DNA from: Deroplatys truncata
Lineage: Eukaryota > Arthropoda > Insecta > Mantodea > Mantidae
Assembly: GCA_030765065.1 (NCBI GenBank)
Contig: CM060989.1
Coordinates: 64,060,001 to 64,124,000, forward strand
DNA: 64,000 nt
Direction of reading: 5' to 3'
The notes beneath the pieces are model-generated. The model ran no database searches, was not told the origin of the DNA, and was given only the letters and a program-made list of their open reading frames with translations. A program made the position numbers and the translations under genes. This document shows positions 1 through 64,000 of the stretch, piece after piece; within the stretch, counting starts at the first letter, position 1, and each line of letters opens with the position of its first letter.

Positions 1-515
1 GTATATCTTGAATTTTCTGGGAATGTCTCCAAAAGTGTTCTTCATTGTGAACGACTTTTGCATAACCGGTAAACCATAAGAGATAGAGAACATTTTACTA
101 CACAAAAAATGTAAATCGCGTTAAAATACACAATTCATGTCATATACATTTTTTTTGTTGAGTGAACCATTTTCGAGATATTGCTGGTTATTCTCTTAAA
201 TTTTTCAATACTTTTCTTAAATGGGAATTCGTTATTAATTTTTTTGTCTTTGATATGCAAAGAGTATCTGTGGCAAAGGGAGTGGTGCTGCACCTAGCAA
301 CCAGCTATTAAGAGATATGTATGTGCTTAAAGGCTACTGTTTTTCTATATTGCCTTGTAAATATATATTCTTCTTACATCTACAAGAAAATTAGCAATAA
401 GATAGAGTCTGCAAATGTTTATCTCGATTAACATGAAGTAGATGGAGAATAAGCGTTTGTAAAAATAGTTTGTACAAGAGTAGAGAAAGTCATGTGAGTG
501 TAACACAGATTTTTT
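1..515 (+). repeat. Family A repeat, copy cut by window edge
   Basis: This is the 3' half of the abundant family A repeat. It carries the landmark GAGAAAGTCATGTGAGTG close to its end, and its beginning lies outside the window. No coding content is supported. Confidence 0.8.
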
Positions 516-577
516 ATATTCAGCAACCCAATATAAAATATAATTGTAGATTTTAAACAGCAAATATTGCATATATA

Positions 578-1318
578 CGTGGGCTGTTCGAAAGGTGACG
601 CATAATAATCTTTTTCTGCCTTGATATTACAGCTGGAATGTTGCAATTTCACACAGGTATAGTTTGAAGTTTTCACTACAGCGGGCATTATTTGTTTCAT
701 GTGTAGCTGTAGCGAGAGAAGCGTGAACTACGTAACAAAGATAGCGCGCATGTTACTGTCGTCCACGTGTGTAGAGCAGAAAAGTGTGGTTCGATATTTG
801 TGTGCCAAAGGGCATAAACTGAGTGAAATTCGCAGGGACATGCGTCGCGTGTATGGGGATAATTGTGTGGTGTTGTATTGGAGGACTTTGCTGAACACGG
901 GGCCACTACTTGAAAGCTTTGGTGAAGTTGCGTCGTGACCTTCGTGAGAAACGCCACATGAATGTTGAAGTCAAAATTCATCATGACAATGCTCGCGCCC
1001 ATGTTGCTGCTGCTGTTCGTCAGCAAATGACAAAATTTGGTTGGGAGGTGCTCCAGCATCCACCATACCGTCCGGACCTTGCACCGTCAGACTTTCATCT
1101 GTTTGGTCCCATTCATGACCGGCCAACGCTTTGCGACAGATGCGGAAGTGAAATCAAGAGTCCGCAGATGGCTATACTCCAAGGAAACGGACTTCTACGA
1201 GCAGGGCATATTGAAACTGGTATCACGATGGGAGAAATGTGCTGAGAAACTTGGTGACTATGTCGAAAAGTAGGTCATTGGTGGTTTTTGTTGTGCGTTA
1301 CTTTTTGATCCGCCCTCG
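578..1318 (+). mobile_element. Internally deleted mariner element
   Basis: The ends form imperfect inverted repeats (left starts CGTGGGCTGTTCGAAAGGTGAC, shown here only as a landmark; right is its diverged complement) and sit between TA dinucleotides at 576-577 and 1319-1320, the mariner target. The length of 741 bp compares with about 1.3 kb for a complete mariner. An N-terminal helix-turn-helix part (from about 760) is joined directly to the catalytic C-terminal part, so the middle, including the first catalytic Asp, is missing. It cannot be autonomous. Confidence 0.85.
699..1273 (+). pseudogene. Broken mariner transposase
   Basis: The first part (699-938) shows a mariner-type DNA-binding region with the stretch RRDMRRVYGDNC. 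A second frame from about 910 carries HHDNARAH and PPYRPDLAPSDFHLFG, which hold the second and third Asp of the mariner DD34D triad. Near 1105 the frame shifts, and the C-terminus continues in another frame (1037-1273) with VKSRVRRWL and KCAEKLGDYVEK. One internal deletion and one frameshift make this a dead gene. Assignment to mariner is firm; the subfamily is not determined. Confidence 0.85.
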
Positions 1319-1493
1319 TACATTCCTTTTCTTATAAATACTTCCCTGTCTTAGATTATATATGAAACATCCAACCAGTAGGCTTTCTGCATTCCTGGAG
1401 TAATGTGGACACTAAACTCATTTAGCGTCCCCTTATTTCATTAGCATCCGGAAGACTTTGTAAAGTCTATCCAGTTTCATATACACGCATCTC

Positions 1494-1842
1494 TTGGTCT
1501 TTAATGCCCTCTTCTACTTTACATATCTTGTTCGACCCATCCTCACGTATGCTTCCCAGGTCTGGGGCACTACTAGGAATACTCGCCTCCGCCGATCACA
1601 TGTGCTCCAAAACGGATTCCTGAGGATCACAACTAATGTCCCTTGGTTTGTCAGGGACCAGCAACTACATCAATAGCTCGGTCTCCTTCCTGTTCACCAG
1701 CTTATAAATAAGATCGCCTCTCCCGGCCATTAGCCAACTTGATTACCTCCAAGTTAAACATTATTGGGCTTGGTCACTAGCTGGATGAGTGACCCTTCAG
1801 CAGTGACCCGCCCTTTTATTAACTTGATTATTCCCTAAATCC
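1494..1842 (+). mobile_element. LINE 3' remnant, left half of split copy
   Basis: Translation of 1503-1676 gives the C-terminal reverse-transcriptase region of a jockey-like LINE, with PILTYASQVWG matching in position the ILYGCEVWGS of the LINE at 58.0-62.9 kb. Downstream, 1735-1800 contains the 5S-rRNA-like stretch (AAGTTAAACATTATTGGGC, then GGATGAGTGACC) also found in that LINE's 3' untranslated region. The copy stops at the giant element and resumes at 18387. It is old and decayed. Confidence 0.75.
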
Positions 1843-1848
1843 TATACC
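1843..1848. repeat. Target-site duplication TATACC, left
   Basis: TATACC directly precedes the first base of the left terminal inverted repeat and is repeated exactly at 18381-18386. Confidence 0.88.
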
Positions 1849-1913
1849 AGTAGGGTAGATTTAGCGGTCCTGAAACAGTTAATTTATGCATGGCTATTCA
1901 TATGCAAATGAGC

Positions 1914-1958
1914 TCCCCCACCTCCTCCCTCCCCCACCTCCTCCCTCCCCCTCCCCCC
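1914..1958 (-). promoter_or_regulatory. G-quadruplex-capable tract near left tip
   Basis: The minus strand has successive runs of three or more G separated by short spacers, 65-110 bp from the element end. The mirror tract is at 18271-18315. The potential to form G4 is seen; a role is inference. Confidence 0.5.
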
Positions 1959-2279
1959 GCTGTGCCTTGGTAGTTTTAGCTGCACCTGCGGTCGTAAATC
2001 ATGTTGAGTACAATGGAGGCTTGACAGTTAGGTAATTAAGGCTGTCAATCAACTGTCAAAACGAACAAAGGGGTCATAAATTTAAGGTTCTGTAACAAAG
2101 GCGAGATGTTTTTCCTACCCATTCCACATCCGGCCACTTCTGCACCTGGTCAGTTACCCGCCCCCACTTCCATTGTGTGTGTCGAACACGTGGCATACTC
2201 GTTCCACTAGCTTTTAACAAAAGAACAATGCTTGCCCTTCAGCTGTCAAAATGAACAAAGCCCATGATGAATTAGGGTT

Positions 2280-2819
2280 GTAACAAAGCCTGACCCTTTC
2301 CATTGTGTAAGAGATTCTATTGTGTGTGCCTTTCTATTGTCCGATGCAAGCATTCTTTAGAAAGACCACCTGGCAACCCAATAACAAAGCCTGACCCTTT
2401 CCATTGTGTAAGAGATTCTATTGTCCTTGGCAAGGCTAGTTTAGAAAGACACCTGCAGCGTTCCCATTGTTTGGCCACCTGCTAGTTTAACAAAAGAATT
2501 CGAGGGTTGCTTTATACTCGTCCTGTCCTTGTTTGTGTGAAAGAGAGAGAAACTTGTTTACCAACTCTGCGTGACGTCATACTTTAGAAAGACACCTGCT
2601 CCATAACAAAACCTGACCCTTTCCATTGTGTAAGAGATTCTATTGTGTGTGCCTTTCTATTGTTCTGTGCAAGGCTAGTTTAGAAAGACACCTGCAGCGT
2701 TCCCATTGTTTGGCCACCTGCTAGTTTAACAAAAGAATTCGAGGGCTGCTTTATACTCGTCCTCTCCTTGTTTGTGTGAAAGAGAGAGAAACTTGTTTAC
2801 CAACTCTGCGTGACGTCAG
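2280..2819 (+). repeat. Tandem 239-bp repeat with CRE-like sites
   Basis: A block containing GCAGCGTTCCCATTGTTTGG recurs 239 bp apart (about 2456 and 2695). Each copy contains TTTATACTCGTCC and ends in TGACGTCA (about 2572 and 2812), the palindromic CRE/ATF site. Partial copies of the CTGACCCTTTCCATTGTG part precede it. Regulatory function is inference. Confidence 0.6.
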
Positions 2820-2990
2820 GTCGGCCATCATGATTTTGCCTGAGGGAGTTCTCCCCGATGTTTTACGACCTCCTACGAATATATCCGAGCATAGTTAACA
2901 AGCATTCTGTTTCAGCCAACGACTCCGAAAAGCATCTAATATACATTTCATTACGTGCATTAAACCTCTGAGTGATATCCATAGATCGGT

Positions 2991-4931
2991 GTTCGATTCT
3001 TACTGTAATCAAAAGTTTATTGCTAATGAGAAATTAATGATTGATATTATTATATCATTACCCTAATTAATAAAAAGGCGTTCAGAGAATTCTAGCTCGA
3101 GTCTTACCAAGTGAAACTCTAACGCGTAATAACTATTAAACTATGCAAGGTCAGATTAAAAAAATGTATTTATCAATTATAATTTAATTTTTTATACATC
3201 ATCATCCTAATCAATGAAAGACCGTTCAGAGGACCCTAGTTCGAATCTTACCCAACGAAACTCTAATGCTTAATAAATATTAAACTATGCAAGGTCAGAT
3301 TAAAATGCATTTAACAAATATAATTTAATTTTTATATATCATTACAATAATTAATAAAAGGGTGTTCAGTGGGTTCTAGATCGAATCTCTAATGCTTAAT
3401 AAATATTAAACTATGTGAGTATTGCGCGGTCAGATTAAAACGTGTTTAACGAATATAATTTAATTAATGAAACGGTGTTCAGGGGGGATCCTAGATCGAA
3501 TCTGCGAAACTCTAATGCTTAATAAATATTAAACTATGCACGACCAGATTAAAATGTGTTTAACAAATATAATTTAATATACACGACATTACAATGTTTA
3601 ACGATCTGTATTCTTAGGAACCAGTGGTCCATAGTTCGAATCCAACCCTGTGAAACGCTATAATAACTATTAAGTTATTGAAGCAGCGGGCGGTCGGATT
3701 AAAATTGCATTTAACAACTATAATTATTTATATTAAACCCTGATGCATACTAGATATCTCGATGCCTAGACAACATTCTTTCTTCTTCTCCTCTCTTTTT
3801 CTTTCTATCTATCTCTTTCTTTCTCCACGACTTGTACACATTCAGGCGTTCACATATACACGAGCGCTTGTACACACATCAGCAAACATACACTGGTGCA
3901 CGCATGCAAGCACATACACACACGCAAGCACATACACACACGCATATACATACACCTGCACATACACACACATGCACATACATACAACAGTACACACACA
4001 CACATACACCAGTACACACACGCATTCACGCACCTCATGCGTATACATACATACACCAGTGCTCTTACACTCACACATACATATACATGGACAAACACAC
4101 ACACACGTGCAAGCACATATGACTGTTCACTTACACCCAACAGCACCAACCAACACAGGCACACACCAACTCACGCGCATGTCCTGAATGAAAAGAGACA
4201 AAATGATGCAATAAAAACTAATTATAGCTCGGGATGCAAGGCTCCATTTACGATTGCTCGAAACTGGTCTTCTAATAACTTCAAAACTAATTAAACTAAA
4301 GACAGTAAATAAACTTTATTACTTTTATGCCATTAGCTCGTTTCTTGTGCATGTATATTAGAGTCTGGGTGTCATGGGTTCGATCCTTAACTTTAAATCT
4401 CAATTATCTCAGGAACTAGCAGGGATTAAGGTGCGGACCAAAGCACGATTTTTAGTTCCTACGATGAACAATTAATGCTTTATATAATTTCCAATCAGTG
4501 TCCCTAGCTCGAATCCCGATCTTTCAGTGACTTCCTTAATTTTCCACTGTGTTCTAGAATATATCACTTAGATCAATGTTGCAACTGCATACAGGTCTTT
4601 TAAACACATCAAACTAATATTATAAATAATTTTGTTTCTGGCGTTCTGAGTTCGAATACCGATTCAATGAAGTTTACTTATAAATTTAATAACAGTAAAT
4701 AATTAAGACAAAGGTACCAAATAAACCTATTACGTTTATGTCATCAGATAATATCTTGCGGGTGTATATTAGGGTACCTGACGTCCAGGGTTCGATCCTT
4801 AAGTTTAAATCTCAATTATCGCAGAAACTAGCAGAGATAGAGCTGTAGACGAAAGCATGTTTGATAGCTCATACAATGAACAATTAATGCTGTATATAAT
4901 TTTCAATCAGTTGCCCCTAGTTCGAACCCCG
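2991..4931 (+). repeat. Array of tRNA B-box-like motifs, left arm
   Basis: Eleven variants of the motif RGNTCGAATCC occur at about 2991, 3094, 3238, 3378, 3493, 3633, 4377, 4506, 4649, 4789 and 4919. Spacing is 103-144 bp within each cluster. They lie in degenerate AT-rich tandem units that also share TTAATAAATATTAAACTATG or CTCAATTATC. GGTTCGANTCC is the known TFIIIC-bound B box. No complete cloverleaf could be folded around them, so they are not tRNA genes. Confidence 0.6.
3840..4130 (+). repeat. CA-rich degenerate microsatellite, left arm
   Basis: Imperfect (CA)n/(CATA)n sequence is preceded by a CT-rich tract. It accounts for most of the length difference between arms. Long open frames here are by-products of the repeat. 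Confidence 0.8.
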
Positions 4932-5094
4932 ATCTTTCAATGACTTCACTGATTTTTCTCTGTACTCTAGAATACATCACTTAGATTGATGCTTTAACTG
5001 CATGCAGCTGTGTGAGAGAGAGCGAGAGAGGGAGAGAGAGAGAGCGAGAGAGGGAGAGGAAGTGAAACAAGCAGGGATAGAAGTGCTGAGGGCC

Positions 5095-5336
5095 TCTGCG
5101 CATGCGTAGCAAGAGATGATGTCATTGGCTGCAATAATCACGTGACGTGTAAGCATCACAGCCATGATGACGTGCAGGCATCGCCTGGAGGGGGTTTAGA
5201 TCCCTATATAAACAGACATCTGTCCCATGTTAGAACTGTTGTGTACTTATTAACTTTACATTCAAGTTTTAAAGAGCTTTAAAAGCAAAGTGAGCTACAG
5301 ACCGTCTACACATTCAGCACATATCAAAACGGGGCA
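5095..5336 (+). promoter_or_regulatory. Promoter and 5' leader of the arm genes, left
   Basis: A consensus TATA box (TATATAA, 5205-5211) is preceded by an NRF1-like TGCGCATGCG, an inverted CCAAT box (CATTGG), CACGTGACGT, a second TGACG, and farther upstream a GAGA-rich tract (5011-5060). Transcription would begin near 5235, leaving a leader of about 100 nt before the ATG at 5337. The density of sites just upstream of the TATA box and the correctly placed ATG and splice donor make this a credible polymerase II promoter. Confidence 0.65.
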
Positions 5337-6633
5337 ATGCAAGGTGAATTTTAAATAACTATACAAAATCACTGTTGGCTTTTACAATACATTTAATTTT
5401 ATTTAAACGTTACAGTACATGAAAGACGATTCGTTACAAAGAGCATCATATTTTCTAATCTGTGCTTTACATTCACATGGATTTCACTGCATACTCTTCT
5501 TCAGTTCACATGATTTTCGCCACACATTCTTCTTACATAAACATTCATACGATTTTCCCCTCATTCTTTGTTTCACTATACACTCACATGATTTCCTCTA
5601 CTCATTCTTTATTCCACCTACAGGTTCATGCTCTGTTAACATTCACATGACTTTCTCTTCACATTCTTTGCTTCCATTAACATTCACATGATTTTCGCCA
5701 CACCTTCTTCTTACATAAACATTCATACGACTTTACCCTCATTCTTTGTTTCACTATACACTCACATGATTTCCTCTACTCATTCTTTGTCCCCCCTGCA
5801 GGTTCATGCTTTGTTAACATTCACACGACGTTCTCAGCTCATTTCTCTATTGACATTCACATGATCTTCTCAACACCTTCTTCTTACATAAACATTCATA
5901 CGACTTTACCCTCATTCTTTGTTTCACTATACACTCACACGATTTCCTCTACTCATTCTTTGTCCCCCCTGCAGGTTCATGCTTTGTTAACATTCACACG
6001 ACGTTCTCAGCTCATTTCTCTATTGACATTCACATGATCTTCTCAACACATTCTTCTTACTTAAACATTCATACGATTTTCCCCCTCATTCTTTGTTTCA
6101 CTATACATTCGCACACGATTTCCTCTACTCATTCTTTGGTTCTCTGCTGGCTCATCTTCAATGAACATTCACATGATTTCTGTACTTATTCTTTATTTCT
6201 CTACACCCTCATAGGCTTACTTACAAAACATACACACCCTAGTTCTTCAACTTGAATAATGTAGTGAAAATAATAATTCATGACAATGTCTGTTACAGAT
6301 TGTTTAGCTGATAGACTTAACAAGATGGTGGAAGAGCGTAGTTTCCTACCGACTCGCCGAGTTCAAGATCTCGAAATAGGTCTTATCTATGAGATAAAGT
6401 CCTTAAAGAGAGTTCAAACAAGATATGGTACCAGGATCGTATCTTCGCTGGAGGATTGTCAAGTGTTCTTGCCAGAGCGCTATAATTCGTTAACCGATCA
6501 AGAGATTGCAGAAATACCTGGGAGCGTATACCTACAGTATAATGGCATGGCAGAGAAGGGGAAATTTAAGACATGTAAATTGTCTTTTTTACATGCAAAG
6601 AAGGTGCGTAGAAGTGTCAAACTTAAGTATTGA
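5337..6633 (+). CDS. Spliced 113-aa protein, possible OB-fold type
   Basis: Exon 1 is only ATG CAA G (5337-5343) and ends at donor AAG|GTGAAT. A 955-bp intron ends at TGTCTGTTACAG (6298), and exon 2 runs 6299-6633 with the frame kept, so the protein begins Met-Gln-Asp. An unspliced version starting at the ATG at 6280 would give 117 aa. The middle contains KSLKRVQTRYGTRIV, LEDCQVFLPERYNSLT and SVYLQYNG, which look like consecutive beta strands; the tail is Lys/Arg-rich. It resembles small single-strand-binding OB-fold proteins in layout only; I do not recognise a named family. AATAAA lies at 6666. An identical protein is encoded in the right arm. Confidence 0.6.
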
Positions 6634-7138
6634 ATGTTCTCCCATTTCACAATGAAAAATTCATAAATAAAACAACTGACTCATTGATATTACATATAAA
6701 GATACAAAAGATGCATATTATAGAATTTTATAAAAAAAAATTAACGAAATTACAATATCACATGCTTGAGTTTAATTATATCTAGCGCATTGAAATAACT
6801 CTAAATATCCGAATGTTTATACAAATCTTTGTGCTTCTTTTTACATGTGCCATATGCTTCATTTTACATGTATCATAACAAAAAATGTAATTCTTTCCAG
6901 GTTGCCTTTACTTGACCAAGATAGTTTTCTAAGACTTTCATTGTGCAATGTTTCAGGGTGTGCAATAAGAGGAAGAAGAAGAAGAGGAATAGCCTACTAC
7001 CATGCAATGGATGCTGACGCTATTGGAGGGTGGAATACCTACAAGAAACATTTCGGCAAGAAACGGGTGCTGAGACATCTACATCACCGAAACACATTAA
7101 GACAGGATCCTTATATAACATTACAGGGTATACAATGA
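5337..7138 (+). CDS. Alternatively spliced 62-aa Arg-rich protein
   Basis: The same leader exon (ATG CAA G) can join acceptor CAATGTTTCAG at 6956 to an exon at 6957-7138, also in frame, giving a protein starting Met-Gln-Gly. Its N-terminus has the run RGRRRRG, followed by AYYHAMDADAIGGWNTYKKH and a His/Arg-rich stretch (RVLRHLHHRN). Size and charge suggest a nucleic-acid-binding or core-type protein; no family was recognised. The intron would be 1,613 bp and skips the 113-aa exon and its AATAAA. The next AATAAA is at 7356. Without splicing, no sensible start precedes this exon. Confidence 0.5.
5466..6200 (+). repeat. 173-bp tandem repeat inside the intron, left
   Basis: Units recur at about 5700, 5873 and 6046, each built from shorter pieces of the type CATTCACATGATTTTC and CATTCATACGACTTT spaced about 28-30 nt. 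The array occupies most of the intron between the leader exon and the first acceptor. Open frames in it reflect the absence of stops in the unit. Confidence 0.75.
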
Positions 7139-7686
7139 AAAAAATACGGTCAATTTTGTATACAATTAAATGCATGGCTGAGAGTTAGCTCGAACTAGTC
7201 TCCCTATATTCACTGAAATTAAGCATTGTGAGCAATAATTTAAGTGACTGTGAAAATACTTTAAGTAATGGTGAAATTTGTATCCTAAAAGACTTGAGCC
7301 CTGTATACATTAACAGCATTAAGGCTGTTTGCCACGCTGGAATACAAATTATGAAAATAAAAAGACTTTCATTTAAATAATAAGGAAATTTGCATAACCT
7401 GCTGTTACAAGTGTAATGACATATACAGAAACAATGAGTCGGACGAGAAAGTGATGGAAATGTAAGATAAATAATAACAATAAAAGAATTAAGGTATGTT
7501 TTTACATAGTGTTTTTATTCATTAAAAATCCTTGTATTCCTAATGAAAAATAAATCATTACAATGATTAGTTTAAGTTATATCACAATGATCAAAAAGAG
7601 AACCGTCTTTAGATGCATTACTCGATCTTAAGTCAGAGCACCAAAAAATGACAAATCACGGCTTCTCCATTTTAGATGTGGTGTCA

Positions 7687-7860
7687 CTATTCAGGTAAAT
7701 TCATGTAACACAGCAGGTTGAGTATGCAGATCTGTGGTCCTAAATGGGTGAAACAGAGTCTTATCCAGCTTAACAGTCTTGAGATCTCACCATCAGAAAG
7801 TCGAATCACAAGCCTTCTCCACTCGCTGAGCACAGGTTTAACAACAGCATTCTCTTCACC
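7687..7860 (-). CDS. Candidate coding exon near inner TIR edge, left
   Basis: Reading the minus strand, an acceptor-like ATCGTCTCAG is followed by an open frame of 57 codons ending in TAG. It encodes VLSEWRRLVIRLSDGEISRL and then a hydrophobic, Cys-containing stretch (THLGPQICILNLL). Composition looks protein-like rather than random. Farther upstream on this strand another open stretch (about 8009-7926) encodes VLRPFSDKVIPSNQLSESDF and could be an earlier exon. No start codon or complete gene model could be fixed. The right-arm copy differs by one Cys-to-Tyr change. Confidence 0.4.
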   Translation of the reverse strand, partial: GEENAVVKPVLSEWRRLVIRLSDGEISRLLSWIRLCFTHLGPQICILNLLCYMNLPE

Positions 7861-8049
7861 CTGAGACGATGTAAAGTATATAAATATGCAATACTGCGCT
7901 AAATACGTATGATGCTCAACTTAAATATATTCACTAGGAAATCAGATTCAGACAGCTGATTAGATGGAATAACTTTGTCACTGAAGGGTCGCAGAACGTT
8001 CCTATAGAACAATCACTGGAAAAAATCAAGAGTGAAAGGACCTTTTAAT

Positions 8050-8092
8050 GACATTTTTATTATTATTATTATTATTATTATTCACTGATCTA
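8050..8092 (+). repeat. ATT microsatellite, left arm
   Basis: A run of ATT units; the right arm has about two units fewer. Confidence 0.85.
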
Positions 8093-8160
8093 ATAAAGAA
8101 GATATTCGCATCCTAATATGAGGAATCTTTCTAACTCTTTCATGGTTTTGCAAATGCTAA

Positions 8161-8733
8161 TCACGCTATAAAACCACCCAGCTTTAAATCCTGAATAATG
8201 TCGTTAATCGCATCGGAAAAGTCAATTTTATCTGGTGTATGAAGCATCATGAGTACCCTTAGCATGTTTACCAAATCATTAGGATCGGTGTAGCGGTATA
8301 GCATCTCCTCTGTATTCGCTTTGGATATATCTTCTAATCTAGGTGATTTGACACTAGTATGCTTGCTTTCATTGGTGTGTTTATTCAGAGCTTGCTCATT
8401 CAAAGAAACTGCTGTCATTGGTTCATCAGTGGTAGCTCTTGACGTTATTACAGGGTCGCTTGAACTGGTTCCAAGTACGGTACATCTTGAATCCCACTCT
8501 TCGGGACTTGAGAAGATTTCAGGATCTCGTTTGGGTGTTGTAGTCAATGCACAGCTGGCCTTTGCTTTATAGCATCGTCTCCTATGTTGCTTAAGCCTTG
8601 AAATTGTCCTGTTTTTTAAAGTTCTATTACATATGCAGCACTTAACAAAGCGATTACTCCCCCCTTGGGAAATATACGAAAAATCAAGATTCTCGTAAAT
8701 TGACTGTAATTGTCCGTCTTTGTGAGTGTTCAT
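8161..8733 (-). CDS. BED-like zinc-finger protein, 190 aa
   Basis: The first ATG on the minus strand is at 8733. Residues about 30-50 hold CCICNRTLKNRTISRLKQH followed by RRRC, giving C-x2-C ... H-x4-C spacing as in BED-type fingers of transposases and their domesticated descendants. The rest is Ser/Thr-rich and probably disordered, ending with an acidic/hydrophobic tail (DAINDIIQDLKLGGFIA). There is no transposase catalytic domain. It lies in the unique centre, pointing into the left arm, and its stop is only 31 bp from the arm boundary. A role in DNA binding or regulation of the element is inference. Confidence 0.55.
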   Translation of the reverse strand: MNTHKDGQLQSIYENLDFSYISQGGSNRFVKCCICNRTLKNRTISRLKQHRRRCYKAKASCALTTTPKRDPEIFSSPEEWDSRCTVLGTSSSDPVITSRATTDEPMTAVSLNEQALNKHTNESKHTSVKSPRLEDISKANTEEMLYRYTDPNDLVNMLRVLMMLHTPDKIDFSDAINDIIQDLKLGGFIA

Positions 8734-8739
8734 GCTCAA

Positions 8740-9046
8740 GCAGTATATATAAACTAGTCAGTGTATAATGTAGATGTTGAATTCGTATACGATAACACGA
8801 GACTGAGTTATTTTTTAACATTTATGTATTTATATATGTACTCAGGTTTTGATGCATACAAACAGCCATGTCCGAATTAGACTAAGCAAAATATTGTAGC
8901 ATTTCCGCATAATAGTTGTAATTCCGTTAATTATAACTATCTCATTAAGCACACGCAGATTCAAGTAGCTAGAAACGGATTCATAGAGGTAAGAGTACAA
9001 GTTTTCTTGATAGTTAGCACAGAAAATGCATGAGTTAAGGGAGATA
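8740..9046. other. Unassigned spacer of central region
   Basis: AT-rich sequence between the BED-like gene and the minisatellite. A TATATATA on the minus strand (8753-8744) is too close to the ATG at 8733 to be a convincing TATA box. Nothing else was recognised. Confidence 0.4.
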
Positions 9047-10994
9047 CTGGTCATTTTCCCTTTGCAGGTCACCTTTTTTTCCCTTTGCTGGCCACATTTT
9101 CCCCTTTGCTGGCCACCTTTTTCCCTTTGCAGGTCACGTTTTTTCCCTCTTCTGGTCCCATTTTTCCCTTTACTGGTCACCTTTTTTCCCTTTGCTGTCA
9201 CATTTTTCCCTTTGCTGGTCACATTTTTCCCTTTGCTGGTCACATTTTTTCCCTTTGCTGGTCACTTTTTCCCTTTGCAGGTCGCATTTTTCCCTTTGCT
9301 GGTCACATTTTTCCCTTTGCTGGTCACCTTTTCCCTTTGCAGGTTACGTTTTTCCCTCTTCTGGTCCCATTTTTCCCTTTACTGGCCACCTTTTTCCCTT
9401 TGCTGATCACATTTTTCCCTTTGCTGGTCACGTTTTTCCCTTTGCTGTCACATTTTTTTCCCTTTGTTGGTCACCTTTTTTCCCCATTGCTTGTCACGTT
9501 TTTCCCTTTTCTGGTCACCTTTTTCCCTTTCCTGGTCACCTTTTTCCCTTTGCTGGTCACCTTTTTCCCTTTGCTGGTCACCTTTTTCCCTTTCCTGGTC
9601 ACCTTTTTCCCTTTGCAGGTCACCTTTTTCCCTTTCCTGGTCACCTTTTTCCCTTTGCTGGTCACCTTTTTCCCTTTCCTGGTCACCTTTTTCCCTTTGC
9701 TGGTCACCTTTTTCCCTTTCCTGGTCACCTTTTTCCCTTTGCTGGTCACCTTTTTCCCTTTCCTGGTCACCTTTTTCCCTTTGCTGGTCACCTTTTTCCC
9801 TTTGCTGGTCACCTTTTTCCCTTTGCTGGTCACCTTTTTCCCTTTGCTGGTCACCTTTTTCCCTTTCCTGGTCACCTTTTTCCCTTTCCTGGTCACCTTT
9901 TTCCCTTTCCTGGTCACCTTTTTCCCTTTCCTGGTCATCTTTTTCCCTTTCCTGGTCACCTTTTTCCCTTTGCTGGTCACCTTTTTCCCTTTGCTGGTCA
10001 CCTTTTTCCCTTTCCTGGTCACCTTTTTCCCTTTGCTGGTCACCTTTTTCCCTTTGCTGGTCACCTTTTTCCCTTTCCTGGTCACCTTTTTCCCTTTCCT
10101 GGTCACCTTTTTCCCTTTCCTGGTCACCTTTTTCCCTTTGCTGGTCACCTTTTTCCCTTTGCTGGTCACCTTTTTCCCTTTCCTGGTCACCTTTTTCCCT
10201 TTGCTGGTCACCTTTTTCCCTTTCCTGGTCACCTTTTTCCCTTTGCTGGTCACCTTTTCCCTTTCCTGGTCACCTTTTTCCCTTTGCTGGTCACCTTTTT
10301 CCCTTTCCTGGTCACCTTTTTCCCTTTGCTGGTCACCTTTTTCCCTTTCCTTGTCACCTTTTTCCCTTTGTTGGTCACCTTTTTCCCTTTCCTGGTCACC
10401 ATTTTCCCTTTCCTGGTCACCTTTTTCCCTTTCCTGGTCACCTTTTTCCCTTTCCTGGTCACCTTTTTCCCTTTGCTGGTCACCTTTTTCCCTTTGCTGG
10501 TCACCTTTTTCCCTTTCCTGGTCACCTTTTTCCCTTTGCTGGTCACCGTTTTCCCTTTCCTGGTCACCTTTTTCCCTTTGCTGGTCACCTTTTTCCCTTT
10601 CCTGGTCACCCTTTTCCCTTTCCTGGTCACCTTTTTCCCTTTCCTGGTCACCTTTTTCCCTTTGCTGGTCACCTTTTTCCCTTTCCTGGTCACCTTTTTC
10701 CCTTTCCTGGTCACCTTTTTCCCTTTCCTGGTCACCTTTTTCCCATTCCTGGTCACCTTTTTCCCTTTCCTGGTCACCTTTTTCCCTTTCCTGGTCACCT
10801 TTTTCCCTTTGCTGGTCACCTTTTTCCCTTTCCTGGTCACCTTTTTCCCTTTCCTGGTCACCTTTTTCCCTTTCCTGGTCACCTTTTTCCCTTTGCTGGT
10901 CACCTTTTTCCCTTTCCTGGTCACCTTTTTCCCTTTCCTGGTCACCTTTTTCCCTTTGCTGGTCACCTTTTTCCCTTTGCTGGTCACCTTTTCC
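9047..10994 (+). repeat. Minisatellite of about 93 units of 21 bp
   Basis: The unit is CACCTTTTTCCCTTTSCTGGT, with S being G or C in two intermingled variants. The first 450 bp are more diverged and include length changes; the remainder is very homogeneous. Because 21 is divisible by three, all frames stay open for hundreds of codons on both strands. The minus strand reads as Lys-rich heptads (KGKKVTR or EKGDQER). I treat these frames as by-products, since there is no codon bias beyond the repeat and the frames switch with indels. Confidence 0.95.
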
Positions 10995-11182
10995 CCTGAA
11001 TGGTTTACATGATAGGCAAGTCAAGAACATTGACATGAAACAGTTTTCCACTAAGTTCACATCTAAAGTCGCTTTCAAAGCCTAACATATGAATAGGCTG
11101 TGAGCATTCTTGTTTCATCCTCTCTAGCTTGACGGCTAAAATAAAATAAATCGCTCTTAATGTATATACGCTAATTAGAAAG

Positions 11183-11190
11183 TATAAAAG
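11183..11190 (+). promoter_or_regulatory. TATA box upstream of PLA2-like relic
   Basis: TATAAAAG lies 136 bp before the first recognisable coding segment of the relic, on the same strand. A donor-like CTAAGGTGGTT and an acceptor-like GGTTACATAG lie between, so a short 5' intron is possible. Confidence 0.4.
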
Positions 11191-11318
11191 AACTATCCTG
11201 AATAAAAATCGATTAGTATAACGTGAGAGCTAAGGTGGTTAAGCTCGCAAGAGGTTTCGGTTTAATTAACTCTCTCACTAGCCTGCAATCATTGAAGTAC
11301 ATTTACCTGGTTACATAG

Positions 11319-12048
11319 GCTGAGGAACTGTGGTAAAGCTAGAGAAAAATTAAAGATAGGAGACCCTGGAATCATTCCGTTAGACGATTCGTGTAATCTT
11401 AGCGGCATTGCCAACGCTCAGCATAAGGTCTCTGCTTCGAGAAACATTGCTGCCAAGATCTTACTGAAACGACTTGGAAAAGCGTGCAATCTGATGTTAC
11501 ATTAGGTGAAAAACTTGGCAGCGTGACTAGTAACAGCAATTATGAAGGGAAAGGTAGCTCCAGGTGCAGTAACCATGAAGAAGAAACGAGGAGGATTTCT
11601 ACCTCTCATACCAATTATTGCAGCTCTAGGCGCTGCTGCTGGAGGTGCAGCCAAAATTGCCTCAGCAGTAAATAAGAAAAAGGCAGCAGATAAACAACTT
11701 GCCGAAATGATGAGGAATAAGAGAGAAATTGAGAGAAAGGTATCTGTTGGCGGAGGGTCCAAAAAGAAGAAACGAGGAGGATTTCTACCACTCATACCAA
11801 TTATTGCAGCACTAGGAGCCGCCGCTGGAGGTGCATCACAAATTGCTACAGCTGTAAATACGAAAAAAGCTGCAGATAAACAACTTGCTGAAATGATGAG
11901 ACGTAACAGAGAAATTGAAGCAAGAGGGAGAGGTTTTCGAGTGAAGAAGAATAAGGGAAGAAACACAAAAACGAAGAGGAGACAGAGCCTGAAAGGGAAT
12001 TCAAAAAACTCTGGCAGAGGACTATACTTGTCCCGCAAAAAACATTGA
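11319..12048 (+). pseudogene. Decayed parvovirus-type PLA2-like / X-like gene
   Basis: An open segment from about 11319 to a stop at 11503 contains KIGDPGIIPLDDSCNLSGIA, resembling the core of the parvoviral phospholipase A2 family. The next recognisable piece (SDVTLGEKLGSV) is in another frame, and the first frame resumes before the ATG at 11542, so two compensating frameshifts interrupt the gene. The positions expected to hold the calcium loop (here NCGKAREKL) and the catalytic His-Asp pair (here Ser-Gly) are changed, so enzymatic activity is not expected. The intact 168-residue C-terminal part (11542-12048) carries a tandem duplication of KKKRGGFLPLIPIIAALGAA with an Ala/Gly-rich continuation and a basic helix, then an Arg/Lys-rich tail. 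Such Lys-rich hydrophobic modules are known in adenovirus protein X and Polinton/adintovirus-like elements. Viral ancestry is inference from both halves. Confidence 0.6.
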
Positions 12049-12346
12049 GTAACATAGACCTTGACTTGTATGCCCGACGTTTAAAGATTCCTCATATTAG
12101 GATGCGAATATCTTCTTTATTAGATCAGTGAATAATAATAATAATAATAAAAATGTCATTAAAATGTCCTTTCACTCTTGATTTTTTCCAGTGATTGTTC
12201 TATAGGAACGTTCTGCGACCCTTCAGTGACAAAGTTATTCCATCTAATCAGCTGTCTGAATCTGATTTCCTAGTGAATATATTTAAGTTGAGCATCATAC
12301 GTATTTAGCGCAGTATTGCATATTTATATACTTTACATCGTCTCAG

Positions 12347-12520
12347 GGTGAAGAGAATGCTGTTGTTAAACCTGTGCTCAGCGAGTGGAGAAGGCTTGTG
12401 ATTCGACTTTCTGATGGTGAGATCTCAAGACTGTTAAGCTGGATAAGACTCTGTTTCACCCATTTAGGACCACAGATCTGCATACTCAACCTGCTGTATT
12501 ACATGAATTTACCTGAATAG
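12347..12520 (+). CDS. Candidate coding exon near inner TIR edge, right
   Basis: Mirror of the 57-codon exon in the left arm, after the same acceptor-like TCTCAG. A TGT-to-TAT difference changes Cys to Tyr close to the C-terminus. The gene would read from the centre outward, downstream of the PLA2-like relic; whether they belong to one transcript is unknown. Confidence 0.4.
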   Translation, partial: GEENAVVKPVLSEWRRLVIRLSDGEISRLLSWIRLCFTHLGPQICILNLLYYMNLPE

Positions 12521-13068
12521 TGACACCACATCTAAAATGGAGAAGCCGTGATTTGTCATTTTTTGGTGCTCTGACTTAAGATCGAGTAATGCATCTAAAG
12601 ACGGTTCTCTTTTTGATCATTGTGATATAACTTAAACTAATCATTGTAATGATTTATTTTTCATTAGGAATACAAGGATTTTTAATGAATAAAAACACTA
12701 TGTAAAAACATACCTTAATTCTTTTATTGTTATTATTTATCTTACATTTCCATCACTTTCTCGTCCGACACATTGTTTCTGTATATGTCATTACACTTGT
12801 AACAGCAGGTTATGCAAATTTCCTTATTATTTAAATGAAAGTCTTTTTATTTTCATAATTTGTATTCCAGCGTGGCAAACAGCCTTAATGCTGTTAATGT
12901 ATACAGGGCTCAAGTCTTTTAGGATACAAATTTCACCATTACTTAAAGTATTTTCACAGTCACTTAAATTATTGCTCACAATGCTTAATTTCAGTGAATA
13001 TAGGGAGACTAGTTCGAGCTAACTCTCAGCCATGCATTTAATTGTATACAAAATTGACCGTATTTTTT

Positions 13069-14870
13069 TCATTGTATACCCTGTAATGTTATATAAGGAT
13101 CCTGTCTTAATGTGTTTCGGTGATGTAGATGTCTCAGCACCCGTTTCTTGCCGAAATGTTTCTTGTAGGTATTCCACCCTCCAATAGCGTCAGCATCCAT
13201 TGCATGGTAGTAGGCTATTCCTCTTCTTCTTCTTCCTCTTATTGCACACCCTGAAACATTGCACAATGAAAGTCTTAGAAAACTATCTTGGTCAAGTAAA
13301 GGCAACCTGGAAAGAATTACATTTTTTGTTATGATACATGTAAAATGAAGCATATGGCACATGTAAAAAGAAGCACAAAGATTTGTATAAACATTCGGAT
13401 ATTTAGAGTTATTTCAATGCGCTAGATATAATTAAACTCAAGCATGTGATATTGTAATTTCGTTAATTTTTTTTTATAAAATTCTATAATATGCATCTTT
13501 TGTATCTTTATATGTAATATCAATGAGTCAGTTGTTTTATTTATGAATTTTTCATTGTGAAATGGGAGAACATTCAATACTTAAGTTTGACACTTCTACG
13601 CACCTTCTTTGCATGTAAAAAAGACAATTTACATGTCTTAAATTTCCCCTTCTCTGCCATGCCATTATACTGTAGGTATACGCTCCCAGGTATTTCTGCA
13701 ATCTCTTGATCGGTTAACGAATTATAGCGCTCTGGCAAGAACACTTGACAATCCTCCAGCGAAGATACGATCCTGGTACCATATCTTGTTTGAACTCTCT
13801 TTAAGGACTTTATCTCATAGATAAGACCTATTTCGAGATCTTGAACTCGGCGAGTCGGTAGGAAACTACGCTCTTCCACCATCTTGTTAAGTCTATCAGC
13901 TAAACAATCTGTAACAGACATTGTCATGAATTATTATTTTCACTACATTATTCAAGTTGAAGAACTAGGGTGTGTATGTTTTGTAAGTAAGCCTATGAGG
14001 GTGTAGAGAAATAAAGAATAAGTACAGAAATCATGTGAATGTTCATTGAAGATGAGCCAGCAGAGAACCAAAGAATGAGTAGAGGAAATCGTGTGCGAAT
14101 GTATAGTGAAACAAAGAATGAGGGGGAAAATCGTATGAATGTTTAAGTAAGAAGAATGTGTTGAGAAGATCATGTGAATGTCAATAGAGAAATGAGCTGA
14201 GAACGTCGTGTGAATGTTAACAAAGCATGAACCTGCAGGGGGGACAAAGAATGAGTAGAGGAAATCATGTGAGTGTATAGTGAAACAAAGAATGAGGGTA
14301 AAGTCGTATGAATGTTTATGTAAGAAGAAGGTGTTGAGAAGATCATGTGAATGTCAATAGAGAAATGAGCTGAGAACGTCGTGTGAATGTTAACAAAGCA
14401 TGAACCTGCAGGGGGGACAAAGAATGAGTAGAGGAAATCATGTGAGTGTATAGTGAAACAAAGAATGAGGGTAAAGTCGTATGAATGTTTATGTAAGAAG
14501 AAGGTGTGGCGAAAATCATGTGAATGTTAATGGAAGCAAAGAATGTGAAGAGAAAGTCATGTGAATGTTAACAGAGCATGAACCTGTAGGTGGAATAAAG
14601 AATGAGTAGAGGAAATCATGTGAGTGTATAGTGAAACAAAGAATGAGGGGAAAATCGTATGAATGTTTATGTAAGAAGAATGTGTGGCGAAAATCATGTG
14701 AACTGAAGAAGAGTATGCAGTGAAATCCATGTGAATGTAAAGCACAGATTAGAAAATATGATGCTCTTTGTAACGAATCGTCTTTCATGTACTGTAACGT
14801 TTAAATAAAATTAAATGTATTGTAAAAGCCAACAGTGATTTTGTATAGTTATTTAAAACTCACCTTGCAT
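13069..14870 (-). CDS. Spliced 62-aa Arg-rich protein, right-arm copy
   Basis: Leader exon 14870-14864 joins an exon at 13250-13069 in frame, as in the left arm. The intervening intron is 1,613 bp. The coding sequence is unchanged relative to the left copy. The donor here is AAG|GTGAGT, a full consensus. Confidence 0.5.
13574..14870 (-). CDS. Spliced 113-aa possible OB-fold protein, right-arm copy
   Basis: Leader exon 14870-14864 joins exon 13908-13574 in frame; the translated product equals that of the left arm. With the consensus donor GTGAGT this copy should splice better than the left one. Identical products from both arms show that both remain under constraint or have been homogenised. 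Confidence 0.6.
14007..14741 (-). repeat. 173-bp tandem repeat inside the intron, right
   Basis: Mirror of the left intronic array, with the same three unit boundaries. Confidence 0.75.
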
Positions 14871-15112
14871 TGCCCCGTTTTGATATGTGCTGAATGTGTA
14901 GACGGTCTGTAGCTCACTTTGCTTTTAAAGCTCTTTAAAACTTGAATGTAAAGTTAATAAGTACACAACAGTTCTAACATGGGACAGATGTCTGTTTATA
15001 TAGGGATCTAAACCCCCTCCAGGCGATGCCTGCACGTCATCATGGCTGTGATGCTTACACGTCACGTGATTATTGCAGCCAATGACATCATCTCTTGCTA
15101 CGCATGCGCAGA
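14871..15112 (-). promoter_or_regulatory. Promoter and leader of the arm genes, right
   Basis: Mirror of the left promoter: TATATAA at 15002-14996, upstream CRE-like, CACGTG, CCAAT and NRF1-like sites, then a GA/CT-rich tract at about 15147-15196. The two promoters point toward each other across the element. Confidence 0.65.
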
Positions 15113-15275
15113 GGCCCTCAGCACTTCTATCCCTGCTTGTTTCACTTCCTCTCCCTCTCTCGCTCTCTCTCTCTCCCTCTCTCGCTCTCTCTCACACAGC
15201 TGCATGCAGTTAAAGCATCAATCTAAGTGATGCATTCTAGAGTACAGAGGAAAATCAGTGAAGTCATTGAAAGAT

Positions 15276-17238
15276 CGGGGTTCGAACTAGGGGCAACTGA
15301 TTGAAAATTATATACAGCATTAATTGTTCATTGTATGAGCTATCAAACATGCTTTCGTCTACAGCTCTATCTCTGCTAGTTTCTGCGATAATTGAGATTT
15401 AAACTTAAGGATCGAACCCTGGACGTCAGGTACCCTAATATACACCCGCAAGATATTATCTGATGACATAAACGTAATAGGTTTATTTGGTACCTTTGTC
15501 TTAATTATTTACTGTTATTAAATTTATAAGTAAACTTCATTGAATCGGTATTCGAACTCAGAACGCCAGAAACAAAATTATTTATAATATTAGTTTGATG
15601 TGTTTAAAAGACCTGTATGCAGTTGCAACATTGATCTAAGTGATATATTCTAGAACACAGTGGAAAATTAAGGAAGTCACTGAAAGATCGGGATTCGAGC
15701 TAGGGACACTGATTGGAAATTATATAAAGCATTAATTGTTCGTCGTAGGAACTAAATATCGTGCTTTGGTCCGCACCTTAATCCCTGCTAGTTCCTGAGA
15801 TAATTGAGATTTAAAGTTAAGGATCGAACCCATGACACCCAGACTCTAATATACATGCACAAGAAACGAGCTAATGGCATAAAAGTAATAAAGTTTATTT
15901 ACTGTCTTTATTTTAATTAGTTTTGGAGTTATTAGAAGACCAGTTTCGAGCAATCGTAAATGGAGCCTTGCATCCCGAGCTATAATTAGTTTTTATTGCA
16001 TCATTTTGTCTCTTTTCATTCAGGACATGCGCGTGAGTTGGTGTGTGCCTGTGTTGGTTGGTGCTGTTGGGTGTAAGTGAACAGTCATATGTGCTTGCAC
16101 GTGTGTGTGTGTTTGTCCATGTATATGTATGTGTGAGTGTAAGAGCACTGGTGTATGTATGTATACGCATGAGGTGCGTGAATGCGTGTGTGTACTGGTG
16201 TATGTGTGTGTGTGTGTACTGTTGTATGTATGTGCATGTGTGTGTATGTGCAGGTGTATGTATATGCGTGTGTGTATGTGCTTGCGTGTGTGTACTTACA
16301 TGTGCGTGTGTGTATGTGCTTGCATGCGTGCACCAGTGTATGTTTGCTGATGTGTGTACAAGCGCTCGTGTATATGTGAACGCCTGAATGTGTACAAGTC
16401 GTGGAGAAAGAAAGAGATAGATAGAAAGAAAAAGAGAGGAGAAGAAGAAAGAATGTTGTCTAGGCATCGAGATATCTAGTATGCATCAGGGTTTAATATA
16501 AATAATTATAGTTGTTAAATGCAATTTTAATCCGACCGCCCGCTGCTTCAATAACTTAATAGTTATTATAGCGTTTCACAGGGTTGGATTCGAACTATGG
16601 ACCACTGGTTCCTAAGAATACAGATCGTTAAACATTGTAATGTCGTGTATATTAAATTATATTTGTTAAACACATTTTAATCTGGTCGTGCATAGTTTAA
16701 TATTTATTAAGCATTAGAGTTTCGCAGATTCGATCTAGGATCCCCCCTGAACACCGTTTCATTAATTAAATTATATTCGTTAAACACGTTTTAATCTGAC
16801 CGCGCAATACTCACATAGTTTAATATTTATTAAGCATTAGAGATTCGATCTAGAACCCACTGAACACCCTTTTATTAATTATTGTAATGATATATAAAAA
16901 TTAAATTATATTTGTTAAATGCATTTTAATCTGACCTTGCATAGTTTAATATTTATTAAGCATTAGAGTTTCGTTGGGTAAGATTCGAATTAGGGTCCTC
17001 TGAACGGTCTTTCATTGATTAGGATGATGATGTATAAAAAATTAAATTATAATTGATAAATACATTTTTTTAATCTGACCTTGCATAGTTTAATAGTTAT
17101 TACGCGTTAGAGTTTCACTTGGTAAGACTCGAGCTAGAATTCTCTGAACGCCTTTTTATTAATTAGGGTAATGATATAATAATATCAATCATTAATTTCT
17201 CATTAGCAATAAACTTTTGATTACAGTAAGAATCGAAC
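15276..17238 (-). repeat. Array of tRNA B-box-like motifs, right arm
   Basis: Mirror of the left array with the same eleven motifs, for example GGGTTCGAACCC-type at the inner end and AGTTCGAATCC around 16597. The motif cores are retained. Confidence 0.6.
16077..16389 (-). repeat. CA-rich degenerate microsatellite, right arm
   Basis: About 22 bp longer than in the left arm, with an extra tract around 16290-16310. Confidence 0.8.
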
Positions 17239-17409
17239 ACCGATCTATGGATATCACTCAGAGGTTTAATGCACGTAATGAAATGTATATTAGATGCTTT
17301 TCGGAGTCGTTGGCTGAAACAGAATGCTTGTTAACTATGCTCGGATATATTCGTAGGAGGTCGTAAAACATCGGGGAGAACTCCCTCAGGCAAAATCATG
17401 ATGGCCGAC

Positions 17410-17949
17410 CTGACGTCACGCAGAGTTGGTAAACAAGTTTCTCTCTCTTTCACACAAACAAGGAGAGGACGAGTATAAAGCAGCCCTCGAATTCTTTTGT
17501 TAAACTAGCAGGTGGCCAAACAATGGGAACGCTGCAGGTGTCTTTCTAAACTAGCCTTGCACAGAACAATAGAAAGGCACACACAATAGAATCTCTTACA
17601 CAATGGAAAGGGTCAGGTTTTGTTATGGAGCAGGTGTCTTTCTAAAGTATGACGTCACGCAGAGTTGGTAAACAAGTTTCTCTCTCTTTCACACAAACAA
17701 GGACAGGACGAGTATAAAGCAACCCTCGAATTCTTTTGTTAAACTAGCAGGTGGCCAAACAATGGGAACGCTGCAGGTGTCTTTCTAAACTAGCCTTGCC
17801 AAGGACAATAGAATCTCTTACACAATGGAAAGGGTCAGGCTTTGTTATTGGGTTGCCAGGTGGTCTTTCTAAAGAATGCTTGCATCGGACAATAGAAAGG
17901 CACACACAATAGAATCTCTTACACAATGGAAAGGGTCAGGCTTTATTAC
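17410..17949 (-). repeat. Tandem 239-bp repeat with CRE-like sites, right arm
   Basis: Mirror of 2280-2819; TGACGTCA occurs twice. One T/C difference from the left arm is visible near 17944. Confidence 0.6.
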
Positions 17950-18270
17950 AACCCTAATTCATCATGGGCTTTGTTCATTTTGACAGCTGAAGGGCAAGCA
18001 TTGTTCTTTTGTTAAAAGCTAGTGGAACGAGTATGCCACGTGTTCGACACACACAATGGAAGTGGGGGCGGGTAACTGACCAGGTGCAGAAGTGGCCGGA
18101 TGTGGAATGGGTAGGAAAAACATCTCGCCTTTGTTACAGAACCTTAAATTTATGACCCCTTTGTTCGTTTTGACAGTTGATTGACAGCCTTAATTACCTA
18201 ACTGTCAAGCCTCCATTGTACTCAACATGATTTACGACCGCAGGTGCAGCTAAAACTACCAAGGCACAGC

Positions 18271-18315
18271 GGGGGGAGGGGGAGGGAGGAGGTGGGGGAG
18301 GGAGGAGGTGGGGGA
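18271..18315 (+). promoter_or_regulatory. G-quadruplex-capable tract near right tip
   Basis: GGGGGGAGGGGGAGGGAGG and continuing G-runs, 65-110 bp from the right end. The G-rich strand reads toward the tip at both ends. Confidence 0.5.
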
Positions 18316-18380
18316 GCTCATTTGCATATGAATAGCCGTGCATAAATTAACTGTTTCAGGACCGCTAAATCTACCCTACT

Positions 18381-18386
18381 TATACC
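18381..18386. repeat. Target-site duplication TATACC, right
   Basis: Exact copy of 1843-1848, immediately after the last base of the right arm. Confidence 0.88.
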
Positions 18387-18675
18387 CATATCCTATCTTG
18401 CTTAGGTGCCAGCCGGTCTGCTTCACGCAAGCGGCTGCACAAGTTAAGCAGAATTGGGTTGGGCATCACTTGAACGCTTGTCCGCTTGAGTGGGTCGTCG
18501 AGACCCAGACAGTGGCAGCATAAGAGGCGAAGCTCCGCCCACAAACCGACAAAAGCCTGCGCAAATTTCCAAACCTATTTTATCGCACAGGTAAAGCCGC
18601 ATAAGCGGCTAGGTACTGTGGCGATTCTACATTCCGCTCAGGTGAACCTGGGCGACCTGCTCTCGATTGCTGGAC
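18387..18675 (+). mobile_element. LINE 3' remnant, right half of split copy
   Basis: This aligns by eye with 62570-62876, the 3' end of the full LINE: CCTATCTTGCTT, a stem-loop ending CACAAGTTAAGCAG, TATCGCACAGGTAAAGCCGC, AGGTGAACCTGGGCGACCTG and the final CTCGATTGCTGG. It completes the LINE fragment at 1494-1842. Confidence 0.85.
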
Positions 18676-21174
18676 TTCTCACACTTGCCAGACGTTCCAG
18701 GAGCTGTGACAGTATAACATCGGCGTACGCACCCTTCAGCCCTCACGCCTGAGGAGGTGACTACCACAGGATCTCCTACTCAGCAACTCCGATGATTCCA
18801 ATCACTAATTACACTAATTTTCTCTCCGAGTATTACTTTTAATCGTTATGTAATATTTTATCCATATTCCATAGCTAAAAGGAGCCACTTTGGTCTCCCT
18901 TGAGTGTTAATAAACAGTGTTGTGTTCTATTATACTCAAAGTTCTGCAAAGTATGTATGCTGACTGATAAAAATAAATTTAAAAAAATGTGAAACGAGAA
19001 ATGCGCTGCAACAGTGGTAACATCGGTCTCTCAGACCGTGGCGCTCTATTTTTCTGTGATATTGCCTATGTTGATTATATCACAACCTTGAACGCCGAGT
19101 TATGTGTCACATGAACCTTTGTGTTTGATGTGAAAACGTGGCTTTGTAATTGTTGCTACTTATTGTTACAAATTTATCAGGAAGGCTTCGTAGACCGGTG
19201 TTACTGTTAACGTAAGTATATTTTGCGTACTTCTGATCTCTTATTTTACAAAAAAAAGTCGTCTTCTAGTAAATTACTAGTAATAAGTTCACTCTCTTAG
19301 TCAACAATCACCGTTTTTATTTAAGTTTGAAATAAAGTGTATCGGAACTGTGCGCAGTTAAATCGCGACAAAATGAATTAATACGATACATTTATCGTTC
19401 AATAATGTGACAACCGTTTGGTTTTAGATGCTAATATTTGATATGCTTTCCTTAGCACCCCTTATTAATCGGAAAAAATTACAACGTAAAGAAAACCTGC
19501 GAGGGTTTTTGGGTTCGATTCCACATGGAATCTCCCATGCACAGTATTTGGACAGGTCCAATCTTCTGGGAAGGCTGTTGATTGAGTTATAACAGAGCGG
19601 CAGCTGCGTACACAACGGATGATAAAGTACATCAGCACGGTTCCGAGCGAATGTTTGCTCCACGCAAGGGGAATACTGCCAGCCGTTCTCCCCTCCACCC
19701 TACACTACCTTCTCCTCTGCGTTTCTGCCTCTTCACGACGAAAAAATCGACCTGTACTCTGCTTCTATAAGTTTTCTTCAGGGTCTAAGCATCACTGCTA
19801 TAGCACAGGGCAGGTATTGTAAAGCCTTACACGAGTGTGCTTCCAATGAGAAGAAGAATAACCCAAACGTAGCACAACATTAAAGAGCGAAGCAAGAAAA
19901 GCGCGAGATAAACGGGAAAGGTTCTTCAGAGCAACGTTAGAAATACGATCATGCCCAGGAACTTTTCTCGATATCAGAGTGATGAGAAACTAGCGCACTT
20001 CACTGGGAGAAATGAAGGCTCTGTTCTAACTGTATAACACTTTAGCGACTAACCATGGCATAACTCAAAAGGAGAAGTTTTTTTTCTAGTTCCTACAACC
20101 GGCCCTGCAAAGAAAAAAGAAAATCTGGTAGTAAGATAGAGAAATAATTGCAATAAATAGTTTCCGCATATTAAGTCACTGTATAATGTAATAAGCCTGC
20201 GTTGACAGATTTGTCCGTATAGAAAAAGGTAATTAGCAAGCCATGTAAGGAAGACATTAGTAACAGCCGAATGCAGAACACGTTAACTTAAAGATTCTTA
20301 GAATGCAGTTAGAGTTAAGTTCAGTACGTTTGCAAAGTCACGTATACAGAAATTTTATAAAAGAGAAAGGTAAATGAAATTCAGATTCGGGGAGGTTCCG
20401 CATAGTAACAAGAGGCGCATATGTAGAGTTCTTTGTATTGACCCGCACGAGAGGGAACCTTGGTGGGGTAGTTCTAAAGTGGGCGGGACTTAAGTTAATA
20501 AAAGAACGTGTATTGCTAAAATTAGCGTCTTTATTTTCTTTCATGTACACCGTAGGGACTTACAGTCTTTTATGGTGATCGGACGTTCGTAGCACCTAAG
20601 ACCGCACTGGATTATCAGTTAGTTAACGGTAGCCGCAAGGGGTTTTGCCGGTAAGCATTTTAGCGACTTACGGCAAATTACGCTTCTAATTTCTTTATTG
20701 CGGAAGTAGCTATTTCAGACTGTAAAACTGATACTGCAGAAGTTAGCAGGTATAATAAGTCAGTTATAGTTTCGAGTGCTACAATCCATAATCAGTTTCG
20801 TTCTTTATCTTCAAACGGGCGGCAACTTACTTCAATAGCTCGAGTATTAGATCACATTAAATTTCTCAGTCAATTTAAACTGGTGTTATCCTTTCGCACT
20901 ATGCCCACGCATACCCTGAGAGAAATATCTCATAACCAACCACTGTAGTAGCTGGCAGCGGAATCAACAACAGACGTCGTAATTAAAAGTATTCGTCGCC
21001 ATTCTTATACACCATCAATGGTTACATCATTTCATGAATTTGATTTCTAAGTCTTAGTACGGTTTAAATTTCATCAGGGTACATACCTAAACAGCCTTTT
21101 GAAAAGCAACAAGCTTCACTGTAAACCAGAAAGAAAACGGTACTTAACTGCTTATTTTAGCAAATAACGTTTTT
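18676..21174. other. Unassigned intergenic sequence
   Basis: No convincing gene. Near 19503-19530 GGGTTCGATTCCACATGG resembles a tRNA-type B box and may mark an old SINE. Short open frames here show no domains. Confidence 0.4.
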
Positions 21175-21984
21175 ACTTTCTCTACCACGTATAATAAGTA
21201 GGTGAAGTGTTGATTCTGCCCAAAAATTTGATACTGAGATTTCACCGGAAATACAGGTTTTGAGGCCCCCTGAAAAAAAGCACTTTTAGAAAAAGTGTGT
21301 CTGTTTGTGAACAACATAACTCAAAAACAAAAAGTCGGATAAATATCAAACTTGGTATTTAGGTTCAGTATTTTTCAAAGATGCGACACGAAGGTTTTCA
21401 AGAAAATCCCTCAATTCAGACTACCCTTTACATGGCACACTTTTCGAAAATTTTGATTTTTGATTAAAATATATATTTAAGATATTTTCATGACAATATA
21501 ATCTATATCTTAAATTTTCTGGGAATCTTCCCATAAATCCTCTTCGTTTTGAATGACTTTCGCATAACTGGCAAATCGTAGGAGATATACAAAAACATTT
21601 TACACAAAAGTGAAGGGCCCTTTAAAACATACAATTTATGGTATATACTTTTTTTTTGAGTGAACCATTTCCGAGATATTCCTTGTCATTTATTTGAAGT
21701 TTCCAATAGTTATCTTTTTCTCAAATCCGAATTTGTTATTCGTTTTCTTGTTTCGTGGACATACAAAGAGAATGGAATGCTCCACATACGAGGCTACCAG
21801 CTCTTAAAATATTTGACTATCACTTAAAACCTATATTCCTCTTGCACCCACAAGAAAATAAGCGATAGTTTCTGCTGCAAATGTTTATCTCGAATAACAT
21901 GAAGTAGATTGAGAATAAGCGTTTGTAAAAATAGTTTGTACAAGAGTAGAGAAAGTCACGTGAATGTAACACATCAGATTTTTT
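21175..21984 (+). repeat. Family A repeat copy
   Basis: Starts ACTTTCTCTACCACGTATAA and ends at CACATCAGATTTTTT. The central TG microsatellite is almost absent and the copy is diverged. Confidence 0.8.
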
Positions 21985-22442
21985 ACTTTCAAGAATTAGA
22001 ATATAAACTTTTTATGTTTTGCCAATGTTTTAAACTACAATGAAAGCATTTTCTACACTTGTAATACCTATATGCGACTCTCATTAGCATGATCCTGTAA
22101 CCTAAGCGTATAGGTACGTGAGCTATATAAGCTTTTCTTTTTGTTTTTTGTGATATAATGAACAAAGAACCAATTATTGTTAAACGCATTTCGGTTTAGG
22201 CTGAAGACGCTCAGATGTTATGTAATCTCAAAGTGACGTTCAACAACGCCTTGTGCCAACAAGCAGCACCATAGTACCAAAATGTTTTCCTTCTAACTTC
22301 TCCCAACTTTCTTAGAAGTCTCTCGATACCACTAGCAACTAGTTATTCCCAAAAGGCCAAAGTTTCCTAAAATGAAACGCTCCGCCGTTACTTGTTCTGT
22401 TACAGTCAGTTTGAAATACATCGGCAGCAAGATTAATTATGC
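21985..22442. other. Unassigned spacer
   Basis: Nothing recognised between two family A copies. Confidence 0.35.
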
Positions 22443-24219
22443 CTCCCAAAAATTCGAGGTCTAGATTTCACCGGAATGCATGTTTTAAAGGCCGTGTGTG
22501 TGCATGACCATGAATGTGCCTGTAAAAAGCAACTCAGAAACGAAATCTTGCATAACTATTTAACTACAGTATCTTCCAAAGATGTGAAGATGTTATTGTC
22601 TTTACGTTGTTTGCAACACGCTTTGGGCGTCAATTTGAAGTAGGTTGTATTGTAGGAGTTGTATCCTATTTCAACTGTTGGAGTGCCGAACTTGAAGTAG
22701 TTGCAACCGCACGTATATGTAAACAGTTTCCGGTGGCCTTCGCCCCAAAAATGTACTTTCAGGTGGCCTTTGCCCCAAGTTTAAAAAAAAATATTAACTA
22801 CGTAATTTAGCTGTTTCTTTAAATATTATATACTTATGTTTGCCTCGGCTGCGTCAGTATTATTGTTACAGACACGTTTCTCTTAGTAGGGTTGTGATGC
22901 GACAAGAATGTAGGCTTACACAGATTTTAAGTTTTAATTCACTCTTTTTTATTAATCCTTGACACAAATTAAATAGCACTTCACTGATATCGAGAGCTGT
23001 GAGATTGTTTTATTTAATACTTGCACATTTTAACACGTATACTATTTTCGTTTCACACGAATACGTAATTAATTTCTCGAGGACACATCTCGCGTCTGGT
23101 TATGAGCACTGTTTGGAGGCAACTGACTTGATTTCAACCGTCTAAACTTGTAAATTTCTGTATTTCAAGTCTCTGATTGGCTAATCCTACTCCAATAGAA
23201 TACCTTCATTTAACTAAAGCTTTTTTTGGTTGTTGATTGGCTATTTTCTGAACTGTCACAAAATTTACATTATTGTTGCTCCAATAATGACTAGTAGCAT
23301 TTAAACTTTCAAATTCATTATTGCCTCAAGGTTACCTCATTGTTACCTCATTGTTTGCAACTTTTAACCTATTTCTCACAGCTCCTACATTATTAAATTA
23401 CGTAATGCATTCACATAACATTATTGAACATGTTTACAATAATATAATCATATGCAATGACTGTTACATACATTTTACAAATTATTACATACGCATACTG
23501 CTTCAAGGTGGGCTGTTATTGAATTTACATATTTATATAATTAGACTGAAATTATTCAAGTGTTAAAAATACTGCCTCAAATGTGAAACGAAGATTTTCA
23601 AGAAAATCCCCCTAACCCATACTATCCTTTACATGGAAAATATTTCGAAATTGTTGATTTTCTCAAAAATGAATAACGATTTTAATTAACACACCTAATG
23701 TTAAGATATTTACATGAAAAATAAAAGTATATGTTGAATTTACTGTAAATAGCCTTGAGATCGTCTTTAATCAGAACGAATTTTGTATAACCGGTAAACT
23801 TTAAGCGATAGACGAAAATATACCAAAAAAAATGTAAGATCTCACAATTTATTTCAGATAACTTTTTCCATAGCACAAGCTAATACCGAGATATCAGTCA
23901 TTATTGCTTTGAACTGTTCAATACTTTGTTATTCTTTTTTTAAATCTGTCGCTCTTCCGTAGTTTCCCGCGAATTCATGGAAAGAGTTGGAACTTTGTCA
24001 GCATATAACGACCTGGTTTTTAAGCATCGGGGTATTGATTCGATTTCTTCAATCCCCCTAGATTCCTTCAACCATATGTATAATAAAACTATTTCTAGAA
24101 AGGTTTATCTCGATTATCATTAGTAGATAGAAAAATAAATCTTCGTAAAACTAATTTGTAGAAGGTGTATGAAATAAACGATAGCATGTAGAAAAGTAAT
24201 GTGGAAGTGACACACAGAA
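22443..24219 (+). repeat. Family A repeat interrupted by family B
   Basis: Two halves (22443-22587 and 23579-24219) join at the CTTCCAAAGATGTGA landmark. ATGTGA appears on both sides of the inserted family B element, consistent with a target duplication. Confidence 0.7.
22588..23578 (-). mobile_element. Family B repeat, copy 1
   Basis: Element ends are TTGAGGCAGTATTTTTAACAC (at 23578, minus strand) and a distal end near 22590. It contains CCAATCAGAGACTTGAAAT-type sequence, AATAAAA near 22950 and a stretch TTGACGCCCAAAGCGTG (minus strand, about 22630) that resembles a primer-binding site. It is non-coding here. It could be a solo LTR or a partly deleted LTR element; this is unresolved. Confidence 0.6.
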
Positions 24220-24476
24220 ATTTCTACTTCAATTCGAAATGTAGTATACTTCATAAGTTATGTTTGATAAGGTCAAATATTATACAATTTCCTACGTACT
24301 TCAGCAAAACTATTTTTAGTTGTAGTGTATTTAACAAAACTATAACCTCAAATTGATTGCGATTCTAGTACTATAGGAAAGTACTGAGCTATTTAATGGA
24401 ATATTCAATATTATTTTTGTATACATAAGACTTTATATTACAAAAATGTAAACACAGCTGTTAAAATATTTTTCGA
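24220..24476. other. Unassigned AT-rich spacer
   Basis: Nothing recognised. Confidence 0.3.
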
Positions 24477-24868
24477 TTCTCGTCGTCCGCCCACTCTGAC
24501 TGTGGAGTTTTCGTGGTTTTCTGTGGTCGGTAGGCCCCGGGGTGTTTTCTCATGTACCACAATTTTTCTTTCATTTCGTTTCCTTCTAATCCTTTAGGTG
24601 TGCTTCTACGTTTCTGGCTAAGGCGGTACCAGACATATGGTGCGGATTCTTGCTCAAAGGAAAGAGTTCTCCCCGTGGACATAGAGGGCTGCTTGGCGAC
24701 GAGTCGTTCATCGCCCCCTCTAGGCAGCTCCAATAGTGCATGTCTGTTTGCGGCATGTAGCCTCCTGTGGTTCCTTCAATTCATCCCTTCCTCCTAGGGG
24801 GGTGATAGCCACAATAGATCTATGAAGGTCAAAGTGTGCGAGGTGTCCCCCCTCCATTGTTTAATCTA
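24477..24868 (+). mobile_element. SINE, 5'-truncated (same family as 44021)
   Basis: Shares with the SINE at 44021-44535 the landmarks CCCACTCTGAC, GGTCGGTAGGC, GTGCTTCTACGTTTCTGGC, CCCCGTGGACAT and the final AGATCTATGAAGGTCA. The tRNA-like head is missing. Confidence 0.75.
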
Positions 24869-24877
24869 TACCTATAT

Positions 24878-25173
24878 TGTAACGACACTTCGTGGATGTC
24901 GAACCACGACCGGGAAGTTGCATAAGGTTGCGTAAAGTTTAAAAAAGTGTAGCAATGAGGGCGACAGGTTTCTGAGTTGTCCCACGAAAACGTATTTATT
25001 GGCCACTTAAATGCGTCAGTTCTCTCAGTTTATTAATATAATACACTTGGTTTTTATAGAAACCGTTGTTCTTCTCCGAGCGACACCATGGTACCTTCCG
25101 CCTCTACCCTCTGAGCCTATTCCCGCCTCTGTTGTCTAAAACCCCTGGGCTAACCGCCCCCAGGGTCGCTACA
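24878..25173 (-). mobile_element. Possible solo LTR
   Basis: On the minus strand it begins TGTAGCGACCC and ends GTCGTTACA (TG...CA), with TATAAAAACC and two AATAAA motifs in the expected order. Flanking bases ATAC/ATAT match only approximately as a duplication. No internal retrotransposon region is attached. Confidence 0.45.
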
Positions 25174-25499
25174 GTATCTATAAAATATGTAACTTTTAAA
25201 ATAATGGCTTACAATGTTGTAGCTTTCTTATTTTTTTTAACATATGGATTATTCTACCCAGGAAGTTATACCGTATGTATACTTCTCGTGGTTTGCTATT
25301 CATAAATAAATAATAAGAGAAATGAAGTAACAAACCAAGGAATTTAAACATGGTAATTGCATATTATATTAAATTGTTACTAGTATGAAGCAATGTACAA
25401 AGGAGTGTTTTAAAATTAATTGCAATGCGATACAATAAACCTTTAAAATATGTAGACAGGGCCCAATAACAATAATAAGAGCAATATTCGAGTTCAAAA
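25174..25499. other. Unassigned spacer
   Basis: AT-rich, nothing recognised. Confidence 0.3.
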
Positions 25500-25802
25500 A
25501 CACTACCAGATTTGACTATCGCTTAAAGTCTACCATATTCCCCTTGTACCTACAAGAACAGTAGCAATAAATTAGTTTTTGCAAACGTTTATCTCTATTA
25601 AAATAAAGTAGATTGAGAATAAGCGTTTGTAAAATAGTAGAGAAGGTCATGTGAGTGCAACATATTAGATTTTTACTTTCTCTACTATGTATAGTAACTA
25701 TGTATAGTATTGTATTCCACCCAAAAATTCGATACCGAGATTTCAGCGGAAATACATCTTTTGAGACCCACTGAATCCAAAAAAAGCATTTTTGGAAACA
25801 TG

Positions 25803-25850
<48 letters not shown>

Positions 25851-26596
25851 TGTCTGTGAATAACATAACTCAGAAACGAACAGTCGGATAAACACCAAAC
25901 ATGGTATTTAGGTTCAGTATCCTCCAGAAATGCGACACGTCGGTTTTCAAGAAAATCCTCCCACCCCAGATTACTCTTTACATGGAGGATTTTTAGAAAA
26001 TTTTAATTTTCTCAAAAATGGCTCTAACGATTTTGATTAAAATATCATATGTTTAAGATACTTTCATGACAAATAAAATGTATATATTGAATTTTCTGGG
26101 AATGTCTCCCAAAGTATTCTTCATTGTGAACGACTTTTGCATAACTGGTAAACCATAAGAGATAGGCAAAATTTTACTGCACAACAAATGTAGATCGCGT
26201 TAAAATACACAATTTATGTCATATACATTTTTTGTTGTTGAGTGAACCATTTTCGAGATATTGGTTATTATTCCCTTAAATTTTTCAATACTTATTTGCT
26301 CAAATGGGAATCCGTTATTCATTTTTTTGTCTTGGATATGCAAAGAGTATTAATCTGTGCAAAGAGAATGGTGCTGCACCTAGCAACCAGCTATTAAGAG
26401 ATATGTATGTGCTTAAAGGCGACTGTATTTCTATATTGGCCTTGTAAATATATATTCCCCTTACATTTACAAGAAAATTAGCAATAAGATGTTTATCTCG
26501 ATTTACATGAAGTAGATGGAGAATAAGCGTTTGTAAAAATAATTTGCACAAGAGTAGAGAAAGTCATGTGAGTGTAACACTTCAGATTTTTTTTTT
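25500..26596 (+). repeat. Family A, partial plus full copy in tandem
   Basis: A 3' fragment (25500-25674, from TTTGACTATCGCTTAAAG to the terminal ATTAGATTTTT) directly abuts a full copy (25675-26596) with a pure TG microsatellite at 25808-25849. Head-to-tail arrangement. Confidence 0.8.
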
Positions 26597-26789
26597 ACAT
26601 AACCTGCAACTATTCCTAGGAAGACTTATATTTACTTCATGTTGCTCCAGATAAACTTTGCAGAAATAATGCATTACACATTTCGTTGTACATACGAGGA
26701 ACTGAAACTAAATTGAGTTTTATTTATGGACGGTCTTTAATTGCTGTGGTCCTTAGCGTTCCATTCTATATTGGGCGTGAAAGACCGGT

Positions 26790-27144
26790 AATTTTGCTCA
26801 GAGGCCTCTTTATCAGGCTTGAGGTTCTTTTACGTGCCGTAAATCTAAGACGGGACCACCGGCTTTACTTCCCTTCCGAAGGAAGCCATGCTGAGAGGAA
26901 TTGAGTTGCTTTATACTTAAGAGAGTGAAGAACCCAGCCCGTAGCCAGATATGATAGTAAGGAATAAGATGATATGAAATGAGGCCGAAAGGGATGCTGG
27001 AGCAATTGGTTGAATGAAAGGTGGGGAAAATCGGAGAACCCGGACACCGCTTTGTCCACCACAAACTCCACATGCGAGGCCTTGGGATCGAAACCGGCCG
27101 CATTTGTAGAGGCGAGCGGTCTAACCATTTGGCTACGGCGCTGC
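26790..27144 (-). mobile_element. tRNA-derived SINE
   Basis: On the minus strand the head reads GGCAGCGCCGTAGCCAAATG with A-box-like GTAGCCAAATGGTTAGA and B-box-like CGGTTTCGATCCC, i.e. tRNA-like. The body continues through CCTTCGGAAGGGAAGTAAAG. Ends are approximate. Confidence 0.6.
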
Positions 27145-28141
27145 CATGTCGCTTTATCCTTAAAATTTCATACTCTTTCCATGACATCGCGAGAAACAAG
27201 CGAACAACAACAGCACTTCAATAGTTACAGTGTTGAAAATGTCAAACCAATAAAAACAGATATTTCGGCAGTGGTTTATACCGCAAAAAAGTTATTGGAA
27301 ATAAATGTGTGTTTTAAAGAGTACATTTTTTTGTCATAATTATTTCAAGTGGTTGTTTTGCATTGATAGCTTATGTAGTCGAGTCCATAAAATTATTTAA
27401 TTCAGCAGAAAAATAATAAAATTTACTCTTAAACCATGCGAATTCATTTATTTTTTCTCTAATACTACTTGCAATACACTTTTGCATGTTTTCTTTAGTA
27501 TAATCACTATCTTCTGAACCTCAAGTATTTAGTTATGTATATTAGTTCACTAGAAATTGAAAAAACAATTATTTGCCAAGTCAAAAAAGTAAAAATGTGA
27601 AAAATTTGCAATGTTGTTGCTCTCTTAATATCACTAATGTACATTTATAAAATTATGATTGTACTTAAGAAAGTTTACCTATGTGTTGTATACATGTACT
27701 GAAAATTTAAACTCTCTACCTCTCATACTTTCTGAGAAAAGGGTACATACGTATCCAAAAATGTTGTTTTGAGAAAACTGAATTTAAAGTTTGACTCAAT
27801 TTAGTACATTCCAGGGCCATAATCATCTGCACCTTAATTCCTGGATTGCTTCAGCTTTTCTGATTGCCTTCTCTTGGTTATGGCCTCCTTTGTTAATTGC
27901 TGAACTGCTCGCTGGGCATGATATAGTCGTTCGTTGTTGAAACATACAAAAATGTTCTAAAAAGGGACGTTGCATGACAGCTTTAAAGGAATGCAGACTA
28001 GCATTTAAATGGTATTTAAGTGTCTTAAAAACCTCTTAACCCCTGAAAAGTATATATTTTCTCAAACTGGAAATAACAGAGATTTTATTAGTGCTTAAAA
28101 CAAAAAATGTGATTTTTTACCATTTCAGTCCCCTTAGGGTA
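27145..28141. other. Unassigned AT-rich sequence
   Basis: No gene or repeat recognised with confidence. Confidence 0.3.
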
Positions 28142-28352
28142 TTCCAGAAAATTCAAAATATAATTTTTATTTGTATTGTAAGTATCTTAAATGTAAGACG
28201 GTATTTTAATATAAATCGTTATCCATTTTTGAGAAAATAAGAAAAATTAGAAACAGGTTCCATGCCAAGGATAGTTTGTGGTGAGAGATTTTCAGCACAA
28301 AACTTCATATCGCATCTTTGGAATATACCGAACTTAAATACCAAGTTTGGAA
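28142..28352 (-). repeat. Family A fragment
   Basis: Diverged internal piece: CCAGAAAATTCAAAATATA through ACTTAAATACCAAGTTTGG. Confidence 0.7.
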
Positions 28353-29376
28353 ATATTTACTCTGTACTGAGAGTCGAACCCAATTTGGTAGAATAAGATT
28401 CACGAATCAGGAAACCGCCGCAGGGTTCACTGGTTGACCGGAAGTTACTTCTTGGGAGAGATTTGTTGTCTTATTCAAACTGCCGAGGCGTTAAGGGTGT
28501 TGGCGTATCCGGTCTTCCTTTTCGCTTCCCTTTACTTCAAACTTTATCTTCTCTTCTGCTACAGTGCAAGTAACATTTCGCTCCCATTCCTGGGGCTCAT
28601 TATAATGCACAGATGCTGTGGGAAAATGTGCTTAAATTTATACTATAAACAGGTTCCCTTTGGTCTAGAGGTTTATTTTGCTTTCCTGGTTTCCCCATTA
28701 TCATATTTCTGTATTTGTAAGCAAATGCTTCAGGACTTGTTCAATTAACATTTCGCGTCTTAAGGAAAGAAAATATAAGGAGAGTAATTTATTGATTTCC
28801 TGACACTGCATCCAGAATTAATGCTCATCAAAATGAAAAATAACTTCTTCCTCAGTCAAGGATTAGGTTACTGCCTGTTCCGGTCTCACATCAATGCAGC
28901 GTTTCCTTGGTCTTCCCATTGACCCCCAACTCTTTGGTTTATATAGCTTATTTGTTTAGGAATTCTTCAAATGTCATTCTTTTTAAATATCGAAGCCATT
29001 TTTTTCTATATTTCATTAGCTTTTCTACAGAGTGAGTCAAAAGACTCCGAACCGCCTGCGCGGTGTGTTTCCTGTCCGCGTCCTCGGTGCTTGTTGCCGT
29101 CTGCTGCTATCATAGAAAGGCGCGCATGTAACCATACAACATTTTTAAAACTACTTTTAAAGGCTTTACTTACCAACTTTATGAAAGGAAATGCTGAAAC
29201 TGGACAATAGGGGTTGGAGACAAGGATAGGGCAAGTCAGTGTAACAAACTTTTCATTCCTAAGTTATTGGTGAACCAGCATTATGTGCGTGCAGCCGTGC
29301 AGTGTATAAAGTGTTAATTTTACGTCAACCTGTGTATTGTTTTTATTGCGTGTGTTTTATTTAGGATTTTACAAAT
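28353..29376. other. Unassigned sequence
   Basis: GAGAGTCGAACCC near 28370 on the minus strand resembles a tRNA-type B box, hinting at a SINE remnant. The rest is unrecognised. Confidence 0.3.
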
Positions 29377-29604
29377 ATGGACTTATTAGATTACTTATTA
29401 GAAACTCAGTTTTCGGCCCAACCTTATGAAAAAAGGTGTGAACTTAAAGGCACAAAACCAATTCCTAAGCTTAGCATTGTCTTCCAGGAAAAGAACCAAA
29501 AGCGAACAGTTCAAACATCCTGGTACAGTAAATTTAATTGGTTGAAGGAATATCAAATATTAAAAGCACTAAAACAAAAGCTTGCAATAAAAATCACCGA
29601 CTAG
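29377..29604 (+). CDS. 75-aa ORF, possible hAT-type fragment
   Basis: Uninterrupted ATG-initiated frame ending TAG. It contains VQTSWYSKFNWLKEYQ, whose W-Y...W-L spacing weakly recalls the TTF-type domain at the start of hAT-like transposases, and a Lys-rich tail. There is no catalytic region, zinc-ligand set or TIRs nearby. It may be a chance frame or a transposase remnant. Confidence 0.25.
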   Translation: MDLLDYLLETQFSAQPYEKRCELKGTKPIPKLSIVFQEKNQKRTVQTSWYSKFNWLKEYQILKALKQKLAIKITD

Positions 29605-30009
29605 AGCTTATATACAAGAAAATCTAATTCAGTACCTACTTGTTTTCATGATTTACAATCATATAATGGTTTGTCAGCATTTTGTAAAGTTACACATAAC
29701 GCAATATTTTTATAATCTAGTTTAGTTTAAAATGTATGTTCAGTCAATTTCGGCAATTAGTAGTGATGCCAATGACTACTAAAACAATGATAAATAATGA
29801 TAATAACAATAATCGTATCATAATAAGGAATACGCACTATTTTATGTATGGGAATTTGTGCATCATTTAAAAAAATTTAAAATCTAGTATACCCAGAACA
29901 CAGTATCAAGCTACGCCATTGCAGGCTTTTGACTTCGTCCAGCCAGTGTCAGTTCTTTATGTGACTGGTCTAAAAACCATACAGTAACATTACAAACTAA
30001 CAAATGAAA
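29605..30009. other. Unassigned AT-rich spacer
   Basis: Nothing recognised. Confidence 0.3.
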
Positions 30010-30704
30010 TGTATATAATCTGTGTGGAATGAAAGGGCAAATACTCTTTATGAAAGAGTTTCGCTAGGATTGGCACACAAGAAAAGGCTAAACAAATTAC
30101 AAATAACTCGGCATTATAGAGGAAGGGGTGAAGAATTATTTGCAAGTCAACATATTTTTCCAAGCCAGTGTTCTACCAGGTCGAGTCCTGTGCTTGCAAT
30201 CAGCTGTTCACTTCTGATTGATCTTCGTCACGGTGTTAAAGTGCTTACCTCCAAGATGACCTTTGAGTCAGGGGAACATGTGAAAATCACTTGGGACAAA
30301 CTCCGGTGAATATGGAGGATGCGAGAAAACTTCCCACTTGAATCTTCTGAGCTCCGCCTGGGTCAAGATTCAACTTGAAAGTTTTCTCGTATCCTCCGTA
30401 TTCACCGGAGCTTGCCCCAAGTGATTTTCATATGTTCCTCCAACCCAAAGGTAAGCACTTTTAGCACCAATGATGAAGTAAAATCAGTGAACGCTGGTTG
30501 CGAACACAGGACCCGACCTGGTACAACACTGGCTTAGAAAAACTTGTGTCACGTCCGCAAAAATGCTTCGAAAAACTTGTTGACTTTGCAGAAAAGTAAC
30601 AGAAGGATTTTACAACATAAATAAATCAATTCAACATCATCAATTGTGTGTAAAGTTTTTTACAAAATAGGTAAGCTTACTTATTGGACGTCCCTCGTAT
30701 ATAA
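30010..30704 (+). mobile_element. Rearranged mariner remnant
   Basis: The plus strand at about 30490-30599 translates to RTQDPTWYNTGLEKLVSR and KCFEKLVDFAEK, the C-terminus of a mariner transposase. The element seems to end at GGACGTCCCTCGTA (30691-30704), a mariner-type terminus. The segment at 30372-30490 is repeated in inverted orientation at 30224-30336, with arms of more than 50 bp of very similar sequence. The 5' end and catalytic core are not visible. Confidence 0.65.
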
Positions 30705-30909
30705 GAGATTTCATCAGTGACACGGAGAAGAAGGTTAAAAGTTGTTGCCACTACTAAACGGCAATAAGAAAACAGGATTTTTTTAGTTCCATTTATACAA
30801 CACCTTTAACTACATTGTCCTATCGGTGGCCTTTCCTTTGGAACTTATTGCCTATTGGCAATGGTGTTAACTCGCGTAACTCCTGTTGTTGGATTTCTTG
30901 TACTTTTGG

Positions 30910-31080
30910 TTTTTTAATCATTAGATCATACACACATTCACACTCTCATTCATACTTCCAAACTCTGGGGAGGACATGTATTAATCTTGGCTAGAGAAAA
31001 ATTCCCCCCAGCCGGGAATCAAACCCGGGACCCTCACACAGCAGGCAGTTGCTCTACCGACTGAGCTAAGTGGCCAGATA
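30910..31080 (-). mobile_element. tRNA-derived SINE
   Basis: On the minus strand, GGCCACTTAGCTCAGTCGG and later GGGTTTGATTCCCGGC provide A and B boxes with tRNA-like spacing. A non-tRNA body follows, ending in an A-rich stretch. Because a body follows the head and the tRNA lacks a clean 3' end, I call a SINE rather than a tRNA gene. Confidence 0.75.
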
Positions 31081-31100
31081 AAACAGCAGTGTAGCATGAA

Positions 31101-31990
31101 AATATAAGGTTGAGGCAGTATTTTTAACACTTAAATGATTTCAGTCTAATTATATAATATAAAATATAATAACAGCCCGCCTTAAAGCAATACGTGTATA
31201 AAATAATATGTAAAATGTATGCAACAGTCATTGTATTAATGTTTATATTATTATGTACATATATAATAATATTATGTGAATGTATTAAGTAATTTAATAA
31301 TGTTGGAGCTGTGATAATAGAAGCCCAAAGTTGCTAACAATGAGGTAACCTTAAGGCAATAATGAATTAGAAAGTTTAGTAAAGCTACTAGTAATTCTTG
31401 GAGCAATAATAATGTAATATTTAAAACAGTTTATAAATAGCCAATCAAAAACTAGGAAAGCTGAGAGTTAAATAAAAGTATTCTATTGGAGTAAGATTAG
31501 CCAATCAGAGACTTGAAATTGAGAAATTTATAAATTTACGCGGTTAACACCAGTCGCTAGAAGGCAACGTACCTGAGCAGTTCGTTCGCTCGGTACGTAT
31601 TCAGTGTGAGACGACAATTCATTACGGCGAGAATATTATAAAGTACGTGTTAAAAAAGTGCAATTAATAAATAATCTCACAGCCCTCTATATTAGTGAAC
31701 TGTTATTTAATCGTGGGAAGGATTAATAAAAGGAGTGAAGTAAAAAAATTATAATTTGTGTAAGCCTACATTCTTTAGCCGCATCACCCCCTGATAAGAG
31801 ATACATGTTTCTACAAATTAATACTGACGCAGCGGAGGCAAACATAAAAATATATAATATTTAAAGGAAGTTGATTCTTAAACTTGAGTTGATTGGGGCG
31901 AAGGCCACCTGAAACTTTGTACCATCAGTAGAACTATAATACAACCTTGAAATTGGCACCTAAACGTGGGGCAAATAAAAACGTAAAGAA
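31101..31990 (+). mobile_element. Family B repeat, copy 2
   Basis: Begins TTGAGGCAGTATTTTTAACAC; includes CCAATCAGAGACTTGAAAT, TTAATAAAAGGAGTG, CTGACGCAGCGGAGGC and near its end TTGGCACCTAAACGTGGGGC, similar to an LTR-element primer-binding site. Confidence 0.65.
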
Positions 31991-32015
31991 AATTCACCTC
32001 CTTCAAGGTTTAAAG

Positions 32016-32387
32016 TGTAATGTTAGCCTTCGGCAGTTCGGTCATACTTTGAGGGGGATAAGGTACCCTGCCAATCCAGTGACTAGAATTATGCTCGAAA
32101 AACACAGGTGGACACGCTGGTAGGAGTGGGACTAGTACCAACAAACAGTTTCGTTCCATTATGGGCCACATTTTATGCACGCTAGTATACTTTAGCCAAT
32201 CACGGTGAAGGGGAAGGAAAGGGAGCGCGGAAGAATGCATATCAGCAGGTTAAGGGTATAAAAGCTGGGTTTAGTGGCCAGAGCTCAGCCGCAATTAAAT
32301 TCTTTTCTCCTTTAGTTACAAAAGTGTTTCGTTCTGGTGTTTCAGGGTCCGTAATGATTCAGTGATGTTCGACGGGCAACCACTACA
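32016..32387 (+). mobile_element. Possible solo LTR
   Basis: Starts TGTAATGTTAGCC and ends AACCACTACA. A TATA box (GTATAAAAGC) lies at about 32257, preceded by AGCCAATCACGG. LTR-like order is seen, but no clear target duplication. TGGCACGC follows 3 bases later and could be a primer-binding site. Confidence 0.45.
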
Positions 32388-32711
32388 ATACTGGCACGCA
32401 TGCACACCTTCCTCTCACCTTGAAGGAAAACAAGCAACTAATCGCTTCCCACGACCAACGACAATAGAATAATTGTAGTAATTATTTACCATGGTAGCTG
32501 CTACTGCACGTAACAGGCCTGCGGACCATCTCTTACCTGAAACAAGCAAGAAACAATGTTTTAGCTAGTTTTTGCACTGGTAAAGGAAATTGCATGCTTC
32601 CTTCCTTTTTATGTTTTTGTTTGAGAAAATTAATGAGTGTATGCAACCGCTGCATCATTGCCATGTTCCCTTTTGATCAGAAATTAAAGGTTTGCAAGGG
32701 CTTAATCTGAA
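32388..32711. other. Unassigned spacer
   Basis: Nothing recognised. Confidence 0.3.
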
Positions 32712-33489
32712 AAATCTGATGTGTTGACTCACATGACTTTCTCTACTCTTGTACAAACTATTTTTACAAACGCTTATTCTCAATATGCTTCATGTTAATC
32801 GAGATATCAAGAGGTTAATCTGAATGCTAATTTTCTTGTAGATGTAAGGGGAATATATATTTAAAAGAGCAATATAGAAATACACTAGCCTTAAAGCATA
32901 GATAGACATATCTCTTAATAGCTGGTTGTTATGTGCAGCACCATTCTCTTTGCCACAGATTAATGCTCTTTGCATATCCAAGACAAAAAAATGAATAACG
33001 AATTCTCATTTGAGAAAGTATCTCTTATGGTTTACCAGTTATGCAAAATTCGTTCACAATGAAGAATACTTTTGGAGACATTCCCAGAAAATTCAAGATA
33101 TATATTTTATTTGTCATGAAAATATCTTAAACATATAATATTCTAATCAAAATCGTTAGAGCCATTTTTGAGAAAATTAAAATTTTCGAAAAATGTTCCA
33201 TGTAAAGGATAATCTGGGGTGGGGGATGTTCTTGAAAACCTTCGTGTCGCATCTCTGGAAGATACTGAACCTAAATACCAAGTTTGGTGTTTATCCAACT
33301 GTTCGTTTCTGAGTTATGCTGTTCACAGACACACACACACACACACACACACGGACATGTTTGGAAAAATGCTTTTTTTGGATTCAGGGGGCCTCAAAAC
33401 ATATATTTCCGGTGAAATCTCTCCCTATCGAATTTTTGGGTGGAATACAATACTTCCCCTACTTACTATACGTAGCAGAGAAAGTAAAA
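32712..33489 (-). repeat. Family A repeat copy
   Basis: Runs on the minus strand from the terminal AAAATCTGATGTGTTGACTC landmark to GTAGCAGAGAAAGTAAAAA. The region between about 32985 and 33030 is shortened. CA microsatellite at 33331-33351. Confidence 0.85.
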
Positions 33490-34703
33490 ATGTTTGTCGT
33501 TCTCGGGCTTGAAAATATAAAGACGAAAAAAAAATCACATTCAACATATGCATTTTATTTGCCATGTAAATATCTTAAAGTCGTAAAAACCTCCAGCGTT
33601 GTGATCCTCTGTCAGGACGTAGAAGCTCCAGCTGCATGTCTGGACCTACTACATGAAAGTTCACAAAGGAGAAAAGGATGCTTTTGCCTCAGTTGGCTCC
33701 ACAAATTTCTACGAGACACGCTGTCAGAAGTTACAATGATGAGCTCGTAGATGCAGAACAGAATCTCCAGCTTAGGACCGGGTTGAAAAGGAAGAACGAA
33801 TGACTCGAGTTTACACTTCACTTGAGAGGCATAACCGTGCAATGTAACAGCAGAGTTGTTGCCTGGTTGAGTGCGCTACATTGACTGACTCATGGCTGGT
33901 TCCCTCTCCCTTTTATACCGGAGCTGTGGCTCCTTAGTCCACTGCAATTAGCACAGTGGCGCCATCTATGCTTTATTGACTTAACTATTTACATTAGCGC
34001 TTCTGTGTGATCTTAGCAACCAAGTATAATGTGACCCATTGGGTCTTGTCCTAAGGGTTGTATAGTTGTGAGTTTTCCAAGTAAATGTAAAAACCAAAAA
34101 GATTAATTTACCACATTTTATGACCTGCGAAATTGAGAAGACTGGAATAGCACAATTATCACAGAACGTCACAAGTTATACTATAGTAATAATAAATAAA
34201 TGCTCTCTTCGATCAGTTTCCAATAACGTTGTAACAACACGGCAGCTGCAAACTCCGCCTCCCTCCGTTTACCCATACCCAGGACATTCTAGATAGAGTG
34301 CAGTAATAGGGGCGGATGTGGCGAACATGGCCGTTTGCTATATGGGGGTTCCAGGACCCCAGTTGCTACTATTTCTTAAAAAGGTTCCTCAATTGGTCCC
34401 AAGGACATACGTGCATCCCTTACCACTCTCCCAGCAGGGGAAAAAATCCTATACCGGTACCGAAAACATACTGGATCATAATTCTATTTAAAACAAAATT
34501 AGTCCCCCCGGCCTGGGTGGTACAGTATAAGTAACCTATTCTCGGGCCAAGCCAGATTAGAATTTTCGACCGTGCAGACCTCTATCTACACAAAATGTAC
34601 AAGGTATAATGTACTGGTCTCTACTGCTCCAGTTCTCTCCAACTTCAAAACGTAAGTAACTCTTAATGATTTAAATAACATTAGTTGTTCACATCCATAT
34701 CTT
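33490..34703. other. Unassigned sequence
   Basis: CTTTTATACCGGAGCTGTGG near 33909 is promoter-like but isolated. No gene supported. Confidence 0.3.
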
Positions 34704-35110
34704 TGCTTTTTCTACCTTATACATAGTTAAGTGTATTGCATTCCGCACAAAAATTCGCTATCGAAATTTCACCGGAAATACACGTTACACACAGAAACAA
34801 GCCTCGGATAAATAACATACGTGGTATTTAACTTCTGAATCTTCCAAGGGTAAGATCCTTTGAAGAAAATCCCCACACGCCAAACTACCCTTTACATGGA
34901 AAAGTTTGGATTATTTTTGATTTTCTCAAACATGGCTATAACGGTTTTTAGTAAAATATCATATATTCAAGATATTTATATGACAAATAAAATTATTTTA
35001 AATTTTCTGCGAACATAAATAATTTTTACATAGTTGGTAAACCGAAAGAGATAAAATCTTACTACACAAAACACGTCACTGTTGTGAACACAACAATTTT
35101 ATAGTGTAAA
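34704..35110 (+). repeat. Family A fragment, diverged
   Basis: Recognisable through AAAATTCGCTATCGAAATTTCACC, the CATGGAAAAGTTTGG region and TATTCAAGATATTTATATGAC. The microsatellite is lost. Confidence 0.65.
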
Positions 35111-36827
35111 AAATTTAATAGGATCTTGTTTATATCGTGATAACTCAAAAGCTAAAATCCTTTTTCCAGTTCTGGAAGAGGTACGTTAAAGAGCACAGTT
35201 GGAGATGATGGTGATGATGTGTGATTGGTCTCCCTATAAAAAATTAAAGCCGCTAGTTTTTGTTGTAAAACTTCAATTGAAATAATTTGTGTTATGAAAA
35301 TAAATCCAGCGAGGAACTTTTTTCCTTGAAGAGATAGATACGGGAGTGAAGGCTAAGGAATACCCTAAAAAGTGTGAATTAACTTTTGGAAGATATCCTA
35401 CGATAATACCGCATGTATGTGAAATGCTATCACTAGTTATATGCAAACATTTGTTTTCACACCCGCTGCACTATGCGTGGCCAGCCACAGCAATCTACAA
35501 ATACAGTATTTTTGTTGCAATGCTCTTGTTAGTTGGATAGTTACAAGAGTGATGTGTTTAAGTGATAAAACGATTTTGTGAGAATAAAGTAAAACACGGG
35601 CTAGGCGAAATTATGGCGTGTAGTGCTTAAGGAGCGACTCAGAGGCATGCCGCCCAAGGCACTTAGAGAGGGGGGATATATGACCAGGTAAGTTATCCCT
35701 CCCAAGGGTTATTTCTAAGTTGTTCAACTATGAAAGCCTTAATCACGAACCTTGACCCTACCAGTATTCACACCCAGAATCGTAGCTGAAATATAAGAAC
35801 ATTATCACTACATCACCAACTCAGTTTGTTTGTTTTTGTTTGTTTTTTTCAGTTTCTTTCTTTGCAACTCCGGAGTTGAATAGGTATAATAAGAGTGGGG
35901 TGTCTCTCCAATTCTTCCGTGTAATGTTGGTGAAAAGAAAGAACACAAATCATGGACCTCTGCTGCTTACTGTTGCCCCGTGTTGTATGCGCTAATTAAA
36001 ATCCCAGTTTCATTCGCTTTTGTCTCTGCATTTCCAGCATTCAAATGAGCTCCCTCTGGTATTCCCGAAAACAATTAGCACATTCTAACAGAATGATCTT
36101 ATCTGTTAATGTACACTCACATTCAAATGTATGTGTGGTTTCCCTAAAACACAGCATTACGCACACAGGACACGTTAACTCTCTAAATAAATATGGTTTA
36201 AAATGAACTTTCACTAACAGTACATAGAATAGTAAGGGAAAGGTTGTATTGAACCACTTAGCCTAATTATTAAATAATAATTATATTTTCAAATCAAAAT
36301 TTTCAGAAACACAAGCGTTAAAATGACAAATTCTTGCGCTACAAATATCCTCAATACAATTTAAAATTAATACAATTATCAAGTAAATAACATTTAAAAC
36401 GCGAGATGGTGTAAATCGGTTCAAATTAGGAACGTGGTACTTAAATTGAACCACCCGTGTCTTAAAATGAACCTATTTTTATTAATACAAAATACACATA
36501 TTTTATTGTACATTCAAAACAAATATGCTATCAGCAACAAAAGTACAGTCTAAAATTGTAATTAGAATAGCAATTTCCTTGCACATTTTGAATTTTTATA
36601 TAATGACAATCACTTGGTTTTTGGAATAGGTATTATTTGCAAATATAGAGTTTTTACTCTCATTCAGAAGAGTCCAATTATACACAATCTTCAAAATAAA
36701 ACACTTTCTTCTTGTCACTAACTTTTGCACACTTTTGGTGAAGCCATATCCTACAACTCACACACTGGATCATGTCCATCATTTCAGACAATTTACATAT
36801 TCATGTCATCCACTGTTTTAACATATT
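35111..36827. other. Unassigned sequence
   Basis: AT-rich and without long frames or recognisable repeats. Confidence 0.3.
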
Positions 36828-36967
36828 ACTTTCTCTACTACGTATAGTAAGTAGGGGAAGTATTGTATTCCACCCAAAAATTCGATACCGAGATTTCACC
36901 GGAAATACATGTTTTGAGACTCCCTGAATCCAAAAAAAGCATTTTTAGAAACATGTCCGTGTGTGTA

Positions 36968-37005
<38 letters not shown>

Positions 37006-37762
37006 TGTGTGTCTGTGAAAAGCATAACTCAGAAACGAACAGTCGGATAAACACCAAACTTGGTATTTGGGTTCAGTATCTTCCAAGGATGCGACACGAA
37101 GGTTTTCAAGAAAATCCCCCCACCCCAGAGTACCCTTTACATGGAACATTTTTCGAAAATTTTAATTTTCTCAAAAATGGCTGTAACGATTTTGATTAAA
37201 ATATCATATGTTTAAGATATTTTAATGACAAATAAAATGTATATCTTGAATTTCCTGGGATGTCTCCAAAAGTATTCTTTATTGTGAACGACTTTTGCAT
37301 AACTGGTAAACCATAAGAGATAGACAAAATTTTACTACACAAAAAATATAGATCGCGTTAAAATACACAATTTATGTCATATACATTTTTTTTGTTTAGT
37401 GAACCATTTTCGAGATATTACTTGTTATTCCCTTAAACTTTTCAATACTTTTCTCAAATGGGAATTCGTTATTGATTTTTTTGTCTTCGATATGCAAAGA
37501 ATATTAATCTGTGGCAAAGCGAATGGTGCTGCACCTACAAACCAGCTAATAAGAGATATGTATATGCTTAAAGGCTACTGTTTTTCTATATTGCCCTTGT
37601 AAATATATATTCCTCTTACATCTACAAGAAAATTAGCAATAAGATAGAGTCTGCAAATGTTTATCTCGATTAACATGAAGCATATGGAGAATAAGCGTTT
37701 GTATAAATAGTTTGTACAAGAGTACAGAAAGTCATGTGAGTGTAACACATCAGATTTTTTTT
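36828..37762 (+). repeat. Family A repeat, full-length copy
   Basis: A representative complete copy: starts ACTTTCTCTACTACGTATAG, has a TG microsatellite at 36958-37016, and ends ...GTGTAACACATCAGATTTTT. The minus strand of the end reads GACTTTCTGTACTC, close to the inverse of the start, so short subterminal inverted repeats are present. Confidence 0.9.
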
Positions 37763-38234
37763 AACTTGGCATATTATGTGGATATTTATTCACACGATAT
37801 ACTATTCGCAGTTGAACAATCCTAGAACTTCAATAGGTTTCCTAAATTGGGCCAGTTCAATATAGGGTTCAAACAGTGGTTCAATTAACGAGCCACGCCA
37901 TTTTGGAAGCTGACAAGGAGGGACGCTGCTTGAAAAACGTATGCATGAATATTGTTGCTAAATAAACACTTTATAACATGTAAAATATATATAGATCATC
38001 TCAAACGTATCTAATTGGTCCTATAAGCTTAGCTAGATGAGTCAAATATTACTTCTGAAGCACCAAAAACACACAACACTTCATACAACTGAAACCACAG
38101 CTCAGAATGCAAAGTCAACAGCTCCAAGCATTCATAGCTGTACACGCTACGCTTCTGCTAGGATTATGGTGCCATCTGTCGAACAGTTTGGAAAATATCG
38201 GAGCGGTTCAAATTAGGGACCTTTCCCCTATATA
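37763..38234. other. Unassigned spacer
   Basis: Nothing recognised. Confidence 0.3.
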
Positions 38235-38417
38235 GAGAAGGTATTGCTTTCCAACCACAAATTCGATACGAGTTTTTACCGTAAATATATGTTTTGAGAC
38301 ATCCTGAATAGAAATAAGTGCATTTTTAGAAAAAGGTCCGTGTGTATGTGTGTGTTTGTCCTCAGCATAACTAAAAAACGAAAACTCGGATAAATAGCAA
38401 ACATGGTATTTTAATTA

Positions 38418-39600
38418 AAGGTGAGTCGGAATTGTTACACTAACATCACTTAAGTTTACTCACTTAACATGTTTCGGGAAACGGTTGTTCCCATCCTCAG
38501 AAGTTAATTCGACTGGCCCGTGTTGTTGGTGTTTCCGTTTTTTGGACTGGATCCTGTGGTGGCATCTTGTGGTGGAGAAATGTACTTCCAGAGAGGATTT
38601 GGTGGCGGCAAATCAAAATTCATTAGATGTGTGTTGTGTTTTAGAATGGTGATCTTCTCCCATGCATCTAATTCGGCTGCAAATTTGGCTGGTTTGACTA
38701 ATGTAATATTGGGTTTGATGTTGTGATTAGTGATCCAAAAATGGTGTGAAACTGCAGATTTGTCCATTTGTTTGTATTTAATACATCTCATGTGCTCCTT
38801 TAGCCTAGTTTCTAGGTTCCTTTTTGTCTTACCTATATATACTTTATTGCAATCTGAACAATTGATTTTATAGATTCCAGCTTTTTTGTCTTGTGGAATG
38901 GAGTCTTTTAACTTGTTACAAAGTAATTTCTCTATGTTAAATTTGTTCTGTGGAGCTAGGCTGATGTTATGTTTCATGAAAATCTTCTTAAATTTGTGAA
39001 ATGTTCCTGGGTGGTATGTGAATTTCTTGAACTTTAGCTCTTTATCTTGCTGGCTGAGATTTGTTGTGTTTCTGATGTGCATCTGTCGTTTGAATTTTGC
39101 AATTTTTTTGTCAATAGTTGTTTTGTTGTACCCATTATGTATTGCTGTGTCTACTATATGCTGGTATTCTAACTGGTATTCTTCTTTATTTAAGGGGGTA
39201 TATACCAGTCTATGTGTTAGGCTGTTTAGTACTGCATGTTTGTGTGTGGTTGGATTGAAACTCTTATTTTTTATGTAATTAGTAGAGTGTTAAGTGAGTA
39301 AACTTAAGTGATGTTAGTGTAACATTATTGCATTCAATTCACACATCTAATGAATTTTGATTTGCCGCCACCAAATCCTCTCTGGAAGTACATTTCTCCA
39401 CCACAAGATGCCACCACAGGATCCAGTCCAAAAAAAACGGAAACACCAACAACACGGGCCAGTCGGATTAGCTTCTGAGGATGGGAACAACCGTTTCCCG
39501 AAACATGTTAAGTGAGTAAACTTAAGTGATGTTAGTGTAACAATTCCGACTCACCTCTAAATAAATTCAATACACATCACTGTTTCTAGCTTCTTTTCAT
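38418..39600 (-). mobile_element. Penelope-like element fragment, partly inverted
   Basis: A minus-strand 3' part (39282-38418) carries the GIY-YIG endonuclease region. A plus-strand copy of the same 3' end (about 39345-39600) lies beside it, so the 5' sides face each other. The shared tail includes CCGAAACATGTTAAGTGAG. Partial inverted copies are known for Penelope-like elements. The reverse-transcriptase core is absent. Confidence 0.75.
38504..39282 (-). pseudogene. Penelope-like C-terminal GIY-YIG endonuclease, truncated
   Basis: An open frame continues from about 39282 to the stop at 38504; the first ATG inside is at 39082. It contains AGIYKINCSDCNKVYIGKTK with Cys pair and GIY...YIG, then RNLETRLKEHMR with the conserved Arg, a His-rich continuation and ITILKHNTHLMN. 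This is the C-terminal endonuclease of Penelope-like retroelements. The reverse transcriptase that should precede it is missing, so the product would be inert on its own. Confidence 0.85.
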
Positions 39601-39954
39601 TACAATATCAACGCAATGGTATTTTAAGTTCAGTACCTTCCATAGATACGACACGAAGACTTTCAAGAAAATCCCTCCACCCCAAACTTTACATCGAAAA
39701 TTTTTAGAATTTTTTTATTTTCTGAAAAATGGGTAACGATTTTGATTTAAAAATTATATATTAAAGATATCTTAAATGTATACCTTCAATTTTCCTGGAA
39801 TGGATTATGAAGCCCTTTTCATTCGTAAGGAATTTTGTATAATCTTGTACAACTGGTAAACATTAAGCCACAGAGGAAAACGTACTACACAACATTTGTA
39901 GATCTCTTTAAAACACAAAAGTTTATTTCAAATAGCTTTTTTATAGCACACACA

Positions 39955-40760
39955 CTTGCACATCCACGCACAGAGGTAACGAGACCAATAGAATACACGG
40001 ATATACAATATCAGAAGGACCTGATATATACAATACAAAACAATATACCAGATGAAATCAGAGCCATAGCAATAGCTACGAAAAATGAAAGATATCCAGA
40101 AAAAGAATGCCTCCGAATATATAGAGATGGATCCATCATCAATAAAAAAAACGCTGGTGCAGGAGTATACTGTAAACATTTTGCATAGTATCTAACATTA
40201 GATGAAACGTCAAACCACTATGATGGAAAATTAACAGCTATAAAGCAGCATTACAGAACATTTTATATAGACCATACATAAAACAAAAATAGTCATCTTA
40301 TCAGACTCAAAATCAGCCATATATGGGATAGTAAATTACAATAATAAAACAACAAGAAATATTAAAGAAATAAGAAGCCTAATTAAAGCAGTTCAAGCTA
40401 AAAATCATGTCACTCTACAATGGATCCCAGCTCATGTCGGTCTTTGGGCAATGAACATGCGGATCAAATAGAAAAGAAAGGTGCAATACAACAAATAAAA
40501 TAAATAAACAATTAAATAATATTAAATAACATTTAAAAATACAGCAGAAACTTAATGAAGAAGATAAATTAAAAGATAAACATTATAAGAATATTAAAGA
40601 AAGAGTTGATATACAAAAAATGCCAAGGAAAACTGCAGTGGCCTTATTTAGGATGGCAACTGGCCACGATTACCTCGCAGAACATGTCAACAAGATAGGA
40701 TGCCTACCTACTCCCAAGTGCACTCTCTGTTAAGAAGATGTCATCCTGAACAAACTTACA
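39955..40760 (+). pseudogene. LINE RNase H remnant, heavily decayed
   Basis: Translation in changing frames gives LRIYRDGSI with AGAGVYC, then VILSDSKSAIYG, TLQWIPAHVG and a Cys-containing end (GCLPTPKCTLC). These match the order of RNase H motifs and the C-terminal knuckle of LINEs. Several stops and frameshifts are present. Confidence 0.7.
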
Positions 40761-40779
40761 GACTTTATATTGCAAAGCC

Positions 40780-41150
40780 AGAGGGAAAATGATGCAGATC
40801 AATTAATCCCCAGTGGCATTGGTGAACAACAGCAACAAACACTTGCACATCCCACTGGGGGGAGGGGGGACCGGGACTCGGCGGCGACCACCACGATTTC
40901 GGGGGAACGAAGGGTTACAGAGAGCATCCTTTTCCCCTACCATGCAACGCCGATACTCCTGCCGACACTTACAACCCTGAAACAGACCAAGAAGATGAAA
41001 AGTGAAGTGAAATGAGAATGGCGATGGAATGAACAGGAAATTCTGGGAATATAATGAACCTTCCCAGCAACCCCCGAAAAAACCCATTCGTCAGGAAGGT
41101 CGGAGCGGGAATCGAACCCACGATGTTACCTCGGTATATGAGGATGCCTT
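40780..41150 (-). mobile_element. tRNA-derived SINE
   Basis: On the minus strand, CGAGGTAACATCGTGGGTTC continuing into GATTCCCGCTCCGACC gives a B box. The body then continues toward 40780 with a G/C-rich segment (40855-40890). The A box is poor. Confidence 0.5.
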
Positions 41151-41229
41151 TTCAAACATTTGAAATTTCACTGAATACTGAGAAATACATCCCTTACTTG
41201 CATTCTTGGGGAAAAATTACATTCTTATC

Positions 41230-42020
41230 TAATGGTTAGTTTGGAAAGGGCTGCCTGAGGGTGGAGAGGTGGATATTGTCAGGGGAGCAGGTATAACTAT
41301 AATCCTAGCCAGTGTCATGGAAAACTTTAGAAGAAGATATAAGAACAGAAGTGTTCTTATCCTCTCAGACAGTCAAGCTGCTCTTAAAACACTTGAATCA
41401 CCATCAATAAAATCAAAACTCGTCTCAGAATGCCGGGAATCCTTAATGGCACTGGCTGAACACAATAAGGTTCAACTTATGTGGGTGCCAGGACACACAG
41501 GTATACCAGACAATGAGAAAGCAGATGAAGCAGCTAAGATTGGCAGTGAAATCCATTTTTTTTGGTCCGGAGCCTGTACTGGGAGTGTCCTACAGACCAG
41601 TGAAACAGGCTATTAGGTGCTGGGCTCAAGCAGAACACAAGAACTACTGGAACTCCATTGAGGGTTGCAGACATTCCAAGTTGTTTATTACAGACCTGGA
41701 TAACAGCAGGGCAAAGTACCTGCGCGGTCTTAGTAGAAGAAGGCTTGTATGGGCAACAGGATTCATTACAGGACACTGTGCCCTAAAGTTTAATCTATAC
41801 AGAATGGGATTGTTTAACAACCCTATCTGTAGTGGATGCCGAGAAACAAATGAGATTGTTACTCATCTGCTATGTGATTGCCCTGCTCTTGCGAATCAAA
41901 GAGCAAGTATTTTTGGCAATCACTTTCCAAAGATAGATGAACTATCGAAAGCCTCAGTTAGCAGTTCATATCGAGCAACAGACTACTTAACTGACGAAAG
42001 GGGGGATGCGCAATAGATCT
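41230..42020 (+). pseudogene. LINE 3' fragment with RNase H and Cys knuckle
   Basis: 41269-41560 encodes VLILSDSQAALKTLESPS, VQLMWVPGHTGIPDNEKADE and related RNase H motifs. After an eight-T run at about 41556-41563 the frame shifts, and 41560-42016 continues with RCWAQAEHKNYWNS and the knuckle CSGCRETNEIVTHLLCDCP. The RNase H domain points to an I-like rather than the jockey lineage. 5'-truncated; one frameshift. Confidence 0.8.
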
Positions 42021-42058
42021 TTAAGGTCGCAGTGCTTGGGCATAAAACCACCCTTTTT

Positions 42059-42716
42059 ACTTTCTCTACTACGTATAGTAAGTAGCGGAAGTATTGTATT
42101 CCACCCAAAAATTCGATATCGAGATTTCACCGGAAATACATGTTTTGAGACCCCCTGAATCCAAAAAAAAGCATTCTTGGAAACATGTCCTTGTGTGTGT
42201 CTGTGTCTGTGTGTGTTTGAACACCATAACCCAGAAACGAACATCGGATAAACACCAAACCTGGTATTTAGGTTCAGTATCTTCCAGAGATGCGACACGA
42301 AGGTTTTCAAGAAAATCCCCCCACCCCAGATTACCCTTTACATGGTACATTTTTCGAAAATTTTAATTTTCTCTAAAATGGCTCTAATCTCGAATTCTCT
42401 GGGAATGTCTCCAAAAGTATTCTTCATTGTGAACGACTTTTGTATAACTGGTAAACCATAAGAGATAGACAAAATTTTACTACACAAAAAATGTAGATCG
42501 CGTTAAAATACACAATTTATGTCATACATTTTTTTGTTGTGTGAACCATTTTCGAGATATTGCTTTTTTTGTCCTGGTAATGCAAAGAGAATGGAATACT
42601 CCACATAGCAACCAGCTCTTAAAATATTTGACTATCGCTTAAAGCCTAACAATTCCCCTTGCATCTACAAGCTAATTAGCAATAAGTCATGTGAGTGTAA
42701 CACATCAGATTTTTTC
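42059..42716 (+). repeat. Family A repeat, internally deleted
   Basis: Both ends present; sequence around the ATTAAAATATCATATGTTTAAG landmark and part of the 3' half are missing. Confidence 0.85.
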
Positions 42717-43349
42717 AACTAGAACTATAGGTATGTGTCGTGTGAAATCTTCCTCATTCATGAATTTTGTATACTCTTGAGAACTCAATAGCTTTGAAAG
42801 ACCTGCCTCAAAAACAATTTTTTAAATTTCTTTTTTCAGATTCCTCAAACAAGAACATGGAACAAATATTAATTTGTAAATTATCTAATGATGTTCTACT
42901 TTTATAGCAGTTAAACCCATGTATAAATTAATTTATAATTTTCTGTGTACTAATTTTAATACATGAACCAGTCTGCAGCATAAACACAGGTATTTGTGAT
43001 ACGTTGCATGTTGGCGAGCTGAGGAATTGTTTGATAGTTTGGAACTTTTAAGACGTCACGGAAACTGGAACAGTTCGTGGAGACCGGATGCTGATGGGGG
43101 TTATAAATCAGGACACAGCTGCTGGACCAGGATGTGCAACTTGTTGTGGCTCTGCTGGAAAGAAAAACTTCCAGTTTCATTCGGAATGTGTGCAAAACCG
43201 GTATATCTGCTTTACAACGTGGTGCACAGCTCCTGTTAGGTCATTATGACATTGTCTGCGTGGTACAGGAAATGCGGATGTTGTCTTGACCTGCGTCAAA
43301 ACTGAGTTATTGGTAGAGTCCCACATTTGCCTATTTAGTAGGCTTTATA
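42717..43349. other. Unassigned sequence
   Basis: Nothing recognised. Confidence 0.3.
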
Positions 43350-43789
43350 CACAGGGTTATTCAAAAAGAAGGAACTTTTTTAAATATTTATTTCTAATGA
43401 ACGGCAATGCGATACATCACTGAATAGGAAAAGTTCAAAATTTTATTTTATGTGTTCAAAATGAGCACCATTTGTTATACGAGGACGACCAGTGCTTTCC
43501 GTTTCCATACGCAAGTTTTTATGACGAGGCGGTTCGTTGTTGAACTTACAACGAAATGCACGCTGCAATGAAAAATGAATTCACTCTTTGCATAATGCAG
43601 CACACAAAACGACTTTCCTGTGGTGTCGCCATTTTCTCGTAAACAAACACAGTGTCGCTGTAGCACTGAAAGGTGAGGCTCAAAACTTTGAACTTTCCTC
43701 TTTTAATGATGTGTCGTTGTGTCATTATCTATTTTCGTTCATTAGAAATGAATATTTAAACTCTGTTCCTTCTTTTGAATAACCCTGTG
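43350..43789. mobile_element. MITE with long inverted ends
   Basis: Starts CACAGGGTTATTCAAAAAGA and ends with the near complement TCTTTTGAATAACCCTGTG. The inverted similarity extends about 50 bp, including GGAAC and ATTTATTTCTAATGAACG. The inside keeps only a minus-strand trace of a transposase tail (RKALVVLV frame neighbourhood). Tc1/mariner-superfamily origin is likely; the flanking duplication is unclear. Confidence 0.7.
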
Positions 43790-43794
43790 TGTGC

Positions 43795-43795
<1 letters not shown>

Positions 43796-43832
<37 letters not shown>
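43796..43832. repeat. AT dinucleotide microsatellite
   Basis: Uninterrupted (AT)n next to the MITE. Confidence 0.9.
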
Positions 43833-43835
<3 letters not shown>

Positions 43836-43898
43836 TCATGGTTTCTGGAGTAATATATACTAATTTTTTAGTGTGTGCCTATTACTGCTTTTTTCCCC

Positions 43899-44612
43899 CT
43901 TTACTACGTATATAAGTAGACGAAGTACTGTTTTGAGATCCACTGAATCCAGAGAAAGCATTTGTAGAGAAAGGTGTGTGTATGTCAAATAAACACCAAA
44001 CTTGGTATTTAGGTTCAGTAACCGAGCGAGATGTCTCCGTGGTACGTGAGAGACTCGCATTCGGGAGGTTCAGGTTCGATTCCCGTTGACTGCCCACTCT
44101 GACCTTAGGTTTTTCATGGTTTTCCCTGGTCGGTAGGCGAATGCTCTTATGTTTTCCCATCTACCGCGACTTCCTTTCCATCATTTCCCTTTCATTCTGT
44201 TTACATCTCATCTTTCAGATGTGCTTCTAGGTTTCTGGCATATGGTGGTGTCGGACAGATGGCGCGGATGCTTGCTTACTTACTCCCCGTGGACACTAGG
44301 GGGCTGCTTGGTCAACGGGTTGTTCCTCACCCTCTCTAGAAAACTCCAGCAGTGAGGCGGATATTCGAGTCTAGAACTGTTAGGGACTTGTGCGCGTCTT
44401 TGTGACTTGTCTGCTTGCGGCTTATAGCCTCCGGTGATTCTTTCACTTCATCCCTTCTTCCTGGGGTATGGCAACCATAGCAGATCTATTTAGGTCGCAG
44501 TGAGCGTGGTGTCTCCCTCCATTGTATAACTTATCAGGTTCAGTATCTTCGAAAGATGTGACATGAAGATTTTTAAGAAAATTCCCTATCCCAAACTACC
44601 TTTACATGGTTT
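43899..44612 (+). repeat. Family A fragment split by a SINE
   Basis: Pieces 43899-44020 and 44536-44612 meet at AGGTTCAGTA, which is duplicated around the SINE. Internal parts of family A are deleted. Confidence 0.75.
44021..44535 (+). mobile_element. tRNA-derived SINE with 10-bp target duplication
   Basis: The head has GAGACTCGCATTCGGGAGG and the B box GGTTCGATTCCC (about 44073). A body of about 440 bp has no tRNA similarity. AGGTTCAGTA lies at 44011-44020 and again at 44536-44545, a clean duplication that defines both ends. A truncated relative is at 24477. Confidence 0.85.
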
Positions 44613-44639
44613 ATGGGACAAAAATTATAAAAATCTGAC

Positions 44640-44958
44640 ACGTTAGAGTTATATGACTTTCTTTACTCTTATATAAACAATGGGTTTATATTGTATGGCA
44701 ATAGTGCTGGCTTAAAGGACGTACTACTAGTACAAAAAATCTGATGTGTTACACTCACATAACTTTCTCTACTCTTGTACAACCTAATTTTACAAACGCC
44801 CATTCTCCATATGCTTCATGTTAATCGAGATGTCAATCTTATTGGTAATTTTCTTGTAGATGCAACGGGAATATGGTAGCTTTTAAGCGATAGTCAAATA
44901 TTTTAACGCTGGTTGCTATGTGGCGCATTCCATTCTCTTTGCATGTCCAGGACATAAA
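44640..44958 (-). repeat. Family A 3' fragments
   Basis: A short diverged end piece (44640-44690) followed by a 3'-end piece (about 44722-44958) that stops at the CAGGACATAAAAA landmark. Confidence 0.7.
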
Positions 44959-45849
44959 AAAATCTGATGTGTTACACTCACATGACTTTCTCTACTCTTG
45001 TACAATCTAATTTTACAAACGCCTATTCTCCATATGCTTCATGTTAATCGAGATATCGAGATGTCAATCTTATTGGTAATTTTCTTGTAGATGCAAGGGG
45101 AATATGGTAGCTTTTAAGCGATAGTCAAATATTTTAACGCTGGTTGCTATGTGGCGCATTTCATTCTCTTTGCATGTCCAGGACATAAAAAAAATGAATA
45201 ACGAATTTGAGAAAAAGTATAAGTATTGAAAAATTTAAGAAAATCACAAGCAATATCTCGAAAACGGTTCACTCAACAAAAAAAATGTATATGACATAAG
45301 TTGTGTATTTTAACGTGATCTACATTTTTTGTGAAGTAAAATTCTGTCTATCTCTTACGGTTTACCAGTTATGCAAAAGTCGTTCACAATAAAGAATACT
45401 TTTGGAGACATTCCCAGAAAATTCGAGATATACATTTCATTTCTCATGACATTATCTTAAACATATGATATTTTCATCAAAATCGTTAGAGCCATTTTTG
45501 AGAAAATTAAAATTTTCGAAAAATCTTCCATGTAAAGGGTAGTCTGGGGTGGGGGGATTTTCTTGAAAACCTTCGTGTCGCATCTCTGGAAGATACTGAA
45601 CCTAAATACCAAGTTTGGTGCGTCTCCGACTGTTCGTTTTTGAGTTATGCTGTTCACAGACACACACACACAGACACACACACAGACACACACACACACA
45701 CAGACACACACACGGACATGTTTCCAAAAATGCTTTTTTTGGATTCAGGAGGTCTCAAAACATGTATTTCCGGTGAAATCTCGGTATCGAATTTTTGGGT
45801 GGAATGCAATACTTCCCCTACTTACTATACGTAGTAGAGAAAGTAAAAA
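44959..45849 (-). repeat. Family A repeat, full copy
   Basis: Complete minus-strand copy with CA/CAGA microsatellite at 45658-45713. Confidence 0.9.
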
Positions 45850-46504
45850 TGAGTAACGAATTTGAGAAAAAGTATAAGTATTGGAAAATTTAAGGGAATA
45901 ACAAGCAATATCTCGAAAACGGTTCACTCAACAACAAAAATGTATATGACATAAATTGTGTATTGTAACGCGATCTACATTTTTTGTGCAGTAAAATTTT
46001 GTCTATCTCTTATGGTTTACCAGTTATGCAAAAGTCGTTCAGAATGAAGAACACTTTTGGAGACATTCCCGGAAAATTCGAGATATACATTTCATTTGTC
46101 ATGAAAATACCTTAAACATATGATATTTTAATCAAAATCGTTAGAGCCATTTTTGAGAAAATTAAAATTTTCGAAAAATGTTCCATGTAAAGGGTAGTCT
46201 GGGGTGGGGGGATTTTCTTGAAAACCTTCGTGTCGCATCTCTGGAAGATACTGAACCTAAATACCAAGTTTGGTGTTTATCCGACTGTTAGTTTTTGAGT
46301 TATGCTGTTCACAGACACACAGACACACACACAGACACACACACACACAGACACACAGACACACACACGGACATGTTTCCAAAAATGCTTTTTTTGGATT
46401 CAGGGAGTCTCAAAACATGTATTTCCGGTGAAATCTCGGTATCGAATTTTTGGGTCGAATGCAATACTTCCCCTACTTACTATACGTAGTAGAGAAAGTA
46501 AAAA
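45850..46504 (-). repeat. Family A repeat, 3'-truncated, tandem with previous
   Basis: Begins inside the unit at GAGTAACGAATTTGAGAAAA, directly abutting the full copy, and runs to its 5' end at GAGAAAGTAAAAA. This is a head-to-tail partial duplication. Confidence 0.85.
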
Positions 46505-46988
46505 GGCATTAAGAATAATTACTAGAAGCTTTCCTGGTGCCGCCTGTAGGCCCTTGTTTATATGTGAAGGAATTCAGTGTATAATTTATATGTTCTTGAT
46601 ATATTAATGTTTTTAAAGAAAAGTATTGCAAGCAATGATCTCAGAAGCAATTTACACACTCACAATACAAGGTACAATTCCAATATACATATGCCATTCT
46701 CTAGATTAAGTAAAATACATAACTCTCATGTATTTAATGCAATCAATATATATAAAATATTGCTTCCTGAGAGGGTAAGAATTTTAAAATTAAAACATTT
46801 CAAGAATTATGTAAGCTCAAGACAAAAAGTTAATCCATTTTACAATATGCAAGATTGTCTTAATACTATTTCTAAGTTCTAACGATAAGTTTCCATTTTA
46901 TGAATGTTGAATGTTTTATTTAAAGTTTTATCACCTAGCCAATTGTATTTTATACTTAAAGGCTCAAATAAATAAATTATTATTATTA
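46505..46988 (+). pseudogene. LINE 3' tail fragment
   Basis: An open frame from 46505 encodes KALRIITRSFPGAACRPLF, typical of the post-RT region of jockey/CR1-type LINEs. A second frame (46577-46882) continues with LHTHNTRYNSNIHMP and FNAINIYKILLPERVRILK, so a frameshift separates them. The fragment ends in an ATT-rich tail (TAAATAAATTATTATTATTA), as in LINE 3' ends. Confidence 0.7.
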
Positions 46989-47804
46989 CTAAAAAACTAT
47001 TTTTAAAAAAGCTTATTCTCCATCTACTTCATGTTAATCGAGATAAAAATTTGCAGAAAGTGTCTTATTGCTGATTTACTTGTAGATGCAAGGGAAATAT
47101 GGTAGGCTTTAAGCGATAGTCAAATATTTTAAGAGTTGGTTGCTATGTGAAGCATTCCATTCTCTTTGTATGTCCAGGACATAAAAAATGAATAACGAAT
47201 TCCCATTTGAGAAAAAATAACAGTATTGGAAAATTCAAACAAATAACAAGGAATATCTCGAAAATGGTTCATTCAACAAAAGAACTGTATATGACATAAA
47301 TTGTGTGTTTTAACGAGATCAACACTTCTTGTGTAGTAGAATTATGTCTATCTTTTACGGTTTACCAGTTATGCAAAATTTGTTTGGAATGAAGACTTTT
47401 GGAGACATTGCTGGAAAATTCAAGATATACATTTCATTTGCTATGAAAGTATCTTAAACATGCGATATTTTAATCAAACTCGTTACAGCCATTTTTGAGA
47501 AAAACAAAATTATCGAAAAATGTTCCAAGTAAAGGGTAGTCTGGGGTGGGGGGACTTTTTTGAAAATTTTCGTGTCCCATCTTTGAAAGATACTAAACTC
47601 AAATATCAAGTTTGGTATTTATCCGAGTTTTCGTTTTTAAGTTATGCTGTACACGCACAGACCACACGCGGACCTTTTTCTAGAAATGCCTTTTTGGATT
47701 CAGCGGGGCTCAAAACATGTATTTCTGGTGAAATCTCGATATCGAATTTTTTGGTGGAATGCAATGCTTCCCCTACTTACTGTACGTAGTAGAGAAAGTA
47801 AAAA
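46989..47804 (-). repeat. Family A repeat, slightly truncated
   Basis: Missing the outermost 3' end. The microsatellite is reduced to ACACGCACAGACCACACGC. Confidence 0.85.
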
Positions 47805-48138
47805 TATATGTTGCATTGATATGAGCTTCTCTACTCATTCATCTAGAACTATTCTTACAACAGCTTATTCGTTTACCTTGAGAAAAACGTTCACTACACA
47901 TTTAGTTGTAGGTATAAAGACAAAGTGAGTATGCAAAAGCGAGTCAGGTTTTCAAAAGTCTGGTCTTTATGCGATGGCTTTGAAATTTCATGCTCTTTGC
48001 ATCACCAGGAGGAAAAACGCGACTTAGACTTGAAAAAAGTACAGTAAAGCTCAAACCAATAACAAAGAATATCTCCGAAATGGTTGACGTCACGAAACAT
48101 TTTGATACAAATACGGTGTTTTAACGAGATTCACATTG

Positions 48139-48904
48139 TTGAATCCAAAATAAGTATTTTTTGGAAACATGTCCGTGTGTGTGTGTATGTGTCTGTCTGT
48201 GAACAGCATAACTCAGAAACGAACAGTCGGATAAACACCAAACTTGGTAGTTAGGTTCAGTATCTTCCAGAGATGGGACACGAAGGTTTTCAAGAAAATC
48301 CCCCCACCCCAGATTATCCTTTACATGGAACATTTTTCGAAAATTTTAATTTTCTCAAAAATGGCTCTAACGATTTTGATTAAAATATCATATGTTTAAG
48401 ATATTTTCACGACAAATAAAATGCATATCTTGAATTTTCTGGGAATGTCTCCAAAAGTATTCTTCATTGTGAACGACTTTTGCATAACTGGTAAACCATA
48501 AGAGATAGACAAAATTTTACTACACAAAAAAGTAGATCGCGTTAAAACACACAATTTATGTAATGTATATTTTTTGTTGTTGAGTGAACCATTTTCAAGA
48601 TATTGCTTGTTATTCCCTTAAAATTTCCAATTGTTATACTTTTCTGAAATGGGAATTCGTTATTCATTTTTTAAATGTCCTGGTAATGCAAAGAGAATGG
48701 AATGCTCCACATAGCAACCAGTTCTTAAAACATTTGACTATCGCTTAAAGTCTACCATATTCCCCTTGCATCTACAAGAAAATTAGCAATAAGTTTAACA
48801 TCTCGATATCTCGATTAACATGAAGCATATGGAGAATAAGCGTTTGTAAAAATAGTTTGTACAAGAGTAGAGAAAGTCATGTGAGTGTAACACATCAGTT
48901 TTTT
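48139..48904 (+). repeat. Family A repeat, 5'-truncated
   Basis: Starts at TTGAATCCAAAATAAGT, just before the microsatellite, and runs to the standard 3' end. Confidence 0.85.
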
Positions 48905-50423
48905 TATGTAGTAAGCTTTTCTCTGTCTTTTACGGTTTACAAGTTACGTTTATTCTGCACAGGAAAGGACAGAGTTGGCGGCCGTTTACAGCTGATTCTC
49001 GCTAGATTTAGAAATTGTACTAATTAGAATATTTAGACAGTGTGCGAGTGTGAGGGAAATACTAAAAGAATGAGGGAAATGAAGTCGCAACGTATAGTTA
49101 ATAAAAGCGTCTGATTTGCTGGAGAGCAAAACTCTCCCATTTGAAAGGTACTTTAGAACTGCACTGATTCAAAAAGATATTGCGGCGTATTAATAATTTG
49201 GGAGGTTGCATTATTGTTCTAAATTGTTATTACCAGACACATTTTGTTTAAGTCACTCTTGGCTGGAGAGTAGTAGTGGGGTATATAGCGTCTGTCTGAG
49301 GATTCCGTGAGGAACGGACCGCGAGTGTAAGCCGGGCTTTGGATCGGCGGATATCTCCTCCCAACTCCAATCCATTAGCAAATAAATCTAGGAATGTGTG
49401 AGTAGATTTGTGTTATGGATTTTGTGCAGTGAAAAACCCACGCCTTCCTCTTAACCTCCGCGCCAGGTTTCGGTCCTCCGCAGCCAAGTAAGTATACATC
49501 CCCTCAATGTATGTGCTGGGTACTCAGAAATAATTTAATTTTTTTGAACTTTTAGGCCATCTAACCAACATGTAGCAATATATACGTTTATTTTGCAACA
49601 ACTCCCTCGGTTACACTCTATCCGGTTCATCTCAAGTCTACTGTATATAAAATTAAAAGGAAAATCCCTATTCATGACTCACACCAAGTCTGCATTCGCC
49701 TGAGAAGCGTTTAAACCGCGCGCTACTCTTGTTTACCACAATGCAGATGCTGATACGTTCAAAGTTTGAGTGTAAAAATTCTGTTTCTTAATTGATAAGT
49801 TATGCAGAAATCCTTTAGAGCTAATTATGATTGAAAGGGAAAATCAGGACTCGTGCCCTTTAGCGCAAGCCGTCTCGGTGGTTGATGCTTGAAACGTCAG
49901 GACTTTACAATACTGCTCCCGACATCTGATGTACAAGCACAGTGTCAACATGCAAGCCTTAGACTAGAGCTAACACAGCAAAGCTCTCAAACTGTCCAGG
50001 ATGGTATTAAGTATACATTTGGTTACAGCACGTGTATGTGAGCCCATTTCCTCGTTACCGCCCCATGCCCCCCCACGTCGCGGGCGTCTGCTCGGGTCAC
50101 GGCTCCATTAAAACTGATGCATAATTCAGTTCCATCCCGTGCTGGATGACCGGCTCCATAAAGCAATCACATCCGGCATAAAACAGCATTACAGAATTGT
50201 GTGTTGAAATAAGCCTGTGTCAGAATCAATAATTATTAGTACCATGGAATCCAAACATAATCTCCCTTTCATCGAAACTGAGATTAATGGTATTTTTGTA
50301 CCTGATCTACTAATATCCGCAACAGTTTTTATTCTTTTGTACACCGTTAAAGCAATTGGCAAGTTCATTAACAAACACATAAATTCACATGCTTTGTTTT
50401 TTATTTATTTACTGTACCGTATA
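48905..50423. other. Unassigned sequence with promoter-like features
   Basis: GGGGTATATAGCG near 49279 followed by AGCAAATAAATC near 49378 could be part of an LTR, but no boundaries are visible. Otherwise nothing was recognised. Confidence 0.3.
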
Positions 50424-51591
50424 CACTACGTGCTCAAAAGTATCCGGACACCCTCCATCGGTAATGCTGGAAGTCAATATGATGTTGGCCCACCCTTAGC
50501 CTTGATGACAGCGTTCACTCTCGCAGGCATACTTTCAATCAGGTGCTGGAAGGTTTCTTGGGGAATGGCAGCCCATTCTTCACGGAGTGCGGAACTGAGG
50601 AGAGCTATCGATGTAGGCTGGTGAGGCCTGGCACAAAGTCCGCGTTCCAAAAGGTGTTCTATAGGATTCAAGTCAGGACTCTGTGCATGCAAGTCCATTA
50701 CAGGGATGTTATTGTCGTGTAACCACTCCACCACAGCCCGTGCAGTATGAACAGGTGCTCGATCGTGTTGTAAGATGCGATCGCGATCCCCGAATTGCTC
50801 TTCAACAGTGGGAAGCAAGAAGGTGCTTAAATTATCAATGTAGGTCGTGATCGTGCTACGCAAAACAACAAAGGATGCAAGCCCCCTCCAGGAAAAACAC
50901 GACCACACCATAACACCACCACCTCCGAATTTCACTGTTGGCACTACACACGCTGGCAGATGACGTTCACTGGGCATTCGCCATACCCACACGCTGCCAT
51001 CGGATCGCCACATTGTGTACCGTGATTCGTCACTCCGCACAATGTTCTGCCACTGTTAAATCGTTTGACGACGTTTGGCATTTTCCTGCGTGATGTGTGG
51101 CTTATGAGCAGCCACTCGACCGTGGAATCCAAGGTCTCTCACCTCTTAACTGTCATAGTACTTGGAGTGGATCCTGATGCATTCTGAAATTCCTGTGTGA
51201 TGGTCTGGATAGAGTCTACCTATTACTCTTTACGACCCTCTTCAAATGTCGGCGGTCTCTGTCAGTCAACAGACGAGATCGGCCTGTACACTTTTGTGCT
51301 GTACATGTCCCTTCACGTTTCCACTTCACTATCACATCAGAAACAGTGGACCCAGGGATGTTTAGGAGTGTGGAAATCTCGCGTAAAGACTTCTGATACA
51401 AGTGACACCCAATCACGTGACCACGTTCGCAGTCCGTGAGTTCCACGGAGCGCCCCATTCTGTTGTTTCACGATGTCTAATGACTACTGAGGTCACGGAT
51501 AATGAGTACCAGGCAATAAGTGGCAGCACAATACACCTAAGATGAAAAACGTATGTTTGTGGGGTGTCCGGATACTTTTGATCACATAGTG
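50424..51591 (-). mobile_element. Near-complete Tc1-like transposon
   Basis: Inverted ends are CACTACGTGCTCAAAAGTAT and its close complement, continuing through CCGGACACC. They are flanked by TA at 50422-50423 and 51592-51593, the Tc1/mariner target. The length of 1,168 bp leaves room for one transposase gene, which fills it on the minus strand. Confidence 0.9.
50474..51458 (-). pseudogene. Tc1-like transposase, broken
   Basis: The N-terminal frame (51458-51216) has a helix-turn-helix: REISTLLNIPGSTVSDVIVK. A second piece (about 51132-51060) contains AAHKPH-type and linker sequence in a shifted frame. The catalytic part (51040-50474) shows SDESRYTMW (first Asp), GGGGVMVWSCFSWRG, HDRAPVHTA (second Asp) and SPDLNPIEHL (Glu), i.e. 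a DD34E-like triad. At least two frame interruptions, and HDRA where HDNA-like motifs are usual, suggest it is inactive. Confidence 0.85.
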
Positions 51592-52550
51592 TACGTCTCT
51601 TTAACTACAATGGTCATATCGGCGGCCTTTTACCTCTTGGGGCAATAATGTTAAATCGTATACAGTTGTCATTGGATTTCTGGTTTTTCCCGCACCTCAT
51701 TTCGTTCCTCTTTCCCTGACTGGCTAATGTACGCTTTTGAACGGTGGGCTAATGTGGTGCCGATATAATGAGCTGTGTTTTAATTTGGTAAGAGATTAGT
51801 AAAGCAGCTGCTCTCCATTCATGTTCCTTACTTAGTTCCAGCAACCCAAGTTAATCGGGGGCTTTCGTATCCCTTTTTCGCGATGGCGGATGTGCACTAG
51901 AGGCTAGGATTCAAGGCAGTTTTAGATACGTTGAAAAACAATCACTTTTTATTATTGTTCTTCCGTAGACTGGAAAGGTAGAAGGTGAATGAAAAAGTAT
52001 GTAAGTCGACATTGGGCTATTGCTAAGGATGCCTTGTTTTTTTACCGGGAAAATTGCAATCACATGGGGAATTTAATGAACACTTGTCATATCGACATCG
52101 TAGCAGCGGTAGCTGAAGCTAAAGATTGGTGTTTCGAACCCGCACTATGGCATTGGATTTTTTATTGTGATTCTACCGTACCACAGTTAATATTTCGGAG
52201 TTAGTATTATCTTAAATAAATGTTATTATCCGAGTTTTGCAAGAAAAGGAAAAGAAGGTTGCCAACTCATTTCAAGTAATGTGAAAATTCTGTGTTTTCG
52301 GACTTTATTGTAATGATTTTTCGTTTGACGTGGTTAATTTCGTACAACTCACTTTCTTACCATGCTTGTTTTTTTATATATTATAATTCATCAGAAGGGA
52401 TTAATAATAATATCTACCCCATTAGTTAACCAATTAAATGAGTTATTCAAAGTAAAATAGTTTTTATCTCTCCTGAAAACTTATACATTAAACTTTTTTT
52501 TCAAGCGTCCTTTAAGTTTGCTTTGTAACCCGCTATAATATCTTTTTTAC
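51592..52550. other. Unassigned sequence
   Basis: No genes or repeats recognised. AGCTAAAGATTGGTGTTTCG near 52113 is only weakly tRNA-like. Confidence 0.3.
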
Positions 52551-52715
52551 TTTCTCTACTACGTATAGTAAGTAGGGGAAGTATTGCATTCCACCCAAAA
52601 ATTCGATACCGAGATTTCACCTGAAATACATGTTTTGAGACCTCCTGAATCCAAAAAAAGCATTTTTGGAAACATGTCCGTGTGTGTGTCTGTGTGTGTG
52701 TGTCTGTGTGTGTGT

Positions 52716-52747
<32 letters not shown>

Positions 52748-53466
52748 CTGTGTGTGTGTGTGTCTGTGAACAGCATAACTCAAACACGAACAGTCGGATA
52801 AGCACCAAACTTGGTATTTAGGTTCACTATCGTCCAGAGATGCGACACGAAGGTTTTCAAGAAATTCCCCCCAACCCAAACTACCCTTTACATGGAAGAT
52901 TTTTCGAAAATTTTAATTTTCTCAAAAATGGCTCTAACGATTTTGATGAAAATATTATATGTTTAAGATAATGTAATGAGAAATGAAATGTATATCTCGA
53001 ATTTTCTGGGAATGTCTCCAAAAGTCTTCTTCATTGTGGACGACTTTTGCATAACTGGTAAACCATAAGAGATAGACAAAAGTTTACTACACAAAAAATG
53101 TAGATCGCGTTAAAATACACAACTTATGTCATATGCATTTCTTTTGTTGAGTGAACCGTTTTCGAGATATTGCTTGTTATTTCCTTAAATTTTCCAATAC
53201 TTATACTTTTTCTCAAATGCGTTATTCATTTTTTTTATGTCCTGGACATGCAAAGAGAATGGAATGCGTCACATAGCAACCAGCGTTAAAATATTTGACT
53301 ATCACTTAAAAGCTACCATATTTTCCTTGCATCTACAAGAAAATTACCAATAAGATTGACATCTCGATATCTCGATTAACATGAAGCATATGGAGAATAG
53401 GCGTTTGTAAAATTAGGTTGTACAAGAGTAGAGAAAGTTATGTGAGTGTAACACATCAGATTTTTA
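52551..53466 (+). repeat. Family A repeat, full-length copy
   Basis: Complete copy with a long TG/TGTC microsatellite at 52679-52768. Confidence 0.9.
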
Positions 53467-55887
53467 TTATTTTGGTGCCATGAGGACTCCATTATGCATT
53501 ATTCTTAAATACGCCACCTGGTTTGTGTGTCCACTAACCCCGTTCGTGGCATTACTTCCAATAGTTTTGACGCTATTCTTTGAGATACTTCATCGCTTCG
53601 AAGTCCTCACCGCGTTACATATGACCTTGCTCATTAAGGGGAATAATTTTGCTTTGTTGTCCATATCCCTAGTTCCTTTCAAATCACGTATTTAATAAAT
53701 TGGAATTTGTTTACAATAAAACTTCATCAACCATTCCACATAACGTCTTATTGCTCCTGAGCCGGAAATCGACCACTGTTCATTGTTTAGGGTTTGAGTG
53801 CCCGACTTTTAACATCAAACCAATAAGACATGAACAGAACTGGCGAGTGTCTGACGAGTGTCTTTTACCCACTCAGGTTAAATGCTTCGTTTCCCACCTC
53901 TTTCACTGCTCAATTTGTTCAAACCAATAAGAGATTAGCACGCTGGGTAAATGTGGAAGACAACTGATAAGGAGATTCTGTCAACATTAAATAAAAAAGC
54001 GCTATAGGAAACGTTTTGTTTTTGCACCGAACTGTACTCCTTTGAAAGGTGATGACAAACACTATTGTCCATTCCAAACAGTTCCCTCTGATGTAAACAG
54101 AAGCACGTGCTTCGGCTTGTCACGAACCCAAGAATATACTCTTACGCCAAAGTAAATAGCTCCTTAATACATGTATTGTATTATGAAATATTAGAGCAGG
54201 AAAGGTATAGAACTACACATTTTATTGCGGTTATCATAAGAACTCGTCGTTAAAGGTAATGGATACATACTAGCTGTTAAGAGATTACAAAATATGACTT
54301 TCGCCTGCTATTGCGCTAACGCCGAGAGCATCTTGGTTGTTAATACCAACCGTATAAACGACTGCCAATCTCATACATACACAAGAAATGCAGCAATGAA
54401 TTCCCAGAGGTGCTATCTGAGTACCGAATAAACACTTTGCGTAACACAGGATATATGATAAGCGAATAGTCCTTCATAATACACTAATACACAGCTCAGC
54501 ACAGGTCAAATCTTGTGATTTAGTCAGTTGGTATTTGAGCTCATATGGCAGAGGAAGGTGCGTGTAGTGCGAATAAACTGGTCAAACACAGAAGCGGGAA
54601 ACAATTAAAAAGTGGCTAAAAACAAACATTACTTCATAATTCATCTTGGAATACAAACAGACATAATACAACATAGAAGAGGATAAAGTTTTAAGTGCTA
54701 CAATGCTATGGAATTGCGGATAAGCTTGTCATTATTTTGGAGAGTAGTTCCGATTCCGATATGTCAGCTGAGTTACCTTCGGAGAATTCGGATTTGGGTG
54801 TTGCACTTTTGCCCGAGGATTGTGATTAACGTAAGTGTTCATTGCCGCATACTTATAAAATCGATTGCTACCTCAGGTTGCATTTTGAACCATGATTCTC
54901 ACGCAGGGCGCCTTTTTATAGATTAAATAGTGTTCAACAAGCACGTGGGAGGGGAACAAGCAGCCATTATGGGCGGGGATTGCGAACTACTTTCGCGCGG
55001 ATAATACAAAGAGTTTGTTTTCAGTGAAAGGCACTCTGGTTTGGAATAGATAATAAGTAGGTAATGCAAAGGCATCGGATAAGAGCGATATGAACAGACT
55101 GTCATTATACATTCACGTGCTTTCGTCAACCTGAAAGGCAGGTTTACACCGAAGGATCCCATTACCTCTCTGTTAAGAAATTACATGCATTCCAGATGAA
55201 TTAACTCTGATATATAATATTGTGACGTGGTGATTATAGCCCAAGGTTATCGGGAGGTCGGCTCCAGGCAGTTGGAAAGATACACAGAGATAACTGGACC
55301 CGGCGCTATCGCCAGATAACCAGAATCTTCTGGAAGTTTCCCTTTCCATCGCTTCCAGAACACTCTAAAATGTTCTGTATACACTTCCAATGGTTATTTA
55401 AGCGAACGAGCTCGAAAGTCGAGGGTTAGGGAGTGCACTTTTGATGCGAAATCAAGGGTGGTTATACGAGCGTGTCTGTGATACTGCGCAGAAGTGGGTG
55501 CTGCGTCTGCGAGAGATTAGAGACGTTTTGTGTTTGACTCCCCAAGAATAAAATGAAACGAAGGAGAAACCACGTCGCGAAGAAAGTAAAGTGCCGGAAA
55601 ATTGAATTAGTTTACATAGTGAACTGACAGTTAAAAAAATAACAATAAAATAATAATAAGGTAAATTTGACAACTCTCTTCGAATATATTACTATCAATA
55701 ATCGTGTTAAATCAGGAACTATTTTATATCGACAACTACCTTTCCATGACAGCAGCTAATGAGAGGTGACTAGTGCACGTGAGAGTTAAGAGATACGTGG
55801 CAAAGTTATATGGAACGGAGTTTACACGAACGAGACCTAAGACCAATAATGATTCATCACCTATTCGCGTTAACAAGAAATCTTACC
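53467..55887. other. Unassigned intergenic sequence
   Basis: The longest stretch without recognised repeats. Open frames are short and lack domain-like features. Confidence 0.3.
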
Positions 55888-56148
55888 ATCCCGCCTCTGT
55901 GGTGTAAGGGTAGCGTGTATACCTCAAGAGGTCCCGATTTCGAATCTCAGTTAGGTGGAGTTATCCGGATGAGGTTCTTTCCGGGGTTTTACCTTATCCT
56001 GAAGAGATGAATGTCGGTAGCTTTAAGCACTATGAATCCTGGGCTCATTTTAACATCACTTCACCCATTTCATTCATTGATTGTCCGACATGATCTAACC
56101 GGTTAAAGGATGACACAATTAAGAAACGAAAAGGAAAGAAAGAAAGTA
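55888..56148 (+). mobile_element. tRNA-derived SINE
   Basis: A-box-like TGGTGTAAGGGTAGCGTG and B-box-like GATTTCGAATCTC are in tRNA order. The body includes CCGGATGAGGTTCTTTCCGG, and the element ends in an A/G-rich tail adjoining a family A copy. Confidence 0.7.
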
Positions 56149-56846
56149 AAAAAATCTGTGTTACACTCACATGACTTTCTCTACTCTTGTACAAACTATT
56201 TTAACAAACGCTTATTCTCCATATACTTCATGCTAATCGAGATATCGAGATGTTAATCTTATTGCTAATTTTCTTGTAGATGCAAGGGGAATTGGTAGGT
56301 TTTAAGCGATAGTCAAATATTTTAAGAGCTGGTTGCTATGTGGCGCATTCCATTCTCTTTGTATGTCCGGACATAAAAAAATGAATAACGAATTCCCATT
56401 TGAGAAAACGTATTGGAAAATTTAAGGGAATAACAAGCAATATCTCGAAAATGCTTCACTCAACAACAAAAATGTATATGACATAAATTGTGTATTTTAA
56501 CACGATCTACATTTTTTGTGTAGTAAAATTTTGTCTATCTCTTATGGTTCACCAGTTATGCAGAAGTCGTTCACAATGAAGAATACCTTTGGAGACATTC
56601 CCAGAAAATTCAAGATATACATTTTATTTGTCATGAAAATATCTTAAACATATGATATTTTAATCAAAATCGTTAGAGCCATTTTTCAGAAAATTAAAAT
56701 TTTTAGAAAAATGTTCCATGTAAAGGGTAATCTGGGGTGGGGGGATTTTCTTGAAAACCTTCGTTTCGCATCTCTGGAAGAAACTGAACCTAAATACCAA
56801 GTTTGGTGTTTATCCTACTGTTCATTTCTGAGTTATACTGTTCACT

Positions 56847-56895
<49 letters not shown>

Positions 56896-56958
56896 TATCG
56901 AATTTTTGGGTGAATACAATACTTTTCCTAATTACTATACGTAGTAGAGAAACTAAAA
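56149..56958 (-). repeat. Family A repeat copy
   Basis: Nearly complete. The segment between the CA microsatellite (56849-56893) and the 5' end is shortened: GGTATCGAATTTTTGGG follows the microsatellite directly. Confidence 0.85.
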
Positions 56959-58013
56959 AAGCAAAAGCATTTTTGACAATGTGTTTTTAAAGTCTTTGTT
57001 ACTAAACGATTGTAAAATATGAACACAGGTTATTAGAATTCCATTGTAAAGAATGAAAACAGTGAAATAAAGTTTATATAAATTCATACTATTGAATAAA
57101 CTGTTTTTCAGTGGCTCTGAATAGGACAGCGCGCAAACGCGGATTTTTAACAGCAAATGAACACATTTAAGTATAGAAGTCGAAAAATAAATAACACTTT
57201 CAACACATACGACTGTGCTAAAAATACTGCGTATTTCGTGTTTGTGAAGTGTTACAGAGTGTCTCAGAAATAACCTTTTCTCAACTCTGCCGGTGGTCTT
57301 TAGAACTACCACGATCAAATACAGTTACTATCCTTGCAAAACGCTAATCTATACAAAACAGCGACTTGCATTGCGTGTCCTCTGGAATTAAATGCTTTTG
57401 CTTGATCAACGTGCAGTAAATTCATTAAGGTAACACTACTATAGGGATTTGTTTTTCTCTCTGTGTACACCAGTTGGCAATAATTCAGTCAGCGACTGGC
57501 GGACGCCCACTCTAATTACGTTACCGAGTTACACTGGCCGTCCTGTACAAACTCATTTCCCTCTGTACTTTAAACAACGTTATGAGAGACAAAACATTTC
57601 CGTGTTGCAAATTCTGGACTTTTGGTCGTTAGAAATAACCACGCTACGGAACGCGGATTTTGATGGATGGGGTGAAGGAAGTTGTCATAATTTATACGTG
57701 GCTTTCGAATTTTAGTACAAAGGCGGACAAAAATATTCCTCTTCACTTTAAAAAATTCTAGCAACTGAGGCATTATTTTATATCACAACACTGTGAATGC
57801 CAGAGTTATTGTAGTGTAAATTAGCTTGTCCCTGGTCTCACGCTAAAGGTCCAGCGGTAATCCTTGAGAACAGGTATCCCATATTTCGTACTACTCTCTA
57901 ACTGTCATCTATTTTTCCAAGACTTGGACGCACTGACTGACGGACCACGAGACAGCGGGTTCGCAAGACCAAAGCCAAGGGTCAGGACCTCTGGTCCGGC
58001 ACCCAGGGCCGAT
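56959..58013. other. Unassigned sequence and LINE 5' region
   Basis: Composition changes from AT-rich to GC-rich near 57920, which probably marks the LINE's 5' untranslated region; its exact start is not defined. An open frame extends upstream of 58014 but has no ATG. Confidence 0.35.
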
Positions 58014-59720
58014 ATGGCTCGTACAGGCGCCTCCCTCGCGGAGGTCCGGTCCTCTGCGGACAGCCGAAGGGCAACCGCGCCGACCCTTGACCCAAATGAC
58101 GGGCAAGTACCAGGACCCAGCTCCTTCTCCTCTCCCATACTGGGAGTCTCATTCAAAGGTAGGTCCAAGGGATCTAAGAGGAAGGCTACGGCCCCTCAGA
58201 AGATCGCTACTGGTGTAACACCAGCAATCCACTCACACCCCTCCTTCACCCCTCTGCCTGATTCGGAGGAGGAGGAGTCCGACCTCGACGGCTTCACTGT
58301 CGTCGAGGGAAGGAAAAGGGCACCCCCGGGTTCCAAACCTAACTCGGGCGCGAGCACGCAGACACCACCACAGGTTACAGTACAACCCCCATCCAAAAGG
58401 GGGGCCAAGCTACCGCCAATCATAGCGGACTCCTTCAGGGATCATATAGGAGTCATGCGGCGGCTGGCGGCAAAGATAACGGGCGGCTTTGAAGCAAAGC
58501 GCAAGCCCTACAAGGTCCATATACAGACCTTCACGCCCGAAGATTTCGAGGCAGCCAAGCAGGTACTGCGAGACCTGCACATTCCCTTCTATTCCTACTC
58601 GCCGCAACGCCCACATGTGGAGCGCCGGGTGATCAGGGGCTTAGACTCGGAGTGCCAGCCGGACGACGTCAGGGCAGCGCTCTTAGAGGAGCACAACATC
58701 TCCGTCTCGGCTGTGGCACAGCTAAGAAAGAATATCATTACCGAGGAAGGTCCGGTCAAGGTTCCCATGCCTCTCTACCTCGTCGTTGTGGACAAGGTCC
58801 CTGGCGAGGAGAACCAGCCCATTGACGCTGTTCGGGTGCTGTTCCACACGGTCGTAAAGGTTGAACGCTTTTACGGCCAAGGTGGACCTGTGCAATACCA
58901 CAGATGCATGGGCTTCCATCACTCCAGCCTGGCGTGTGAGCGCAAGCTTGCATGCCTGCGCTGTGCTGGACCCCATCTTCTGCGGGATTGCGAAAAGGCA
59001 CCCGAGGAGAAGACATGTGCTAACTGCCGCCAGGACCACGTCAGTGTCTACAAGGGCTGCGTGGCGAGGCAGCGGATCATTGAGAGCCGCCGACAAGGAG
59101 CACCGGCACCGGCTACAGTCCGACCGGGAGTTTCCTTTGCGGCCGCTCTCAAGAAGGCCGAGACGACGCTCCAAGGAGCGGGAGGAGCTTTGGCTCCTAA
59201 GGAGGGTCCAACAGAGACGCCCATTACCACAGCGGCGACGACGGCGACAACATCGCCCAACGAAGTGCCACAGCAGGAACAGCAAACAGAAAAACGAACA
59301 AAACGTTCGAAGAAGAACAAGAAGAAGAAGAAACAGAACAAAGGTCCTGCACCTAACACCATGCCGAGCCAATCACAGGCCCCGGCTACTGAGCAACCCC
59401 AAGCCCCGCCCACAGTGGCGGCACCCAAACCACCAGCGACCGCGGCAGTGCCCAAGACACCGGCCACTGCCATGCCAGATACGCCGGCGCTCCCGGCAAC
59501 AACACCGGCCTCCGTGGCAGGTTTTGGGGACACCATCTCCCAAACAGATTTGGAAGAATTCCGGGCCCTATCCTTGTGGTTTGGTGACCTCATCAAAAAG
59601 GCCCTACCTGCGCTACGACACTGCAAGCTGCAACTCGCTAACCCGCAGTTAAGCCCCATTCAAAAGCACCAAGTCATGCTCGAAACGCTGGAGCATCTGT
59701 TCCCTAATTCCGCTTCGTAA
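58014..59720 (+). CDS. LINE ORF1, gag-like nucleic-acid-binding protein, 568 aa
   Basis: The first ATG is at 58014. The N-terminal third is Pro/Ser-rich and acidic (DSEEEESDLDGFTVV); the middle (about residues 140-280) forms the folded gag-like domain with YKVHIQTFTPEDFEAAKQVL. Zinc knuckles follow at about residues 285-350: CLRCAGPHLLRDC and CANCRQDHVSVYKGC are complete, while the first (QYHRCMGFHHSSLAC) has Tyr where its first Cys is expected. A Lys-rich segment (KRSKKNKKKKKQNK) and a Pro/Ala-rich linker precede a short C-terminal domain. It should bind LINE RNA; the damaged first knuckle could weaken that. It ends TAATG, overlapping ORF2 by one base. Confidence 0.85.
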   Translation: MARTGASLAEVRSSADSRRATAPTLDPNDGQVPGPSSFSSPILGVSFKGRSKGSKRKATAPQKIATGVTPAIHSHPSFTPLPDSEEEESDLDGFTVVEGRKRAPPGSKPNSGASTQTPPQVTVQPPSKRGAKLPPIIADSFRDHIGVMRRLAAKITGGFEAKRKPYKVHIQTFTPEDFEAAKQVLRDLHIPFYSYSPQRPHVERRVIRGLDSECQPDDVRAALLEEHNISVSAVAQLRKNIITEEGPVKVPMPLYLVVVDKVPGEENQPIDAVRVLFHTVVKVERFYGQGGPVQYHRCMGFHHSSLACERKLACLRCAGPHLLRDCEKAPEEKTCANCRQDHVSVYKGCVARQRIIESRRQGAPAPATVRPGVSFAAALKKAETTLQGAGGALAPKEGPTETPITTAATTATTSPNEVPQQEQQTEKRTKRSKKNKKKKKQNKGPAPNTMPSQSQAPATEQPQAPPTVAAPKPPATAAVPKTPATAMPDTPALPATTPASVAGFGDTISQTDLEEFRALSLWFGDLIKKALPALRHCKLQLANPQLSPIQKHQVMLETLEHLFPNSAS

Positions 59721-62431
59721 TGGCTGCCAGACTCGTCCGGAGGCCATTACGAGCTGCGTTCTGGAACGCAAACGGAATAAGGGGGCATTATCCCAGCGTA
59801 CTTGAGTTTGTCAACTCCTACGGAATTGATATTCTAATGGTCTGTGAAACACACTTGATTGCTGGTACTAACTTTTCGCTGCCAAGTTACGTCACCCATC
59901 GGCAAGATCGGGTCGGCCGACCGGGGGGCGGTACAGCTATATTCATAAAGAATCATATCACGCATACACCCTTCCCTCTCCCTCCGCTACAGCATGTGGA
60001 AGCCTGTGCCATTAGGCTTGCCATTGGCGGGCTAGACACTTTGCTGATAGCGGTTTACGACCCCCCAGACCATCGCTTCTATGAAGCAGATTACCGAACC
60101 CTACTCAACCTACACCCAGTGGTATGCATTGCAGGAGACCTCAACGCGAAGCACGGGCTCTGGCACAGCCGCACGGCTAACCAGAAAGGCCGCGGACTCT
60201 ACCGCCTCATCAGCGGAGACCCAAGCCTAATCGCGCACGGACCGAGAGGGCCTACGTTTTATCCGGCCCGCGGCAGGCCGGATATTCTCGACATCATGAT
60301 CACCAAAAACATTCCTTTCCATCTAGAGCTCTCGGCGGTAAACGAGCTGGATTCCGACCATGACCCTGTCCTGGTGGATTCCAACGTTTCAATGCCAGCA
60401 CTGGTCAGCCCAGACTGGGTAAACGAGGTCGACTGGAATGCAGCCGTCCATGAACTGAACCGGTCTGTCAACCCGCGTCCACGCATCGATTCCATCGACG
60501 CGCTGGAAGCGGCGGCGGCAGACTTCTCCCAACAGATCCTGAATGCGGTACGTGCACATACCCACCGCATCCCGTCTGACATCCCCAACCCGAGAACCAT
60601 CCCTAATGAACTCCGGCAGCTGCTAAAAGCCAAGGCAACTGTACGGAAGCTATGGCAGCGTTTCCGCCATCCCAGGATAGGGGCAGTATACCAGCGGTTC
60701 AAAACCCTGGCAAGGCGACTGCTCCGAGTGCACAGGAAGGTGGCCTGGGAAAGAACAATGGAGACCGTAAACCTACAGGAAAAGAAACCATGGCGGATAA
60801 TCAAATCCTTGAGGAAGGATAAGACGCAGTACCAGCATCCCCTGCACGGCACTCGCGGGAGACTCGCCTTCGAGCCCCGCGAGAAAGCCACAGTGTTTGC
60901 AGACCATTTAGAACTCCAATTCGAACCGATGGAGGACCCCCAGGACGAAGACTTTACTGAGCTCGTGGAAGCGACTGTGGACTACCTCTATGAGGAACCA
61001 CAACCGCGCCACGAGGAGGTCCATCTTCCCATAGTCACCCCTAAACAGGTGGCTTCCGAAATCCGAAAACTCAATCCGAATAAATCCCCTGGACATGACG
61101 GCGTCACGGCGCCCATGCTCCAGCACCTTCCCAAGAAGGCCGTCATCCATCTGACGCGGATTTTCAATGCATGCCTTCACCTCCGTCACTTTCCAACTAG
61201 TTGGAAGGAGGCGCGGGTGGTATGCATTTTAAAGCCCGGCAAGGATCCGGTCTTTCCATGCAGTTACCGCTCCATCAGCTTGCTCCCAACCGTCTCAAAA
61301 GTCTTTGAGCGGTTGCTCCTAGCCCGCCTCACACCTCTATTTGAGGAAAGGCAACTCCTTCCGGACCATCAGTTTGGTTTCCGCCATGGGCACTCCACCA
61401 CCCTGCAGCTGCTGCGACTGGCCGAGAAGGCCTCCCTGGGCTTCCAGGAGAACTTCAAGACCATAGCAGTGCTGCTGGACGTAGAGAAGGCTTTTGCCAC
61501 GACGTGGCATCAAGGCCTTTTATACAAACTCAAAGAGTTAGACATCCCTCCCGCCTATCTTGCCCTGATCAGCAGTTTTCTTCGGGATCGCACATTCAGG
61601 GTGAGAGTGGAGGGGAAGGTTTCCTCAGTCAGACCCATAGCCGCTGGAGTCCCGGAAGGCAGTGTACTGTCCCCGCTTCTCTTCGCGGCCTACATGTCGG
61701 ACTTCCCCACGGAACCCAGGACTGTTACGTGCCAATATGCCGATGACGTCCTCATAATGGCACAGAACAAGAATGCCCGATTCTGTTTCCCTCCACTACA
61801 GCGACAGCTCCGAGCCATTGGCAGGTGGAGCGAAAAGTGGAGGATGGCCATCAGCCCGGGGAAGAGCTCTGCGCTTCTCCTGGCGAAGGTCCGTCGGTGG
61901 CGGCCCGAGCGGCCTCTGAGGTTGCGGCGGAGGAGAATCCCCTGGGTTACCTCAGCCAAATACCTCGGAGTCACGCTCGACCGCGGCCTCACTTTCGCGC
62001 CACATGTCAGGGCAAAGGTCGGCCTCGGCCACTCCGCGCTCAGGCAGCTGTACCCTGTATTCCGCTCCACAATGCCCATACGCCTCAAACTACGCCTATA
62101 TCAGGCGATTATCCCGCCCCTGATTCTTTACGGCTGCGAGGTCTGGGGATCGGCGGCAGCGACCACCATCCGCAGACTGCAAACCGTCCAGAACAGGGCG
62201 CTTCGGATGATCTACGATACTGGGCGTAGATTCCCATCACATATCCTGCATACCCATTCCGGTCTCCCATACATCGTGGACGTGGTGCGGGAGAGAACCC
62301 GCACCATGTACGCGAAACTTACCTACCACCCCAACCAGCTGGTTAACTCTTTGGGCCGCTATGACCATAAGGCGCCACGGCGGAGGAAGAGCTACCGGTT
62401 GCCGAAAGACGGCTTGGGCCCCCGAGGCTGA
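59720..62431 (+). CDS. LINE ORF2, endonuclease-reverse transcriptase, 903 aa
   Basis: The ATG lies in the TAATG overlap with ORF1, suggesting coupled translation. The apurinic-type endonuclease occupies residues about 10-220 (FWNANGI, VCETHL, GDLNAKHGLW, SDHDPV). The reverse transcriptase spans about 435-720, with NPNKSPGHDGVT, FGFRHGHSTTLQ, LLDVEKAF and the active-site QYADDVLIMA near 671. The region after it (SAKYLGVTLDRGLTFAPH, ILYGCEVWGS) is usual for jockey. Two oddities stand out: AFATTW where AFD is nearly invariant, and VPEGSVLSP where VPQGSVLSP is usual. The frame is intact, but these changes may reduce activity. No RNase H. Confidence 0.9.
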   Translation: MAARLVRRPLRAAFWNANGIRGHYPSVLEFVNSYGIDILMVCETHLIAGTNFSLPSYVTHRQDRVGRPGGGTAIFIKNHITHTPFPLPPLQHVEACAIRLAIGGLDTLLIAVYDPPDHRFYEADYRTLLNLHPVVCIAGDLNAKHGLWHSRTANQKGRGLYRLISGDPSLIAHGPRGPTFYPARGRPDILDIMITKNIPFHLELSAVNELDSDHDPVLVDSNVSMPALVSPDWVNEVDWNAAVHELNRSVNPRPRIDSIDALEAAAADFSQQILNAVRAHTHRIPSDIPNPRTIPNELRQLLKAKATVRKLWQRFRHPRIGAVYQRFKTLARRLLRVHRKVAWERTMETVNLQEKKPWRIIKSLRKDKTQYQHPLHGTRGRLAFEPREKATVFADHLELQFEPMEDPQDEDFTELVEATVDYLYEEPQPRHEEVHLPIVTPKQVASEIRKLNPNKSPGHDGVTAPMLQHLPKKAVIHLTRIFNACLHLRHFPTSWKEARVVCILKPGKDPVFPCSYRSISLLPTVSKVFERLLLARLTPLFEERQLLPDHQFGFRHGHSTTLQLLRLAEKASLGFQENFKTIAVLLDVEKAFATTWHQGLLYKLKELDIPPAYLALISSFLRDRTFRVRVEGKVSSVRPIAAGVPEGSVLSPLLFAAYMSDFPTEPRTVTCQYADDVLIMAQNKNARFCFPPLQRQLRAIGRWSEKWRMAISPGKSSALLLAKVRRWRPERPLRLRRRRIPWVTSAKYLGVTLDRGLTFAPHVRAKVGLGHSALRQLYPVFRSTMPIRLKLRLYQAIIPPLILYGCEVWGSAAATTIRRLQTVQNRALRMIYDTGRRFPSHILHTHSGLPYIVDVVRERTRTMYAKLTYHPNQLVNSLGRYDHKAPRRRKSYRLPKDGLGPRG

Positions 62432-62876
62432 GGTCTACCAATCCCTCATCTCACAAACTTCCCCAAGTTAAGCAGCATTGGGCCCGGTCGCTGGCTGGAT
62501 GAGTGACCATCTACCAGCGACCCGCCCTGCCGCCAACTTGCGTACCCCCATCCCATTACCTTATTCCCATCTTGCTTTGCTGCCATGCCGGCCTGCTTAA
62601 CTTGACGACCACACAAGCGGTCGCCCAAGTTAAGCAGCATTGGGCTTGGTCACCGCATGGTCGCTAGTCCGCCCATGAGGAAACGCCGAGACCCAGCCAA
62701 ATGGTAGTGCAGAAAGCTAAACCCCGCCCAAGACAGACATAAATCTAAAGCTTGTGTATATTCTTTTAAACCTCCTTTATCGCACAGGTAAAGCCGCATA
62801 CGCGGCTAGGTACTGTGGCGATTATATTCCGCCCAGGTGAACCTGGGCGACCTGTTCTCGATTGCTGGATTGCTGG
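62432..62876 (+). other. LINE 3' untranslated region with 5S-like segments
   Basis: CCAAGTTAAGCAGCATTGGG followed by GGCTGGATGAGTGACC (62463-62510) resembles the internal promoter region of 5S rRNA. A second, shorter match lies at 62625-62655. Hairpins: CTGCTTAACTTG pairs exactly with CAAGTTAAGCAG (62593-62604, 62626-62637); AGCCGCATACGCGGCT; CCCAGGTGAACCTGGG. These hairpins recur in the older copy at 18387-18675. Confidence 0.7.
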
Positions 62877-63382
62877 AAGTATCGGGCAGTTCTACAGAAT
62901 CATTCACAAGGTAAACGTCGCGCAGTTCTAAGAAATTTCTCTCGCGAGTTACACGTTAGGAGTTCAAAGGACGCATTCACGAAGTACACATTACGCAATT
63001 CTATAGAATCTCCCGCGTCGTAAAGTTAGTTACAAAATGTGAAATACGCGAATTAATAGTGCGCGGTAAATAAGTGATTGTAGTTACATTCGAAAATATA
63101 ACGGTTTCAGTCAGGCGTGTATCAAGATTAAATATGTGAAAATAATTAAATCTGACGGCCATAAAAGTATAAAAACAAATTCTTTTACCAGTGCTATCTT
63201 TTAGTAACAACTCCTTTCCGTTTACACACCCTGTACAAGAGATATTTGCTCGAATGAGTAATAATAGCTAGCCGGAGGACAAAGAACCCAAAATTCAAAA
63301 TAGTAAAACAATAACAGGCGCTCAGCAAATAAGATATTATGAACATAATACTGCGACACAACCAAATTAAAGGAGATAAATT
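62877..63382. other. Unassigned spacer
   Basis: Nothing recognised between the LINE and the next repeat. Confidence 0.3.
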
Positions 63383-64000
63383 TTGAGGCAGCATTTTTAA
63401 CACTTAAATGATTTCAGTCTAATTATATAATATGTAAATTCAGTATGTGTATGGAACAATATATAAAAAGTGTATATTAGAGTCATTGTAAATGTTTATA
63501 TAATTGTATACAGGTTCAATTATGTTATGTGAATGTATTATGTAATTTAATAATGTAGGAGTTGTGAGAAAATAGGTTAAAAGTTGCTAACAATGAGGTA
63601 ACCTTGAGGCAATAATGAGTAAGAAAGTTTAACAATACTACTTATGATTCTTGGAAGCAATAATGTAATTTTTGAGAGTTTAAAAATAGCCAATCAACAA
63701 CCAGAAAAATCTTTAGTTAATGAAGGTATTCTATTAGATTAGGAGACTTAAAATACAGAAATTTACAAATTTAGGCGGTAGAAATCAATGCAGTTGCTTG
63801 CAGACAGTGTTTGTAACCGGACGCGTGACGCGTCCTCGAGAAATGTAATACGTATTCGTGTGAGACGAAAATAGTTTACGTGTTAAAAAGTGCAAGCAAT
63901 TAATTAAAGAATCTCACAATCTGTGTAAGCCTACATTCTTCAGCCGCATCACGCCCTGCTAAGACCTTCATGTCTCTTAACAATAATACTGACGCAGCCG
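63383..64000 (+). mobile_element. Family B repeat, copy 3, cut by window edge
   Basis: Starts TTGAGGCAGCATTTTTAACAC and runs to CTGACGCAGCCG at the window end; aligns throughout with the copy at 31101. Confidence 0.75.

What the first reader, a model, noticed from the sequence alone, without database searches (positions are those of the whole stretch)
1849..18380. 16.5 kb element with 6.3 kb terminal inverted repeats and a clean 6-bp target duplication
The ends AGTAGGG...CCCTACT abut TATACC on both sides, proving a defined mobile unit rather than a random palindrome. Arms making up three quarters of the element are exceptional. The end bases and duplication size match those established for Polinton/Maverick elements, yet the gene content is not that of a Polinton. 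It may be a derived, undescribed giant-TIR lineage.
Basis: partly seen in the sequence, partly recalled or inferred. Interest (0 to 1): 0.95.

Follow-up and report, generated by a model that had tools for sequence, protein, structure and literature searches.

The report
Fold-back Polinton with giant inverted ends
A virus-derived jumping element has lost its engine genes and carries one of its own ends copied, back to front, onto the other; hundreds of similar copies appear to sit beside full-length relatives that could move them.

Summary
Confirmed: 1849-18380 is a 16,532-bp mobile unit with arms of 6,282/6,298 bp (14 substitutions) and a TATACC duplication. The host genome (4.29 Gb) also holds ~19.3-kb relatives with arms of only 2.0-2.2 kb. 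Three of three fetched carry PolB, integrase, ATPase, PLA2-pX, protease and capsid genes, so this is a Polinton/Maverick (adintovirus-like) family. The window element lacks PolB and integrase. From its centre into its right arm run, in the relatives' order, remnants of ATPase, PLA2-pX, protease and capsid genes. The right arm is therefore native and the left arm its inverted copy. Eighteen of 18 elements checked have exact 6-bp duplications. An arm-specific 30-mer occurs 1,311 times (roughly 650 giant-arm elements); the intact protease junction of full-length relatives occurs 818 times. A separate single-copy element (E9) is a fold-back of a full-length relative, with a 2-bp overlap and a ~340-bp loop. 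Inner arms are much more alike within an element than between elements in all but one pair; outer ends show this less clearly. Best reading: a non-autonomous giant-TIR lineage, born by fold-back copying during replication and moved by full-length relatives (the last two steps inferred). New variant of a known kind.

The parts
1843..1848 (.). left copy of the 6-bp target duplication, TATACC
18381..18386 (.). right copy of the 6-bp target duplication, TATACC
1849..18380 (.). whole element, 16,532 bp, ends AGTAGGG...CCCTACT
1849..8130 (+). left arm (inferred copy of the right end)
   Evidence: polarity
12083..18380 (-). right arm (native right end of the family, shrunken)
1849..3923 (+). outer part of the arm that matches the ~2-kb TIR of full-length relatives (mirrored at the right end)
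1901..1911 (+). octamer-type motif TATGCAAATGA, ATGCAAAT at offset 53 from the end
   Evidence: absent from 3 of 18 elements
18318..18328 (-). mirror copy of the octamer-type motif
6280..6633 (+). 117-aa ORF in the arm, intact in the giant-arm elements where it was found, not found in E5, E7, E8; family unknown
13574..13927 (-). mirror copy of the 117-aa ORF
8161..8733 (-). 190-aa ORF with a BED zinc finger match below cut-off (0.03); no relatives found
9054..10997 (.). 21-bp minisatellite, about 92 copies
10990..11208 (-). remnant of the packaging-ATPase gene (residues 1-72 of E8's ORF, 52%, 2e-15)
11223..12048 (+). PLA2-pX gene: PLA2 part broken by stops and frame changes, pX part open and doubled
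12039..12101 (+). start of the protease gene, overlapping the pX end and cut just inside the arm
12150..12320 (+). remnant of the relatives' 255-aa ORF (61%, 1e-14)
12338..12632 (+). remnants of the double-jelly-roll major capsid protein gene (49-77%, 2e-24)
12905..13163 (-). remnant of the relatives' 156-aa ORF (30-45%, 1e-6)
6855..8112 (-). the same right-half remnants, mirrored in the left arm
62341..62900 (+). related LINE 3' tail without the insertion (paralogous empty site)

Best explanation
The element is a non-autonomous derivative of a Polinton/Maverick (adintovirus-like) family that is present full-length in the same genome. SHOWN: ends, 6-bp duplications, gene remnants in native order, the right-to-left polarity of the arms, copy numbers of marker sequences, and co-variation of the two ends. 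INFERRED: during protein-primed strand-displacement replication a single strand lost its left end; its 3' end folded back at a tiny homology and copied the right end, giving a molecule with the same end on both sides. PolB and integrase of full-length relatives then replicate and insert it in trans, because both ends still carry the signals. In each cycle the long arms can pair in a panhandle and are re-copied together, so they stay nearly identical.
For: Full-length E8 has rve integrase, A32-type ATPase, PLA2 and DJR capsid protein above Pfam cut-offs. Its 1217-aa ORF is 97% identical to E7's ORF, which matches DNA_pol_B_2 at 3.7e-15. PolB and integrase are found by tblastn in 3 of 3 full-length elements (E5, E7, E8) and in 0 of 7 giant-arm elements, window included. 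Remnants run ATPase, pX, protease, 255-aa ORF, capsid protein, 156-aa ORF in E8's order into the right arm; E5, E7 and E8 have none of them at their left end. E9 is a fold-back of an E5-type element: 7.56 kb at 99.3%, then the same 7.39 kb inverted, with a 2-bp overlap; its junction is unique but it has a 6-bp duplication. Inner arms differ 0.07-0.32% within and 1.2-2.1% between elements in 14 of 15 pairs. The terminal 30 bp differ by one base in total within 18 elements, in 8 variants.
Against: No free DNA, transcript or transposition was observed. The outer 1 kb is closer within than to the nearest other element in only 7 of 11 elements, and the window's arms differ from each other (0.32%) as much as from E2's (0.25-0.29%). 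The window's own loop edges show no clear microhomology. The arm also holds a stretch weakly like the left subterminal repeats and an ORF absent from E5, E7, E8, so more than one step was needed. E8's long ORF gave no PolB match on its own.
Confidence: 0.77

Rival explanations
1. The giant arms arose in the chromosome after insertion, by recombination or break repair between inverted elements, and gene conversion between arms keeps them alike; full-length relatives then amplified the product.
For: Gene conversion could also give arms alike within elements and matching ends. No replication intermediate was seen.
Against: E9 is a one-copy fold-back with exact ends and a fresh 6-bp duplication, so it was linear with two ends before it inserted. 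A chromosomal fold-back would not remake the outer terminus and a matching duplication together.
Confidence: 0.15
2. Giant arms are the ancestral form of this family and the 2-kb TIR elements are derived.
For: Giant-arm marker sites (1,311, two per typical element) are as abundant as full-length marker sites (818).
Against: The arms contain capsid-gene remnants in the order of the full-length right half, and the PLA2 part is broken in all 6 giant-arm elements compared (E1, E2, E3, E6, E10, E12) but continuous over 218 residues in E7 and E9, and with one stop in E5.
Confidence: 0.04
3. It is a Foldback/Galileo-type element with long, internally repetitive TIRs and its own DNA transposase.
For: The arms hold several blocks of internal tandem repeats.
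Against: 6-bp duplications in 18 of 18, viral gene remnants, and full-length relatives with PolB and rve integrase.
Confidence: 0.02
4. The palindrome is an assembly artefact.
For: Palindromes are a known long-read error (general knowledge); raw reads were not available.
Against: Arms carry their own substitutions and indels; duplications differ from site to site; the structure recurs at many loci.
Confidence: 0.02

Closest known systems
Polinton/Maverick elements, adintovirus-like
   Same: 6-bp duplications, AGT...ACT ends, gene remnants, full-length relatives with PolB, rve integrase, A32 ATPase, protease and DJR capsid protein (PMC8097293 section 7 read; PMC4028283 passages).
   Different: No PolB or integrase. 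TIR 6.3 kb, against 46-1,447 bp in intact vertebrate Mavericks (PMC8097293). Cryptophyte Polinton-like viruses are said to have TIRs of hundreds to thousands of bp (PMC12220804 passages), so length alone is not unique.
Adenovirus incomplete-particle genomes with duplicated left ends (Daniell 1976, title seen in a reference list; content recalled)
   Same: Short defective linear genomes with one end duplicated in inverted form.
   Different: Here they are integrated, numerous and inherited in a host genome; packaging is not shown.
Invertron-type linear plasmids with panhandle intermediates (PMC1864894 passages)
   Same: Protein-linked linear replicons in which panhandle intermediates were proposed to make long inverted repeats.
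   Different: Mitochondrial plasmids; there the repeats are flanking host DNA.
Foldback/Galileo transposons (start of abstract in a listing)
   Same: Very long, internally repetitive TIRs.
   Different: P-element-type transposase; no viral genes; other duplication length (recalled).

Membership tests
Polinton/Maverick | 6-bp target duplication | tested here: met
   window and 17 of 17 others
Polinton/Maverick | termini of AGT type | tested here: met
   AGTAGGG or AGTAGTAGGG in 18 of 18; published motif (AGT)2
Polinton/Maverick | family-B, protein-primed DNA polymerase encoded | tested here: not met
   no tblastn match in the window element at E 1; present in E5, E7, E8. That it is protein-primed is by family knowledge
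Polinton/Maverick | rve integrase encoded | tested here: not met
   no match in the window element; present in E5, E7, E8
Polinton/Maverick | virus-type morphogenesis genes | tested here: inconclusive
   only remnants: ATPase, PLA2-pX, protease start, capsid fragments
Polinton/Maverick | TIRs of several hundred bp | tested here: not met
   6.3 kb; full-length relatives 2.0-2.2 kb
Fold-back, terminally duplicated defective linear viral genome | one native terminus duplicated inverted at the other end | tested here: met
Fold-back, terminally duplicated defective linear viral genome | turn-round at a microhomology | tested here: inconclusive
   2 bp in E9; none clear at the window's loop
Fold-back, terminally duplicated defective linear viral genome | replicated and packaged with a helper | not testable with these tools
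   needs DNA, RNA or particles from the host
Foldback/Galileo | P-type transposase and longer duplications (recalled) | tested here: not met
   6 bp in 18 of 18; no transposase match in the ORFs scanned (not every short ORF was scanned)

The most novel reading that the evidence does not exclude
The giant-TIR elements are a long-lived satellite (defective-interfering) lineage that lives off the full-length Polintons. The doubled right end carries whatever favours replication or packaging, plus an ORF (6280-6633) not found in the full-length elements examined. Transcripts across the 6.3-kb arms would fold into long double-stranded RNA that could feed the host's small-RNA silencing of the whole family, so one fold-back accident would have founded both a parasite of the virus and a possible host defence.
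Probability: 0.3. Interest if true: 0.88.

Novelty: new variant of a known kind. Interest (0 to 1): 0.73.

Why it matters
Polintons are thought to replicate by protein priming like adenoviruses, largely because of the polymerase they encode (general knowledge). Here one genome keeps what look like products of end-copying: a single-copy fold-back (E9), an amplified giant-arm lineage (roughly 650 copies by a marker count), and end sequences that change in step. That makes the replication route and helper dependence of animal Polintons testable from sequence. In the held open-licence PMC library no paper uses the phrases non-autonomous/nonautonomous Polinton, non-autonomous/nonautonomous Maverick, defective Polinton or miniature Polinton (0 papers). 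A search for very long TIRs with Polinton listed 4 papers; in passages of one (PMC12747079) the phrase concerns a giant virus, and passages seen of the other three describe no such lineage. Subscription papers are not held.

Tried and rejected
Relatives outside the genome: six viral-contig scans gave one weak locus (L001, not followed). Genome contigs and phages gave nothing. Protein searches with the arm ORF and the BED-like ORF gave nothing at E 0.01. The structure model of the arm ORF was useless (mean pLDDT 41) and was not searched.

Considered and dropped: assembly artefact, Foldback/Galileo, ancestral giant arms (see rivals). The octamer as an essential origin signal: it sits at offset 53 in both ends of 15 of 18 elements, but 3 of 18 lack it (one search shows the block missing at their left ends). 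The chance of an octamer within 100 bp was 0.00995, computed after seeing it. pX repeats: dN/dS 0.135, P 3.8e-5. Their synonymous divergence (0.46) is far above that between elements, and E10, E12 and the full-length copies show one unit, so this records selection in earlier working genes, not in this element. Arm ORF: open in 13 of 13 copies read, with 7 synonymous and 10 non-synonymous variants on 75 and 276 sites, three of the ten at E4's truncated end: suggestive of constraint at most. The likeness of that ORF to small Polinton-associated ORFs is recalled and unsupported by any search.
Full report
WHAT IS THERE. The unit 1849-18380 has arms 1849-8130 and 12083-18380 that differ by 14 substitutions plus microsatellite indels, and it sits between two copies of TATACC. 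The flanks resemble a LINE 3' tail found again at 62463-62869 (82% and 75%). Joined with one TATACC, they align by MAFFT across the insertion point to that tail, which has a single similar hexamer there (a BLAST printout in the same script gave no alignment). Between the arms lie 3,952 bp: a 190-aa ORF with a BED match below cut-off, a minisatellite of about 92 units of 21 bp, and gene remnants.

THE GENE CONTENT IS POLINTON CONTENT IN RUINS. The ORF ending at 12048 matches the adenovirus core protein X profile (1.1e-9). Its best relatives in a 5.8-billion-protein search are PLA2+pX proteins (58 hits at E 0.01 or better among 2,276 candidates); a weaker hit (1.6e-4) is named as a protein of an entomopoxvirus virophage. 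The PLA2 part upstream, from 11223, is broken by stops and frame changes. On the other strand, at 10990-11208, lie residues 1-72 of the relatives' ATPase (52%, 2e-15). Overlapping the pX end is the start of another ORF (12039-12101), 86-90% identical over 21 residues to five places in E5, E7, E8 and E9 (two in E9). In E8 that ORF goes on into a protein whose matches to Josephin (0.0005) and Peptidase_C5 (0.036) are both below cut-off. That it is the Polinton protease rests on these weak matches, its position and recalled N-termini. In the window and in 5 other giant-arm elements (E2, E3, E6, E10, E12) it breaks at the same residue, just inside the arm.

THE HOST GENOME DECIDES IT. After many busy replies the genome (4.29 Gb, 818 contigs) was searched with the outer 500 bp: 43 matches listed, 40 of 2,171 first-look candidates scored. 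Many matches form inverted pairs 10-19 kb apart. I fetched 10 pairs as separate halves and the ends of 7 more. The choice favoured well-paired copies with similar ends; unpaired hits were not examined. All 17, and the window, have exact 6-bp duplications. TIR lengths: E5, E7 and E8 (19.2-19.4 kb) have 2,006-2,169 bp; E2, E3, E4, E6, E9 and E10 have 4,077-7,390 bp; E12 is a giant-arm element whose continuous repeat is cut to 1,044 bp by indels. E9 is 98% palindrome.

FULL-LENGTH RELATIVES. E8 encodes rve integrase (7.5e-10), A32-type ATPase (6e-7), PLA2 (1.3e-14) with a below-cut-off pX match (2e-4), the protease-like ORF and a DJR capsid protein (4.4e-110). Its 1217-aa ORF gave no PolB match itself, but is 97% identical over 748 residues to E7's ORF, which matches DNA_pol_B_2 at 3.7e-15, and 98% to E5's. 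By tblastn, 3 of 3 (E5, E7, E8) carry PolB and integrase; 0 of 7 giant-arm elements (window, E2, E3, E4, E6, E10, E12) and not E9. In the genome, 38 of 38 scored places match the 1217-aa ORF at 97-100% over practically its whole length, the query included; 28 of 38 have no stop inside. Only 38 of 27,285 first-look candidates were scored.

DIRECTION OF COPYING. Outward from pX the window's right arm holds fragments of E8's 255-aa ORF, capsid protein and 156-aa ORF, then the TIR, in E8's order. The same remnants sit in the left arm, where E5, E7 and E8 show none. So the right end is native and the left arm is the copy. There was more than one step: the arm also holds a stretch weakly (60-68%) like the left subterminal repeats of the full-length class, and a 117-aa ORF not found in E5, E7 and E8.

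E9, A SEPARATE FOLD-BACK. E9's left half is 99.3% identical to E5's first 7.56 kb, and 7.39 kb of the same sequence follows inverted as its right half. The strand runs to E5 position 7731 and turns back to 7389 with a 2-bp overlap. The turn-round sequence occurs once in the genome with up to 3 mismatches, yet E9 has an exact 6-bp duplication, GATACT. This is how a fold-back product that inserted once should look. At the window's own loop edges no clear microhomology is seen.

COPY NUMBER. A 30-mer at the inner end of the arm occurs 657 + 654 times with up to 3 mismatches, control 0. Among the fetched elements it is present twice in the window, E2, E3, E6 and E10, once in E12, not in E4, and not in E5, E7, E8 or E9. 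Of 71 one-mismatch sites listed on contig C1, 54 form +/- pairs 2.6-5.6 kb apart. So roughly 650 giant-arm elements is a fair but rough estimate. The intact protease junction occurs 395 + 423 times, control 0; it is present once in E5, E7 and E8, twice in E9 and in none of the giant-arm elements. Neither count shows that the copies are complete.

THE TWO ENDS CHANGE TOGETHER. Over seven inner-arm blocks in six giant-arm elements, left and right arms differ by 0.07-0.32% within an element and by 1.2-2.1% between elements in 14 of 15 pairs; the sister pair window/E2 differs by 0.25-0.29%, no more than the window's own arms. In the outer 1 kb the effect is weaker: 7 of 11 elements are closer within than to the nearest other element. 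The terminal 30 bp come in 8 variants among 18 elements. Within elements the ends differ by one base in total; between elements by 6.75 on average, lowered by five copies chosen with an exact 24-mer. Three variants are shared by elements of different structure: E4/E5, E6/E7, E9/E10. This fits re-copying of one end from the other; chromosomal gene conversion is not excluded.

MECHANISM. Polintons encode a protein-primed polymerase (PMC4028283, passages). In adenovirus, displaced single strands pair through their ends into panhandles, and NFI and Oct-1 assist initiation (PMC12116113, passages). In invertron plasmids, panhandle-shaped intermediates were suggested to cause long inverted repeats of flanking DNA (PMC1864894, passages). 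A 3' end that folds back and copies the surviving end yields what is seen. Helper dependence is inferred: no PolB or integrase in the element, but matching ends and relatives that carry both. An octamer-type motif (ATGCAAAT at offset 53) lies at both ends of 15 of 18 elements and is missing from 3; its likeness to adenovirus origins is recalled and is a lead only.

COMPARISON AND NOVELTY. Intact vertebrate Mavericks have TIRs of 46-1,447 bp, mean 402 (PMC8097293, section 7); Polintons are described with TIRs of several hundred bp and 6-bp duplications (PMC12747079, passages). Cryptophyte Polinton-like viruses are said to have TIRs of hundreds to thousands of bp (PMC12220804, passages), so the length alone is not unheard of. 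The distinctive points are the one-end-copied structure, the loss of PolB and integrase with hundreds of copies, and the separate fold-back E9. The element works like a terminally duplicated defective adenovirus-type genome and derives from Polintons; it is not a full Polinton, because PolB and integrase were tested and are absent. I rate it a new variant of a known kind. The host species was not determined.

Noticed in passing
terminal 30 bp of 18 elements (window 1849-1878): The outermost 30 bp vary as a block in 8 variants, identical at both ends of an element (one base apart in E6), and three variants are shared between full-length-type and giant-arm elements; this may mark helper-satellite partnerships.
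   Followed up: partly
6280-6633 and 13574-13927: A 117-aa ORF of unknown family, open in 13 of 13 copies read from giant-arm elements and not found in E5, E7, E8; no relatives in the protein database.
   Followed up: partly
9054-10997: A 21-bp minisatellite of about 92 units, open in several reading frames because the unit is a multiple of three; it cuts into the ATPase remnant.
   Followed up: no
L034, L036, L038 (elements F3-F5): These copies lack the octamer block near the end but have exact 6-bp duplications.
   Followed up: partly
57861-62431: A GC-rich two-ORF LINE with endonuclease and reverse transcriptase; the element's flanks resemble its 3' tail.
   Followed up: partly
1-520, 21163-26600, 36826-37763, 44731-48907, 52537-53471, 56141-56959: A dispersed repeat family of up to about 0.9 kb with many copies in the window.
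   Followed up: no
38504-39289 and 50474-51055: A GIY-YIG ORF (Penelope-like by recall) and an ORF with a DDE_3 match just below cut-off, both on the minus strand.
   Followed up: no
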